In this document: positions 1 to 44,576 of the stretch, piece by piece | How positions within the stretch are numbered: the first letter of the stretch is position 1 | How the letters are laid out: each line of letters begins with the position of its first letter | Source: Halalkalicoccus jeotgali B3 | GTDB lineage: Archaea > Halobacteriota > Halobacteria > Halobacteriales > Halalkalicoccaceae | DNA: 44,576 nt | Assembly: GCF_000196895.1 (NCBI RefSeq) | Contig: NC_014300.1 | Span: forward strand, 1 to 44,576 | Direction of reading: 5' to 3' | The notes under the pieces: generated by a model | Told to the model about the DNA's origin: nothing | What the model saw: the letters and a program-made list of their open reading frames with translations, nothing else | The model's database searches: none | Made by a program: the position numbers and the translations under genes

Positions 1-189
1 TCTGATGTCGGCTAGGTAGCCGCTGAATGCACGAGTCGAACGTTCGTTGCAGCCGGTTTCTTGACATACCAAATGAGTCGCGACCAGAATCGGATCACGG
101 TTTCAGAACCAGTGTCTCAAAGCGTGAAACAAACCAGCGTCCAAGAGAGCTGTCGCTCATGACCGGGCGCTCACAGAGATGGTCTGGCG

Positions 190-2181
190 TTAATCAGGCG
201 GATCGAGGCCGTAGTATTGTTTCGCCACGGTCAGGAACTGGTTCGCATCCACTCGTGGCTTGTACGTGAGGTCCTCGCCGTCGATGGCGATCTTCACCAG
301 CAGGTCGACCAGTCGCCACACGTTGTAGAGGACGCACGCGAACGCGAAGTTGAAGAACCGATAGTCGCGTTCAGTCGAGGTGGTTCGCACCATGAAGTGT
401 TTCTGCTTCTTAAAGCCGTTCTCGATACCCCAACGGCGGCGATACCACCGGATCAGCCGCTCGATCATGTGGATGAATTCCTTCCCCTCCATCCGTTGAT
501 CGTCAGTGCCACGCGCTGTCACGTAGGGGTGGTTGGTCTCGAAGACGACGGTTTCGGCGGTGTCTACGTCTCCATCCTTGGCTTTCTGCTTGCGCTCTTC
601 GACTTCCTCTTCTCGCTGGATATCCGCGAGCAGCCGCGAGAACGACATCCCCTCGCTCGGTTCGCCGTCCACATTCTCGAACTCCCACTCGCCGCACATC
701 TCCGTCCACACCTCTGAGAGACTGTCGTCCTCGTCATCGTCCGAATTCGACCGCTGCGGGAGGTAGATCTGTTTGCGTGTCGACGTGCCCTCAAGCGTCT
801 CTTCCTCGGTGACGTGGAAGCGTTTGCCGTTGCGGTACATCCACGCGATGGTTTCGGCCTCATCACTGCGTTCAAAGATGCGTGTCGGATTGAGGAAGTG
901 GACGCCGTACTCCTCACAGGTGTCCTTCACAGGGCCGCTGTCGAACTCGCGGTCCATCATCACGAGGTCGATATCCACCATTTCGGTCGTTTGCGACAGG
1001 AGCTTCTCGACGATCTCGTCTTTCGACTGACCTCGCACGCGCGGAATGGCGTCGAGGACGAGCGGCACATCCATCCCGACGATTTTGAGCACCGCCCACT
1101 GGTAGTAGTCGTTGCCGTCCTTGTAGCCGAGGATATCGTCATCGTGGTCCTCCAGATCACCGGTGAACGGGAAGCCCTTGGTCACGTCGATGGCCGCAAA
1201 GACCGGTCCATCGAGCTCGCCGTTCTGGCGAGCGCGGGCGATCAGCATCCGCGTCGTATTGCGAAGCATCGAGCGGATCTCCGCGACCGAGAGCTTTCCG
1301 ATCTGGTAACGGTGGGTCGATCCCGTAGGAATCCGTTCGCGTGTGGTATCGAGTGAGAACGACGCGGGGCCGCTGCGGGCGTACATGTCCTCGCGCATCC
1401 CCATGTAGGCATGTTGCTCCCAGAAGGCGTTCTCATGAATCTGCCAGTTCGGGCCACGAGAGAGCGCGAAGGCGTCGGTCACGAACGGTTTGGCCTGCTG
1501 CCACACCTCGTCGGTTTTTGCGGCGACGAGTTGACGTTCGGGAGGGTCGTCGGCGTCCGACTCATCTGCTTCGTCGATGTCGATCCGGTCAGGAAGCGAC
1601 ACCCCGCAGGCACGCGCGGCCCTCACAATCGAGTCAGCACACTCCCGTACGGCGTCGCGGAGCTTCTCGCTGAAGCGTTCGTTCCACGCGCGCCAGAACG
1701 TCGATTGATTCGGGAGGGTTTCGAAGCCAAGATTCTGGCGCAGCGAAGGATGTGTTCGGAGGTGGTCGTGGAGGGCAGTTTCGTCCCACCCGTTGATCTC
1801 CATGAGGAGGGTCGCTCGAACGTGGATCGCCATCGGATACCGTCCCGAATACGGTGCTAACGAATCTTGTGCGGCGAACGTGAGATGATCGATCGGAAGG
1901 TGGCAGACCAGCGTCTCGATGTCGGTGTAGCTCCCGGCCCGCTCACACTGTGATTGCGCGATGGTCGTGACATCCGCAACGAATCCGTCGAGAGCATCGC
2001 CTGTCCCGTCGGGGTCGTCCTCGAAAAACCGTGACCGGCCATTGTAGCCGGTGGCGTCGGCGACGAGAGCCGCTGCCACCATCTCCGCAGTGTCGTCCAG
2101 CGGGCTTGTGGTGGGTGATTTCGCGTCGATACGTGCATCTGTGTCGGCTGAGTCCGACTCTGGCGTTGACTTCGGACTCAT
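190..2181 (-). CDS. IS4-superfamily DDE transposase
   Basis: A 663-residue DDE transposase. The three catalytic acidic residues are visible: Asp near 332 (AIDVTKG), Asp near 410 (MMDREF) and Glu near 587. The Glu lies in a perfect Y-(2)-R-(3)-E-(6)-K signature (YRRRWGIENGFKKQK), which is diagnostic of the IS4 superfamily. The C-terminal part matches the usual hydrophobic tail (FFNFAFACVLYNVWRL). The ORF looks intact, so the element may still be active. The ATG at 2181 was chosen as the first in-frame start. I looked for terminal inverted repeats in the 190 bases after the stop and the 200 bases before the start and found none I trust, so the ends of the insertion sequence are undefined. A 6-bp hairpin sits at 9-22. 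Confidence 0.9.
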   Translation of the reverse strand: MSPKSTPESDSADTDARIDAKSPTTSPLDDTAEMVAAALVADATGYNGRSRFFEDDPDGTGDALDGFVADVTTIAQSQCERAGSYTDIETLVCHLPIDHLTFAAQDSLAPYSGRYPMAIHVRATLLMEINGWDETALHDHLRTHPSLRQNLGFETLPNQSTFWRAWNERFSEKLRDAVRECADSIVRAARACGVSLPDRIDIDEADESDADDPPERQLVAAKTDEVWQQAKPFVTDAFALSRGPNWQIHENAFWEQHAYMGMREDMYARSGPASFSLDTTRERIPTGSTHRYQIGKLSVAEIRSMLRNTTRMLIARARQNGELDGPVFAAIDVTKGFPFTGDLEDHDDDILGYKDGNDYYQWAVLKIVGMDVPLVLDAIPRVRGQSKDEIVEKLLSQTTEMVDIDLVMMDREFDSGPVKDTCEEYGVHFLNPTRIFERSDEAETIAWMYRNGKRFHVTEEETLEGTSTRKQIYLPQRSNSDDDEDDSLSEVWTEMCGEWEFENVDGEPSEGMSFSRLLADIQREEEVEERKQKAKDGDVDTAETVVFETNHPYVTARGTDDQRMEGKEFIHMIERLIRWYRRRWGIENGFKKQKHFMVRTTSTERDYRFFNFAFACVLYNVWRLVDLLVKIAIDGEDLTYKPRVDANQFLTVAKQYYGLDPPD

Positions 2182-2387
2182 ATAGTATATCTAACCGTAC
2201 CCACAAGTCGTCCGACAGACGAACACTGCGCGGAGGTGGCGCTGTTCACACGCGGCTACGGTAGCGTGGCGAGTGTTGTCCCATCGGTTTCTGTCGGGTA
2301 CGACGACCGCCTCGTCACCGGATCATGATCGAGTCGTTCTCGCTCGGGGGCACCGATGGTTCCGAACGCTTGCACTTCCTTGAACAG

Positions 2388-3164
2388 TTACTGCTCTGGG
2401 ACGCTCGTCAGTGCGGGAGAGTATCTGCTCTGGGCATCGAGCGGCGGGAGGTCCTTCTCGCCAGCGCTGACCTTCGCACGTTCGAGCCGCCACTGGTCGT
2501 TGTCGAACGGGACGTCGTAGTTCGCCTCGGCCCGCGCAAGAATGCTCTGGACCGCTGACTCGGGAATCTCGAAAAAGCCAGCGGTGGCGTGCTTCTCACG
2601 GCCCTTGCGGACCTCGCGGATGAACGTCTGGGTGCGGACGTACTCGGCGGGAATCTGCTGGAGGAAACCATCCTCAACGGTATAGCCGAACGGCGGGCGA
2701 CCGACACGCTTGCCGTCGGCGATGGCGGCGTCGATACCCTCCTGGACGCGCGAGCGGATCATCTTGCGCTCGGCGTCGGCGAACACCATCATCATGTTGA
2801 GCATCATCTCGGCCATCCAATCGTCCTCGCCGACCGTCCCGATAGGTTGGTTCACGAGGTCGATGCCAACGCCTTTCTCGCGGAGGTCCTCGACGAAGCC
2901 AGCGAGGTCGGCGAACGACCGCCCGAGCCGATCGAGTTCGTGCGCGACCACCACGTCGTACTCCGCGACGTGCTCGCGGAGACGCTGGTACTCCCGCCGG
3001 GAGGTCGATGCCCCGCTTTCGCCAAGGTCACAGAACCACTCGATCTCGTTCGATGTCTCCGTCTCACTGTACTTCTGGCGGATCGCGCGCATCTGGCGAT
3101 CCTCGTTCTGGTCGTCGGTCGAGACGCGGACGTAGGCGGCGATCTGCATGGTGGATTCGGACAC
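2388..3164 (-). CDS. Serine recombinase (resolvase/invertase family)
   Basis: A 258-residue serine site-specific recombinase. The N-terminal catalytic motif YVRVSTDDQ carries the nucleophilic Ser15. The helper motifs follow: the DLGESG loop, the HELDRLGRS arginine motif and the MVFADAERKMIRSRVQEG helix E region, then the GRPPFGY linker. The C-terminal DNA-binding part is short, as in small haloarchaeal resolvases. GTG at 3164 lies about 26 bases after a TATA-like ctttatgtac, which fits a leaderless transcript; ATG at 3149 is the alternative and removes only five residues. A 22-bp perfect palindrome lies 52 bases upstream and could be a recombinase site. The roughly 200-base gaps on either side hold no gene. 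The enzyme probably resolves or inverts DNA for the mobile element. Confidence 0.88.
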   Translation of the reverse strand: MSESTMQIAAYVRVSTDDQNEDRQMRAIRQKYSETETSNEIEWFCDLGESGASTSRREYQRLREHVAEYDVVVAHELDRLGRSFADLAGFVEDLREKGVGIDLVNQPIGTVGEDDWMAEMMLNMMMVFADAERKMIRSRVQEGIDAAIADGKRVGRPPFGYTVEDGFLQQIPAEYVRTQTFIREVRKGREKHATAGFFEIPESAVQSILARAEANYDVPFDNDQWRLERAKVSAGEKDLPPLDAQSRYSPALTSVPEQ

Positions 3165-3215
3165 CCTATTCGTACCGGGATTCAGTACATAAAGAACAGG
3201 GGTTTTCGTATCGAT

Positions 3216-3237
3216 GCGAAAAACAGCTGTTTTTCGC
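3216..3237. repeat. 22-bp perfect palindrome upstream of the serine recombinase
   Basis: The bases are perfectly self-complementary around the centre CAG|CTG, with A5/T5 arms closed by GCG/CGC. The site lies upstream of the recombinase start and about 90 bases past the 3' end of the AsnC-TRASH gene. It could be a recombinase binding site or operator. The A/T tracts would also suit a bidirectional terminator. Confidence 0.7.
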
Positions 3238-3327
3238 GTCCGTTTTGCCGCGGTGTTTTCATACGATATGCAGTCGTCAACAACGATAGACTCAGATCAT
3301 ACGTCTGTTTCGTCTAACCCCTAGAGA

Positions 3328-3924
3328 TCATTCGCTCGCCGCGGCTTCTTTGAGCTCATCGTATTGTGTCTTGATCTTCGAGGCACACGACGTACAGCAG
3401 ACTTCGTGAGTCTGCTCACCCAACTCGACTGTCTCGCCGTCATCAACTGATTTTCCACAGACGGTACATTCCATCGAGACCGACTCTGCACCCAGCTGTG
3501 GTTTCCAAGTTGATTCACTCACCAGTCGCACCGTGTAACTCCGAATCTGTGCACCATCGAGAGTTTCCGAGAGGAGAGCCCGGATGTCTTGTTCGCTCCC
3601 GTGTGCGACAAATAATACCGTCGCGTCGAGCGTTCGAATAATGTGTTCGACAGCTGGCGTGTCAGCGAGCGTGTTCGCTACGGTTTCATCACTATTGGGT
3701 TCAACATCAAGTTCGACGAGTACCGACGGTCCTTCGACCAATATCGACCGATCAATATCAAGGGTGAATCGTTCGATGACGCCTATCTCCTGAAGACGTT
3801 CAACGCGATCCGAAACTGTCGGTGGCGAACGGTCGACCTGCTTTGCGATCTCTCGATAGGAGTGACGAGCGTTCTCCATCAGCAGCTCGATGATCTCGTA
3901 ATCAACGTCGTCGATCCCAGTCAT
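3328..3924 (-). CDS. Lrp/AsnC-family regulator with C-terminal TRASH domain
   Basis: A 198-residue regulator. Residues 1-60 form an AsnC-type winged helix (DYEIIELLMENARHSYREI, then PPTVSDRVERLQEIGVIERF). The middle is an Lrp-like ligand/oligomerisation region. The last 45 residues hold a Cys-rich TRASH metal-sensing domain (CTVCGKSV ... VCCTSCASKI). Proteins of this design control copper ATPase genes in Halobacterium. A longer reading frame extends upstream, but the ATG at 3924 aligns with the start of the second copy at 12943, so it was chosen. The gene is divergent from the Cys-rich copper-binding gene at 4180 across a 255-base gap and may control it. It is a diverged paralogue of the 12943 gene, with the same length and domain order. 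Confidence 0.88.
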   Translation of the reverse strand: MTGIDDVDYEIIELLMENARHSYREIAKQVDRSPPTVSDRVERLQEIGVIERFTLDIDRSILVEGPSVLVELDVEPNSDETVANTLADTPAVEHIIRTLDATVLFVAHGSEQDIRALLSETLDGAQIRSYTVRLVSESTWKPQLGAESVSMECTVCGKSVDDGETVELGEQTHEVCCTSCASKIKTQYDELKEAAASE

Positions 3925-4179
3925 GGCTATGTGTATGCTATGGCGAGTCAAACACATTCTCCTGTCGTTTGCAAGGGGAGCGAATACCGCGTAGAAATGG
4001 TCTGTACTGCTGCTCATCGCTAACTTCGAAACAGAAGATCTGTACCATCCCCTCGTGGTGGTTTTCGTTTTTGGGACTGTTCCACAATCTACCTCAAGCC
4101 ACCCGAAATAGATCTGTGAAACAATCGAATATCGTTGCCCAGAAAGCACAAAAACGATCCGCCCGATATCTGAGGTGCA

Positions 4180-4518
4180 ATGGCAGTCCAACAGATCGGT
4201 CTGAGCGATGAGATGGAAGAGTGCGTGGATACCTGCATCGAGGCCGCCGAGGTCTGTGAGTGGTGTGCCGACGAGTGCGCGGGCCACGGTGAGGGGATGG
4301 CCGAATGCCTCCGGCTCTGCCGGGACGTCGCCGACCTCGCGTCGCTGTGTGCGCGACTGTGTGTTCGAGACTCCGAATTCAACTCTCAGGTCGCCGAGGC
4401 CTGTGCTGAGGCGTGTGAGGCGTGTGCTGAGGAGTGCGAACAGCACGACCACGACCACTGCCAGGCTTGCGCCGAAATCCTGCCCCGCTGTGCAGAAAGC
4501 TGCCGGAACATGGCCTGA
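4180..4518 (+). CDS. Cys-rich four-helix-bundle copper-binding protein (DUF326-like)
   Basis: A 112-residue protein with very many Cys residues spaced three or four apart along predicted helices, for example CVDTC, CEWCADEC, CLRLC, CARLC, CAEACEACAEEC, CQACAEI and CAESC, plus an HDHDH cluster. This matches the small four-helix-bundle copper-binding/storage family (DUF326, Csp-like), in which Cys lines the bundle interior and binds many Cu(I) ions. There is no signal peptide, so it should act in the cytosol as a copper buffer. It is divergent from a TRASH-domain regulator, which supports metal control. The ATG at 4180 gives the family's usual length. Confidence 0.85.
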   Translation: MAVQQIGLSDEMEECVDTCIEAAEVCEWCADECAGHGEGMAECLRLCRDVADLASLCARLCVRDSEFNSQVAEACAEACEACAEECEQHDHDHCQACAEILPRCAESCRNMA

Positions 4519-4593
4519 ATACGGTCTCCACAGCTGCAGGAGACTCCTCAGCACGGGACAGTACAGAATCGATCGTTATTTTTGATCCAAAGC

Positions 4594-4669
4594 AACTTCC
4601 GAGAGGAAGTTCGGGTGTGTCGAACTATACCCGGACAGTACAGTTGAGGGGGTTCCCACCGGAAACCCC
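4594..4669. repeat. Two hairpins between the copper-binding gene and the channel pseudogene
   Basis: Positions 4594-4611 form a perfect 7-bp stem (aacttcc/ggaagtt) with a GAGA tetraloop. Positions 4649-4669 form an imperfect stem (ggggtt.cc/gg.aacccc). Neither is followed by a clear T tract on the + strand. They may act in RNA stability or termination after the 4180 gene. The surrounding 4519-4763 holds no gene. Confidence 0.5.
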
Positions 4670-4763
4670 TCGTAGACGACGGTTTGAACGGGGACGATTG
4701 CACCATGATACGCAATAACCAAGAGAACGCCCGACTCCGGACGTACTGATGGCTAGTGAGGAC

Positions 4764-6123
4764 ATGATGACTTCTTTGACCCACGAGACGCCACCTACTC
4801 CAGCGGAGCGTTGTAGCTACTCTTTCGACAGCGAATCCGACACTGCCGGCGCGTACAGTTGCTGGCGGCCGTCATGGGGAGACACCGATCACTGTGTCTG
4901 ACACGTTGAGCGAGCGAACAAGCCAGTAGATGCGCTCGCCGCGGCCCGTACCGATAACCGAGAGCGGTTGGACGGGGCGTATCTCCCGAACGTGTCGATA
5001 GGTTCTTCCCTCTCGTTTGCGGACTGTACGCTCCGGAATGCCTGTCTGACAAACGCAACCCTACGGAACGCCGACTGTAGTCGCGCCGATCTCTCCCGAG
5101 CGAACTGTACTGGGTGTGACTTTTCGGATAGCGTTCTCGACGCCACCTGCCTGGATCGTGCTACGCTCGATGGGGCGGATCTCTCACACGTCAGCGGGGC
5201 GGAGGTGACCCTCGTTGGCGCTACGCTCGTCGGTGCCGATCTCTCGCATGCACGATTCGAAGACGCCGATCTCTCGGATGCGGACTAACCGACGCCACCT
5301 CAGCAACACGACTCTCAGGCGCGCGATGCTTCGTGAGACGACCTTGACGGATGCAACGCTCAAAGAGACGCTTCTGGTTGACGCCGATCTTACCGAGGCG
5401 GACCTAGAGTACGCAGCGATGATCCGAACCGATCTCCGCGGGGCGGATCTCACCGGGGCTCACTTCTACGGGAGTGTCCACGACAACTGCCGGATCGACC
5501 ACTGAACGTCCCTCGATGGGGTTTGTAGCTACGAGCAGATGATCCCTGAGGACGAGTCACTCGGCGCTGTCGTCGCCGATGGGAATGTTGATCTACTGGA
5601 TAAGGCGATCTGGACGTACGGCGCACTGCAAACCATTTCCCGAGAGAACAAGCTGAACCAGCAGGCGAGCGAGTATTACGTTCGGCAACACGACACCCAG
5701 CGGCGGCAAGTCTGGGCGAGGGGACAGTACCTTCGCTGGGCGAAAGCCGAAGGCGCACGCTGGGTGATGCAGTACGGTGAGGGGATTTGGAACGTGGTCT
5801 ACACTGCACTCGTGGTGATCGTTCTGAGTGCAGTGCTCTATCCCCTCTCCGCGGTCGGCGGGTTGCGCCGGTCGAGTTCGGGGGCAGCTCTCACCTATGC
5901 GACGGGCGGCCCGCTCGATCCCTCCACGGTCACTGGTATCAGGAATTTGGTGGCCATTCTCGCGGAGAGCCTCTACTTCAGCGTCGTTACGTTCACGACG
6001 CTCGGCTATGGCGACTGGGTTCCACTCGGGTATGCGAAAGGGCTCGCGATGGCCGAATCGCTCATCGGGACGTTCATCGCATCGCTTCTGATTTACGTAC
6101 TCGCGCGACGGGTCATGTGGTGA
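4764..6123 (+). pseudogene. Broken pentapeptide-repeat / potassium-channel protein
   Basis: Pieces in compatible frames rebuild a haloarchaeal protein of about 450 residues. From ATG 4764 the first part reads a Cys-containing head (CSYSFDSES ... CWRPSWGDTDHCV). It is interrupted by an in-frame TGA at 4899 where related proteins would have Trp. It then continues through pentapeptide repeats of the A(D/N)LS type. The frame shifts near 5286-5300; two missing bases restore the repeats. A second TGA lies at 5503. The last part (5506-6123) has two membrane segments and the selectivity filter TTLGYGD typical of two-TM K+ channels. Fragments from TTG 4968, from 5215 and from ATG 5539 remain open. Only the last could still make a pore-domain protein. 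The repeats are about two-thirds intact, so the loss looks fairly recent. Confidence 0.82.
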
Positions 6124-6177
6124 CGGTTCCGTTCAAATTAAGCGATGGTTGATACCATCGCCGTGACCAGAGACCGC

Positions 6178-6822
6178 TTACGTGCCACGTGGCGTCGAAG
6201 AGGTGATCTCGGCAAATCTGCTAAAATCGATCGTCGTCGGTTCTGTTCGAACGATTTCACCCTCGTGCTGACAGGGAGTCACCCCTGCAGGGGTAAACTC
6301 GCCGTCCTCACCCGTATCTGGATACGCGACCACACGAATCGTGTGCTCCCCTGAAAGTTCGGTCCTGAGAGTAATCGGCACCCCAGCCGAGGCCGTACCA
6401 GTACTCGGTGGCTGTCCGACCCGAGTCGTACCGAGGACGGTATCGTTTTCCAGCACCACCAACCGAACCCGTGTGCTCGCTTCACGGCTGAAATCGACCC
6501 AAACGGTATCCTGACGCCAAATTCCATCGGCAATCTCGCCAAGCGCATAGAACGAGATCTTGCTTACGCCCCTGCAAGCGGTTCCGGACTCTCGTCGAGA
6601 GACAGCCGTGGTGCTCGGTTCGTCGGTACCTCCTCCAGCTCGTTTCGAGATCGTCTTTGATCTCGGAGTGGACGTGGGACATTGCTGGGGTGATTGATCA
6701 CTAGACTTGCCCGTTGGTGGAACGGCCGTCGGACTCTCGTTCGCTCCACCCGAATCACCGGCACAACCTGCAAGAGAGGCCAGAGCCGCTGTAGACACAG
6801 CGAGAAGCGTGCGTCGTCTCAT
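6178..6822 (-). CDS. Tat-exported lipoprotein of unknown function
   Basis: A 214-residue exported protein. It starts MRRRTLLAVSTAAL, a twin-arginine signal, and has a lipobox LAGC at residues 17-20, so Cys20 should be lipid-anchored outside the cell. A Ser/Thr/Pro/Gly-rich linker follows to about residue 80. The C-terminal half is beta-rich (TRVRLVVLENDTVLG ... HTIRVVAYPDTG), resembling an Ig-like or PPC-type fold. An upstream in-frame start exists, but the signal peptide begins at 6822. It lies 3' of the DUF63-like gene with a 115-base gap on the same strand. I recognise no specific family. The neighbouring copper genes hint at an envelope role, but nothing in the sequence shows metal binding. 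Confidence 0.75.
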   Translation of the reverse strand: MRRRTLLAVSTAALASLAGCAGDSGGANESPTAVPPTGKSSDQSPQQCPTSTPRSKTISKRAGGGTDEPSTTAVSRRESGTACRGVSKISFYALGEIADGIWRQDTVWVDFSREASTRVRLVVLENDTVLGTTRVGQPPSTGTASAGVPITLRTELSGEHTIRVVAYPDTGEDGEFTPAGVTPCQHEGEIVRTEPTTIDFSRFAEITSSTPRGT

Positions 6823-6937
6823 ATATATGGCTGAAACTGGGTGGAATATGTGCTTTTTGAGAGGGTGACCTGAGTGTTGCCGAATCGATGGCCGGTTCCA
6901 CACGTGAGTCGTCCGTAGCTAATGGGATGATGGACGA

Positions 6938-7477
6938 TCACGCCAGCGCATAGAGGACGAGGTTTCGAACTCCGGGGAGGAAACCGGCGAGCCCCGCTGC
7001 GAGAAAGAGAAGCCGCGTCCCGAGCGGCGTCGTTTCGCTGTCGGTGGCGACTACCCAGACCAGACCCGTTGCGAGACTCAGCTTGAGGACGACGAAGAGC
7101 CATCCGACGCCGATTATCGATGCGGTGGGGAGCGTCGCAGCGAGATTTAAGACGGCGCGTGAAAGCGGCACCTGCTCGGACACGGCGAGAATGTCGACGC
7201 CGACTGCCGTCGAAACCGCGTCAATCGCCTGTCCGAAGACGACGAACACACCCATCCAGCCAGCCTGTTTGGATACCGGTGGCGAGGCGCGATGGACAGC
7301 AACCCAGACCATGGCTGTGAGTGCAACCGCTCCGAGAACACTAACAGTAGGCCATAGGACGTGCACGTGGCCAACATCACTCAAAAGCGAGGATAGACAT
7401 AGAAGTCCTCCCACAGAGAGTGCCGCACCGGTGGCGAACCCCGTCGCTGCCCGCGTGCGAACACCACTCTGGCTCAT
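6938..7477 (-). CDS. Polytopic membrane protein, DUF63-like
   Basis: A 179-residue membrane protein with about five hydrophobic segments (near 12-32, 40-60, 72-92, 110-135 and 150-177). The stretch around QAIDAVSTAVGVD resembles the (L/A)DA.ST..G signature of haloarchaeal DUF63 proteins, and the later LNLAATLP...FVVLKLSLA matches their layout. It is shorter than usual DUF63 proteins, so it may be a shortened member. The reaction is unknown. It follows the methyltransferase by 51 bases on the same strand and may share its transcript. Confidence 0.65.
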   Translation of the reverse strand: MSQSGVRTRAATGFATGAALSVGGLLCLSSLLSDVGHVHVLWPTVSVLGAVALTAMVWVAVHRASPPVSKQAGWMGVFVVFGQAIDAVSTAVGVDILAVSEQVPLSRAVLNLAATLPTASIIGVGWLFVVLKLSLATGLVWVVATDSETTPLGTRLLFLAAGLAGFLPGVRNLVLYALA

Positions 7478-7528
7478 AGGAGAATCGCCATCAGGCCGTT
7501 GGTTACCGATGTTGATTGATTCATCTCA

Positions 7529-8188
7529 CTATATCTCGTCGTTCTGCTTCGGTTTTCGTGCGGTAGCGATGAAAATCGTTCCACCGTTGAATGTGGCTAC
7601 CGTCGTTGATCCGAATCGGCTGGCGAGCGCTGTTGGGATGTTTTCCTCGGGAAACCAGTTCGTCGTGTACTTCGAGAGAGGGACGATCACGGGGTTGAGA
7701 ATCGTCCACGGGAACTCTTGAAATGGCTGCGCGTCGAGGACGACAATCCGACCGCCGGGACGCAGCGCTCGGTACGCCGTGTCGACCGCGTCTGCTGGAT
7801 TCGGCATGGCACTCAGCGTCATTGCAGCATAGACCGCATCGAACGCCCCGTCATCGGCTCCGAGACGCCCTGAATCACCATGTACTAGATGAACGTTCCT
7901 CCAGCCTGCCTGCCGAACCCGTTCGGCGGCGCGCTCCACCATTCCGTGGCTGTAGTCCACGCCGACTACAGCTCCCTGGCTCCCCACACGAGTGCGAAGC
8001 GCTTCGAAGGAGTTGCCCAGACCACAGCCGAGTTCCAGTACGCGCTCGCCGGAGTCGAGCGCAAGCGACTTCACCGCCCGCTCGCGGAGTTCGGTCTCAC
8101 GACCGAGGAAGGCGACATCGTACAGTCGGTTGAACAGGCGTTCGTGACGACTCCACCAGTCGTAGATCGACCGACCGCGCTCGCTCAC
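7529..8188 (-). CDS. Class I SAM-dependent methyltransferase
   Basis: A 219-residue Rossmann-fold methyltransferase. Motif I is [11 protein letters not shown] near residues 50-60, an acidic motif II is [10 protein letters not shown], and a post-motif [11 protein letters not shown] lies near 145-155. The middle part ([14 protein letters not shown]) is typical of UbiE/PMT-like enzymes that act on lipids or quinones, but the substrate cannot be read from sequence. The gene starts with GTG at 8188 and overlaps the stop of the CopB-type ATPase by four bases (GTGA), so the two are translationally coupled. This coupling suggests a job tied to the copper stress response or to membrane lipids. Confidence 0.85.
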
Positions 8189-10263
8189 GAGAGGTCTACT
8201 CCGCGGAGTCGGCGGGCGTTGATGGCGACGATAATCGTCGACAGCGACATGAATACTGCGCCCACTGCGGGCGAAAGCAGGATACCGATCGGTGCGAGTA
8301 CCCCCGCGGCGAGCGGGAGCGCGAAGACGTTGTAGCCGGTCGCCCAGACGAGATTCTCCTGCATCTTCCGGTAGCTCGCCTTCGAGAGGCGCACGAGCCG
8401 CATCACGTCGAGCGGGTTGTTCTCGACGAGGATGATGTCGCCAGATTCAATGGCCACGTCAGTACCGGAGCCGATGGCGATACCGACATCGGCCCGCGTC
8501 AACGCGGGTGCATCGTTGACTCCATCGCCGACCATTGCAACGAGCTTTCCCTCCTCTTGCAGCTGCGTGACCATTTGATCCTTCTCCTCGGGAAGCACCT
8601 CAGCGAAGTACTGGTCGATGTCTAACTCTTCGGAAACCGCGGCCGCGACGTCCTCGGAATCGCCGGTGATCATCGCCACCTCGATGTCCATATCATGGAG
8701 CGCTCGGATCGTTTGGTGGCTCTCCTCGCGGATGACGTCCGCGAGTGCGAACGCGGCGACCACATCGGTTTCCTCGCGGACGAGATAGATGACCGTCTGT
8801 GCGTTCGCGCCGGCTTCTTCGGCGAACGACGTGATGGATTCGGACCGCTCGATGTCGAATTTTCTGAGGAGGTTCGGTCCGCCGAGATGCACAGTCGTCC
8901 CATCCACGGTAGCGCGGACGCCGAGACCACGGAGGTTCTCGAACTCCGAGACCTGCGGACGGTCGACGTCGCGCTCGTCGGCCGCGTTCCGGATGGCACG
9001 GGCGATCATGTGCTCGGAGTCGCCCTCGACGGCCGCAGCCACGCCAAACGCCCGTGCTTCGTCCCAGTCTTCAGCCGTCTCGACGCCGACGACGCCCTGC
9101 TCACCCTTGGTGAGCGTCCCAGTTTTATCGAACATCACTGTATCGAGATTCCGGGACTCTTCCATGGCAATGCGGTCGCGGATGAGCATCCCGTTCTGGG
9201 CCGCGGTCGAGGTGTTGATTGCAACTACGAGTGGGACCGCGAGTCCAAGCGCGTGCGGACACGCGATGACGAGGACGGTGACGACACGTTCGAGGACCAT
9301 GATGTCGAAGCCAGTTGCGATGACCCAGCCGACCAGCGTGAGAGCCGCAACACCCAACGCGACGTAGAACAGCCAGCCCGCCGCCTGGTCGGCGAGCAAC
9401 TGCGTCCGGGATTTCGACTGCTGAGCTTCATCGACGAGACGCATGATACCCGCCAGCGTCGTCTCCTCACCCGTCGTGGTCACCCGCACACGGAGGCTGC
9501 CGTCCTGGTTGACCGTCCCGGCGACGACTTCGCTACCAGGATCTTTGTCGACCGGACGGGACTCGCCGGTTATCATCGACTCGTCGACCGATGACTCGCC
9601 CTCGATGACTTCGCCGTCGGCAGGGACGCTCGCGCCCGGACGGACGAGCACGACGTCGTCCTCGGTCAACTCATCAATCGGAACTTCCTCGGTGTCGCCG
9701 CCCTCGGTGACGCGCTCTGCGGTGTCGGGCATGAGCTTTGCGAGCTCGTCAAGTGCACCCGAGGCCTGCCGGACCGAGCGCATCTCCATCCAGTGGCCCA
9801 GCAGCATGATGTCGATCAGCGTTACGAGCTCCCAGAAAAACGGCGTCGTCCCCGGAAGGACGAGGCTCGCCAGCGAGTAGACGAACGCGACGGTGATCGC
9901 CAGCGAGATGAGCATCATCATGCCCGGCTCGCGGTTTTCGAGCTCCGTCCGCGCCATCGAGAGGAACGGCACGCCCCCATACGCGAAGACGACTACCGAG
10001 AGAATCGGCGTTATCCATTCACTGCCGGGGAAGACAGGTGCGGTGTAGTTGAAGATATCCTGGATGAATTCGCTGAAGACGATGACTGGAATCGAGAGAG
10101 CCAGCGATATCCAGAAGCGTCGGCGGAACATCTCCTCGTGACCTGAGTGGTCCGTCTGAGCGATGTCATCGCCGCTATCGCCGGGCCGGTGGGTCGGCGG
10201 TGTGTCGGTGGTTGCAGGTTCGTTTCCTCGTTCGGTTTCGTCACGTATCGAATGTTCGCTCAT
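8185..10263 (-). CDS. copB: CopB-type copper-exporting P1B ATPase (CPH class)
   Basis: A 692-residue P1B heavy-metal ATPase. The transmembrane metal site is CPH (near residue 335), the mark of the CopB/P1B-3 class that exports copper. The actuator loop TGES, the phosphorylation motif DKTGTLT (Asp near 378), the HP-loop equivalent SEHMIARAI, and the hinge MITGDSEDV and [10 protein letters not shown] are all present. There is no N-terminal HMA domain, only a short His-containing head (DHSGH). ATG 10263 was preferred to an upstream start that would run into the oxidase gene. The gene lies 26 bases after the multicopper oxidase and overlaps the following methyltransferase. The product should sit in the cytoplasmic membrane and pump copper out. 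Confidence 0.93.
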
Positions 10264-10289
10264 AGTAGTGTAGTGTCCTGTTTTCGTGT

Positions 10290-11783
10290 TCAGCCGGTGT
10301 ATTCGATGATACGTCCCATACCGCCGTCGAGATGGTAGATGTTGTGACAGTGGAACAGCCACTCGCCAGGATTGTCCGCGAGGAAGTCAATCGTGACCCG
10401 GCCCATGTGGCCCGGCACCATCACCGTGTCCTTGAGCACGTCGCCGACGTGGAAGAAGTGTCCGTGGAGATGCATTGGGTGAGCGACTGGACTTCGATTG
10501 TTCAGCCGTATCCGAACGTGCTCGCCAGCCTTCACGGCAAACGGGTCCGCGTCGGGGAATCGCTGGCCGTTGATGAGCCACGTTCCCGGACCGCGGCCTG
10601 CCGAGAGGGTGACATCGAACGTCCGGTCCGGTGACCCCTGTAGCCCCTCGATGGATTCAACCGCGTGAAGGTCGCCGTAGCCGAGCTGATTGCCATCGAA
10701 CGACGGTTTGCGTGGAGTGCCGGTAGCACCCTCGTAGCGCAGCGTCGCCGTGGCCGGTTGTTCGTCGCCATCGACCGACCGGGCCTCGATGGCCCACGCT
10801 CCGGGATTGTTCGCTTCGACGACTGCATCGTAGCGCTCGCCGGGACCGAAGGCGAACGAGTCGGTCGTGACGGGTTCGACGGGCTGGCCATCGGCGTGGG
10901 TGATGTTCAGTCGATGGCCACCGAGACCGACGCGAAACGTCGTCGCCCCGCTGGCGTTGATGAATCGGACTCGGAGCCATTCGCCCTTTTCGATGGTGAA
11001 CTCCGATGGATTCGACGGAAGACGGCCGTTTGCGAGCAGGCCCGCGTAGTCCGGACGTGAGGCCATGTTCATACCACCGTCCATCTGATTGCGACCCATA
11101 CCTCCACCCATTCCACCACCCATACCGCCTCCGCCCTGAACGGCCCATTCGGATTCCGGCTGCGGGGCACCCCGCAGGTAATCGTTGAAGATCACGACGA
11201 TGTCGCGGTCGAACGCAACGTGTGGCGACTCCTCCTCGACGATGAGCGGGCCGATGAGGTGGCGGTCGAGCTGTAGCCCAATATGACTGTGATAGAAATA
11301 CGTCCCGGCCGGGACCGCTTCGAAGGTGTAGGTGAACGTGCCGTCGGGTTCGACGGGCGCTTGCGTGACGTTCGGCACGCCGTCCATCGGGTTGGCGAGC
11401 GGAATCCCGTGCCAGTGTATCGTCGTTGGGTCGGGCAGCTGGTTTTCGAGGCTGACCTGAAGCACGTCGCCCTCGGCGACCCGCAGTTCCGGTCCGGGCG
11501 TCTGTCCGTCGTAGAGCCATGCGGGATTCGAGCGTTCGGTTCCGTTGGGCGAAATCGGGCCGGTCGTGGCAGTGAGCGTTCGCTGCTGATCAGCGTTTTT
11601 CGGGACGGTCGGTGACTGCGAGGTGGCTGCTTCGGGCGATGGCTCGGCGCTTGCTGGGGCCGAAGCCACGGTCGGCGTGGACGAATCGGTGCTCGACGAC
11701 GAAGACGAACAGCCGGCAAGCATGCTAAGAGACGCGCCCCCGGTGGCTGCGAGCAGCTCTCGTCGAGAGATATCCAGGTTCAT
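10290..11783 (-). CDS. Multicopper oxidase, Met-rich, Tat lipoprotein
   Basis: A 497-residue multicopper oxidase. It has a Tat signal ([11 protein letters not shown]) with lipobox LAGC at residues 22-25, so it should be anchored outside the membrane. The four copper-ligand blocks are visible: [23 protein letters not shown] and the C-terminal [15 protein letters not shown], which holds the type 1 Cys. Residues 216-236 form a Gly/Met-rich insert ([10 protein letters not shown] ... MDGGMNM), like the copper-binding loops of CueO-type cuprous oxidases. The likely role is oxidising Cu(I) outside the cell. It starts 10 bases after the SHOCT gene and precedes copB by 26 bases, so the three form an operon. 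Confidence 0.93.
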
Positions 11784-11793
11784 ATAATTGGAG

Positions 11794-12129
11794 TCAGTCG
11801 CTTTCGAGTTTCTCCCGGCGAGTTTCGAACTCCTCGTCGGAGAGGTCGCCGCGTGCGTAGGCGCTCCGGAGTTCCTCCAGCGCAGTATCACGCGAGTCGG
11901 TGTGGCCGGCTACGCGACGGACGAGGAGATAGCCGGCTCCGAGAACCACGAGAAGCACGACGAGCGGGACGAGAAGCCCGACGAGTCCGGCGTTCCCGCC
12001 CGCGCCATAGCCGTACATCCCACCCATCATCGGCATTGCGAATCCCATCATGAGCATCGGAGCCAACACGAGGATGGCGAGACCGACCAGTAGTATCGTC
12101 GCAAGGTCCGTCCGAGTAGAGTTGGCCAT
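11794..12129 (-). CDS. Small membrane protein with C-terminal SHOCT domain
   Basis: A 111-residue protein. Two membrane segments lie near residues 8-35 (Met-rich: LAPMLMMGFAMPMMGGMYGYG) and 48-70. The last 30 residues (LEELRSAYARGDLSDEEFETRREKL) form a SHOCT motif, an oligomerisation or localisation module. The Met-rich loop could bind copper, which fits the position between DUF302 and multicopper oxidase genes. It starts four bases after the DUF302 stop and ends 10 bases before the oxidase start. Confidence 0.85.
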   Translation of the reverse strand: MANSTRTDLATILLVGLAILVLAPMLMMGFAMPMMGGMYGYGAGGNAGLVGLLVPLVVLLVVLGAGYLLVRRVAGHTDSRDTALEELRSAYARGDLSDEEFETRREKLESD

Positions 12130-12133
12130 CGCC

Positions 12134-12529
12134 TCACGCCTCCTCGCCAACGGTTTCAAGGACGCGCTCGAAGCGCTCGTAGACTTCTTCGGCGATGGAA
12201 TCAAGCGCGGGGTTGTCGGTGATGCCGACGAGCTGTCCGGGATCGACCGCGCTCACGGTCACACTGTCGTCGGATTCGTAGACGATGACGTTGCATGGCA
12301 GGAGCGCACCCAGTTCGGGTTCTTCGTCGAGACCTTCGTGGGCGAGCTGTGGGTTACATGCACCGAGGATGCGGTACTGTCGAGTGTCGACGTCGAGTTT
12401 CTGTTTGAGCGTCTCACGGACATCGATATCGCTGAGGACACCGAATCCTTCGTCTTCAAGTGCATCAGTTGTCGCGGCCACTGCTTCGTCGAGCGATTCG
12501 TCGGCGGTCGTGGTGAGCGTGTACGTCAT
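12134..12529 (-). CDS. DUF302 family protein
   Basis: A 131-residue DUF302 protein. It shows the family layout: an N-terminal strand (YTLTTTADESLDEAV), a helix, then GFGVLSDIDV, and a core NPQLAHEGL followed by LLPCNVIVYE. The function is unknown, although DUF302 genes often accompany metal or sulfur stress genes. ATG 12529 begins at the conserved core; the upstream extension is not family-like. A TATA-like caatatagtgta on the minus strand at about 12564-12575 gives this gene its own promoter. It heads the DUF302-SHOCT-oxidase-copB-methyltransferase operon. Confidence 0.87.
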   Translation of the reverse strand: MTYTLTTTADESLDEAVAATTDALEDEGFGVLSDIDVRETLKQKLDVDTRQYRILGACNPQLAHEGLDEEPELGALLPCNVIVYESDDSVTVSAVDPGQLVGITDNPALDSIAEEVYERFERVLETVGEEA

Positions 12530-12612
12530 AGGCTTGGTTGTGTGTAGTAGTGTGTCTTCTACACTATATTGTCCCTTGGATTTCTTTTGTGCGGTGGAAT
12601 AGGGTGGAATGC

Positions 12613-12810
12613 TCACACCGAGGCTTCGTAACCCGTGTCTTCGACTGCTCGGACGATGGCGTCGCTGTCAGGGTCACCCTCAATTGTGGCGTTTTCCGCC
12701 TCGTGATCCGCACGGACATCCGAGACGCCGGAGATGCCCTGAAGTGCCTCCTCGACAGTCTGTTCACAGTGCTCGCAGCTCATTCCTTCGACTGTGATTG
12801 TCGTCGTCAT
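12613..12810 (-). CDS. copZ: CopZ-like HMA-domain copper chaperone
   Basis: A 65-residue single heavy-metal-associated domain. The metal loop is GMSCEHC and the chain ends in the usual (V)EDTGYEA motif. It should carry Cu(I) in the cytosol to the P1B ATPases. ATG 12810 gives a full beta-alpha-beta-beta-alpha-beta domain. It is divergent from the AsnC-TRASH regulator at 12943, with 132 bases between starts. The CopA-type ATPase at 13645, which has two HMA domains of its own, is the likely partner. Confidence 0.93.
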   Translation of the reverse strand: MTTTITVEGMSCEHCEQTVEEALQGISGVSDVRADHEAENATIEGDPDSDAIVRAVEDTGYEASV

Positions 12811-12942
12811 ACAGGTAATCCTATGCCCGCCTGATTTATTCCGATTTCTGCTTCGATAGTGGTGGTTTGATGACCCGGAAGCTGTTGGTTCCAAAGTGGA
12901 TATTCGGAAGAGCATTTAGTGGTTGATGCCGTCAGTAACAGT
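12811..12942. promoter_or_regulatory. Divergent promoter region of copZ and the copper regulator
   Basis: 132 bases separate the two starts. An inverted motif ttggttccaa lies within it, and a TATA-like catttag sits about 27 bases before the regulator's ATG. The TRASH regulator is likely to bind here, judging from position alone. Confidence 0.5.
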
Positions 12943-13539
12943 ATGCGCGATCTCGATGAAACGGACCTCGAAATCCTCGACCTGTTGCTGAGCGATGCAC
13001 GTCAGCCGTGGAGCGAAATCGCCGAGGTGGTTGATCTGTCGCCACCGGCTGTCTCAGAGCGTGTCAAGCGGCTACAGGAGATAGGCATCATCCGTCGCTT
13101 TACCGTCGATGTCGACCGGTCACAGCTTTACGAGGGCGTTCCCATTCTCCTGAAGCTCACGGTTAAATCGGAACGGTTCGAATCCGTCCGTGCAGAGCTT
13201 CTCGAAGCCGAAGCAGTCGAATACGTGTTCACGACCGCCGAACACGATCTCCTCTGCTACGCACTCGTTGTCGATGGCGATGTCCCAACGTGGCTTGCAG
13301 AGATACTCGACGTACGGAGCATCAAGGACTACGACGTACAGCTTCTGACGGGTGTCAAATGGACGCCCACCCTCAGGGAAACGAAGTTCGCTCTGACGTG
13401 TGCTGAGTGCGGCAATACCGTCACCCGTGAAGGGACTGCCGCCCGTATCGGCGACGAACTCCACCAGTTCTGCTGTTCCTCGTGTGAAGCCCGGTTTGAA
13501 GAGCAGTACGAACGGATGGAAGAGGAAGCAACAGGGTAG
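12943..13539 (+). CDS. Lrp/AsnC-family copper-responsive regulator with TRASH domain
   Basis: A 198-residue regulator with an AsnC-type winged helix (LEILDLLLSDARQPWSEI, PPAVSERVKRLQEIGIIRRF), a central Lrp-like region, and a C-terminal TRASH domain (CAECGNTV ... FCCSSCEARF) with Cys pairs for metal. A GTG further upstream is in frame, but ATG 12943 fits the paralogue and the TATA-like box. It lies between divergent copZ and downstream copA, which starts 105 bases after its stop. This matches the known layout in which such a regulator controls a Cu ATPase in Halobacterium. It shares domain order and length with the 3328-3924 gene, so the island carries two copies. Confidence 0.9.
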   Translation: MRDLDETDLEILDLLLSDARQPWSEIAEVVDLSPPAVSERVKRLQEIGIIRRFTVDVDRSQLYEGVPILLKLTVKSERFESVRAELLEAEAVEYVFTTAEHDLLCYALVVDGDVPTWLAEILDVRSIKDYDVQLLTGVKWTPTLRETKFALTCAECGNTVTREGTAARIGDELHQFCCSSCEARFEEQYERMEEEATG

Positions 13540-13644
13540 ATTGACTCTCATCGCAACCACTTTCGAACCATAAGTCTGCACAGGCCTGAGCCTTGAGTAT
13601 CATAAGAACAACCGCATTAAACGAGCATCACGTAGTTACTGGTG

Positions 13645-16275
<2,631 letters not shown>

Positions 16276-16582
16276 CGAAGCGGAAGCCTTCTCTCTATGA
16301 CCAGTCTCACACATCAAATGATCAGAATACATCTGAAGTAACAAGGATACAGTAAGCCAACCGATCTCAAGGCTTGTTCCAATCGATGGGATAGACGTCG
16401 AACCCATCTTCGAGTAATCGGCAGACGACGCTCTTGTCTGGCTGTAAGTCGGGGAATGTAGGGACCAGTAATTTTTATGATATCGTGGACAGCACTGCGA
16501 TCAATGACTGACTCTCGGAGCCGTTCGCCCCCTCGCGCGTGGCCGTCGTCGCGGTGTTCGACCAACCGCGGGAATCTGGATT

Positions 16583-16819
16583 ATGTTGGTCCTGCCGATG
16601 CTCGATATCGGACTGTTTCAGGACCCGCTGTTCGTCCAGTCCAGCTACGAGTTGCGGATGAAGCTCTTTCCCGGGCATCATCCCTTCGCGTAATCGTCGA
16701 TACCGGTTTTACACCGATGTCAATACGTTAGTCCCCACGGCTGGGCGGTTGGCTACCTTCTCCTCGCTATCTTCCTTGTAGTGGGCGTGTTCTACCGGCG
16801 AACACGCTTGGAGCGATAG
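16583..16819 (+). pseudogene. Remnant of a small membrane protein
   Basis: Frame 2 reads MLVLPMLDIGLFQDPLFV, then a charged stretch ending in HHPFA, an in-frame TAA at 16691, and then HGWAVGYLLLAIFLVVGVFY with basic residues and a TAG at 16817. The hydrophobic-charged-hydrophobic pattern looks like a two-segment membrane protein with one stop. No family was recognised. The 560-base gap 16276-16837 holds no other gene I can support. Confidence 0.4.
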
Positions 16820-16837
16820 TTGGTCACTACGCTCCGT

Positions 16838-17410
16838 TTATCCCAACAGATACCGGAGCCACGGATTGGATTCAACCACGCTAAGCTGTTCGAGATAGGA
16901 ATCGAGGCCCAGAATCCGCCCGGCACCGAACGCGCCCAAGCCGAACAACAGGACCGCATACACGAGGTGGTCGTCGACGACCCAGCCGTTGGCGAGCGGG
17001 AGTCCGGCCAGCAGACCACCCTCAAGGCTAGCCGCCCAATAAAACAGCATCATCACCGCGCCCCAGAACGCACTCCATCGGACGAACGCACCGAGGATGA
17101 GCGCGAGTCCGGTCAGCGTGAGACCCCACATGTTCAACAGGTCGATGAGGGGACTGCCAGCCATATCGACCCACGCACCCATCAGTGGATTGCCCTCCGG
17201 GACTGCACCCGTCAAGAACCCAGCCGCAGTCCAGTTGTTTGCTGGATCATCATCGAGATACGTGATGAGTTTGGTAATCCCGCCCTGAAAGAGCGTCCAT
17301 CCCATCATGATTCGAAGCAGGAACAACGAGTAGCCGATCCATCGTTCGGAATAGTCAAATCTCACCGACCGATTCAATATCTCCGTTTCGAGCGTATTCG
17401 TCGTCGACAT
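16838..17410 (-). CDS. DoxX/DoxD-like membrane protein
   Basis: A 190-residue membrane protein with about four hydrophobic segments. The motif LRIMMGWTLFQGGITKL near residues 32-48 and the later WGLTLTGLALILGAFVRWSAFWGAVMMLFYW are characteristic of the DoxX/DoxD family. The substrate is unknown; relatives are linked to quinone or thiosulfate metabolism and redox stress. ATG 17410 removes an implausible upstream extension. The gene is alone on its strand, between the CopA ATPase and the YHS permease, and is likely part of the same stress island. Confidence 0.83.
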   Translation of the reverse strand: MSTTNTLETEILNRSVRFDYSERWIGYSLFLLRIMMGWTLFQGGITKLITYLDDDPANNWTAAGFLTGAVPEGNPLMGAWVDMAGSPLIDLLNMWGLTLTGLALILGAFVRWSAFWGAVMMLFYWAASLEGGLLAGLPLANGWVVDDHLVYAVLLFGLGAFGAGRILGLDSYLEQLSVVESNPWLRYLLG

Positions 17411-17815
17411 GATACAGTATCTACTGACACGTCGATGCTTTATTGCGATTATGGCTTTCACAGTTCCGGTAATATCACCGACAACCTTCGAACTAAAGCA
17501 GGGGTCATAGAACCATGAAAATCCAGCTGAAACCGAGATAGAGGAAATCTACGGCTCAAATTGATATTCGTGATTATTACTGTTCATATCAATATAGTGT
17601 CAGTTGTTTGTCCGCTCTCAATACGACGAAATCCGCCTTCAAATAGAGAGAATCAATAGTGTACTGCTTTTATTCCGTCCGCAGACGCCAATAATTCTCT
17701 TCTATACTGCCGTCGGGTCCGGTTGATAGTGTCTTCCAATTCCGCAATATAGCGCCTCTCTTTCTTCGGTTTCTGAGCAACAATCGACAAAAATGATGCC
17801 CACCTCATTCGAACT
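17411..17815. other. AT-rich intergenic region
   Basis: A 405-base stretch with visibly lower GC than its neighbours, between divergent DoxX and permease genes. It should hold both promoters. I see no confident gene; a 51-codon minus-strand frame at 17653-17808 is discussed among the rejected items. Confidence 0.5.
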
Positions 17816-19216
17816 ATGCCGACAACACTCGTCGATGGAGTTCTCGAATCACTCCGCATCGGCGTTGGGTTCTTGTGGGTCGCTGCGTGGGCAATCATCA
17901 TGGGGCTGGTCATCACCAGCCTCGTCCAAGTGTACGTCTCCAAAGAGCGTATGGCGAAGGTTCTCGGTGAGGGAGACCTCTCCGGTCTCACGAAAGCGAC
18001 GCTGTTCGGTGCCGCGAGTAGTGGCTGTAGTTTCGGCGCTGTCGCCATCGGCAAAGGGCTATTCAAAAAGGGTGCTCACGTTGTGAACTTCCTCGCGTTC
18101 ATGTTCGCTTCGACGAATCTCATCGTCGAGCTGGGTTTGATGATCCTGCTACTGCTCGGCTGGGAGTTCCTCGTCGCCGAACTCCTCGGCGGGATCATCC
18201 TCATCGCCGTCATGGCGCTGCTCGTTCATCTGACGCTCCCTGAAAATCTCTTCGAGGACGTGCGAGCGGAACTCACCCAGCGTGATAGAGAACAGGGTGT
18301 CACCGAAGACCCGACCTGTGGGATGGAAGGCAAAGACGAGTATTCGCTCGTCACCGACGGGGGCCAGACAGTGAAATTCTGTTCAGCGGGCTGCATGGAG
18401 ACCTACGAACAGGAGATGGCCAGCAGCGGTGGCTGGCGCGACGAACTGCTCTCATGGGGCGGCTGGTACAAGATCGGTAACCAGTATCGTAAGGAGTGGT
18501 CGATGATCTGGACCGACGTCATCGCGGGCTTTCTCATCTCCGGGTTCGTCATCGTGTTCATCCCGCAGTGGGTCTGGAACGCGCTATTCTTACAGGGCGA
18601 CGGGCTGCTCGTCAGTGCTGAAAACGCGATCATGGGCGTTGCAATCGCCGTCATCAGCTTCGTCGGCAGCATGGGCAACGTCCCGTTCGCCGTCGCGCTC
18701 TGGGGCGGCGGCGTCAGCTTCGCCGGCGTTATCGCGTTCGTTTACGCCGACCTCATCACGATTCCTGTGCTGAACGTCTATCGGAAGTACTACGGTTGGA
18801 AAGTGATGACCTACATCCTCGGCGTGTTCTTCGTAACGATGGCCTTTTCGGGATTTCTCATGGAAGAGCTGTTCGACGTTCTCGGCATCGTTCCGAACCT
18901 CGCCGGCGGCCAGACCGCAACCGAACAGACGTACTTCGAACTCAACTACACGTTCTATCTCAACCTCATCGCGTTTGCGCTCTCGGGATTTCTCTTCTAC
19001 GTTTATCGGCGGGGTCTCGGTGCTCCGGGCCAGTACCGGGATCCAGTCTGTGGGATGCGGACCGACGAGGACGGTCCAACCGTCACTCACGATGATGAGA
19101 CGTACCACTTCTGTTCGGAGAGTTGCAAGCGTGTATTCACTAACGATCCCGACGGCTACTCCGACGTTCACCCGATTGCCTCTCCGACTGGCGGACAGGC
19201 TCACGACCATGACTAA
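17816..19216 (+). CDS. ArsP/SO_0444-like permease with two YHS/TRASH domains
   Basis: A 466-residue membrane permease. Residues 1-150 and 235-400 form two halves of about four helices each, as in the DUF318/ArsP family. The first half carries ASSGCSFGAVAIGKGLFKKGA, which holds the conserved Cys. Between the halves sits a YHS/TRASH metal domain (DPTCGM, Cys168; FCSAGC, Cys189/193). A second YHS domain lies at the C-terminus (DPVCGM, Cys412; FCSESC near 433-437), followed by a His-rich tail (HDHD). This suggests export of a soft metal or metalloid, with Cys domains handing the ion to the channel. The gene is followed after 65 bases by a Cys-rich protein and a methyltransferase. Duplicated YHS modules in one permease are uncommon. 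The exact substrate is unknown. Confidence 0.85.
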   Translation: MPTTLVDGVLESLRIGVGFLWVAAWAIIMGLVITSLVQVYVSKERMAKVLGEGDLSGLTKATLFGAASSGCSFGAVAIGKGLFKKGAHVVNFLAFMFASTNLIVELGLMILLLLGWEFLVAELLGGIILIAVMALLVHLTLPENLFEDVRAELTQRDREQGVTEDPTCGMEGKDEYSLVTDGGQTVKFCSAGCMETYEQEMASSGGWRDELLSWGGWYKIGNQYRKEWSMIWTDVIAGFLISGFVIVFIPQWVWNALFLQGDGLLVSAENAIMGVAIAVISFVGSMGNVPFAVALWGGGVSFAGVIAFVYADLITIPVLNVYRKYYGWKVMTYILGVFFVTMAFSGFLMEELFDVLGIVPNLAGGQTATEQTYFELNYTFYLNLIAFALSGFLFYVYRRGLGAPGQYRDPVCGMRTDEDGPTVTHDDETYHFCSESCKRVFTNDPDGYSDVHPIASPTGGQAHDHD

Positions 19217-19281
19217 ACACAGTAAACCGAACTCTGTCCAAATGGACGCCATCCTGAAGTGGTGCGTCATCCACGGGGGGA

Positions 19282-19680
19282 GTGAATACCGTGATTGAGC
19301 GCCTCCTGCACGCGTTCGGATACGCCCTCGCCTACGGATTGTTCTTCAGAGCGGAGACCCCCGAAACCGTCGTGCGTCGGTTGCGGCTCGCCTATCGACT
19401 CGTTGGCGTCCGTATCGAGCAAACAGCGAGCATCAACGGTATGGAACGAACTGTCTTTCGTTGCCCGTACCGGAGCCTCTTGGCCGGCCGCTACGGCGAG
19501 AAGTGGGTCTGTCACGAAAAGCTGGACCGCGTCGACGATGGCTACGTCACATATCTCAAACGACACAAGGGAATCGATTACAACCGACCGCGGAGTTGTG
19601 AGCAGCTGACAGGCTGTGAGGATTCCACGTGCTGTTTTTCGGAAGTATCGGAACCCGAGGTGAAAGAGAATGGGCCGTGA
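19282..19680 (+). CDS. Cys-rich protein, possibly ATC-hydrolase-like
   Basis: A 132-residue protein starting with GTG 19282 (GTG 19291 is also possible). The first 50 residues are helical. The rest has a Cys pattern: RCPYRSL, WVCHEKLDRVDDGY, RPRSCEQL, GCEDSTCCF. This order (CPY, then C, then an acidic-Tyr stretch, then CCF near the end) resembles the L-2-amino-thiazoline-4-carboxylate hydrolase-like family, but the match is by eye and weak. It overlaps the following methyltransferase by 11 bases, so the two are coupled. The Cys set could bind metal. The function is otherwise unknown. Confidence 0.7.
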   Translation: MNTVIERLLHAFGYALAYGLFFRAETPETVVRRLRLAYRLVGVRIEQTASINGMERTVFRCPYRSLLAGRYGEKWVCHEKLDRVDDGYVTYLKRHKGIDYNRPRSCEQLTGCEDSTCCFSEVSEPEVKENGP

Positions 19681-20539
19681 TGACGGTCAAACGCGCATCG
19701 CCGACCAGTTCTCGTCTCTGGGAGAGCGTGCTGCCATTTGGAAGGCGTTCGCCCTGTTTTTACCGACTAACCAATTCCTGAACGTCGGCTATTCCGAGTG
19801 GTATCAGCCGCATTTCGTCGGATTGAGCCAGCGTCGACTCGCCGAACGAATCGGTTCCGACATCGCTGCTCGGCTCGGGTCGACGGACGGTGTCTCTCTG
19901 CTGGATATCGGCTGTGGACGGGGTGGTCCCACCCTCCATCTCGCCACCGAGCACGGATTTGTGACCACGGGTATCGACCTCGTTCCGTGCAACGTCTCGA
20001 TGGCGAGGCGAAACGCGGCGGCAACCGTGGACGCGCAGTTCGTGGTTGGTGACGCGTTGCAGCTTCCATTCGAACGTGACTCGTTCAACGTCTGTACCGC
20101 CATCGATTCGCCACCCTACCTCCCAAACAAGCGTGAATTTCTCACGGAGATGGCGAGCGTGACCGTCGAAGACGGTCTCGTTGCCGTTTCGGATTTCGTT
20201 CGACCCGAATCGTTGTCACAGGAGGCGCGCGATACCGTCGATACGTTCGCGGATGCGTGGGATCTGGCTCCGATAGCGACGCTCGAACAGTACAAGAGAG
20301 CTATCGCTGTGAGCGGCCTCCACCTCGATGCGGCAGTCGACATCAGTCCCAACAGCATCGCTCGATTCCAGAAGTGGACGGGATTGTACCTGTCTCTGGC
20401 TCGGCGTGGTCTGCTGAAACCAGTCGAGCGGTTTCTGGATCGACGTAATATCGACTGCGACGCGATCACTGAGCAGGTATCTACTACTCATCCAGCACTT
20501 CCGTTATTGCGGCACGTCATCATCTATGCGCGAGCGTGA
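19670..20539 (+). CDS. SAM-dependent methyltransferase (UbiE/sterol-type)
   Basis: A 289-residue class I methyltransferase. Motif I is LLDIGCGRGGPTLHLA near residues 75-91, followed by TTGIDLVPCNVSMAR and a VVGDALQLPF binding motif. The NVGYSEWYQPHF start region and the later helical C-terminus resemble the sterol/tocopherol/glycine-sarcosine methyltransferase group. The substrate is unknown. It is translationally coupled to the Cys-rich protein and sits in an apparent operon with a YHS-permease. Methylation of a metalloid or an organic thiol before export is one possibility, but no arsenite-methyltransferase Cys set was recognised. Confidence 0.87.
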   Translation: MGRDDGQTRIADQFSSLGERAAIWKAFALFLPTNQFLNVGYSEWYQPHFVGLSQRRLAERIGSDIAARLGSTDGVSLLDIGCGRGGPTLHLATEHGFVTTGIDLVPCNVSMARRNAAATVDAQFVVGDALQLPFERDSFNVCTAIDSPPYLPNKREFLTEMASVTVEDGLVAVSDFVRPESLSQEARDTVDTFADAWDLAPIATLEQYKRAIAVSGLHLDAAVDISPNSIARFQKWTGLYLSLARRGLLKPVERFLDRRNIDCDAITEQVSTTHPALPLLRHVIIYARA

Positions 20540-20675
20540 CTGAGATTCGACTCCTCACCATCACACTCAAAAGTTGAGCTGGCAGATCTGTCATGAAGTG
20601 GTAGAGTGAAACCAATTTCAGTTGTCTAAATTTCGGATGAGAGTGTGCATGACGAATCTACCTAGCCGACCTCAG

Positions 20676-20828
20676 CTATACTAAGCGCTGGCCGACTTGA
20701 TCAGTCAATGATTGACGGCTAAGATCGCACTTCTCGCACACAAAGTATCCGTGCTCGTTCCGAACGAACTCGTGATCAGTCGGGTCACACGCCCGCTTCT
20801 TGAATGGTGGATCCTTGCCGAGTGGCAT
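20676..20828 (-). CDS. 50-residue CxxC microprotein downstream of the VirD4-like gene
   Basis: A short gene. It reads MPLGKDPPFKKRACDPTDHEF, then a middle with YFVCEKC, and ends in GQRLV before a TAG. Cys14, His19 and the CEKC pair (Cys32/35) could form a zinc ribbon. The start ATG lies at 20828, 53 bases after the stop of the VirD4-like gene on the same strand, so it may be the last gene of the transfer operon. The flanking 20540-20675 holds nothing else. The function is unknown. Confidence 0.55.
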   Translation of the reverse strand: MPLGKDPPFKKRACDPTDHEFVRNEHGYFVCEKCDLSRQSLTDQVGQRLV

Positions 20829-20880
20829 ACACGCTACACTCGCCGGGAGTTGTTATAGATCAGGATTTGTCACGAGGTGT

Positions 20881-23800
20881 CTATCGGAACTTCGCGAGGG
20901 GACTCTCCTCGGTATCGTCGCTTTCGGTGTCGTCGTCCCCATCGAGCAGCTGGCCGATCGGGGTTCGGTCGCCACTCGGCTCTAGGACTTCGAGCCCGTC
21001 GTCGGTCACGGCGATCACGTCGACCATGTCCCGGTCGATCCGTCCGGGGAGCGCCGGGCGCTTGACCGTCGACCACTCCGAGAAGTCGGATATATCCTTC
21101 TCCGTCGCGGGGTAATCCGTCGGATCGGCGAATACGTCCTCCGGATCAGTGAACGTGGCGAGCGTTTCGTCGTCCGAATCGCGGAGTTCGACGGTCTCGG
21201 TGTCCTCGTGATAGAGCCATACACTCTGGCCGCCAGCGGGTCGATAGACCCGGACGTCGTTGGGTCCGGCCCTCACGTCCCCGTTCGCATTGTAGAGACG
21301 AGAGACCCCCTCATTTCCGCTGTAAGCACGCATACACTCAGGGTACTCGTCGAGACGCCGGGCGATGCTCTCGGCGGTGTCGGGTCGGGCGAGCATGAGA
21401 CAGCGCCGACCGTTCTCGACTGACCGAGCGATGTGCTCCAGCGTCACTCCCGGCGCAGTGTCACCCGTCGAATGTTCGGCTTCGACGTCAACGGTCCCCG
21501 CGCCGCTCAGTCTATCGAGTAGTCCGTTCTCCTCGCGGAATTTCTCGACGAGGGAGGCCACTTCCGCGGGTTCAAGGGTGGGGTTTTCGCGTGCAAGACG
21601 TAGCTTCGTGCTCTCTGGTTCAGCGAGGGCGTCGGGGTCGTCGTCGCCACCTTGCCGAACGACGTGCAACGGGAGGCCGACCGCAAGGAGATTGTCATAG
21701 GCGTCTCGCATGAGCTCGGCGTGAGCCATGCCGCCCGTGTTCTCATTCACTTTGTTGTCCTCGTCGACGGGTGAGAGGAACCGGGCCTTGCCCTCGTCAG
21801 TACACCGAACGTGCAACTCGCCGCGGTGGTCGCGCTCGAGGATGCTTTCGGGGAGTGGTCCAAGTAGTCCCTCGATCTTACTGGGTGTATCGGGGACGTC
21901 GTCGCTCACTCGTTCGACGTACCGGGCGATCCGATCCGAGGCGTCGGAGAGGCTTACGAACCCGTCCTCGTCGCCGTCGTAGTAGCCCGCGTCATAGACG
22001 GCCTGGAGCGCCATGGCCCGAACGAGGGCGGGCGTGTCGTCGTCCTCGTCGCTCTCGTTGGTGCCGTCGTCCTCGCCGGGATAGAGTAACGTATCGGCCT
22101 TGATCTCCGCGCTCGTGCGGGCTTTCTGGCCGTGTTTCTCTTGGGAGTGGGCGATCAGTTCGTCCGTTTCGTCCTCGCCCCTGAGTGGGAGCGCGTCAAG
22201 CGCGGGAGCGAGGGCTTTCACCTTATAGGAGTCCGTTTTCTCGTCGCGGTCGTCGTGGGTCCGCATGTAGAGGTGATACTTCGACAGTTCGGTGAGGTGC
22301 TCGGGTTCAATGTCCGGCGAGTGTTGGGGCGCGATCTCGCGAGCGTCGGCCGGGTCGCCGGGGTCGAACGTCAAGAAGGTCTTACAGTTGCCTTGAATCG
22401 CCCGCTGAACGCCGTCGGGGAGGCCGATCTTGTCGTCGTTGCCCGTCTCGAGGTTCTGGCAGGCCAGCGTCAGCGAGAGCCCGAACGCGCGGGCCTCCCG
22501 GAGGATATTGTGAATCTCACTTTCCTTGCTCACGATCTTGTCGAACTCGTCGATGACGGTGTAGAACTTCGGCGGGTCGGGCTCGTCGTCGGCGTTCGAC
22601 TGCTCGCGAATGGCGATCCAGATTCGCCGAATGAGGGCCGTCGCGATGAGGCGCTTTGCCGTATCACTCGACGAGCGATTACGGACCACGATGATCTTAC
22701 CCTCCCGTACGGCCTCCTCGATCGAGATCGTACTACTCGGGTGGGAGACGATTCGGCGGGTGGTCCCCGACTCGACCCACTCTTTCAGGCGTCGGATGAG
22801 GGGCTCAACACTATCCTGTTCGATGTCCGCGAGCACGCGCTGGGCGTAGTCCTCGATCCATTCGATCCGCTCAGAGGCCATCATGTCGGCGTACTCTTGG
22901 CGGCCGTCCTCGTCGAGCAGCGCGTAGTACATGTCGAGCATGGTCACGTCCCGCTCAGTCTCGATTTGCCACTGAGCAAGGCCACGGACCACCGACCGGG
23001 TAATCCCGCTCATGCGGGCGTGCCAGCCGCCGCCTGAGCCCGACTGTGCGAGCAAGGCCTCCAGGTCGTCGGCCAGCGCTTCGATCGCCGCCTCGGTGCT
23101 CGCCGTTCCGAGCTCGGGATTCTTCAGCGGAACCTCGAGGAAGTTGAAGCCGATCTCGTACTCCGAATCCGCGCCGATGTCCAAATAGAGAAGGTCGTCT
23201 TCGCGACCTTCGGGGATGAGCGAAACGACGTCCTCCGCGTCGTCTCCTTTCGGATCGAAGAACAGCCCGCCGTGGCCGCGTTGCATGATCTGGCGGAAGT
23301 AGTTGATGAGCAAGGTGGTCTTACCCATCCCGGTCGATCCCCCCACGAACTGATGGACGTTCAGGATCTCCGGGTCGACACCCGCCTCAACGCCGTTCTT
23401 GGTCCCCCACCCGTACCATATCGGGTTCGCGGGCTCGTCGTCGGAGAGGAGCGCCCGCTGTTTGTCCTCTAGGGGCGAGGTCGCCCGATCGAGACCGACC
23501 GAATCGAAGTCGAACCGCGGGGTTCGTGGTGGAACGCCCTTCCCCGCCGTCGTCATGCTATAGTCGGCCTGTTGGGTGTTGAGGTCGGTCGGGACGTGAC
23601 ACGCGCCCGTCGCGGTGTCGATCGGCATGAGGATGTTACGGTCGGCGAACTCGCGACCGGCGGCCGATCGAAGGAACTCATCGAGACCCTCGCCGGTCAT
23701 TGGGACCGTTCGGAACCCCTGCCGATTCTTCGAATTGTAGAACTTCCGGTACATTCCGGCCGTGTTCATGACGCGCTGCTCGGCAACCTCTGGATCGTCG

Positions 23801-24624
23801 GAAACGGCGATGATTCGAAAGTTGAGGTGGTAGGCCTTGCTCCCGTACTGGGATTTCACGACCTGATAGACGTCGTCGTTATCGAGATCGACCGTCGTCG
23901 TGTGCTGGATATCATCATCGCCACCTTCCGTGAACGTACTCGCCATCTGCTCTAGGATCGCACCCTTTCTGAGGCTCGCTTTCTGCTCACCCATCTCCTT
24001 GAGCGTGTCCGGGATCCCCGAGAACCAGTTCTTGCTATCCTTCGGGTGACTCGATATCGCTGGGCGGAGGACCATCTGTACCAAAACGTCGGTATCGGCG
24101 AGTTCGGGCGACCCCACCATTTCCGACGTAATCGAGTCGTACGGGTCCTGTGCGAACTCGTTTTGCTCGATTTTGTAGTGCTTGATCGGATAGTAGAAGT
24201 TCTCCTCCATGAGCTCGAGGCGAGCGCCGGCGATGTACTTCCCCGCTGGCGCGTCCATGAAGTGCGGGGTTAACTCCTGAATGTCCGAATCGGGATAGTA
24301 CGTCTGTAGTTGCCGGAGCATCTGGCGTTTCGCGTCCTCAGTACCGGGTGCGAATCGGAATTGAAGGATCTCATCGCTGTCTGTGTAGAGGAGCTCGAAG
24401 GCGTGGGTCGGCGACGTGTTCTTGGTCCGGAAGCGACCGGACCACTCGGCATCATGCAGCGATTTGAGGAGCCGCTCGCCACGCTCGAGGCCGTCGTCGC
24501 CACGGTAGGGGCGAATCCCCAGGATCGGCAGGTCGCCCCGTGCACGGTCGTATAGGTCCGTACTGAGCGCCTCGCTGATCTGGCGGGCTTCGACCTCATC
24601 CGAGCCACCGAACAGTGAGAACAT
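20881..24624 (-). CDS. VirD4/TraG-like type IV coupling ATPase, large
   Basis: A 1247-residue ATPase. The first roughly 400 residues are an N-terminal region without clear membrane helices. The AAA/HerA-FtsK-type core follows, with Walker A GGSTGMGKTTL (Lys near 435), a conserved FFDPKGDDAED segment, and Walker B FYTVIDEFDKI (Asp near 692). Then come FGLSLTLACQNLETG and a GNCKTFLTFDPGDP sensor region. These match the VirD4/TraG/TraD coupling-protein family, which brings DNA to a secretion channel. A C-terminal extension of about 350 residues (beyond 900) is acidic and not recognised. The ATG shares one base with the preceding stop (TAATG). A longer frame extends upstream inside the VirB4 gene but looks like antisense noise. 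ATP hydrolysis should drive DNA movement in or out of the cell. Confidence 0.85.
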   Translation of the reverse strand: MFSLFGGSDEVEARQISEALSTDLYDRARGDLPILGIRPYRGDDGLERGERLLKSLHDAEWSGRFRTKNTSPTHAFELLYTDSDEILQFRFAPGTEDAKRQMLRQLQTYYPDSDIQELTPHFMDAPAGKYIAGARLELMEENFYYPIKHYKIEQNEFAQDPYDSITSEMVGSPELADTDVLVQMVLRPAISSHPKDSKNWFSGIPDTLKEMGEQKASLRKGAILEQMASTFTEGGDDDIQHTTTVDLDNDDVYQVVKSQYGSKAYHLNFRIIAVSDDPEVAEQRVMNTAGMYRKFYNSKNRQGFRTVPMTGEGLDEFLRSAAGREFADRNILMPIDTATGACHVPTDLNTQQADYSMTTAGKGVPPRTPRFDFDSVGLDRATSPLEDKQRALLSDDEPANPIWYGWGTKNGVEAGVDPEILNVHQFVGGSTGMGKTTLLINYFRQIMQRGHGGLFFDPKGDDAEDVVSLIPEGREDDLLYLDIGADSEYEIGFNFLEVPLKNPELGTASTEAAIEALADDLEALLAQSGSGGGWHARMSGITRSVVRGLAQWQIETERDVTMLDMYYALLDEDGRQEYADMMASERIEWIEDYAQRVLADIEQDSVEPLIRRLKEWVESGTTRRIVSHPSSTISIEEAVREGKIIVVRNRSSSDTAKRLIATALIRRIWIAIREQSNADDEPDPPKFYTVIDEFDKIVSKESEIHNILREARAFGLSLTLACQNLETGNDDKIGLPDGVQRAIQGNCKTFLTFDPGDPADAREIAPQHSPDIEPEHLTELSKYHLYMRTHDDRDEKTDSYKVKALAPALDALPLRGEDETDELIAHSQEKHGQKARTSAEIKADTLLYPGEDDGTNESDEDDDTPALVRAMALQAVYDAGYYDGDEDGFVSLSDASDRIARYVERVSDDVPDTPSKIEGLLGPLPESILERDHRGELHVRCTDEGKARFLSPVDEDNKVNENTGGMAHAELMRDAYDNLLAVGLPLHVVRQGGDDDPDALAEPESTKLRLARENPTLEPAEVASLVEKFREENGLLDRLSGAGTVDVEAEHSTGDTAPGVTLEHIARSVENGRRCLMLARPDTAESIARRLDEYPECMRAYSGNEGVSRLYNANGDVRAGPNDVRVYRPAGGQSVWLYHEDTETVELRDSDDETLATFTDPEDVFADPTDYPATEKDISDFSEWSTVKRPALPGRIDRDMVDVIAVTDDGLEVLEPSGDRTPIGQLLDGDDDTESDDTEESPLAKFR

Positions 24625-27600
24625 TAGGTCCACCCCCAGTTGCACGGGTCGCGTCCCTGATCGTCCGTGTAGTTCGCGAGGTACATCCTCGTATCGGGGT
24701 GGTCGGTCGGGTCGTGCTGATAGACAGCGAACTGTCGCGGGTTGATGTCGTCCGACATTTCGATTCTGAGCGGGTACTGATCCTCGTCGACGACGAACAG
24801 CGCTTGACTGTAGCCGTCGCTTTTCTTGCCCATATCGGCGTTCCTGATGTACTGTTGGGACCGAGGAGTGAGGTCGAGGATGTCCGCCCACGTCGGGTTC
24901 ATTTCCTTGGTGTGGTGGTAGAGCTGCATGGCCTGATTATTGTAGATCACTTCGGCGCTCTCGGAGAGTGAGACTTCCGTGCTTCCGTCGTCTTTCGTTG
25001 AGGTTTCGAACAGGTCGCCGATCTCCTGAGTTGCGAGCATGATCCACTCGCCCCAGTGGCGAGCGTGGCGGTGGAGTCGCTTGAAAAAGCCCGCACTCCG
25101 GGGGTTTGACAACATATAGTGGAACTCGTCGACGCACATCGCGGTGTGTCCCTCGAAGGCCTTTTGCTGCTCGTGGAGGTCGGACAGACGCATCATCATC
25201 TCGAGGCCGCCAGCGCGTTGATCCTGCTCTTGGTCTTGGTGATCGAGGTAGATCACGTCGTGATCCATCAGATCTAGGTCCGACCGCTCGCAAAAGTGCG
25301 AGAATCGGCCATCAGGCTCGAACGCCTCGATGTCGTGGGTAATGATATCTCGGGCGACGCCTTGGCGCTTCTCTAAGGTCCCCTCCTCGTTCGCGAGGCG
25401 CTCCCGAACGAACTCGTCGGGGTCGAGCACGATATCCTCGAGGACCTCGATAACGTCGGGGATCGTTGCACTCGGGTTCCGGTAGCTCTCGGGATCGCCG
25501 CGTTCGATCCCCTGCCGGCGCTGGGCCTCCTTGGCCGCGAGCGTCCATGTGTCGCGCTTCTCGCCGATATTCGCGAGGTCCATCATATCGTAGTAGGCGT
25601 ACAGGAACGTGTCGAACCGATTGAGGAACCCGTGCCATGGCGACCCTTTTTTGATATTACGGTACTTCTCAGGCGGGACGTACGGAACGTTCAGCGGGTT
25701 CACGGCCGCGTCCTTTCCGACGCGGATCCACTCGCCACCATAGATATCACACAGGCTTTTGAGGTCCTGAAGCGGCGTCGAGAGGATCATCTTAAACGGG
25801 ATATCGCGCTCGTCGTGGTGTTGCTTGAACGAGTTGACGAGGTGCTGGAGCGAGGTCGTCTTGCCGCTCCCGATAGTCCCGTAAATTCCCATTGAGTGGC
25901 CGTTCTCGAGATCGCCGACGTCGACGCGGGTCGGCTCCCGGAGGTAGTCATGCAGGCCGATCATGGTCCCGTCGGCGTCCTCGCGATTCTTGTACTGATA
26001 GGCCCACTGTCGGGCGAGGGCGTCGGCCCGAAGTGTGACGTTCTCGCCGAGCTCGTTGTTACAGACGGGAATCGACGACTGCCACCCCTCGTCGTGGCGA
26101 TCGTCCATCCGAGCGGTGTCGAGCCCGCACTCGCGTTTCAGGATCATCTCGATATCCTCAATCGCGTCGGTGAGTCGGTGGTCCGAATGGTTCACTTCGC
26201 CGGTCTGTTCGTCCCAGTGGCGCGTTGAGGCCTCGATCGTGACCGAGAGGCTCGCAGAGAACACTGCGAAGTTGGTATCATCGATCGACTCGGCGAACGA
26301 ACTGGCCTCGTCGTACTTCCGCTGCACGTAGTCCTCGAAGAACGTCCCGAATTGCCCCTCAAGGCGGTCTTCCATCGAGTGTTCTTGGTTCTTGGCGGTG
26401 CGCTTCGGGTTCGCCTGCCGTTCGAAGTGGGTCGCGATCTTGACGTCCACTCCCGGCCGGTGGTACTGGTACAGTGGCTCGAGAAACGCCGTCGGGGGGA
26501 CGTCCGGCCAACCCGTGACCTGGAGCGTCGCCGAAAGAGTATCGCCGTCGAGTGTGATCGACCCGTCCGTCTCGGGGTCGAACGTTTCAGGCATGACGAG
26601 GGTCCGGTATTGGTGCATCAGGTCGTCCTCGTCGGTCACGTCGCTGATCCCTTCGCAAAAGTCGACGTCATTCCCTGGGTGTGAGACGTTGTGATTCGGG
26701 TCGCCGGCGTCCTCCGAACCGGGAACGGGCGACTGTCGGACCATATCAGTGAAATGCTTGATCTGCGTAACGTCGTCCGGTCGGTAGGCGTCGGCGATCA
26801 CTTCCGTGAACTCGGCCGATGTGAGCCGCCGAGCCGAGATCCCCTGTAGCTTCTCTAAGCCATTCTGGAGCGATTTGAGGCGGCGATTCAATTCGCGGAC
26901 CATGATCCCCGTGAGGTCGCTATTCTCCCGGAGACGTCGAACGCGGCGCTCCTTGACCGGCTTACCGATGAAATCGAGGTCGGCGAGGCCGCCGTTGATC
27001 CCCGAGAGGGTTCGGGCGGCGTCGAGTTCGTTCGCTTCGAGGACGATGTAGTGCTCGCGCTTCGCGGTCGTGTTCTCGTAGAAGCTCTCAATCGTGGCCC
27101 GTTCCTTCGCGATGTCCGCTTGGACCTCTAGGGGCCACGTATCGGGCTCGTCTCCAGCCTCCATCTCTAGGACGGCCTGTATGGCCTCACGTTCGGTCTT
27201 ATCCACCGACGGGTCTATCTCCCGTGTTGGGGGCTGATCGACTGTTCCAGAGCGAATGGTGGCCCGCAAGCGCCGTTCATGCCCCTTGGCACTCTGTTGG
27301 TGGTCAGTGTAGTCGACCGAGCGGGGGATATCGACCATCATCCCACGTTGATGTGGAGGGAGTGTCGAGAGGACGCCCGCGAAGGCGTTAATGGGGAGCA
27401 GAAGGTCATCTTTCTCGTACATCGCCATGCTCGCCGGGTCGACCTTGATCGCTCCGACGACGCCATGACCACCGTCGAGCTCGACAGCGTGCTCGTGTTT
27501 GAAGGCACGCTGTACGGCCGCGAAGTCCTGAATGATCGTGCCGCGCTCGGGTTCGAACCACTCCGTGATCGGCGAGTGGCTCAAAATACCCTCGAGTGGC

Positions 27601-27716
27601 GAGCCATTCACGAGGCGGTCAATCCGCCCCGGCTTGATGGCCGCCTGAAGGTCGGCGTCGATCGACGGCGTTTCGGTATCAGTCTGTTCGGTCGGTGTAT
27701 CGTCTGTTTTACTCAT
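24624..27716 (-). CDS. VirB4-like conjugation ATPase
   Basis: A 1030-residue ATPase of the VirB4/TraC/TrbE type. The N-terminal 600 residues are the family's non-ATPase part. Walker A IYGTIGSGKTTS lies near 612-622, with Walker B TAMCVDEFHYM (Asp near 862) and the following arginine/Gln region (HWGEWIMLATQEIGDL). VirB4 proteins power assembly of type IV secretion channels and pili. The gene is the fourth of the minus-strand operon: VirB2-like, VirB6-like and VirB3-like precede it and VirD4 follows. ATG 27716 is preceded by a 20-base gap after the VirB3-like stop. The length fits large haloarchaeal members. It lacks a signal peptide, so it should act on the cytosolic face. Confidence 0.88.
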   Translation of the reverse strand: MSKTDDTPTEQTDTETPSIDADLQAAIKPGRIDRLVNGSPLEGILSHSPITEWFEPERGTIIQDFAAVQRAFKHEHAVELDGGHGVVGAIKVDPASMAMYEKDDLLLPINAFAGVLSTLPPHQRGMMVDIPRSVDYTDHQQSAKGHERRLRATIRSGTVDQPPTREIDPSVDKTEREAIQAVLEMEAGDEPDTWPLEVQADIAKERATIESFYENTTAKREHYIVLEANELDAARTLSGINGGLADLDFIGKPVKERRVRRLRENSDLTGIMVRELNRRLKSLQNGLEKLQGISARRLTSAEFTEVIADAYRPDDVTQIKHFTDMVRQSPVPGSEDAGDPNHNVSHPGNDVDFCEGISDVTDEDDLMHQYRTLVMPETFDPETDGSITLDGDTLSATLQVTGWPDVPPTAFLEPLYQYHRPGVDVKIATHFERQANPKRTAKNQEHSMEDRLEGQFGTFFEDYVQRKYDEASSFAESIDDTNFAVFSASLSVTIEASTRHWDEQTGEVNHSDHRLTDAIEDIEMILKRECGLDTARMDDRHDEGWQSSIPVCNNELGENVTLRADALARQWAYQYKNREDADGTMIGLHDYLREPTRVDVGDLENGHSMGIYGTIGSGKTTSLQHLVNSFKQHHDERDIPFKMILSTPLQDLKSLCDIYGGEWIRVGKDAAVNPLNVPYVPPEKYRNIKKGSPWHGFLNRFDTFLYAYYDMMDLANIGEKRDTWTLAAKEAQRRQGIERGDPESYRNPSATIPDVIEVLEDIVLDPDEFVRERLANEEGTLEKRQGVARDIITHDIEAFEPDGRFSHFCERSDLDLMDHDVIYLDHQDQEQDQRAGGLEMMMRLSDLHEQQKAFEGHTAMCVDEFHYMLSNPRSAGFFKRLHRHARHWGEWIMLATQEIGDLFETSTKDDGSTEVSLSESAEVIYNNQAMQLYHHTKEMNPTWADILDLTPRSQQYIRNADMGKKSDGYSQALFVVDEDQYPLRIEMSDDINPRQFAVYQHDPTDHPDTRMYLANYTDDQGRDPCNWGWT

Positions 27717-27736
27717 ATGAGTCGTGTCAGTGTCGG

Positions 27737-28105
27737 TTATCGGTCTCTGCGGCTCGGAAGCGTCGGATCCGAGCGAATCGTTTCACGGCCGTGCCACTCG
27801 GCGTAGCGCGAGCGGAGATACTGGAGGGTCGACTCGTGACTCGGCGTAACGATCGAAGCGAGCAGCGCCGTCACAAGAACGAGGGCGTCGAATACGAGTG
27901 TCGCGACGAGGACCACCAGCGCGACCTGCCACGGGGCGATATTGAACAGGACCACCGACGGAACCAACAGGAGAACACAGACGACGACGAGAACCATTGC
28001 CCACACGGCATTGAACCCCAGCCAATTCGGCATGAGGCTCACATTCTCCATCGTCAGCTGCTCGCCGGTATCCCGCGGGTCGTAGGAGCCACTATCACTT
28101 GCCAT
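27737..28105 (-). CDS. VirB3/PrgI-like two-helix membrane protein
   Basis: A 122-residue protein with two membrane helices (near 33-54 and 59-86), a soluble acidic head, and a basic C-terminus. Small two-helix proteins directly before VirB4 are characteristic of VirB3/PrgI/TrbD, which anchor VirB4 to the membrane. ATG 28105 is used; an upstream ATG at 28123 is possible. The start overlaps the 3' end of the VirB6-like gene by 11 bases. The identification rests mostly on gene order and topology, so treat it as inferred. Confidence 0.68.
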   Translation of the reverse strand: MASDSGSYDPRDTGEQLTMENVSLMPNWLGFNAVWAMVLVVVCVLLLVPSVVLFNIAPWQVALVVLVATLVFDALVLVTALLASIVTPSHESTLQYLRSRYAEWHGRETIRSDPTLPSRRDR

Positions 28106-29621
28106 CCGATCCCTCCGAGCCATCCGTACCGAGGCCGCTGTCGAACGCGCCTTTCTCTTCCATTTTCAGATTGAAGTATCGCTTGCGCTGGGTCGTCGTG
28201 AGACCACCCGCACGGTCGTTCATCTCCTCAAATCGCCGCATTCGCTCTGAACGGGTTGGGGAGACGCCACCGTCAGCCGACGTCTTGCTACTCGAGCCGA
28301 CGCCCGGGTCGTCACTTCGCCATCGGTTGAACCGCTCTTTACCGCTGTATGCAACACCGGCCGCACTCCCCGACGCCGCCGAACCGAGGAACTGAGCGCG
28401 GTTCTTGACGTCCCACCATTTGCCCTGAGCAGCGGCCCCCTTGCGCTTGACGTAGCCCTTGCCCTGCTCTTTGACCCGCTCCGTGTCCGGGGCTTTCTCG
28501 CGAACCTTCGCCGCGACCGCGCTACTGCCGGCGGCCGCCCCGGCCCCAGCGCCGACCGCCGCGATCAGGCGGCCTTTCGAGAGCCACATGAAGATCAGCA
28601 TCAACGGCGGGGTCGCAAGTGCCGACGCGATTAGCCCCAGAGAGACGAAAGCCGCGACGATCCCATCGAACGACAACCCCCAGTCGAGCTGCGAGGCGGC
28701 GAACAGTTGCACGGCGACGGCGGCCTTAGAAATGAGCAGTGCGAGGTGGGTCACATGCAGGTAGCCGCTAAACTTCCCGAATGTCGAGGTCGGAGAGTAG
28801 AGCCATGCCGCCGTGAACGGCATAGAAATCATCGGAAAGAACGCGATGTAGATCCAGATTATCGCGTACAGTAGCCCGGCCCATTTCAGAATGTCCCAGC
28901 CCATTTCGTATAGCCCCATTCCAACGAACGCCGTCGCCAGCGAGAAGTCGAGCAGGCCCATGTTCTCGATCATCTGAGCGGGCGACGCGGCGACGTGCTC
29001 GGTGAACCCGGCGAACAGCTCATGTACGATTGAGAACCCGACGAGGTGAAACACGATCCCGCCGAGAATCGCCACGAACGCGCGTACGCCGCGGCTCAGT
29101 GTCCCGTGCGTACTCCACGGGAACGCCCGAAGGCTGGCGAATGGTGCGGCTCCAAACGACGCGAAGGTGATGATCCCGAACGCGACCGTCGTAATCGGGA
29201 CGGCGATCCCAACATACAGGACCGGGAACAGGATGTCATACGGCGAACTCGTTGGTGTGTGAATCCCGCCGGGGTCGGTCAAGCCGATATCAATCGTCGG
29301 GATGTCAAGGATGAACGTGAATATCGGCCCGAGAGCCATGTTCGCAGCCGCCTGAGCCCCTCCCGTGGCGATGTTAGCCCCAGTGTTCAGAACGCCCTGG
29401 GCGATCCCGATCGGGCCGCCCGTCCCCGTACTGTTCCCGCTCGTCGTGTTGTTCCCACCGACGCCAGGAGCGGTCGGAGCGTCCGAGGGGGTGGCGTTCG
29501 TCGAGTTCGTCGCGTTATCAATGCCAGGAGCGCCCGCTTGCGCAAGCACTCCGACAGCGCCGACGCTACTCGCGAGCAGCGCCACGGTCACAGTCAGCAC
29601 CAAAATCCGACGGCGATTCAT
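28095..29621 (-). CDS. VirB6/TrbL-like polytopic membrane protein
   Basis: A 508-residue protein. It has an N-terminal signal sequence (MNRRRILVLTVTVALLASSVGAV) and an Asn/Thr-rich extracellular segment to about residue 75. About eight hydrophobic segments span residues 90-365. A Ser/Gly/Ala-rich basic cytosolic tail follows from about 370 (RVKEQGKGYVKRKG ... RSERMRRF). This topology and its place before VirB3-like and VirB4 match VirB6/TrbL, the inner-membrane channel protein of T4SS. ATG 29621 is preceded by TTG at 29624. The 11-base gap to the preceding stop supports one transcript. Confidence 0.72.
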   Translation of the reverse strand: MNRRRILVLTVTVALLASSVGAVGVLAQAGAPGIDNATNSTNATPSDAPTAPGVGGNNTTSGNSTGTGGPIGIAQGVLNTGANIATGGAQAAANMALGPIFTFILDIPTIDIGLTDPGGIHTPTSSPYDILFPVLYVGIAVPITTVAFGIITFASFGAAPFASLRAFPWSTHGTLSRGVRAFVAILGGIVFHLVGFSIVHELFAGFTEHVAASPAQMIENMGLLDFSLATAFVGMGLYEMGWDILKWAGLLYAIIWIYIAFFPMISMPFTAAWLYSPTSTFGKFSGYLHVTHLALLISKAAVAVQLFAASQLDWGLSFDGIVAAFVSLGLIASALATPPLMLIFMWLSKGRLIAAVGAGAGAAAGSSAVAAKVREKAPDTERVKEQGKGYVKRKGAAAQGKWWDVKNRAQFLGSAASGSAAGVAYSGKERFNRWRSDDPGVGSSSKTSADGGVSPTRSERMRRFEEMNDRAGGLTTTQRKRYFNLKMEEKGAFDSGLGTDGSEGSDGK

Positions 29622-29632
29622 CAATTACGCCC

Positions 29633-30076
29633 TCAGAAGAACACGACGCACTCAGTCGGGGGCGTGACGGGCATGGTGCCGAAGGCGATCCCAGCGGCGA
29701 CAAGGACGAGTGCGATTAGACCGAATGCGGCCAGCCCGCCGACGAGCATCCCGTTGCCCGCACTCGAGACGCGCCCGGAGACGAAGCCGAAGGCCTTCGC
29801 AGCGCCGCCGGAGAAGATCGCCGTCCCGATCGCGAGCGTCGAGAAGCCGATTACCATCCACCCGAGGCCGACAAAGAAGTTGTACGGGGCCGACTGGCAC
29901 AACTGGACGCCCGTCTCTTGACCACTCTGTTGGGCGAACGCCGGTGAGACGAGCAGTAGCGCGCCCCACAGGACCGGGATAGACTGAATCAGCAACGGTC
30001 TTGCACGAGCAGCGGCTCGCGATTTGAGTCTCTTGGCGGCTGAGTCCGCCACTTCTTTTACTTGTAGTACTTGCAT
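29633..30076 (-). CDS. VirB2/TrbC-like small membrane protein (possible pilin)
   Basis: A 147-residue protein. It has a basic head, a long hydrophobic signal (residues 28-48) ending in the signal-peptidase-like AFAQQ (A46-F-A48), and two further membrane helices (near 72-93 and 112-135). Long leader plus two helices is the VirB2/TrbC pilin layout. It is the first gene of the T4SS-like operon, 11 bases before the VirB6-like start. A TATA-like cttctttatcctt on the minus strand at about 30098-30106, 26 bases before the ATG, points to a leaderless promoter for the operon. The upstream longer frame is not protein-like. Pilin function is inference. Confidence 0.68.
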   Translation of the reverse strand: MQVLQVKEVADSAAKRLKSRAAARARPLLIQSIPVLWGALLLVSPAFAQQSGQETGVQLCQSAPYNFFVGLGWMVIGFSTLAIGTAIFSGGAAKAFGFVSGRVSSAGNGMLVGGLAAFGLIALVLVAAGIAFGTMPVTPPTECVVFF

Positions 30077-30208
30077 CACATGTGTACAAGGGCTCGAAGG
30101 ATAAAGAAGTTTTCTTAGTTGTGACACAAATAATAAGATACACCACAATTAATAGATGTGTAGATACGTGGGGTTGATATGGCATGCAACACAAATCCAT
30201 AACCAGTA
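30077..30208. promoter_or_regulatory. Divergent, AT-rich promoter region of the transfer operon
   Basis: 132 bases of low GC between the divergent 30076 (minus) and 30209 (plus) starts. The minus TATA (tttatcc) lies near 30098-30106. A cacatgtg palindrome lies at 30077-30084, next to the minus start, so a regulator could bind at the transcript start. No clear TATA for the plus gene was found. Confidence 0.55.
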
Positions 30209-30454
30209 ATGAAATCGTACACGACTCCCGACATCCCCGAAGCTATGTGGGTCCACTGGCGACGGCTCACCCCACACGAGCAGTCGCTACCGCCCCGATC
30301 GAGGCGGCTCTATGCGGCCGACGTAGCTTGCGCACAAAAACACGGACAAGGGATAATCGAAACCGCCATCGAGGAGGGGTTGATCGATGAGCAAGACATT
30401 CAAGACGCCTTCGACATCGAGTACCCAGACGACTACAACTCAGACAGTGAGTAA
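30209..30454 (+). CDS. Small acidic protein of unknown function
   Basis: An 81-residue soluble acidic protein (WVHWRRLTPHEQSLPPRSRRLYAADV, then EEGLIDEQDIQDAFDIEYPDD). It has no membrane segment or known motif. The ATG 30209 is the first gene transcribed divergently from the transfer operon. It overlaps the following membrane-protein gene by 68 bases in another frame. No family recognised. Confidence 0.6.
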   Translation: MKSYTTPDIPEAMWVHWRRLTPHEQSLPPRSRRLYAADVACAQKHGQGIIETAIEEGLIDEQDIQDAFDIEYPDDYNSDSE

Positions 30455-30671
30455 CCCCATCGATACGGCCGAGCGCAAAGGCGCGAATATCCTCGCCTAC
30501 GCCGTCGCTATGGTCGGGGTCTTCGCCGTACTCAACGGCGGGTTTCTCCCCGGCGGGCTCTTTCTCGCCGGGGCGTTCGTCCTCATGCCACGGTTCCCGC
30601 TCTTTGGCGAGCTCCCGCAGTTCGTCGGCTGGATCTTGATCGCTATCGCGTTCACGACACTCCCCTCGTAA
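30387..30671 (+). CDS. Small two-helix membrane protein
   Basis: A 94-residue protein with a Ser/Thr-rich head and two hydrophobic helices (near 35-58 and 60-92) joined by a short loop. It overlaps the preceding gene and ends four bases before the beta-helix lipoprotein start, so the three are an operon. The pairing with an exported lipoprotein suggests an accessory or immunity-type membrane partner. No family recognised. Confidence 0.6.
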   Translation: MSKTFKTPSTSSTQTTTTQTVSNPIDTAERKGANILAYAVAMVGVFAVLNGGFLPGGLFLAGAFVLMPRFPLFGELPQFVGWILIAIAFTTLPS

Positions 30672-30675
30672 CGCG

Positions 30676-31998
30676 ATGGCCACCGAAATCACCACCCCAA
30701 CAGACGCGAGTCCGTCACTCTCACTCTCGAGGCGGGCGTTCCTCGCCAGCGCTACCGTCGGGATCACGGGCGGGCTCGCCGGCTGTACGGACGACGCCGG
30801 ATCAAGTGGACGTGGAGGGATCTCGTCCTCAAAGCGCGCGGCCGGGGGGGTCGGCGCGGGGTTTGCCTACCAAACCCCCGCCATTACACGAAAACAGGCG
30901 ACACATATCGCACGCACACCCGATCAATTCGACGCCGCTCTCGACGCTGCTACGCCCGACAACCTCGTTATCGTTTGGATCCCCGCCGACGCTGCTATCG
31001 ACTATACGGGCCGCTCCCGTCGCGTCAGTAACGCTGTAATCGCGTCCTCGAGATCGACAAGTCACGCGGGCGGGCTCCTGTACAGCAACGATATGGGCGG
31101 TACGTCGTCGGCCTACCGTGGTGGCGAGGTTGACGGTGTCCTGAAGCTCGGCGAGAACTCCCGCATGACCGGCGTTCGATACCGCGGCCCGACAAGTGCA
31201 ACGTGGAACCACCCGCTGTATCCGGGCTATATCCCCTTCGGGAGCGGGAACGCGGCTCGACGAGAGGAGTACCGTTCGCAGCGCCATTCTCGAGGCCTCA
31301 GTATCACCGCCGGAAGTGTCCGCGTCGACAACTGCGAAATCTTCGGCTGGAGCACTCAAGGGATCTCGGTCAACTGTCCGCGTAGCTACGGTCGGGAGCG
31401 GGAACAGTCGTATCCCGGGATCCAGAACTGCTCAATTCATGACTGTGGCCTCAGCGGCTACGGCTACGGTGTTGAGGTCAACGTCGGCCATCCGATCATT
31501 CAGCGCTGTTTCTTCAACGGGTGTCGCCACATGATCGCCGGCGAGGGATATCCTGATTGTTCGTACTCCGTTGAGGGGAGTTTCTTCGGCCCCGCTGGGA
31601 GCCTCTTTCCCCTCGATATGCACAACCTCGCCGAGAATATCGGCGGGACTACCAACCCCGACGACTACCGCTATCGGTACCGCTCAGGGGGACTCATTCG
31701 CGTGCTCAACTGTACGGTTGCGTTCTCTCATGTGATCAATATCGCCGCCTCGAGTTCGCTCAGTGCTGGCGGGAATCCCTTTGCCGGGAATCAGACCTCT
31801 GCTATCGGTATCGGCGGCCTTCCCGCTCAGGGCGTTGTCGTCCAGGGCTGCCGGTTCGTCCATGATGGCCCCGGGTCCGCGTTTACTGTCGGACTGCTCC
31901 CGCGCCACGCCGAGACTGATCAGTATGGGCTCGCTCGCTGGGAAACCAAGAACAATCAATTCGGCCTTCGGGCGGACTTCCCCGTCGGCCAACCTTAG
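30676..31998 (+). CDS. Tat lipoprotein with right-handed beta-helix fold
   Basis: A 440-residue exported protein. It has a twin-arginine signal (SRRAFLASATVGITGG), a lipobox LAGC at 34-37 with Cys37, and a Gly/Ser linker to about 65. The remainder consists of repeated short strands with many Asn, Cys and Gly (GLSITAGSVRVDNCEIFG, IQNCSIHDCGLSGYG, IIQRCFFNGCRH), the pectate-lyase-like parallel beta-helix pattern. Such domains often bind or cut polysaccharide or form surface tips. It could be an adhesin or cell-envelope enzyme for mating, because it is divergent from the T4SS-like operon. Catalytic residues cannot be assigned. Confidence 0.8.
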   Translation: MATEITTPTDASPSLSLSRRAFLASATVGITGGLAGCTDDAGSSGRGGISSSKRAAGGVGAGFAYQTPAITRKQATHIARTPDQFDAALDAATPDNLVIVWIPADAAIDYTGRSRRVSNAVIASSRSTSHAGGLLYSNDMGGTSSAYRGGEVDGVLKLGENSRMTGVRYRGPTSATWNHPLYPGYIPFGSGNAARREEYRSQRHSRGLSITAGSVRVDNCEIFGWSTQGISVNCPRSYGREREQSYPGIQNCSIHDCGLSGYGYGVEVNVGHPIIQRCFFNGCRHMIAGEGYPDCSYSVEGSFFGPAGSLFPLDMHNLAENIGGTTNPDDYRYRYRSGGLIRVLNCTVAFSHVINIAASSSLSAGGNPFAGNQTSAIGIGGLPAQGVVVQGCRFVHDGPGSAFTVGLLPRHAETDQYGLARWETKNNQFGLRADFPVGQP

Positions 31999-32573
31999 CT
32001 TCGCGTTTGGACGTTCTTCGCGATCTCGTAATCCGTCGCCCCGCTGAGCTCGCTCCCCCTCGCGCTGATCGTAAACTCCCATGAGTCGCCCGGCTGTAAT
32101 CCGGTGGTCCCTCCCAGTGCTGGCCGTCCGAGCTGCTCGTCTCCCTCCAAGAACTGAACCTCGAGGTCTATCGTCACTGGTTCGTCCCCCTCGTTCGTCG
32201 CCGTCCCCGTCACTGTCGCCATGTTAGACTCTATGACAAGCTCAGTGTCAGACAGTGTAACATCCTCCGCCGTCGGCGTTGTATCCGGGGCGCTCTCGTT
32301 GATCGCACTCTCATTTGTCTCCGGTCCCTCTGGTTCCGGTTCCGGGTCTGCCGCCGCTGGTTGACTTTCGTTCTCGACGTCCACCCTACTCGCCTCGGGT
32401 GCCGTTCCGTTCTCGTCGATACTCCCGCCCGTCTCGTTTCCGTCGCTCTCAGCATTGGACTGGGCGCCCTTCTCGTCGCCCTCGGTATCTCGAGTGAATA
32501 GCCACGTCGTCACTCCCGTTACGGCCATGCCTACTGCCGTCGCTGCTCCCGCGATAATCCCTCTCCGTTTCAT
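31995..32573 (-). CDS. Exported FxLYD-like protein
   Basis: A 192-residue protein with a signal-like start (MKRRGIIAGAATAVGMAVTGVTTWLF), a long acidic Asn/Pro/Glu linker (about 30-110), and a C-terminal beta-sandwich (DTELVIESNMATVTGTATNEGD ... WEFTISARGSEL) that resembles the FxLYD domain. It is probably membrane-anchored, facing outside. Its stop overlaps the convergent beta-helix gene by a few bases. It may be a surface partner of that protein. Confidence 0.7.
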   Translation of the reverse strand: MKRRGIIAGAATAVGMAVTGVTTWLFTRDTEGDEKGAQSNAESDGNETGGSIDENGTAPEASRVDVENESQPAAADPEPEPEGPETNESAINESAPDTTPTAEDVTLSDTELVIESNMATVTGTATNEGDEPVTIDLEVQFLEGDEQLGRPALGGTTGLQPGDSWEFTISARGSELSGATDYEIAKNVQTRS

Positions 32574-32763
32574 TGTTCTCTATTCTTTCTGATACTTCTA
32601 TTACTCTGTTCGCTTTGCCACTCCCGGCCGTCGGCCTGAGACTGATTCGGGCCACTTTCTCCACCGCTACCGCACAACAACAGCATTCGGCTGGCTGAAT
32701 ATGGTGCAGGTCCATGCATGATCTTACGTTACTGTTTTACATGCAGCGGTGCATTAAATTCCT

Positions 32764-33213
32764 ATGGTAGATCTCGATGAACTGGCCGTCGAACTGAGTA
32801 GAAAACAAGAACGTATACTGTTGCTAATGTTTCGTCACGGCGAACTCAAAAGTCGCGAAGTAGGCGAGCTGACTCAGTTCTCGCGGGGGTCGAAGAACCA
32901 CCAACTCGGTGTCCTGTTAGACCGCGAGTTAATCGAGATTATCGGGTGGGACGAGGACGCCGGGCGCGACGGCGAGCGGATACTCGGGTTAACGGACACC
33001 GGCCGCGATCTCGTTGAGCAGCATCTCACTGAGAAAGGCGAGCGGCCCGACGAGTACCGGCTCCGCGTCGAGCGCCTAGAGGACGACGTCGACGAACTTG
33101 AAACTGAAAACGAGCAACTCAAGGACGAACTCGAATCGCTCCGGCAGGACCACGAGGAACTCTACGAAAAACATCGGGGGCTCGTTGACACGCTCGAAAA
33201 CGAACTATTCTGA
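32764..33213 (+). CDS. Winged-helix DNA-binding protein with C-terminal coiled coil
   Basis: A 149-residue protein. The first 85 residues form a winged helix (LSRKQERILLLMFRHGELKSREVGELT, then SKNHQLGVLLDRELIEII). Residues 98-148 are a regular coiled coil (RVERLEDDVDELETENEQLKDELESL). It should dimerise and regulate neighbouring genes. It is convergent with the 33443 gene, and 230 bases separate them with no further gene; that gap contains a 7-bp inverted repeat pair (cccctac at 33381 and gtagggg at 33430). Confidence 0.75.
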   Translation: MVDLDELAVELSRKQERILLLMFRHGELKSREVGELTQFSRGSKNHQLGVLLDRELIEIIGWDEDAGRDGERILGLTDTGRDLVEQHLTEKGERPDEYRLRVERLEDDVDELETENEQLKDELESLRQDHEELYEKHRGLVDTLENELF

Positions 33214-33442
33214 CGCCGCGAATCCATGAGCAACGGGTAACGAACTACTTTCAGAGTCGAGATACGAATCGGACGACTGACCCGTCACTCACAGCAGCAC
33301 CCCGACGCCGCCCCCGAGATCGAGGTGCGATTTGTGGGTTCAGGCGCGAGTGCGCGCGAGGCAGCATCTCGGCGGTTATACCCCTACCTATCGGTCCTCA
33401 AGACGGGGAAGCAAGGAGTGGTCACAGGGGTAGGGGGAGTGG

Positions 33443-34603
33443 TTAGATATCCTCGCCTCCGTCCGTCGCGACCTCCGCGTTCATGAGTGCGTCCATCTCG
33501 GCGGCTGCGTCCGACGTGATCGTCTCCCGTTCATCGTTGTCGTCTTGACCCTCCTGGTCGTGATCGTCCTGCTGGGCGTGGTCGGAGCCAGTTGAATCAA
33601 TCTCACTCGACTGGGAGGAGGACTGAGATCGTGTCTGTCGAGAGGACCCGCCCGATTTCCCGAGGATCTTCTTCTTGCTCTTTGTGTCGCGGAACCCGAA
33701 CCCGTCCTGATTGGCGATCTCGGTAGCGAGTTCGTCGGCGTGATCCCACGACCAAGCGCCGTCGAGAACCGAGGATTGGATCTCGGAGACGCTCATAGCC
33801 CTTGCGTTACGGTGAAGCGCGATCTTGATACCTTGGATCCGCTCGTCCCGATCGAGGACAGCAGCGGGTTTCCGGTCGATCGGTGGCGAGTGCGGATCAA
33901 TGTCCAGACCGACCCTCGCGCCGACCTCCTCCAAGCGCGATTCGTGAATGTACAGATCGGCGTCGTCGGGATGATACACTAACTCGAGGTCATCGAGAAC
34001 GTCCGGGAGGTACTTGTCAATCGTCGGTTGCGACGATCCGGCGACGTCCTCGATCGCCTCGATAAGTGTCTCCTCGGAAATGTTCCTGTCCAATCCAACG
34101 GTGCCCCTGATCCGATCGCAGATGACCTCGTGCTTCTCTGCCGGGGTCGTGGGGTTGCGTTCCTGCTCCTGCTCCTGTTCGTAATCGTCCTGCTGCTCAA
34201 GCTTCTCCGCGATCCTGCCGAGTCGGCCACCCTCCCGATACTCGCGAATCGCGTACGCGAACATGACACCGGGGTTCTCGCCGTTGGATCGGGCGAACGA
34301 GGAAAACGCCTCCTTCGTTGGTGGGTGGACCCCCACTCGGACCCGGCACTTCTCCTGTTCGGAGAGCGGGGTCGTAGTTGCGTTTGTTTTTTCTATCTCT
34401 GATGGACCCCCAGTCTGGAGGGTGTCGGAAATCTCCTTTTCGACCTCTGCGAACTCGTCGATATCCATGTACTGCCGCATCGCTTGACTGGCGATAATTC
34501 CGCCGTAGAGGGCGATATCGCCCCATTTCTCTTGCATGAGGTTGCAGTACCGTTCCCACTCCTTAGCAGGAACGAGCCAGTCAAGATCGGTAAGATACGT
34601 CAT
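33443..34603 (-). CDS. Ribbon-helix-helix-like DNA-binding protein, partition-type
   Basis: A 386-residue protein. Residues about 86-130 have the look of a ribbon-helix-helix (CRVRVGVHPPTKEAFSSFA, then GVMFAYAIREYREGG). Later a winged-helix-like stretch (TLIEAIEDVAGSSQPTIDKYLPDVL) is followed by an acidic, Ser/Gln/Asp-rich tail. No known catalytic motif was seen. Three copies of the 9-mer ctaccacta lie just upstream of the ATG, which suggests self-regulation or a partition site. Plasmid partition or copy control is a fair guess; the function is not known. TTG 34606 is an alternative start. Confidence 0.65.
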   Translation of the reverse strand: MTYLTDLDWLVPAKEWERYCNLMQEKWGDIALYGGIIASQAMRQYMDIDEFAEVEKEISDTLQTGGPSEIEKTNATTTPLSEQEKCRVRVGVHPPTKEAFSSFARSNGENPGVMFAYAIREYREGGRLGRIAEKLEQQDDYEQEQEQERNPTTPAEKHEVICDRIRGTVGLDRNISEETLIEAIEDVAGSSQPTIDKYLPDVLDDLELVYHPDDADLYIHESRLEEVGARVGLDIDPHSPPIDRKPAAVLDRDERIQGIKIALHRNARAMSVSEIQSSVLDGAWSWDHADELATEIANQDGFGFRDTKSKKKILGKSGGSSRQTRSQSSSQSSEIDSTGSDHAQQDDHDQEGQDDNDERETITSDAAAEMDALMNAEVATDGGEDI

Positions 34604-34629
34604 CAAGAAGTCACCTCCACAACAGGACT

Positions 34630-34670
34630 GCTACCACTAGTAGTGGTAGCGGTCTCACCAACTACCACTA
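34630..34670. promoter_or_regulatory. Iteron-like repeats upstream of the RHH-like gene
   Basis: The 9-mer ctaccacta occurs directly at 34631-34639 and 34662-34670, and inverted (tagtggtag) at 34641-34649. The first pair makes a perfect palindrome with 9-bp arms at 34630-34650. The two direct copies are 31 bases apart, about three helical turns. They cover the expected TATA region of the gene starting at 34603. Confidence 0.7.
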
Positions 34671-34684
34671 CTAACGGGAGTACA

Positions 34685-34710
34685 GTGGTGGTGGTGGTGG
34701 TGGTGGTGGT
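34685..34710. repeat. GTG trinucleotide repeat
   Basis: Eight and two-thirds tandem copies of gtg in a row. It lies 14 bases after the iteron-like repeats, in a 232-base gap that has no gene. It may vary in length between isolates. Confidence 0.9.
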
Positions 34711-34835
34711 TGGGTGGTTGCTGACCCCGTCTTGTTTGTTAGGGCCTCTTCCTGCCGTTTTCCCGTCTTGAGGGGGTTCTTCTCTACCCTCCCCACACTC
34801 TCGTCCGTCCGAGATAGAAAAAATAAACGCTCCTG

Positions 34836-35054
34836 TCATTCGTCCCCCACCTCGGTTGAAACGGTCGTGACTTCATGACATCGCGGACACTCAACCGTCG
34901 GGCTGGTGGTCGTATCGGTCGGGAGAATCACTCCACAGGTCGGACAAGTGATCGTACCAAGGTCCCAACTGGTTGGACCATCCGACGTGTCATTTGCGTT
35001 GGTTTCCGATTCGACTCTCGCGGTCTTAGATGCGTCTATAGCGTTGCTCGACAT
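34836..35054 (-). CDS. Small zinc-ribbon protein
   Basis: A 72-residue protein with a classic two-CxxC zinc ribbon (TCPTCGVIL ... VECPRCHEV) in its C-terminal half and a Ser/Thr/Asp-rich head. ATG 35054 was chosen over an earlier in-frame start. It may bind nucleic acid or another small protein. The 35055-35254 gap holds no gene. Confidence 0.65.
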   Translation of the reverse strand: MSSNAIDASKTARVESETNANDTSDGPTSWDLGTITCPTCGVILPTDTTTSPTVECPRCHEVTTVSTEVGDE

Positions 35055-35254
35055 TTGTGGGCTCGTAACTGCGTGGCGTCGCCCACCGAACAATTAAAGG
35101 CATCTGAGCCCCGATAGGAAAGTGACCTGTCGAGGCCGCAACCATAGATGGAATTGTCCGGCAGGGATCCGCATATGCGTTGACGACGTTTCGCCTCCGG
35201 CCCTAAACCGGGGGGAACCTTTTCATGGTTCATCGTTGTGATGGAGAGTAGTTA

Positions 35255-35521
35255 TTACTCTTTGAGTTGCCAGAGTCGCGCGTTTGCGACCTTCCGGCTC
35301 GTGATGGGTGAGTTCTCGTTGTCTTCGAACCGACGGAGCGCTGAATAGACGGTGTCGTAGTTCGCGTCGAGCGCATCAACGATCTCTTGAGTACCGGCGG
35401 CACCGTCGAGATCGCGGATCGTCTCGATATAATCCGTTTCTTCGTACTTTGTAGCGTAGCGCCCGGAGTCGGGGTCACGCTCTCGCCCATCCTTGACCAT
35501 CGTGACCTGGTTTGCTCCCAT
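35255..35521 (-). CDS. Small winged-helix regulator
   Basis: An 88-residue helix-turn-helix protein. It has DYIETIRDLDGAAGTQEIVDALDANYDTVYSALRRFED, which is a winged helix of the PadR/MarR-like kind, then a short basic C-terminus. ATG 35521 lies about 25-30 bases after a strong TATA (ttatataa) on the minus strand. A 24-bp palindrome lies 68 bases upstream, so it is a good candidate for its own binding site. It is divergent from the SWIM-domain gene at 35694. Confidence 0.75.
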   Translation of the reverse strand: MGANQVTMVKDGRERDPDSGRYATKYEETDYIETIRDLDGAAGTQEIVDALDANYDTVYSALRRFEDNENSPITSRKVANARLWQLKE

Positions 35522-35545
35522 CACAGATAGTTGTGTTGTACCTCT

Positions 35546-35557
35546 CTTATATAAAAC
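35546..35557 (-). promoter_or_regulatory. TATA box of the small winged-helix regulator
   Basis: On the minus strand this reads gttttatataag, a near-ideal archaeal TATA box. It is centred about 30 bases before the ATG at 35521, consistent with a leaderless or nearly leaderless transcript. Confidence 0.75.
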
Positions 35558-35588
35558 CCACCCAGATAGGTTTGATGGTAAACTTTTT

Positions 35589-35612
35589 ACCTTCACAAGT
35601 ACTTGTGAAGGT
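35589..35612. promoter_or_regulatory. 24-bp perfect palindrome (probable operator)
   Basis: The 24 bases accttcacaag/tacttgtgaaggt are self-complementary throughout. The site lies between the divergent 35521 and 35694 genes, beyond the TATA of the first. It is likely the operator of the winged-helix protein. Confidence 0.8.
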
Positions 35613-35617
35613 TAGGG

Positions 35618-35693
35618 AAGCCCGGTCCTGTTGGGCGTTGAATCGCCCCGGTGATAGGACACCGAGGCCGGGTTTCTCTGGATCAGGAAACCC
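35618..35693 (+). promoter_or_regulatory. Leader able to form two mutually exclusive hairpins
   Basis: On the + strand, aagcccgg (35618-35625) can pair with ccgggttt (35668-35675). Inside it, gtcct (35625-35629) pairs with aggac (35656-35660) and gggcg/cgccc (35633-35637/35644-35648) forms a 6-base-loop hairpin. Alternatively gggtttc (35670-35676) pairs with gaaaccc (35687-35693), which ends right before the ATG at 35694. Both use the same ggg tt bases, so they cannot form together. This resembles a translational or transcriptional switch, but no known riboswitch was recognised. Confidence 0.5.
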
Positions 35694-36251
35694 ATGAACA
35701 CGAACACAACGCCAACGAAAGAAGGTATCGACAAGCGAACGATCCGCGCCGCAACAGAGAGCATGAGCATCGACCGCCATGCCGGTGAGGCCGGCGAGGT
35801 CGACGTCTACAGCGAGAGCGGCTCAGTGTACCGCGTGTGCCTGATCACCGAAACGTGCGAGTGTCCCAGCGACACGTATCAAGACGGTGCGTGCAAGCAC
35901 CAGCGCCGCGTCGAGATGGCACTCGGCCAGCACGACGTGCCGAATCTCGACGAGGAGACGGATGTCGAGCTGATGATCGCCGCTCGCGAGCAGTATCGCG
36001 GGCTAGGCGATTCGACGGTCGAGCACCGTCCGGCTGACGATGCTGTAGTTGTGACCGACGGCGGTGTTGCGACCGAGAGCCCCATGCAGGACACTGACGT
36101 CAACGAGCCGACAATCACCGGGCCGTGGACGGAACCGGCCGAGCAGGGTGGTGCGGAGTACTGGCGGTGCGAAGACTGTGGGCGCGAATCGCTCCGACGT
36201 GGGGACGTCGAGCGCTCGGAGTTCCACGCTGAGGAGTGCGTGCTCCGATGA
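35694..36251 (+). CDS. SWIM zinc-finger protein
   Basis: A 185-residue protein. It holds a SWIM motif, CECPSDTYQDGACKH (CxC, then CxH), near residues 52-70, preceded by a short strand region. The C-terminal end has a second Cys/His cluster (WRCEDCGRESL ... EFHAEEC). SWIM domains bind DNA or proteins. ATG 35694 comes directly after the switch-like leader described separately. The partner is unknown. The 36252-36488 gap holds no gene; it contains a catctc/gagatg inverted repeat near 36354. Confidence 0.78.
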   Translation: MNTNTTPTKEGIDKRTIRAATESMSIDRHAGEAGEVDVYSESGSVYRVCLITETCECPSDTYQDGACKHQRRVEMALGQHDVPNLDEETDVELMIAAREQYRGLGDSTVEHRPADDAVVVTDGGVATESPMQDTDVNEPTITGPWTEPAEQGGAEYWRCEDCGRESLRRGDVERSEFHAEECVLR

Positions 36252-36488
36252 GTCCCGAGGACGACAACTGAGAGGAATTGGCGAGCGAATCCAGACAGTG
36301 GTTCTCTTTATTTGCCGACAATAGATATAAATCTCGTTCAAAATACACGACGCGCATCTCGCAGAGATGTAAGTTCAGGGAGGATCGCTATATCGGACAA
36401 TACAGGAGGAGTATTCTCCATACAATTTTGGGGGTGCGAGAACTGGATTGATACTATCAATCAGAGGTGCGTTCGTCAGTTACACTAC

Positions 36489-38843
36489 TCACTCAGGCTC
36501 AATTCGGGAGAGCCGCATCGCGTTACCAGTGACGCCGAGACTCATCCCCATATCGCCGACGACGACCGCCAGCGCCACGCTCACTAGTCCGAGTGGGACG
36601 CCAAGTGCGAGCAGGGCCTTCACGCCGAGGCTCGACCAGATATTCTGGCGGATCACGCTGTTGGCCTTGTGCGACAGCGCATAGAGGTACGGCAGTTTCC
36701 CGATGTCGTCACCCATCAACGCGATGTCGGCGGTCTCGAGGGCAGTATCGGTGCCGGCAGCGCCCATCGCGACGCCCACCTCGGCGGTCGCGAGCGCGGG
36801 CGCGTCGTTGATGCCGTCACCGACCATCGCCACGTCGCCGTACTCCGCCTGCAACGTCTCCACGGCGTCGACCTTCTCGTCTGGCAGCAGCTCGGCGCGG
36901 TAGTCGTCGACGCCGATCTGCTCGGCGATCGCACGGGCGGTCCCTTCGTTGTCACCGGTCAGCATTACCACGTGGACGCCGAGGTCGTGCAGCCGTGCGA
37001 CCGCCTGTTCAGCGGCCGGACGAACTTCGTCAGCGACGCCGATGATGCCGACCAATTCGGTGTCAGTCCCAACGAGGACGACGGTCTTCCCTTCGTCCTC
37101 GAATCGCGAAATCGCGCCGTTGTCGATGTCGGTGCAACCCTCCTGCTCGCACTGTTCGTGTGCAGTCTCTGCGACCGCCCCGCCGTCGGTCCGGAGATGG
37201 GCGTGCGAAAGGTCGAAGCCCAACTCCTCGAAGAGAGCGGGCTTGCCCGCATAGTACGTCTCACTGTCGATGTTCGCACGGATTCCTTTTCCAGTGATGC
37301 TCTCGAATGCCTCGATACTAGGCACATCGTCGAGTTTCATTTCGTCGGCCCGGGCGAGGATCGCTTCGGCAATAGGGTGTTCACTGCGCTGCTCAAGCGC
37401 GGCCGCGTGCTGGATGACCTTCTTGTCGTTCGCATCGCCGAGCGGCACTACGTCAGTGACCGCGAGTTCGCCCTTCGTGAGCGTCCCCGTTTTGTCAAGG
37501 GCGATGACGTCGACATCGCCCATTGCTTCGAGATAGTTGCCACCCTTGATCAGGACGCCGTTTTTGGCGGCGCTCGTGATGCCGGAGACGACCGAGACGG
37601 GCGTCGAGATGACGAATGCGCACGGGCAGGCAATCACCAGCAGGGTGAGGCCACGAATGAACCACGTCTGCCAGCTGCCGCTGAACGTGTGGGAGAAGCC
37701 AGCGAGACTGACCGTGGCACCGCCGCTAATGAGCAGCGGCGGCAACGTAGCAGTCAGGATCGCCAAGACGACGACAGTGGGTGTGTAGTAGCCTGAAAAG
37801 CGGTCGACAAATTGTTCTTTCTCGGTCTTTTTTTCCTGTGCGCCTTGCACCATCTCGATGATCTGCGAGAGCGTCGACTCTGAGGCAGGTGACGTAGCCT
37901 CAAACTCAAGGTACCCTTCCTCGTTGATGGATCCGGCGTACACCTCGTCGTCGACACCTTTATCGACCGGGACGCTTTCGCCGGTGATCGGCGACTCGTC
38001 GACCGCACTCTCGCCTTCGACGACAGTACCATCAAGCGGGATCTTGTCACCCGGACGGACGACGACGGTCTCACCAACTTCAACCTCATCGACGGGAACG
38101 GTTACCTCGTCATCACCTCGCTTGACGGACGCCTCGTCGGGCGACAGTTCCATCAGTTCGCGCAGCGAGTTGCGGGCCTTATCCATCGCGTAGTCTTCGA
38201 GCAGTTCGGCGATGCTAAACAGGACGGCCAGCGTCGCAGCCTCGACAAAGTAGCCGATGCCGGTCGCGGCGATAATCGCCGTCCCCATCAACAGATCGAT
38301 GTCGAGACTCCGGTTCTTTGCAGAGTAGTAACCGCCGCGGACGACCGGGAGGCCGCTGGACACGATTGCGACGAGGAACACGATGTCAGCGAGGTGGAGT
38401 GGGTAGTCGAGAACGCTCGCTACGGTGACATCCTGTCCGGTGAGGACGAACTCAAAGAGCAGGCCGAGCGTCAAGAATCCCGCACCAATCCATGTCTTGA
38501 TAGCTCGTGAACTCGTCCAAATATCCGACGGCGGCGCAACGTTGACGCCGCCGTTCGATCCAGATGTCTCATCGTTCGAGCCGCCCACGACCTCATAGCC
38601 AGCGTTCTCGATCGCTGCGGCCACGTCGGCCTCAGTAACGCGGTCGGAGTCGTAGGTGACAGTGGCCGTGCCGGTAGTTGGTTGAAGGTTAGCGTCGACG
38701 ATACCGTCGACGCGCTGGAGACTCTTGTCGACCTTTTGCGCACAGGACGGGCAGTCCATCTCGGGGACGCTGAGGCGGACGGACAGCTCTCGTCGCTGTG
38801 CGTCCCCGCTCACCCCGGCTGCTGTTCTTGGGTTCTCTGTCAT
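36489..38843 (-). CDS. zntA: Zn/Cd/Pb-type P1B-2 ATPase (ZntA-like)
   Basis: A 784-residue P1B ATPase. One N-terminal HMA domain carries MDCPSC (Cys31/34). TGES is in the actuator, and the metal site is IACPCAFVISTPVSVVSG (Cys near 406/408), with the FVIST sequence typical of Zn/Cd/Pb exporters. DKTGTLT lies near 449, with SEHPIA, MLTGDNEGT and GDGINDAPAL. The N-domain has a Cys-containing insert (EQCEQEGCTD). ATG 38843 is closest to the HMA domain. A 5-bp hairpin (gcccc/ggggc at 38845-38860) lies directly before the ATG and a 14-bp palindrome at 38881-38894. A bat-type regulator lies upstream on the same strand. It should remove zinc, cadmium and lead from the cytosol. Confidence 0.93.
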   Translation of the reverse strand: MTENPRTAAGVSGDAQRRELSVRLSVPEMDCPSCAQKVDKSLQRVDGIVDANLQPTTGTATVTYDSDRVTEADVAAAIENAGYEVVGGSNDETSGSNGGVNVAPPSDIWTSSRAIKTWIGAGFLTLGLLFEFVLTGQDVTVASVLDYPLHLADIVFLVAIVSSGLPVVRGGYYSAKNRSLDIDLLMGTAIIAATGIGYFVEAATLAVLFSIAELLEDYAMDKARNSLRELMELSPDEASVKRGDDEVTVPVDEVEVGETVVVRPGDKIPLDGTVVEGESAVDESPITGESVPVDKGVDDEVYAGSINEEGYLEFEATSPASESTLSQIIEMVQGAQEKKTEKEQFVDRFSGYYTPTVVVLAILTATLPPLLISGGATVSLAGFSHTFSGSWQTWFIRGLTLLVIACPCAFVISTPVSVVSGITSAAKNGVLIKGGNYLEAMGDVDVIALDKTGTLTKGELAVTDVVPLGDANDKKVIQHAAALEQRSEHPIAEAILARADEMKLDDVPSIEAFESITGKGIRANIDSETYYAGKPALFEELGFDLSHAHLRTDGGAVAETAHEQCEQEGCTDIDNGAISRFEDEGKTVVLVGTDTELVGIIGVADEVRPAAEQAVARLHDLGVHVVMLTGDNEGTARAIAEQIGVDDYRAELLPDEKVDAVETLQAEYGDVAMVGDGINDAPALATAEVGVAMGAAGTDTALETADIALMGDDIGKLPYLYALSHKANSVIRQNIWSSLGVKALLALGVPLGLVSVALAVVVGDMGMSLGVTGNAMRLSRIEPE

Positions 38844-38880
38844 TGCCCCGTTGTAGGGGCGTTAGTTCGATAACCCTTTG

Positions 38881-38894
38881 TTGGAATATTCCAA
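38881..38894. promoter_or_regulatory. Palindrome at the zntA promoter
   Basis: The 14 bases ttggaatattccaa are perfectly self-complementary and lie 38-51 bases before the zntA ATG. They partly overlap where a BRE/TATA (gggttatcg on the minus strand) would be. This is a likely operator for a metal-responsive regulator, perhaps the adjacent bat-type protein. Confidence 0.65.
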
Positions 38895-38904
38895 AGCCGT
38901 GTCG

Positions 38905-39654
38905 TTAGAGGGATGCCGGCGGTTCTTCCGGGACTGATTTATTAGCGACGTGCTGCTTCGCTAGGTGTTCCTCGGCTCGCCGAAGTCGATAGGTAAGCGT
39001 CGAGCGCGGCATATCGAGATGCTTGGCTAACTCGCCGACGTCGACCTCGCGCGGTGACTCGTAGTAACCGTGGTCGACAGCGGCCCGGAGCGCAGCCTCC
39101 TGCTCGGGAGACAAGTCACTCGCATTCCTACTAGTACTTCCCTTCGAGGCCGTCGTTTCCGTGGTTCGGAGCATCTCCATCTGTGCACACTCGCCGACAG
39201 CCGTCTCGAGATCATCGAAGAACGCAGCCACGTCGCCCTCGTCGGAGTGAATAAGTCGCCACGTGTAGTGGCGGCCCTCGTGGCGCGTCTCGAATAGTAC
39301 GCCGTCGCCAAGATGGTCACGAGCGATGTGGGGGACAGACGCGCAGTCAGGTGTGCGCTCCCAGTAGGAGTAAAGGACGAGCGTATTGTCGGTCCGGTCG
39401 AGAACTTTCGTACTCTGTGTAGCGCCGCAGTCCTCGGTAGCCAGACAGTCTGCATAGTAGTCGCTGGTGAGGAAGGCGTTCTCGATATCGGCGAGGGCGT
39501 CCGAGTCGCCAGTAACGTGGTCGACCCGCCAGAGATTTTCGCTAGTGGCGTGCAGCGAGAGTGAGCGAATGCGGGCGTTGGGGTGATCGGCAAGCGCGTC
39601 GGCCACCCTGTTGCAGCCGGGCTTATATTCGAGAGCGAAGACCAGTTCACGCAT
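38905..39654 (-). CDS. bat-type HTH regulator, possible metal sensor
   Basis: A 249-residue regulator of the haloarchaeal bat (HTH-10) type. The C-terminal HTH is visible (LAKHLDMPRSTLTYRLRRAEEHL, about residues 215-238), after LSPEQEAALRAAVDHGYYESPREVDV. The N-terminal half holds many Cys residues (KPGCNRV, YADCLATEDCGAT, PDCASVP, GECAQME), unusual for this family and compatible with thiol or metal binding. It ends 61 bases before zntA on the same strand. ATG 39654 was chosen over a longer antisense-like extension. It may control zntA. Confidence 0.82.
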   Translation of the reverse strand: MRELVFALEYKPGCNRVADALADHPNARIRSLSLHATSENLWRVDHVTGDSDALADIENAFLTSDYYADCLATEDCGATQSTKVLDRTDNTLVLYSYWERTPDCASVPHIARDHLGDGVLFETRHEGRHYTWRLIHSDEGDVAAFFDDLETAVGECAQMEMLRTTETTASKGSTSRNASDLSPEQEAALRAAVDHGYYESPREVDVGELAKHLDMPRSTLTYRLRRAEEHLAKQHVANKSVPEEPPASL

Positions 39655-39712
39655 GTGGCCAACGTAGGGAGTACGGATATAAAACTGCGGGCGTGAGTCA
39701 CTTGCGGACGGC

Positions 39713-40000
39713 TCAAATGGGGTCGTCCGGGTCGTGGATCTTGGCCATCCGCTGGGCCTCGGTCGCGTACTGTTCGCGCTGGTCGGCGGTGTCGACGCTG
39801 CCGAGGTTGCCCGGGTCGACGGTGACGGCGGCGGTCGTTTCACGGGCGGGACCGGTGAATGAGGTAAGGGCTCTTTCTTTACGGAAGTACCGCTCACCAT
39901 CCGGGGTAGCGTAGATGAGGATGATGAGGTTCTGCTCGTCGTCGGAGTACGTCCGCTCAACCAGCCACACGCGAACGTCGTCGTCGGGATCGTCAGGCAT
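39713..40000 (-). CDS. Conserved small haloarchaeal protein
   Basis: A 95-residue soluble protein (VWLVERTYSDDEQNLIILIYATPDGERYFRKERALTSF, then TTAAVTVDPGNL and REQYATEAQRMAKIHDPDD). It looks like a small conserved protein found widely in haloarchaea, of unknown function. It lies 58 bases upstream of the bat-type regulator on the same strand. Confidence 0.7.
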   Translation of the reverse strand: MPDDPDDDVRVWLVERTYSDDEQNLIILIYATPDGERYFRKERALTSFTGPARETTAAVTVDPGNLGSVDTADQREQYATEAQRMAKIHDPDDPI

Positions 40001-40625
40001 ATTAGCGTACTCGCTTTCCCCTCGGAAGGGTGTGGTGGAAGGACTGTCTCTTATTAGTGCTGGTAGGGTGGTGACAGTGGATACAGGGTAGAGAGTATAT
40101 TCGCCCTTCTTTTTACTTGGTCTTGTCTTTAGACAGTACGATCATTTTTGCGAGTCACTCTGAGACCGATCCATGATGTTGGGACCGATGATCAGATGAG
40201 ATTATGTTATATACTGAGATGTTCCAGAAACCGGGATACCCGGGCGGCGCCGGCCTACAAACACTCGTAGTTCCGAACGTTCGGCAGAGTTGCCTCTGCC
40301 GTGGTTACGGTTATCGCGCGGATTCTAACCAGTAGGGGTCTCAGTCGTTTGGCTGTGAGATGCGCGCTCTGTATTCAGCAGAGGGTCTGAAACCTAACAT
40401 CTATTGTAGATCTTAACAACCGAGGTATCCCCTTCCGTCAGCGCAGGAACGTTCCCAAGCTGATCGGCGGCCCAACCCTCTTGGCCCCACATGGGAGATA
40501 TGCAAAATCGGGGGATCGGTTTTTCTGTGCGTGCAATTCCGTGGGGACTGTGTAGTAGCACCCAGGAGAGGATCTTCATTATCGGCAATTTGTTCTTCTT
40601 CAGCCACATAAGGTGAACAGTCGAG
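40001..40625. other. Long non-coding gap with hairpins
   Basis: A 625-base gap with no gene I trust. It holds a perfect 12-bp palindrome ccgaacgttcgg (40273-40284), directly followed by an 8-bp stem (cggcagag/ctctgccg, loop ttgc, 40282-40301). Such stacked hairpins could be an RNA element, an origin part or a recombination remnant. The short minus frame at 40394-40608 is rejected below. Confidence 0.5.
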
Positions 40626-41237
40626 ATGGTCGCAGACATTATCACTTCAATCGGTAGCCCAGCGATCGGGGGCATAATCGCAGCGGTAGCAGGCTGGCAG
40701 GTGACTAAGTGGGATCGGGAAAAGAATCGAGAAGCGAAGAAAAAGCAGTGGTATATGTCTTTGTTTCGGCTAAGTCAAGAACTCAACACCAGTCCTACGA
40801 CTGCCTTGTTCATGGAACTCGGAACGGATCAACAACGTCTGATTCAGCAGTTTGAACAGATAGCCAGTCAACTGGATCAAGAACGATACAGAGCCCCAGC
40901 TGACATTGAACCGGGGTTAATAGCAGCATTGGTCGACACAGCGACAAACGCGAATCGACTTAGATTAGATAGAAACGATTTCCGGACCAAACTAGATCAC
41001 CACAAGATGTTGATGTTTGCCGAGGAACTCCACTACTATATTCAGAGTGAACTCGGCGACGACACACCGATTAAATTCGACCAAGAGAGAATGGACCGGA
41101 TCGAGGATCAGATCGCCACCCGAGAGGAGATGGATCCCACGGAATGGCGAGCAAAGGTGGCCAGCGAGATGGCGGATAAGTGGGCCGAAGACAGTGAAGC
41201 TAGCGAAGGAATGGAACGTACCCTTGGACAGCGATAA
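40626..41237 (+). CDS. Membrane-anchored protein of unknown function
   Basis: A 203-residue protein with one N-terminal membrane helix (SIGSPAIGGIIAAVAGWQV) followed by a basic stretch and a helical cytosolic domain (about 45-200) rich in Gln, Asp and Arg. Codon use is less GC-rich than the metal genes, which suggests a different origin. No family recognised. Confidence 0.65.
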   Translation: MVADIITSIGSPAIGGIIAAVAGWQVTKWDREKNREAKKKQWYMSLFRLSQELNTSPTTALFMELGTDQQRLIQQFEQIASQLDQERYRAPADIEPGLIAALVDTATNANRLRLDRNDFRTKLDHHKMLMFAEELHYYIQSELGDDTPIKFDQERMDRIEDQIATREEMDPTEWRAKVASEMADKWAEDSEASEGMERTLGQR

Positions 41238-41346
41238 AGTGACTGACAAAGAAGACGAGATTAAGTAGTCGATCCCGATTAAGTGAGTAGACCACCGAAT
41301 CGAAGAACAACAAGAAGAAGAGCGAGAGACAAACCTTCTACATCTA

Positions 41347-41364
41347 ATCACACCGTGGTGTGAT
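41347..41364. repeat. 8-bp inverted repeat with 2-base spacer
   Basis: atcacacc and ggtgtgat are perfect complements separated by gt. It lies in the 268-base gap 41238-41505, about 110 bases after the 40626 gene. It may be a terminator-like hairpin or a binding site; no further gene is seen in the gap. Confidence 0.5.
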
Positions 41365-41505
41365 ATGCTCGCGAAGCCAGAACAGCCAAAATCGTTTCTA
41401 TCTACTACACTACTACTGTACTAAACTAGGATTGTTCGGCGTTGTTACTAGACCGACCCTTGTTTACGTGGTTCGCTCTCGCGGACTATTCTCGTCGGTA
41501 ACCGG

Positions 41506-42171
41506 TTAGACCGTTCCGATCACTCTCTCGCTAGGGGTTTTACCGTCCCCCCGATCACAACGACTGTGATATCGATCCGCCGCTTCAGGATCGACGACAA
41601 CGAACTTCTTCCCCTGGCGTTTCTTCACCTTGATGTCGTCTTTCCCGAGGTCGTCGAGAAAGTCCATGACACGGGCCACGGTTTGCGTGTGTGGCTTCTT
41701 GCCTTCTGCGGCGGCGATCACTTTCGTAATCGTTTGACTATCCATGAAGAGGCCAGCAGGAACCTTCTCGGCGTAGTCACGAACGTCCTTTGCAAGGAAT
41801 CGTGCGCGCTTCTGGTTGGCTGTGAGTTCGCGATCGACAATATGTTCGGGGAGTCCACAAATTCGCTCGAGCGGCGTTTGACCGTTTTGGGCATCTGTTC
41901 CTCCACCGTCACCCGCTGTCGTGCCCATTGGATCGGGTTGCGTGTGACTATCTTCGAGATCGTCAACCCGCTCGGTCAAATCCGAGACGCGCGAGTGACA
42001 GCCACCGACATTCGATGATTGGACGTCAATTTCCGTTTCCAATTGCTCGATTTTTTCTGCCTGCTGCTCAATGCGCTCGGCTTGTTCGTTCACAGTTTCT
42101 TGAAGCTCTTCAACAGTTTGAGCGAGTGCTTCAACGGTACTACTGTCCGTAGCGTCGGCTGTTGCGGTCAT
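41506..42171 (-). CDS. Coiled-coil plasmid-type protein
   Basis: A 221-residue protein. Residues 10-70 are a regular coiled coil (TVEELQETVNEQAERIEQQAEKIEQLETEI). The second half has a helical domain (RARFLAKDVRDYAEKV, TITKVIAAAEGKKPHTQTVARVMDFL), which resembles a winged helix, and a basic strand (KVKKRQGKKFVVVDPEA). It looks like plasmid-encoded DNA-binding proteins of haloarchaea. ATG 42171 starts at the coiled coil. A large inverted repeat lies just upstream. Confidence 0.7.
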   Translation of the reverse strand: MTATADATDSSTVEALAQTVEELQETVNEQAERIEQQAEKIEQLETEIDVQSSNVGGCHSRVSDLTERVDDLEDSHTQPDPMGTTAGDGGGTDAQNGQTPLERICGLPEHIVDRELTANQKRARFLAKDVRDYAEKVPAGLFMDSQTITKVIAAAEGKKPHTQTVARVMDFLDDLGKDDIKVKKRQGKKFVVVDPEAADRYHSRCDRGDGKTPSERVIGTV

Positions 42172-42216
42172 GGCTGGCTGAGCAAAGCCACGGCTCTCCG
42201 AGGGGCAATCTATAAG

Positions 42217-42271
42217 CACCAGCCCCGACAAAGAACGGATGTTCACGTCGCGTTCCTTGTCGGGGTCGGTG
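42217..42271. promoter_or_regulatory. Large inverted repeat upstream of the coiled-coil gene
   Basis: Arms of 21 bases (42217-42237 and 42251-42271) match at 18 positions, with 13 bases between. The inner 15 bases (ccccgacaaagaacg) match at 14. A TATA-like tctataag lies at 42209-42216, between the repeat and the ATG. It may be a partition or control site. The rest of the gap up to 42591 holds no gene. Confidence 0.65.
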
Positions 42272-42591
42272 CGGTGCCGCCCTTTCGGTTAGTTTCCGTA
42301 GCTTTGCGTATCATCTCACAGGCGGCCGTCTTAAAGCCCAGTGACAATTGCGAACCATTTGTCTGACGCTTGGCTGACAGAGGCTCAATGCAGAAATATT
42401 GAGAAGCATTTGATAGACCGCTATCTCAAGGCGGTTGAACGCCTTCCTGAGCGTTGACGGAGTAGGCTCAATATCACTGATCAAATAAATTCTGCTCAGC
42501 GTCACCAGAGAAGGCCTCTTTCATTCCAGTACATACTGACGTAAACGCAGCGATCAATATTGCGAATGACCTCAACGATGCGCTCGTAGAG

Positions 42592-42885
42592 CTACAAGCC
42601 GTGAGTCTTATCGTACCTCTCTGCGTAGTCTAAGCAGTTCTCGTAGAAATCAGAGTAGGCTTCCCACACCGACCAATCAACAGGTACCTTTGGTTGGTCT
42701 CGACGGAAATATTTGTGTAGATGTGTGGATCCATGTGCGTTATCGACCTTTGCAATCTCGACGTTTCCTACTGATGGTCGCCTGTAATAAAGAGTGACTG
42801 CAAACGATCCTTCCTCGCTCCTTACCGCGACGTGAAGTGGTTCCTCTCGATACGTCCCGACCTGCCCGGATGGTGGATCCTGCAT
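42592..42885 (-). CDS. Small TumE/DUF6516-like protein
   Basis: A 97-residue soluble protein. The strand-rich start (HVAVRSEEGSFAVTLYYRR) and the motif VEIAKVDNAHGSTHLHKYF recall the TumE-like toxin family, which has a D-x-AHG/H motif, but the match is by eye only. A DUF7718-like origin is an alternative. A HVO_A0114-like HTH gene, which in other haloarchaea stands beside TumE, starts at 43216 on the opposite strand. ATG 42885 is used. Confidence 0.5.
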   Translation of the reverse strand: MQDPPSGQVGTYREEPLHVAVRSEEGSFAVTLYYRRPSVGNVEIAKVDNAHGSTHLHKYFRRDQPKVPVDWSVWEAYSDFYENCLDYAERYDKTHGL

Positions 42886-42957
42886 TTCTTTAGAAAAGTT
42901 GAATGATCGATTTCGGAGACCTGTTCACCGTTCGTTAGAGGCCGAACATATTAAGTG

Positions 42958-42978
42958 TGTTGACGTCCTGAGTCAACA
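42958..42978. repeat. 7-bp inverted repeat with 7-base spacer
   Basis: tgttgac and gtcaaca are perfect complements. It lies in the divergent region between the 42885 and 43216 starts, so it could bind the HTH protein. The rest of 42886-43215 holds no gene I can support. Confidence 0.55.
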
Positions 42979-43215
42979 TAGACTATGGGAGACCACTATG
43001 CCACAGCTGGACAATGCTCGACGAGCGAACTTACCACGGAAGGAGTGGCCACATCAAGATCACTCGATAGCTGAAAAATAACGAGTGAAACGCCGACAGC
43101 AGAAAATAAACATGTCGGTCTAAGTAATATCGTATCAAGCTACGGGATGATCACTACTCATCCCATCACACTGCCATGTGGCAGTAAGACAGACGCAATC
43201 AAGCAAGCAACCAAA

Positions 43216-43575
43216 ATGAGTATCAAAACGCGGGTTAGCACCGCAGTCGAATTCGTCAAAAGACTGTCTGATGCCGGGTTTGAAGACACGCACCTATTAC
43301 AACGAGAGACAGCAGAAAAAGTACTGACCGAAAAGCGAATGGAACTCGTTCGAGAGATCGCGACAACGGAACCGGAGTCCGTTCGCGAACTCGCACGTCG
43401 CGTCGATCGCGATGTCGGTCGAGTGAGCCGGGACCTCGATACGCTGTACAAGGCAGAGGTTATCGAGTACGAGCAGAAAGGACGGGCAAAGCAGCCTGTC
43501 TTGGCGCACGAGAACATCTTCGTGTGGCCTGTCGTGTACGATGGGTCAGTCCTCGAAGAAAACGTGCAGAAGTAG
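43216..43575 (+). CDS. HVO_A0114-like winged-helix DNA-binding protein
   Basis: A 119-residue DNA-binding protein. It has a central winged helix (ELVREIATTEPESVRELARRVDRDVGRVSRDLDTLY) and a C-terminal strand pair (EVIEYEQKGRAKQPVLAHENIFVWPVVYD). The arrangement matches the HVO_A0114 family, known as antitoxin-type partners of TumE-like proteins. ATG 43216 starts the family-like part; a frame extends further upstream. It is divergent from the TumE-like gene rather than in the usual operon. Confidence 0.75.
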   Translation: MSIKTRVSTAVEFVKRLSDAGFEDTHLLQRETAEKVLTEKRMELVREIATTEPESVRELARRVDRDVGRVSRDLDTLYKAEVIEYEQKGRAKQPVLAHENIFVWPVVYDGSVLEENVQK

Positions 43576-43638
43576 AGATCGGCTCGATAACCGCTCTACT
43601 GATACCTGGTTCTCTTTTGTACGATCCTGAGAATCGCC

Positions 43639-43938
43639 TCACTGAGTACACTTAGCGTCGTCGTGATTGGTATTGGGATCGTAGCCGAGCAACCACCACT
43701 TCGCGCGTCGCCACACAGGCCGGTCTGCCGATCGCGATGTCTGCGGGATCGGGCCCGTTACGTACTCGGTATCGACCCACCTTTGGCTTTGGTCTCGAGA
43801 AACTGCGTGAGTCCCTCTTGGAGTGGTAGAGAACCTTCTGTAGTGGTTGAACCCTCGGGGTTGGGGTGTGGCATGTGGGGTGGATGAGGTGAGGGCGCGG
43901 GGGGTGGTAAATCCACTGTTGACTTGTGATTTAATCAA
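43639..43938 (-). pseudogene. Decayed paralogue of the RHH/coiled-coil gene
   Basis: The end of this frame (RRAKWWLLGYDPN) copies the C-terminus of the protein at 44040-44381 (TRAKWWLVGMGDD). The upstream part does not show the ribbon-helix-helix or coiled coil, so it is likely a remnant. The 43576-44039 gap holds nothing else. Confidence 0.4.
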
Positions 43939-44039
43939 AAGTGGACCAGTAAAACCCCGGATCGGCCGCTAACAAGGGGTACTACCCTCCTAACCTCAAA
44001 ATCCCGTTCTATAAACCGTATCCGACTGCATATTTCTGT

Positions 44040-44381
44040 CTAGTCGTCGTCTCCCATGCCGACGAGCCACCATTTCGCACGGGTGAACACGCCGGCGTTG
44101 GCCTTCTGTTTCGCGAGTGTCCGCTCCTCTTTGACGGCGTTGACTAACTCGGTGTGCTCCTCGCGTTGCTCCAGTAGCAGGCGCTTTTCGCGTTGCAAGC
44201 GGTCGCACTCGGTTTGTAAGTCTTCGCACTCACTTTGCAATCGAGCGCACTCGGACCGCAATTCGTCGCGTTCGTCGAACCATTCGCGGATCACGTCCGA
44301 CCGGGACATATCCCGCTGATCGGCCTCGTCAGCGATCCTCCTCAGTCGATCCTCTTGCAACCGGATCGTAATTGAGTCCAT
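44040..44381 (-). CDS. Ribbon-helix-helix and coiled-coil protein, plasmid type
   Basis: A 113-residue protein. It starts with a ribbon-helix-helix (MDSITIRLQEDRLRRIADEADQRDMSRSDVIREWFD), followed by a coiled coil (residues about 45-90, with Cys-rich heptads: ECARLQSECEDLQTECDRLQ) and a short hydrophobic C-terminus (RAKWWLVG). It should bind DNA as a dimer. Related proteins are common on haloarchaeal plasmids. ATG 44381 was chosen because the RHH begins there. A large inverted repeat lies about 70-120 bases upstream. Confidence 0.75.
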   Translation of the reverse strand: MDSITIRLQEDRLRRIADEADQRDMSRSDVIREWFDERDELRSECARLQSECEDLQTECDRLQREKRLLLEQREEHTELVNAVKEERTLAKQKANAGVFTRAKWWLVGMGDDD

Positions 44382-44452
44382 TGCAAACCGAGTGCGGGGC
44401 AATTGCCTTGATTCTATGTCAGACGGTGCTTGCTATGGCCGGGTGTGTCAAA

Positions 44453-44500
44453 ACCTTGTGCAACCAATCGCCTTTTAGAGACGACGAGATTGCACAAGGT
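44453..44500. repeat. 11-bp perfect inverted repeat with 26-base spacer
   Basis: accttgtgcaa (44453-44463) and ttgcacaaggt (44490-44500) are perfect complements. The site is upstream of the RHH gene at 44381 and could be its operator, a partition site or part of an origin. The rest of 44403-44576 shows no gene; the window ends here. Confidence 0.7.
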
Positions 44501-44576
44501 GAGAAAGGCATAGGTTCAGTCTGTCCCGTCGTCCATGGGGTTTGATTGTTTCGAGAAAAGAGAGAGCCCGCTATAC

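Follow-up and report, generated by a model that had tools for sequence, protein, structure and literature searches.

The window, by which we mean the whole 44,576-nt stretch of Halalkalicoccus jeotgali B3 analyzed here, carries five genes on the minus strand at 30076-20881, encoding a VirB2-type pilin, VirB6, VirB3/PrgI, VirB4 and VirD4. We consider it likely that this operon provides mating-pair formation and coupling for a conjugation-type type IV secretion system (T4SS) of haloarchaea, on a contig with metal-resistance genes; this 44.6-kb contig is probably a plasmid. All five components are homologous to T4SS parts, their gene order is conserved, and the contig has no recognised relaxase; the label "conjugation-like" for the operon is what we infer from its sequence. 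What is new here is the coupling module, i.e., a VirD4 without a membrane helix, with extra N- and C-terminal domains and with no recognised relaxase.

Organization and conservation of the operon

The operon and the domains of its coupling protein are as follows:

29633..30076, minus strand: VirB2-type pilin, 147 aa
28095..29624, minus strand: VirB6-type polytopic membrane protein, 509 aa
27737..28105, minus strand: VirB3/PrgI-type protein, 122 aa, two transmembrane (TM) helices
24624..27716, minus strand: VirB4 ATPase, 1030 aa
20881..24624, minus strand: VirD4-type coupling ATPase, 1247 aa
23455..24624, minus strand: VirD4 N-terminal domain, about 390 aa (profile A6)
21292..21789, minus strand: VirD4 C-terminal domain, in which H, Q, D and ExE are invariant

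Gene calls relied on a home-made composition score, while TM helices and Tat-type signals were predicted with a simple hydropathy script plus inspection by eye. All five open reading frames lie where the first-pass annotation had placed them, on one strand and in the order it proposed; positions 20676-20880, which it had included, hold no part of the operon. The VirB3 gene and the end of the VirB6 gene overlap by 11 nt, and the VirB4 stop and VirD4 ATG overlap as TAATG. The VirB6 start given by the ORF tool is a TTG at 29624, with the ATG at 29621 being likelier; a VirD4 start at 24891, present in the ORF list of the tool, falls inside VirB4 and is unlikely.

Comparative analysis covered 26 loci found by VirB4 (the window, L041-L060 and L007-L011), with the more distant L014 excluded. 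The pilin was identified by profiles or gene listing in 25 of them (L059 ends at the contig edge), VirB6 in all 26 and a downstream VirD4 in 25, and VirB3 is a separate gene in 11 loci and fused to VirB4 in 15. The set contains near-copies (L010/L053/L054; L045/L046; L011/L050/L051/L052; L055/L056; L058/L059/L060), and with close copies merged it represents roughly a dozen independent lineages. Because the component set and its order recur in 26 haloarchaeal loci, the operon is not a chance arrangement, and the gene order proposed for comparison in the first-pass annotation is indeed conserved.

The surrounding genes include the following:

8185-10362: copper-type P-ATPase, above the curated cut-off
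10290-11891: multicopper-oxidase-like protein, below its cut-off
13642-16275: copper-type P-ATPase, above the curated cut-off
17816-19216: Cu/Zn-efflux-like permease, below its cut-off
30209..30454, plus strand: 81-aa protein, between the pilin and two-TM genes
30387..30671, plus strand: small protein of 94 aa with two TM helices, next to the pilin gene and divergent from it
30676..31998, plus strand: right-handed beta-helix protein resembling a Tat-type lipoprotein (440 aa; Pfam Beta_helix, 9.9e-8)
31995..32573, minus strand: secreted-looking small protein (192 aa), also present on the sister element (contigs C5 and C3 of this genome)
32764..33213, plus strand: winged-helix and coiled-coil protein (149 aa)
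36489-38843: heavy-metal P-ATPase, above the curated cut-off

P-ATPase genes flank the operon left and right, in agreement with the metal resistance noticed earlier on both sides. The contig also carries transposase and recombinase genes. At E <0.01 the profile of the two-TM protein matched in 18 of the 26 loci, in 16 of which the gene is divergent from the operon; this family (A10) was considered as a second pilin and is not recognisable as one, with no PDB match. The 81-aa protein has a phmmer match in the nearest relative L041 only (7.8e-16), and the 192-aa protein matches L012 and L013, which are copies of each other (phmmer, 1.8e-72). Copies of the beta-helix lipoprotein adjoin other T4SS loci in the genus. 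In 15 of the 26 loci, a relative of the winged-helix/coiled-coil protein is encoded at the 3' end of VirD4 and convergent with it, an arrangement that the window does not have. The small two-helix neighbour, the beta-helix lipoprotein and the unusual coupling protein had gone unmentioned in the first-pass annotation.

Channel components and ATPases

The pilin has a signal-peptide-like N-terminus ending in AFA/Q, followed by two further TM helices, and two cysteines are invariant in 22 of 22 aligned family members. The pilin profile A3 (22 loci) produced only two PDB matches below 0.01, TedC pilin (8dfu, 4.7e-4) and VirB2 (8cue, 1.1e-3), and no pilin was matched by A10 and A5, profiles built from other proteins with two TM helices. 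Four of the 22 members, none of them the window's own pilin, matched Pfam TrbC/VirB2 (best 1.1e-4), and the same scan also returned DUF1634 (2.9e-4) and BrkB (0.0011, three members); the Pfam scans of pilin, VirB6 and VirB3 members are given as member counts, without the identity of the matching members, and in some of them families other than the expected one score equally well or better. Sequence similarity and the topology of a signal plus two helices both agree with a VirB2/TrbC conjugative pilin.

VirB6, encoded between the pilin and VirB3, is assigned via its homologues: phmmer relates it to VirB6 of eight other loci, and Pfam TrbL_3 (TrbL/VirB6) is matched by two of the 22 proteins in the alignment (best 3.1e-12), with DUF6008 also scoring (0.0049, three members). 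The window's own protein had no match in the Pfam scan, its profile found nothing relevant in the PDB, and tblastn against plasmids returned no match at 1e-5. AlphaFold models are poor for both VirB6 (mean pLDDT 46.8, from 8 sequences) and the N-terminal domain of VirD4 (44.8, from 4 sequences), and therefore no fold confirms either of them. For VirB3, the stand-alone family aligned with the VirB4-fused stretch of other loci (hhalign 99.5%), and that stretch with a second set (97.4%), in which 4 of 12 members matched Pfam PrgI (best 0.0023). Direct PrgI matches are weak and others are comparable (MamL-1, 0.0055, in the first scan; OpcA, 0.0028, in the second set); it is this chain of profiles, together with the fusion to VirB4, that identifies a VirB3/PrgI-type protein.

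VirB4 carries Walker A GTIGSGKT at residue 613 and Walker B AMCVDEF at 859. It matches NCBIfam CD1110 VirB4 at 2e-18 and, since this score lies under the equivalog cut-off of that model, it is a distant family member; its profile A1 (20 rows) matches the PDB VirB4 4ag5 at 4.4e-21, and a search of IMG/VR revealed no relative. VirD4 matches Pfam TrwB_AAD_bind (5.8e-8, 32.5 bits; curated cut-off 20.5), has Walker A GSTGMGKT at 429 and Walker B YTVIDEF at 688, and shows no predicted TM helix by hydropathy. The operon contains both a VirB4-family ATPase and a VirD4-type coupling ATPase, and the Walker motifs previously reported for the pair were located in both sequences. The ATPases do not match HerA/FtsK chromosome proteins alone: VirB4 matches T4SS VirB4 families, and the membrane partners are present; relatives of VirB2, VirB3/PrgI and VirB6 were recovered by profile, so that roles are now supported beyond topology for all five proteins.

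Extra domains of VirD4 and the relaxase question

The N-terminal domain of VirD4 is a separate gene in 15 of the 26 related loci and has relatives in at least 98 of the 392 genomes of the order (E 1e-10). Its profile, in which the L059 row was retained with an X and a duplicated stretch, as in the searches from it, had no PDB match and scattered, weak Pfam matches. Its identification as a second VirB4 N-terminal domain was rejected (hhalign 0.2%). In the C-terminal domain, five residues (H, Q, D and both E of ExE) never vary among the 22 sequences of alignment A12, which covers 22 of the 27 VirD4 proteins; in six of the 27 the Walker motif was missed by a regular expression, four of these being in A12 and all six scoring with the profile. 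The PD...ExE motif appears nuclease-like: in a comparison with PD-(D/E)XK nucleases, whose conserved D and ExK-type pair belong to an alpha-beta-beta-beta-alpha-beta core, D and ExE are invariant throughout (22/22), with the profile lacking PDB support and its sole match being the unrelated 1mw7 (0.067). This domain is present in 41 loci, a set inflated by the same stretches taken twice (L008/L061, L051/L062, L055/L063). Giant proteins also carry both domains; since one of the two scanned (L071) has a weak DnaG-type primase match, with none in L074, a role in DNA handling is hinted at.

No relaxase was detected on the window's contig with PF03432, PF08751 or a home-made profile, nor by profile searches beside the window-type VirD4 in any of the 26 loci. 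Elsewhere in this genome, on C5 and C3, PF03432 does match relaxases, and the negative result for the window is thus not a general search failure; PF08751 (TrwC) had no match in the genome. The sister element on C5 and C3 has an RHH protein, a mini-relaxase and a different VirD4, adjoining another T4SS, and other haloarchaea too carry this alternative module. Neither the N-terminal nor the C-terminal domain of the window's VirD4 was found in the relaxase loci (0/17 for each), and among the matches listed, read by eye, none of 44 relaxase matches lies within 20 kb of an N-terminal-domain match. Surroundings were taken in for 15 of these 44, besides L012/L013, and among the 15, L109 and L111 are without VirD4 and eight are without VirB4 in the stretch. 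In a VirB4 tree of 42 rows (five of the 26 window-type loci absent; long branches flagged; last 520 residues taken in the 9 rows where the Walker pattern failed; L081 labelled relaxase-bearing for a relaxase far off on its 77-kb contig), branches that carry relaxase modules are nested together with the window type, requiring at least two module changes.

Interpretation and comparison with known systems

In the proposed mechanism, secreted two-helix VirB2 pilins with paired cysteines would build a pilus or tube, VirB6 would serve as the membrane channel, and VirB3/PrgI would anchor a VirB4 ring driving pilin and channel assembly. A soluble VirD4 ring without a membrane helix would deliver the substrate, which we take to be plasmid DNA, presumably for export. 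The VirD4 N- and C-terminal domains may recruit or cut DNA, replacing the relaxase of the alternative module. We read transfer as probably beginning without a relaxase, or via an unrecognised one; a relaxase from another MOB family or of unrecognised fold is possible, and the replicon could be mobilised in trans by the C5 machinery. Haloarchaeal conjugation may even have two interchangeable versions, one using an RHH protein, a mini-relaxase and its own VirD4, and the other being the window's, with the relaxase replaced by a soluble VirD4 having DNA-recruiting N-terminal and nuclease-like C-terminal domains, a tentative proposal to which we give a real but minority chance. If true, the coupling protein itself would start conjugation, and what it moves might be double-stranded DNA or a linear strand that has been cut.

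The T4SS might instead export proteins, e.g., toxins or beta-helix lipoproteins, to neighbours, the lack of a relaxase then being explained by a substrate other than DNA. This is unlikely in our view, although no relaxase matched in 26 loci, a surface lipoprotein gene adjoins the operon and, in a passage of PMC3158045, proteobacterial T4SSs without relaxases are often thought to be protein transporters, archaea excepted. Against it, related VirB4 genes occur on plasmids, the coupling protein has a TrwB-type motor, its extra domains recur in the giant proteins, including that with the primase match, and relaxase-associated VirB4 relatives are nested in the same tree. Less probable again is helper-dependent conjugation, in which the replicon gives the channel and the C5/C3 relaxase nicks DNA in trans. 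The RHH protein, relaxase and other VirD4 beside another T4SS on C5 and C3 would fit, but VirB6 and VirB4 (profile matches), a VirD4 and, judged by position and topology, a pilin-like gene are all present on C5 itself, and two genomes (G057, G065) carry window-type systems without a PF03432 match.

That TedC is the best match of the pilin profile and that the system is minimal would suit a domesticated, Ced/Ted-like DNA import system instead of a conjugative one. This reading is quite improbable given an operon off the chromosome contig, close VirB4 genes scattered over 19 of 392 genomes, and the presence of VirD4 and VirB3. A degenerate remnant with lost activity, as the missing relaxase and the transposase and recombinase genes might suggest, is hardly credible against five open reading frames, intact Walker motifs and an architecture kept across many genomes.

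A conjugation-type module, which we favour, bears on two published points. Passages of PMC11389934 and PMC12857230 present the identity of archaeal relaxases as an open question; here, within one genome, relaxases adjoin haloarchaeal T4SS genes, and they are excluded by a second coupling module that has no recognised relaxase, making the question directly testable within one genus. VirB3 homologues are called absent in archaea in a section of PMC11868833, whereas a VirB3/PrgI-type protein is present here in haloarchaea.

Among known systems, MPF-FATA of monoderm bacteria (PrgI/PrgH/PrgJ of pCF10; CD1110 type) shares VirB6, PrgI/VirB3, VirB4 and VirD4 with the window, and CD1110 is the nearest VirB4 family model, under its equivalog cut-off. 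Unlike FATA, from which pilins are said to be absent in a passage of PMC12102498, the window has a VirB2 pilin, and it differs further in a VirD4 with extra N- and C-terminal domains and no TM helix, and in having no recognised relaxase; nor was any candidate for VirB8 or VirB1 noticed. The Ced/Ted systems share a VirB2-like pilin, VirB6 and VirB4, and the window's pilin profile matches TedC. The parts of PMC9905601 and PMC11868833 that describe them give a set of VirB2/B4/B6 without VirD4 and VirB3, and the Ced components are listed without VirD4 in the latter; the window, having both proteins, an operon off the chromosome contig and a pilin with two invariant cysteines, does not belong to them. 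Fsx1-bearing haloarchaeal integrated elements, as described in a portion of PMC9259645, are likewise archaeal and have VirB4 and TraG/VirD4 homologues, with VirB2/B3/B6 not named for them there. Finally, pNG500 of Haloarcula marismortui (NC_006393.1), scored as conjugative in a passage of PMC3158045, is a haloarchaeal plasmid with a VirB4 relative, at 22.5% identity over 75% of VirB4.

Gene order of the operon and its surroundings

Our ORF reading of the window placed five genes on the minus strand, running from 30076 to 20881 and either overlapping or separated by gaps of at most 20 nt, which is consistent with a single transcript. The features of the contig considered here are as follows.

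20881-30076, minus strand: operon for a VirB2-type pilin, VirB6, VirB3, VirB4 and VirD4
30676-31998: Tat-type lipoprotein-like right-handed beta-helix protein, adjoining the operon
190-3164: match to an ISH3-type transposase (below cut-off and close to the C-terminus), adjoining a serine-recombinase-like protein
33443-34606: uncharacterised 387-aa protein, related to one in locus L049
35694-36251: short protein containing Cys; its N-terminus is found again on contig C15 of genome G029 (L081)

The last two proteins are candidates for plasmid maintenance or replication, and no replication protein was recognised on the contig among the subset of ORFs scanned. The window spans all of contig C4 (44,576 b), one of 7 in the genome. 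Comparison of the ends of this contig revealed no overlap that would mark it as circular; it is probably a plasmid, perhaps a complete one.

Searches with VirB4 gathered 26 loci of the window type, near-copies included. The pilin profile scored in 25 of them, that of VirB6 in all 26; most of the scored sequences had also served to build the profiles. VirB3 has its own gene in 11 loci and is fused to VirB4 in 15. VirD4 is a single piece in 10 loci, is divided into an N-terminal gene and a motor gene in 15, and was not found in L042. Upstream of the pilin gene, 18 of the 26 have a gene encoding a small two-helix protein (E <0.01, with four of the 18 in the range 1e-4 to 0.002); it is divergent from the operon in 16 and has the same orientation in L058 and L060. 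In 15 of the 26, the 3' end of VirD4 faces a convergent winged-helix gene, the window's relative being located elsewhere.

The beta-helix protein recurs at no fewer than 59 places in 22 of 392 genomes, with at most four candidates scored per genome. Among the matches listed, 11 of the 59 places were judged by eye to lie within 10 kb of a match to the VirD4 N-terminal domain, and 3 further places adjoin a VirB4 of the other class; these two kinds of place account for 11 of the 13 best matches. This protein may contact, or remodel, the recipient surface. On three contigs (G380:C5, L080; G380:C6, L079; G226:C3, L078) a beta-helix lipoprotein beside T4SS genes adjoins a protein whose TM segment is C-terminal, a possible surface pair.

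Identity of the pilin, VirB6, VirB3 and VirB4

The window pilin alone matched no family in searches that included Pfam and NCBIfam. Its profile, built from 22 loci, brought up only two sequences below 0.01 among 177,635 from PDB, namely 8dfu (4.7e-4; database label 'pilin protein') and the Agrobacterium-type VirB2 8cue (1.1e-3). In line with passages of PMC9905601, we take 8dfu to be TedC of the archaeal Ted system; the signal peptidase site given for TedC in those passages, AVA/QA, resembles PAAAQ of the window-type pilin family. No pilin was matched in the PDB search by the profiles of two further families of small two-helix proteins, the upstream protein and the VirB4-fused VirB3 stretch. 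Pfam TrbC/VirB2 was matched by 4 of 22 members (best 1.1e-4). Four positions of the alignment are invariant (22/22): Met1, Ala at the presumed cleavage site, C60 close to the mature N-terminus and C143 close to the C-terminus. Since VirB2-type pilins are hairpins, it is reasonable to infer that a C60/C143 disulfide joins both ends of the pilin, or adjacent subunits.

VirB4 matched the NCBIfam CD1110 VirB4-like model at 2e-18, under that model's cut-off, and PDB VirB4 4ag5 at 4.4e-21 in a 20-row profile search; in public annotation, some of these VirB4 genes are already labelled 'conjugal transfer protein'. The window VirB6 is related to proteins of 8 other loci (phmmer), and Pfam TrbL_3 was matched by 2 of 22 aligned members (best 3.1e-12). 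For VirB3, profile alignment of the stand-alone protein (10 loci) with the N-terminal fusion stretch of VirB4 (13 loci) gave 99.5% probability, and that of the fusion stretch with a second such set 97.4%. Pfam PrgI was matched by 2 of 13 members of the first fusion set (best 0.037) and 4 of 12 of the second (best 0.0023). Because unrelated families reach similar scores in these scans, the proposed VirB3 identity rests on position, fusion and the profile chain.

Two coupling modules with an exclusive distribution

The window VirD4 matched Pfam TrwB_AAD_bind at 5.8e-8, above cut-off, and hydropathy predicted no membrane helix. Its N-terminal domain matched neither PDB nor the VirB4 profile, with weak, scattered Pfam matches. 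At E 1e-10, 98 of the 392 genomes searched in the order have this domain; of 392 genomes sampled from the phylum, 18 matched, 17 of which belong to the order, while the remaining match, a weak one, comes from beyond it. The C-terminal domain has invariant H, Q, D and ExE (22/22) in the pattern G..H..Y..LG..Q.G..PDg.A....hIEAE.ST..P.QT..NL. BamHI has a PD-(D/E)XK core with ExE, and the helix and strand order read off our alignment resembles such a core; a PDB profile search gave no support, so this remains a motif-level proposal. Each domain occurs in 41 loci, 40 of them in common; L080 has the N-terminal domain only, its contig stopping ahead of the VirD4 motor, and L068 the C-terminal domain only. 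In L071-L076, giant ORFs of 2,407-3,375 aa combine the N-terminal domain, the motor, the PD...ExE domain and a long C-terminal part. Two were scanned, with a weak DnaG_N primase match in L071 (1.1e-4, below cut-off) and none in L074, and the VirB4 profile matched nothing in the six fetched stretches; the giant proteins may serve replication or mobilisation.

The other module was found in the same genome, whose PF03432 relaxases lie on contigs C5 and C3. Both copies encode in succession an RHH-like protein (206 aa), a relaxase (174 aa; motif HDDKEHGKDVH) and a VirD4-type ATPase (440 aa), adjoining VirB6 and a fused VirB3-VirB4; ahead of these is a gene that is pilin-like by position and topology, with no score to the window-type pilin profile. 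This sister region is present on its own contig (C5, 44,459 b) and inside C3 (16000-35500), and shares with the window the beta-helix lipoprotein (76% identical) and a 192-aa protein. Among 392 genomes from the order, 30 matched PF03432, at 44 places. In 13 of 15 regions inspected, a VirD4-type ATPase related to that of C5 is next to the relaxase or fused with it, and 7 of the 15 have VirB4 in the same stretch; L112 (8854-10923) encodes such a fusion as one 689-aa protein. Across 15 aligned relaxases, Y26 and H110 are invariant and H121 is 93% conserved.

The distribution of the two modules is exclusive. A profile of the aligned relaxases scored in none of the 26 window-type loci (539,225 b, the window entire), and profile searches of 17 relaxase loci recovered neither the N-terminal nor the C-terminal VirD4 domain. 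By eye, among the matches listed, none of the 44 relaxase places lay within 20 kb of an N-terminal-domain match, although the number of genomes with both a relaxase and the N-terminal domain is 9, against about 7.5 expected if the two were independent. On a VirB4 tree, made by a quick method and with long branches flagged, the minimum number of changes in the relaxase label was 2 (mean of 8.3 on shuffling, with none of 500 shuffles as low), the relaxase-labelled loci being nested among the other type.

Proposed function and comparison with known systems

The comparisons above show the parts list, the gene order, the intact motifs and the exclusive distribution of the two coupling modules. In the proposed mechanism, the pilin would be secreted and assembled into a pilus, VirB6 would form the channel and VirB3 would anchor VirB4, with DNA as the probable substrate, exported from the plasmid-bearing cell. 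The simplest reading of this mutual exclusion is that the soluble VirD4 handles DNA in the role which the RHH protein, relaxase and second VirD4 fill in the alternative type. One rival is that this T4SS exports protein; another is that the C5 relaxase acts in trans for the window system.

The first-pass annotation of the operon as a T4SS is sound, and this kind of system was already known. Passages of PMC3158045 describe many archaeal VirB4 homologues and one haloarchaeal conjugative plasmid, pNG500, and suspect unknown relaxases. Archaeal relaxases are called still unknown in a passage of PMC11389934. Parts of PMC6333295 mention a Haloarcula relaxase and TraD and call relaxases rare in archaeal plasmids, and parts of PMC8563766 count MOB-family matches in a haloarchaea-rich plasmidome; haloarchaeal relaxases are therefore not new as such. 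No description of this gene cluster was found among the matches listed for open-licence literature on haloarchaeal T4SS, relaxases, VirB6 and Haloferax VirB2, pilin or conjugation. VirB3 and VirB8 are called absent in archaea in a passage of PMC11868833. The novelty lies in the haloarchaeal version, in which VirB3 and a pilin with two cysteines go together with a coupling protein exclusive of the relaxase module.

Follow-up and report, generated by a model that had tools for sequence, protein, structure and literature searches.

Can the leader of a small zinc-motif gene fold in two mutually exclusive ways, one of which would close off its own start codon? The question is raised by a short stretch in front of an ATG in the window, meaning here the whole DNA that was analysed, a complete contig of 44,576 bases that is one of seven contigs in its genome. 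A preliminary description had noted that one strand in this stretch could pair either upstream or downstream, and had read the arrangement as an RNA switch or attenuator belonging to no known class.

Fold and rival pairing of the window leader

The predicted fold of window positions 35615-35678 is a three-way junction on the forward strand. Its closing helix, P1, has 11 base pairs, formed by a 5' strand, gggaagcccgg (35615-35625), with 35668-35678, and is supported by the fold, by the alignment to a covariance model and by covariation. Side by side within P1 lie two hairpins on the same strand: P2 (35633-35648, with gggcg at 35633-35637 pairing with cgccc at 35644-35648), supported by fold and covariation, and P3 (35649-35664, with cggtg at 35649-35653 pairing with caccg at 35660-35664 around the loop atagga), supported by the fold and with pairs kept in 99.6-99.8% of cells. 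The upstream fold described earlier is thus retained, with its start moved 3 nt earlier, from 35618 to 35615, and with the stems formerly called nested now seen as neighbouring hairpins of a junction. The predicted energy of the leader fold was -46.2 kcal/mol, as against -33.2 kcal/mol for dinucleotide shuffles, and it was better than all 200 of the 200 shuffles (z -3.96).

The 3' strand of P1 (35668-35678, forward strand) is the shared strand, whose partner can be either the 5' strand of P1 or the segment before the AUG. In the second pairing gggtttc (35670-35676) joins gaaaccc (35687-35693) through seven Watson-Crick pairs and a possible U-G pair, which gives an alternative hairpin on the forward strand (35670-35693, loop 35677-35686) that abuts the start codon, with 0 nt between the stem and the ATG at 35694. 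Both pairings claimed for the shared strand are therefore present in the sequence, the second does cover the bases just before the ATG, and both covary across the family described below. The rival hairpin runs straight into the AUG with no T-run (U-run in the RNA) after it; a transcription attenuator or terminator was rejected for this reason, and a translational switch fits better. The absence of a known class also held up, as Rfam 15 at the gathering threshold gave no match in the whole window, a permissive scan of the leader gave chance-level matches only, and six loci with strong members of the family gave no Rfam match at E 0.1.

Leader family and covariation of both pairings

A covariance search in related genomes recovered homologous leaders that do show paired-base covariation. 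MAFFT alignments of mixed leader types put P1 in the wrong place, so the first covariance model, R1, which consists of six other loci with the window left out, was built from A3 and refined through cmsearch. R1 recovers the window leader at 33.2 bits (E ~9e-6 in 320 kb) and has matches in 117 of 293 genomes of the order, with up to nine per genome, some of them in tandem clusters. A second model of 94 members, R2, has matches in 180 of 392 Halobacteriales genomes, which cover 60 of the 95 genera. When 393 genomes were drawn from across the phylum, all matches fell within the order, with none outside the Halobacteriales. Two more copies were found on contigs C3 and C5 of the window's own genome, and SWIM homologues of Saliphagus and of further Halalkalicoccus genomes are preceded by leaders of the same shape and very different sequence; the leader was absent at SWIM homologues from Haloferax, Halorubrum lacusprofundi, Haloarcula and a Halorubrum virus. 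Judged by these matches, the window leader is one copy of a large haloarchaeal leader family. Copies are often plasmid-borne. The nearest plasmid DNA gave no match, and viral contigs scanned with two P3 patterns gave 0 and 1 match, the single match (L209) being missed by R2.

Across the 94 sequences, 94.7% of pair cells in the junction were standard and changes occurred on both sides in 22 of 25 pairs, with a covariation score of 0.523 compared with 0.195 when shuffled and less than 0.1 when slid. In 55 further loci, aligned afterwards and nearly all outside the training of either model, 93.6% of cells were paired, 24 of 25 pairs were doubly changed and the score was 0.591 (0.183 shuffled); both junction alignments were fitted to the model, and the junction counts are favoured by this fitting. 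All 13 modelled pairs of P1 covary. Outside the modelled pairs, strong conservation was found in a CUYG between P1 and P2, in the P3 loop (NUGGAA) and in a G after P3, and no covariation was found between J12 and L3.

The second pairing was examined by comparing the P1 3' strand with its own pre-AUG segment and with the segments of other leaders. Own partners paired better than swapped ones to a degree that 0 of 10,000 permutations reached. A separate comparison gave z 12.7 with control segments near zero, and the signal was z 15 on the full set and z 10.5 in 47 further loci. When leaders were restricted by identity it was z 10.3 below 70%, 5.2 below 60% (14 leaders) and 2.5 below 55%, where nine leaders are left. 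An unbiased scan for complementarity between 12-base windows, covering positions -60 to +60, placed P1 first (z 21.9) and the rival stem second (z 17.1); besides these two, strong signals came only from P2, P3 and the upstream operators. In 124 of 149 loci no nucleotide separates the rival stem from the AUG, and in 18 a single one does. The stem is short (4-5 bp) in about one sixth of loci. In all 55 further loci an ATG lies 8-24 nt 3' of P1. This geometry, taken with the covariation, is what would be expected of a start-gating hairpin, and a direct repeat that arose in some other way would hardly produce it. On the evidence of these alignments the leader has the architecture of a mutually exclusive RNA switch, in which two incompatible pairings are both kept by compensatory change, and the switch layout proposed earlier is supported by this covariation, which is strong for both pairings, the further loci included.

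Could the element instead act as DNA, as a recombination site or mobile repeat? Its many, often plasmid-borne copies, and the direct repeat formed by the P1 5' strand and the pre-AUG segment, would suit such a role. However, paired cells read on the sense strand contained 175 G-U and 35 A-C combinations (260 and 146 expected), and tolerance of G-U so far above A-C indicates that what folds is coding-sense RNA, in the same orientation as the gene. Promoter and AUG geometry are fixed as well, and compensatory changes run across three linked segments, so that we regard a DNA element as scarcely credible.

Predicted promoter, candidate operators and associated genes

A BRE/TATA-like promoter on the forward strand (35574-35589, TATA cttttta at 35583-35589) is indicated by the window sequence and by the family profile, and the predicted transcript start in the window is at about 35612-35615. 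Across loci the BRE/TATA element lies 26-37 nt upstream of P1, and in the profile a TATA box rich in T and A occupies -31 to -26 relative to P1; it is found in 86% of loci compared with 20% at a control position. The position of the TATA box predicts transcripts that begin at the first base of P1. A 5' end placed in this way, and a nearly constant spacing between P1 and the AUG, could also be explained by a constitutive 5' element in which a 5'-terminal P1 shields the mRNA from a 5'-3' exonuclease or positions the ribosome, with no switching. Such an element would leave unexplained why the pre-AUG bases, touching the AUG, have kept pace with the P1 3' strand over many sequence changes, and we consider it rather improbable.

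Next to the window promoter is a perfect 24-bp palindrome, accttcacaagtacttgtgaaggt (35589-35612), a candidate operator by its sequence and by family covariation. Across loci palindromes flank the TATA box on both sides, resemble each other and covary. A divergent ORF of 88 amino acids on the reverse strand (35255-35521) encodes a small putative winged-helix regulator, by its Pfam matches and its position a candidate repressor of the leader promoter; the Pfam matches, to HTH_29 and HTH_23, are weak and below the cut-off. Divergent regulators were found upstream in 120 of 146 loci (106 winged-helix, 14 of a second family), and about nine of the 26 loci lacking one are internal members of tandem clusters. 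Such clusters occur at L099, L100, L101, L102 and L103, where each successive small gene has its own leader and several inner copies have no adjacent regulator. Similarity among regulators was correlated with similarity among operators (Mantel r 0.46, permutation maximum 0.11; 0.44 corrected for leader similarity), suggesting that operators and divergent regulators co-evolve and implying many repressor-operator pairs, several per genome.

The ORF downstream of the window leader (35694-36251, forward strand, 185 amino acids) has a SWIM-type CxCx10-13CxH motif and a C-terminal CxxC/HxxxxC zinc motif. Its segment CECPSDTYQDGACKH fits the SWIM pattern CxCxnCxH, relatives of the protein are annotated as SWIM zinc fingers, and there are 89%-identical relatives on contigs C3 and C5. 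The window ORF has no Pfam match; a leader-linked protein of another locus matches SWIM (PF04434) at 7e-6. Leaders of the family are not confined to SWIM genes, and the downstream gene varies. The proteins encoded after the leaders are small haloarchaeal ones of diverse kinds, of which many carry a SWIM or CxxC zinc motif and few have Pfam matches; they include SWIM proteins, CxxC ribbons, TAT-signal proteins and unclassified ones, and have no common metabolic theme that might hint at a ligand. A ribosomal-protein leader was rejected, as no recognisable ribosomal gene lay downstream among 80 ORFs read by eye and no ribosomal Pfam family was found among ten scanned. A search for defence systems returned a single chance-level match (HamA, E 0.009). 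In the window a gene for a heavy-metal P-type ATPase (36489-38843, reverse strand) is convergent to the SWIM gene.

The zinc-binding proteins encoded by the window gene and many relatives raise the idea of autoregulation, in which the downstream SWIM or zinc protein would bind its own leader. We think this quite unlikely, as downstream proteins differ widely while the junction core is constant, and many SWIM genes have no leader.

A further shared feature lies inside the coding sequences. At codons 9-13 of the window ORF (35718-35732, forward strand; aaa gaa ggt atc gac) is a nucleotide motif of the family, N(AA|TT)RANNNYNNCG, present at +26 in 102 of the roughly 149 loci. Its position is locked to the AUG, and its wobble positions are constrained while the encoded amino acids vary. 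In the scan from -60 to +60 no leader segment paired or covaried with it. By its sequence context the leader is part of a stereotyped cassette that comprises a divergent regulator, operator palindromes, the leader, a small accessory protein and the codon 9-13 motif.

A proposed translational switch

We consider it probable that the leader is a haloarchaeal orphan translational switch, with the junction as its on state and the start hairpin as its off state. The pairings of both states rest on covariation; the signal, the direction and transcription we infer. Transcription would start at or near the first base of P1, as the TATA position indicates, and the nascent leader would fold into the three-way junction for which covariation argues, leaving by the sequence about 14-19 nt of single-stranded landing strip before the AUG, presumably the on state. 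A signal would then free the P1 3' strand to pair, as the covariation indicates, with the bases touching the AUG, and the resulting hairpin would block access of the ribosome and turn the gene off. The conserved unpaired CUYG and NUGGAA are a likely site for a common ligand or protein, and the winged-helix regulator and palindromic operators would add control of transcription as a layer of its own, a view that their co-evolution supports. Haloarchaeal translation is independent of Shine-Dalgarno sequences (PMC3986360; PMC8241225), which makes direct gating of the AUG a sensible form of control.

The junction is assigned as the on state because it is transcribed first, is more stable and frees the strand before the AUG. 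Covariation is equally compatible with the opposite logic: translation would be off by default, with the start hairpin formed, until a factor binds and stabilises the junction, and the conserved junction bases could serve as the binding site. This seems unlikely to us, since the standard energy model gives the junction a large advantage in stability even with no factor bound, and the junction is transcribed first. Energy prediction puts the junction on average 8.6 kcal/mol below the rival state, so a switch with the junction as its on state would need a large push, from a protein or helicase, from kinetic control or from cutting of the 5' strand, and a small or weak ligand alone may be insufficient to flip the modelled junction.

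Only a handful of archaeal cis-regulatory RNAs have been confirmed or predicted (PMC7247131), and the fluoride riboswitch is the sole natural archaeal riboswitch determined by experiment (PMC8241225). No description of the class was found in a search of open papers on haloarchaeal structured leaders, SWIM modules and archaeal switches, and it is apparently new among structured translational leaders. We do not file it as a riboswitch, a function with which the conserved unpaired junction core would be compatible. Like the fluoride/crcB riboswitch of Thermococcus kodakarensis, it is a leader with 5' structure in which helices close to the start site exclude each other, but it has no Rfam match or known ligand, would block the AUG itself and not a Shine-Dalgarno sequence, and precedes plasmid-type accessory genes. 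Archaeal ribosomal-protein leaders (S15, eL15 and L4; PMC7247131) include at least one structured leader found computationally in haloarchaea (S15); in contrast, the present leader has no Rfam match, and its genes are non-ribosomal and differ from copy to copy. In synthetic theophylline riboswitches of Haloferax volcanii, masking of the AUG region by RNA structure was used to control translation (PMC8241225), but these are man-made and use a theophylline aptamer, while the leaders described here are a natural family.

Somewhat tentatively, as the case seems to us slightly short of even, we propose that these leaders are a new class of natural archaeal switch, in which translation is gated at the AUG itself and no Shine-Dalgarno sequence is masked. 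The class would be common to dozens of unrelated plasmid or island genes and would be read with the codon 9-13 motif. If so, a single signal could control a whole layer of haloarchaeal accessory genes, and the conserved core and multi-gene use do suggest one common signal for many uncharacterised genes of this kind. Haloarchaeal mRNAs are mostly leaderless; in Haloferax volcanii, 72% of the transcripts that code for proteins lack a leader (PMC4983044). The leader class, in which two incompatible folds covary and end at the AUG, occurs in nearly half of the sampled haloarchaeal genomes, and the question of natural translational switching without Shine-Dalgarno sequences becomes directly testable in tractable hosts.

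At L051 and L063 a decayed ORF (ATA start, frameshift) occurs together with a decayed P1, as would be expected if the leader matters only with a working gene. At L267 (1908-1988 of NZ_CP144464.1, V1795_RS21470) the annotated SWIM coding sequence starts just 5' of the leader and continues across it. The leader implies a start codon farther downstream, so the start given in RefSeq is probably wrong.
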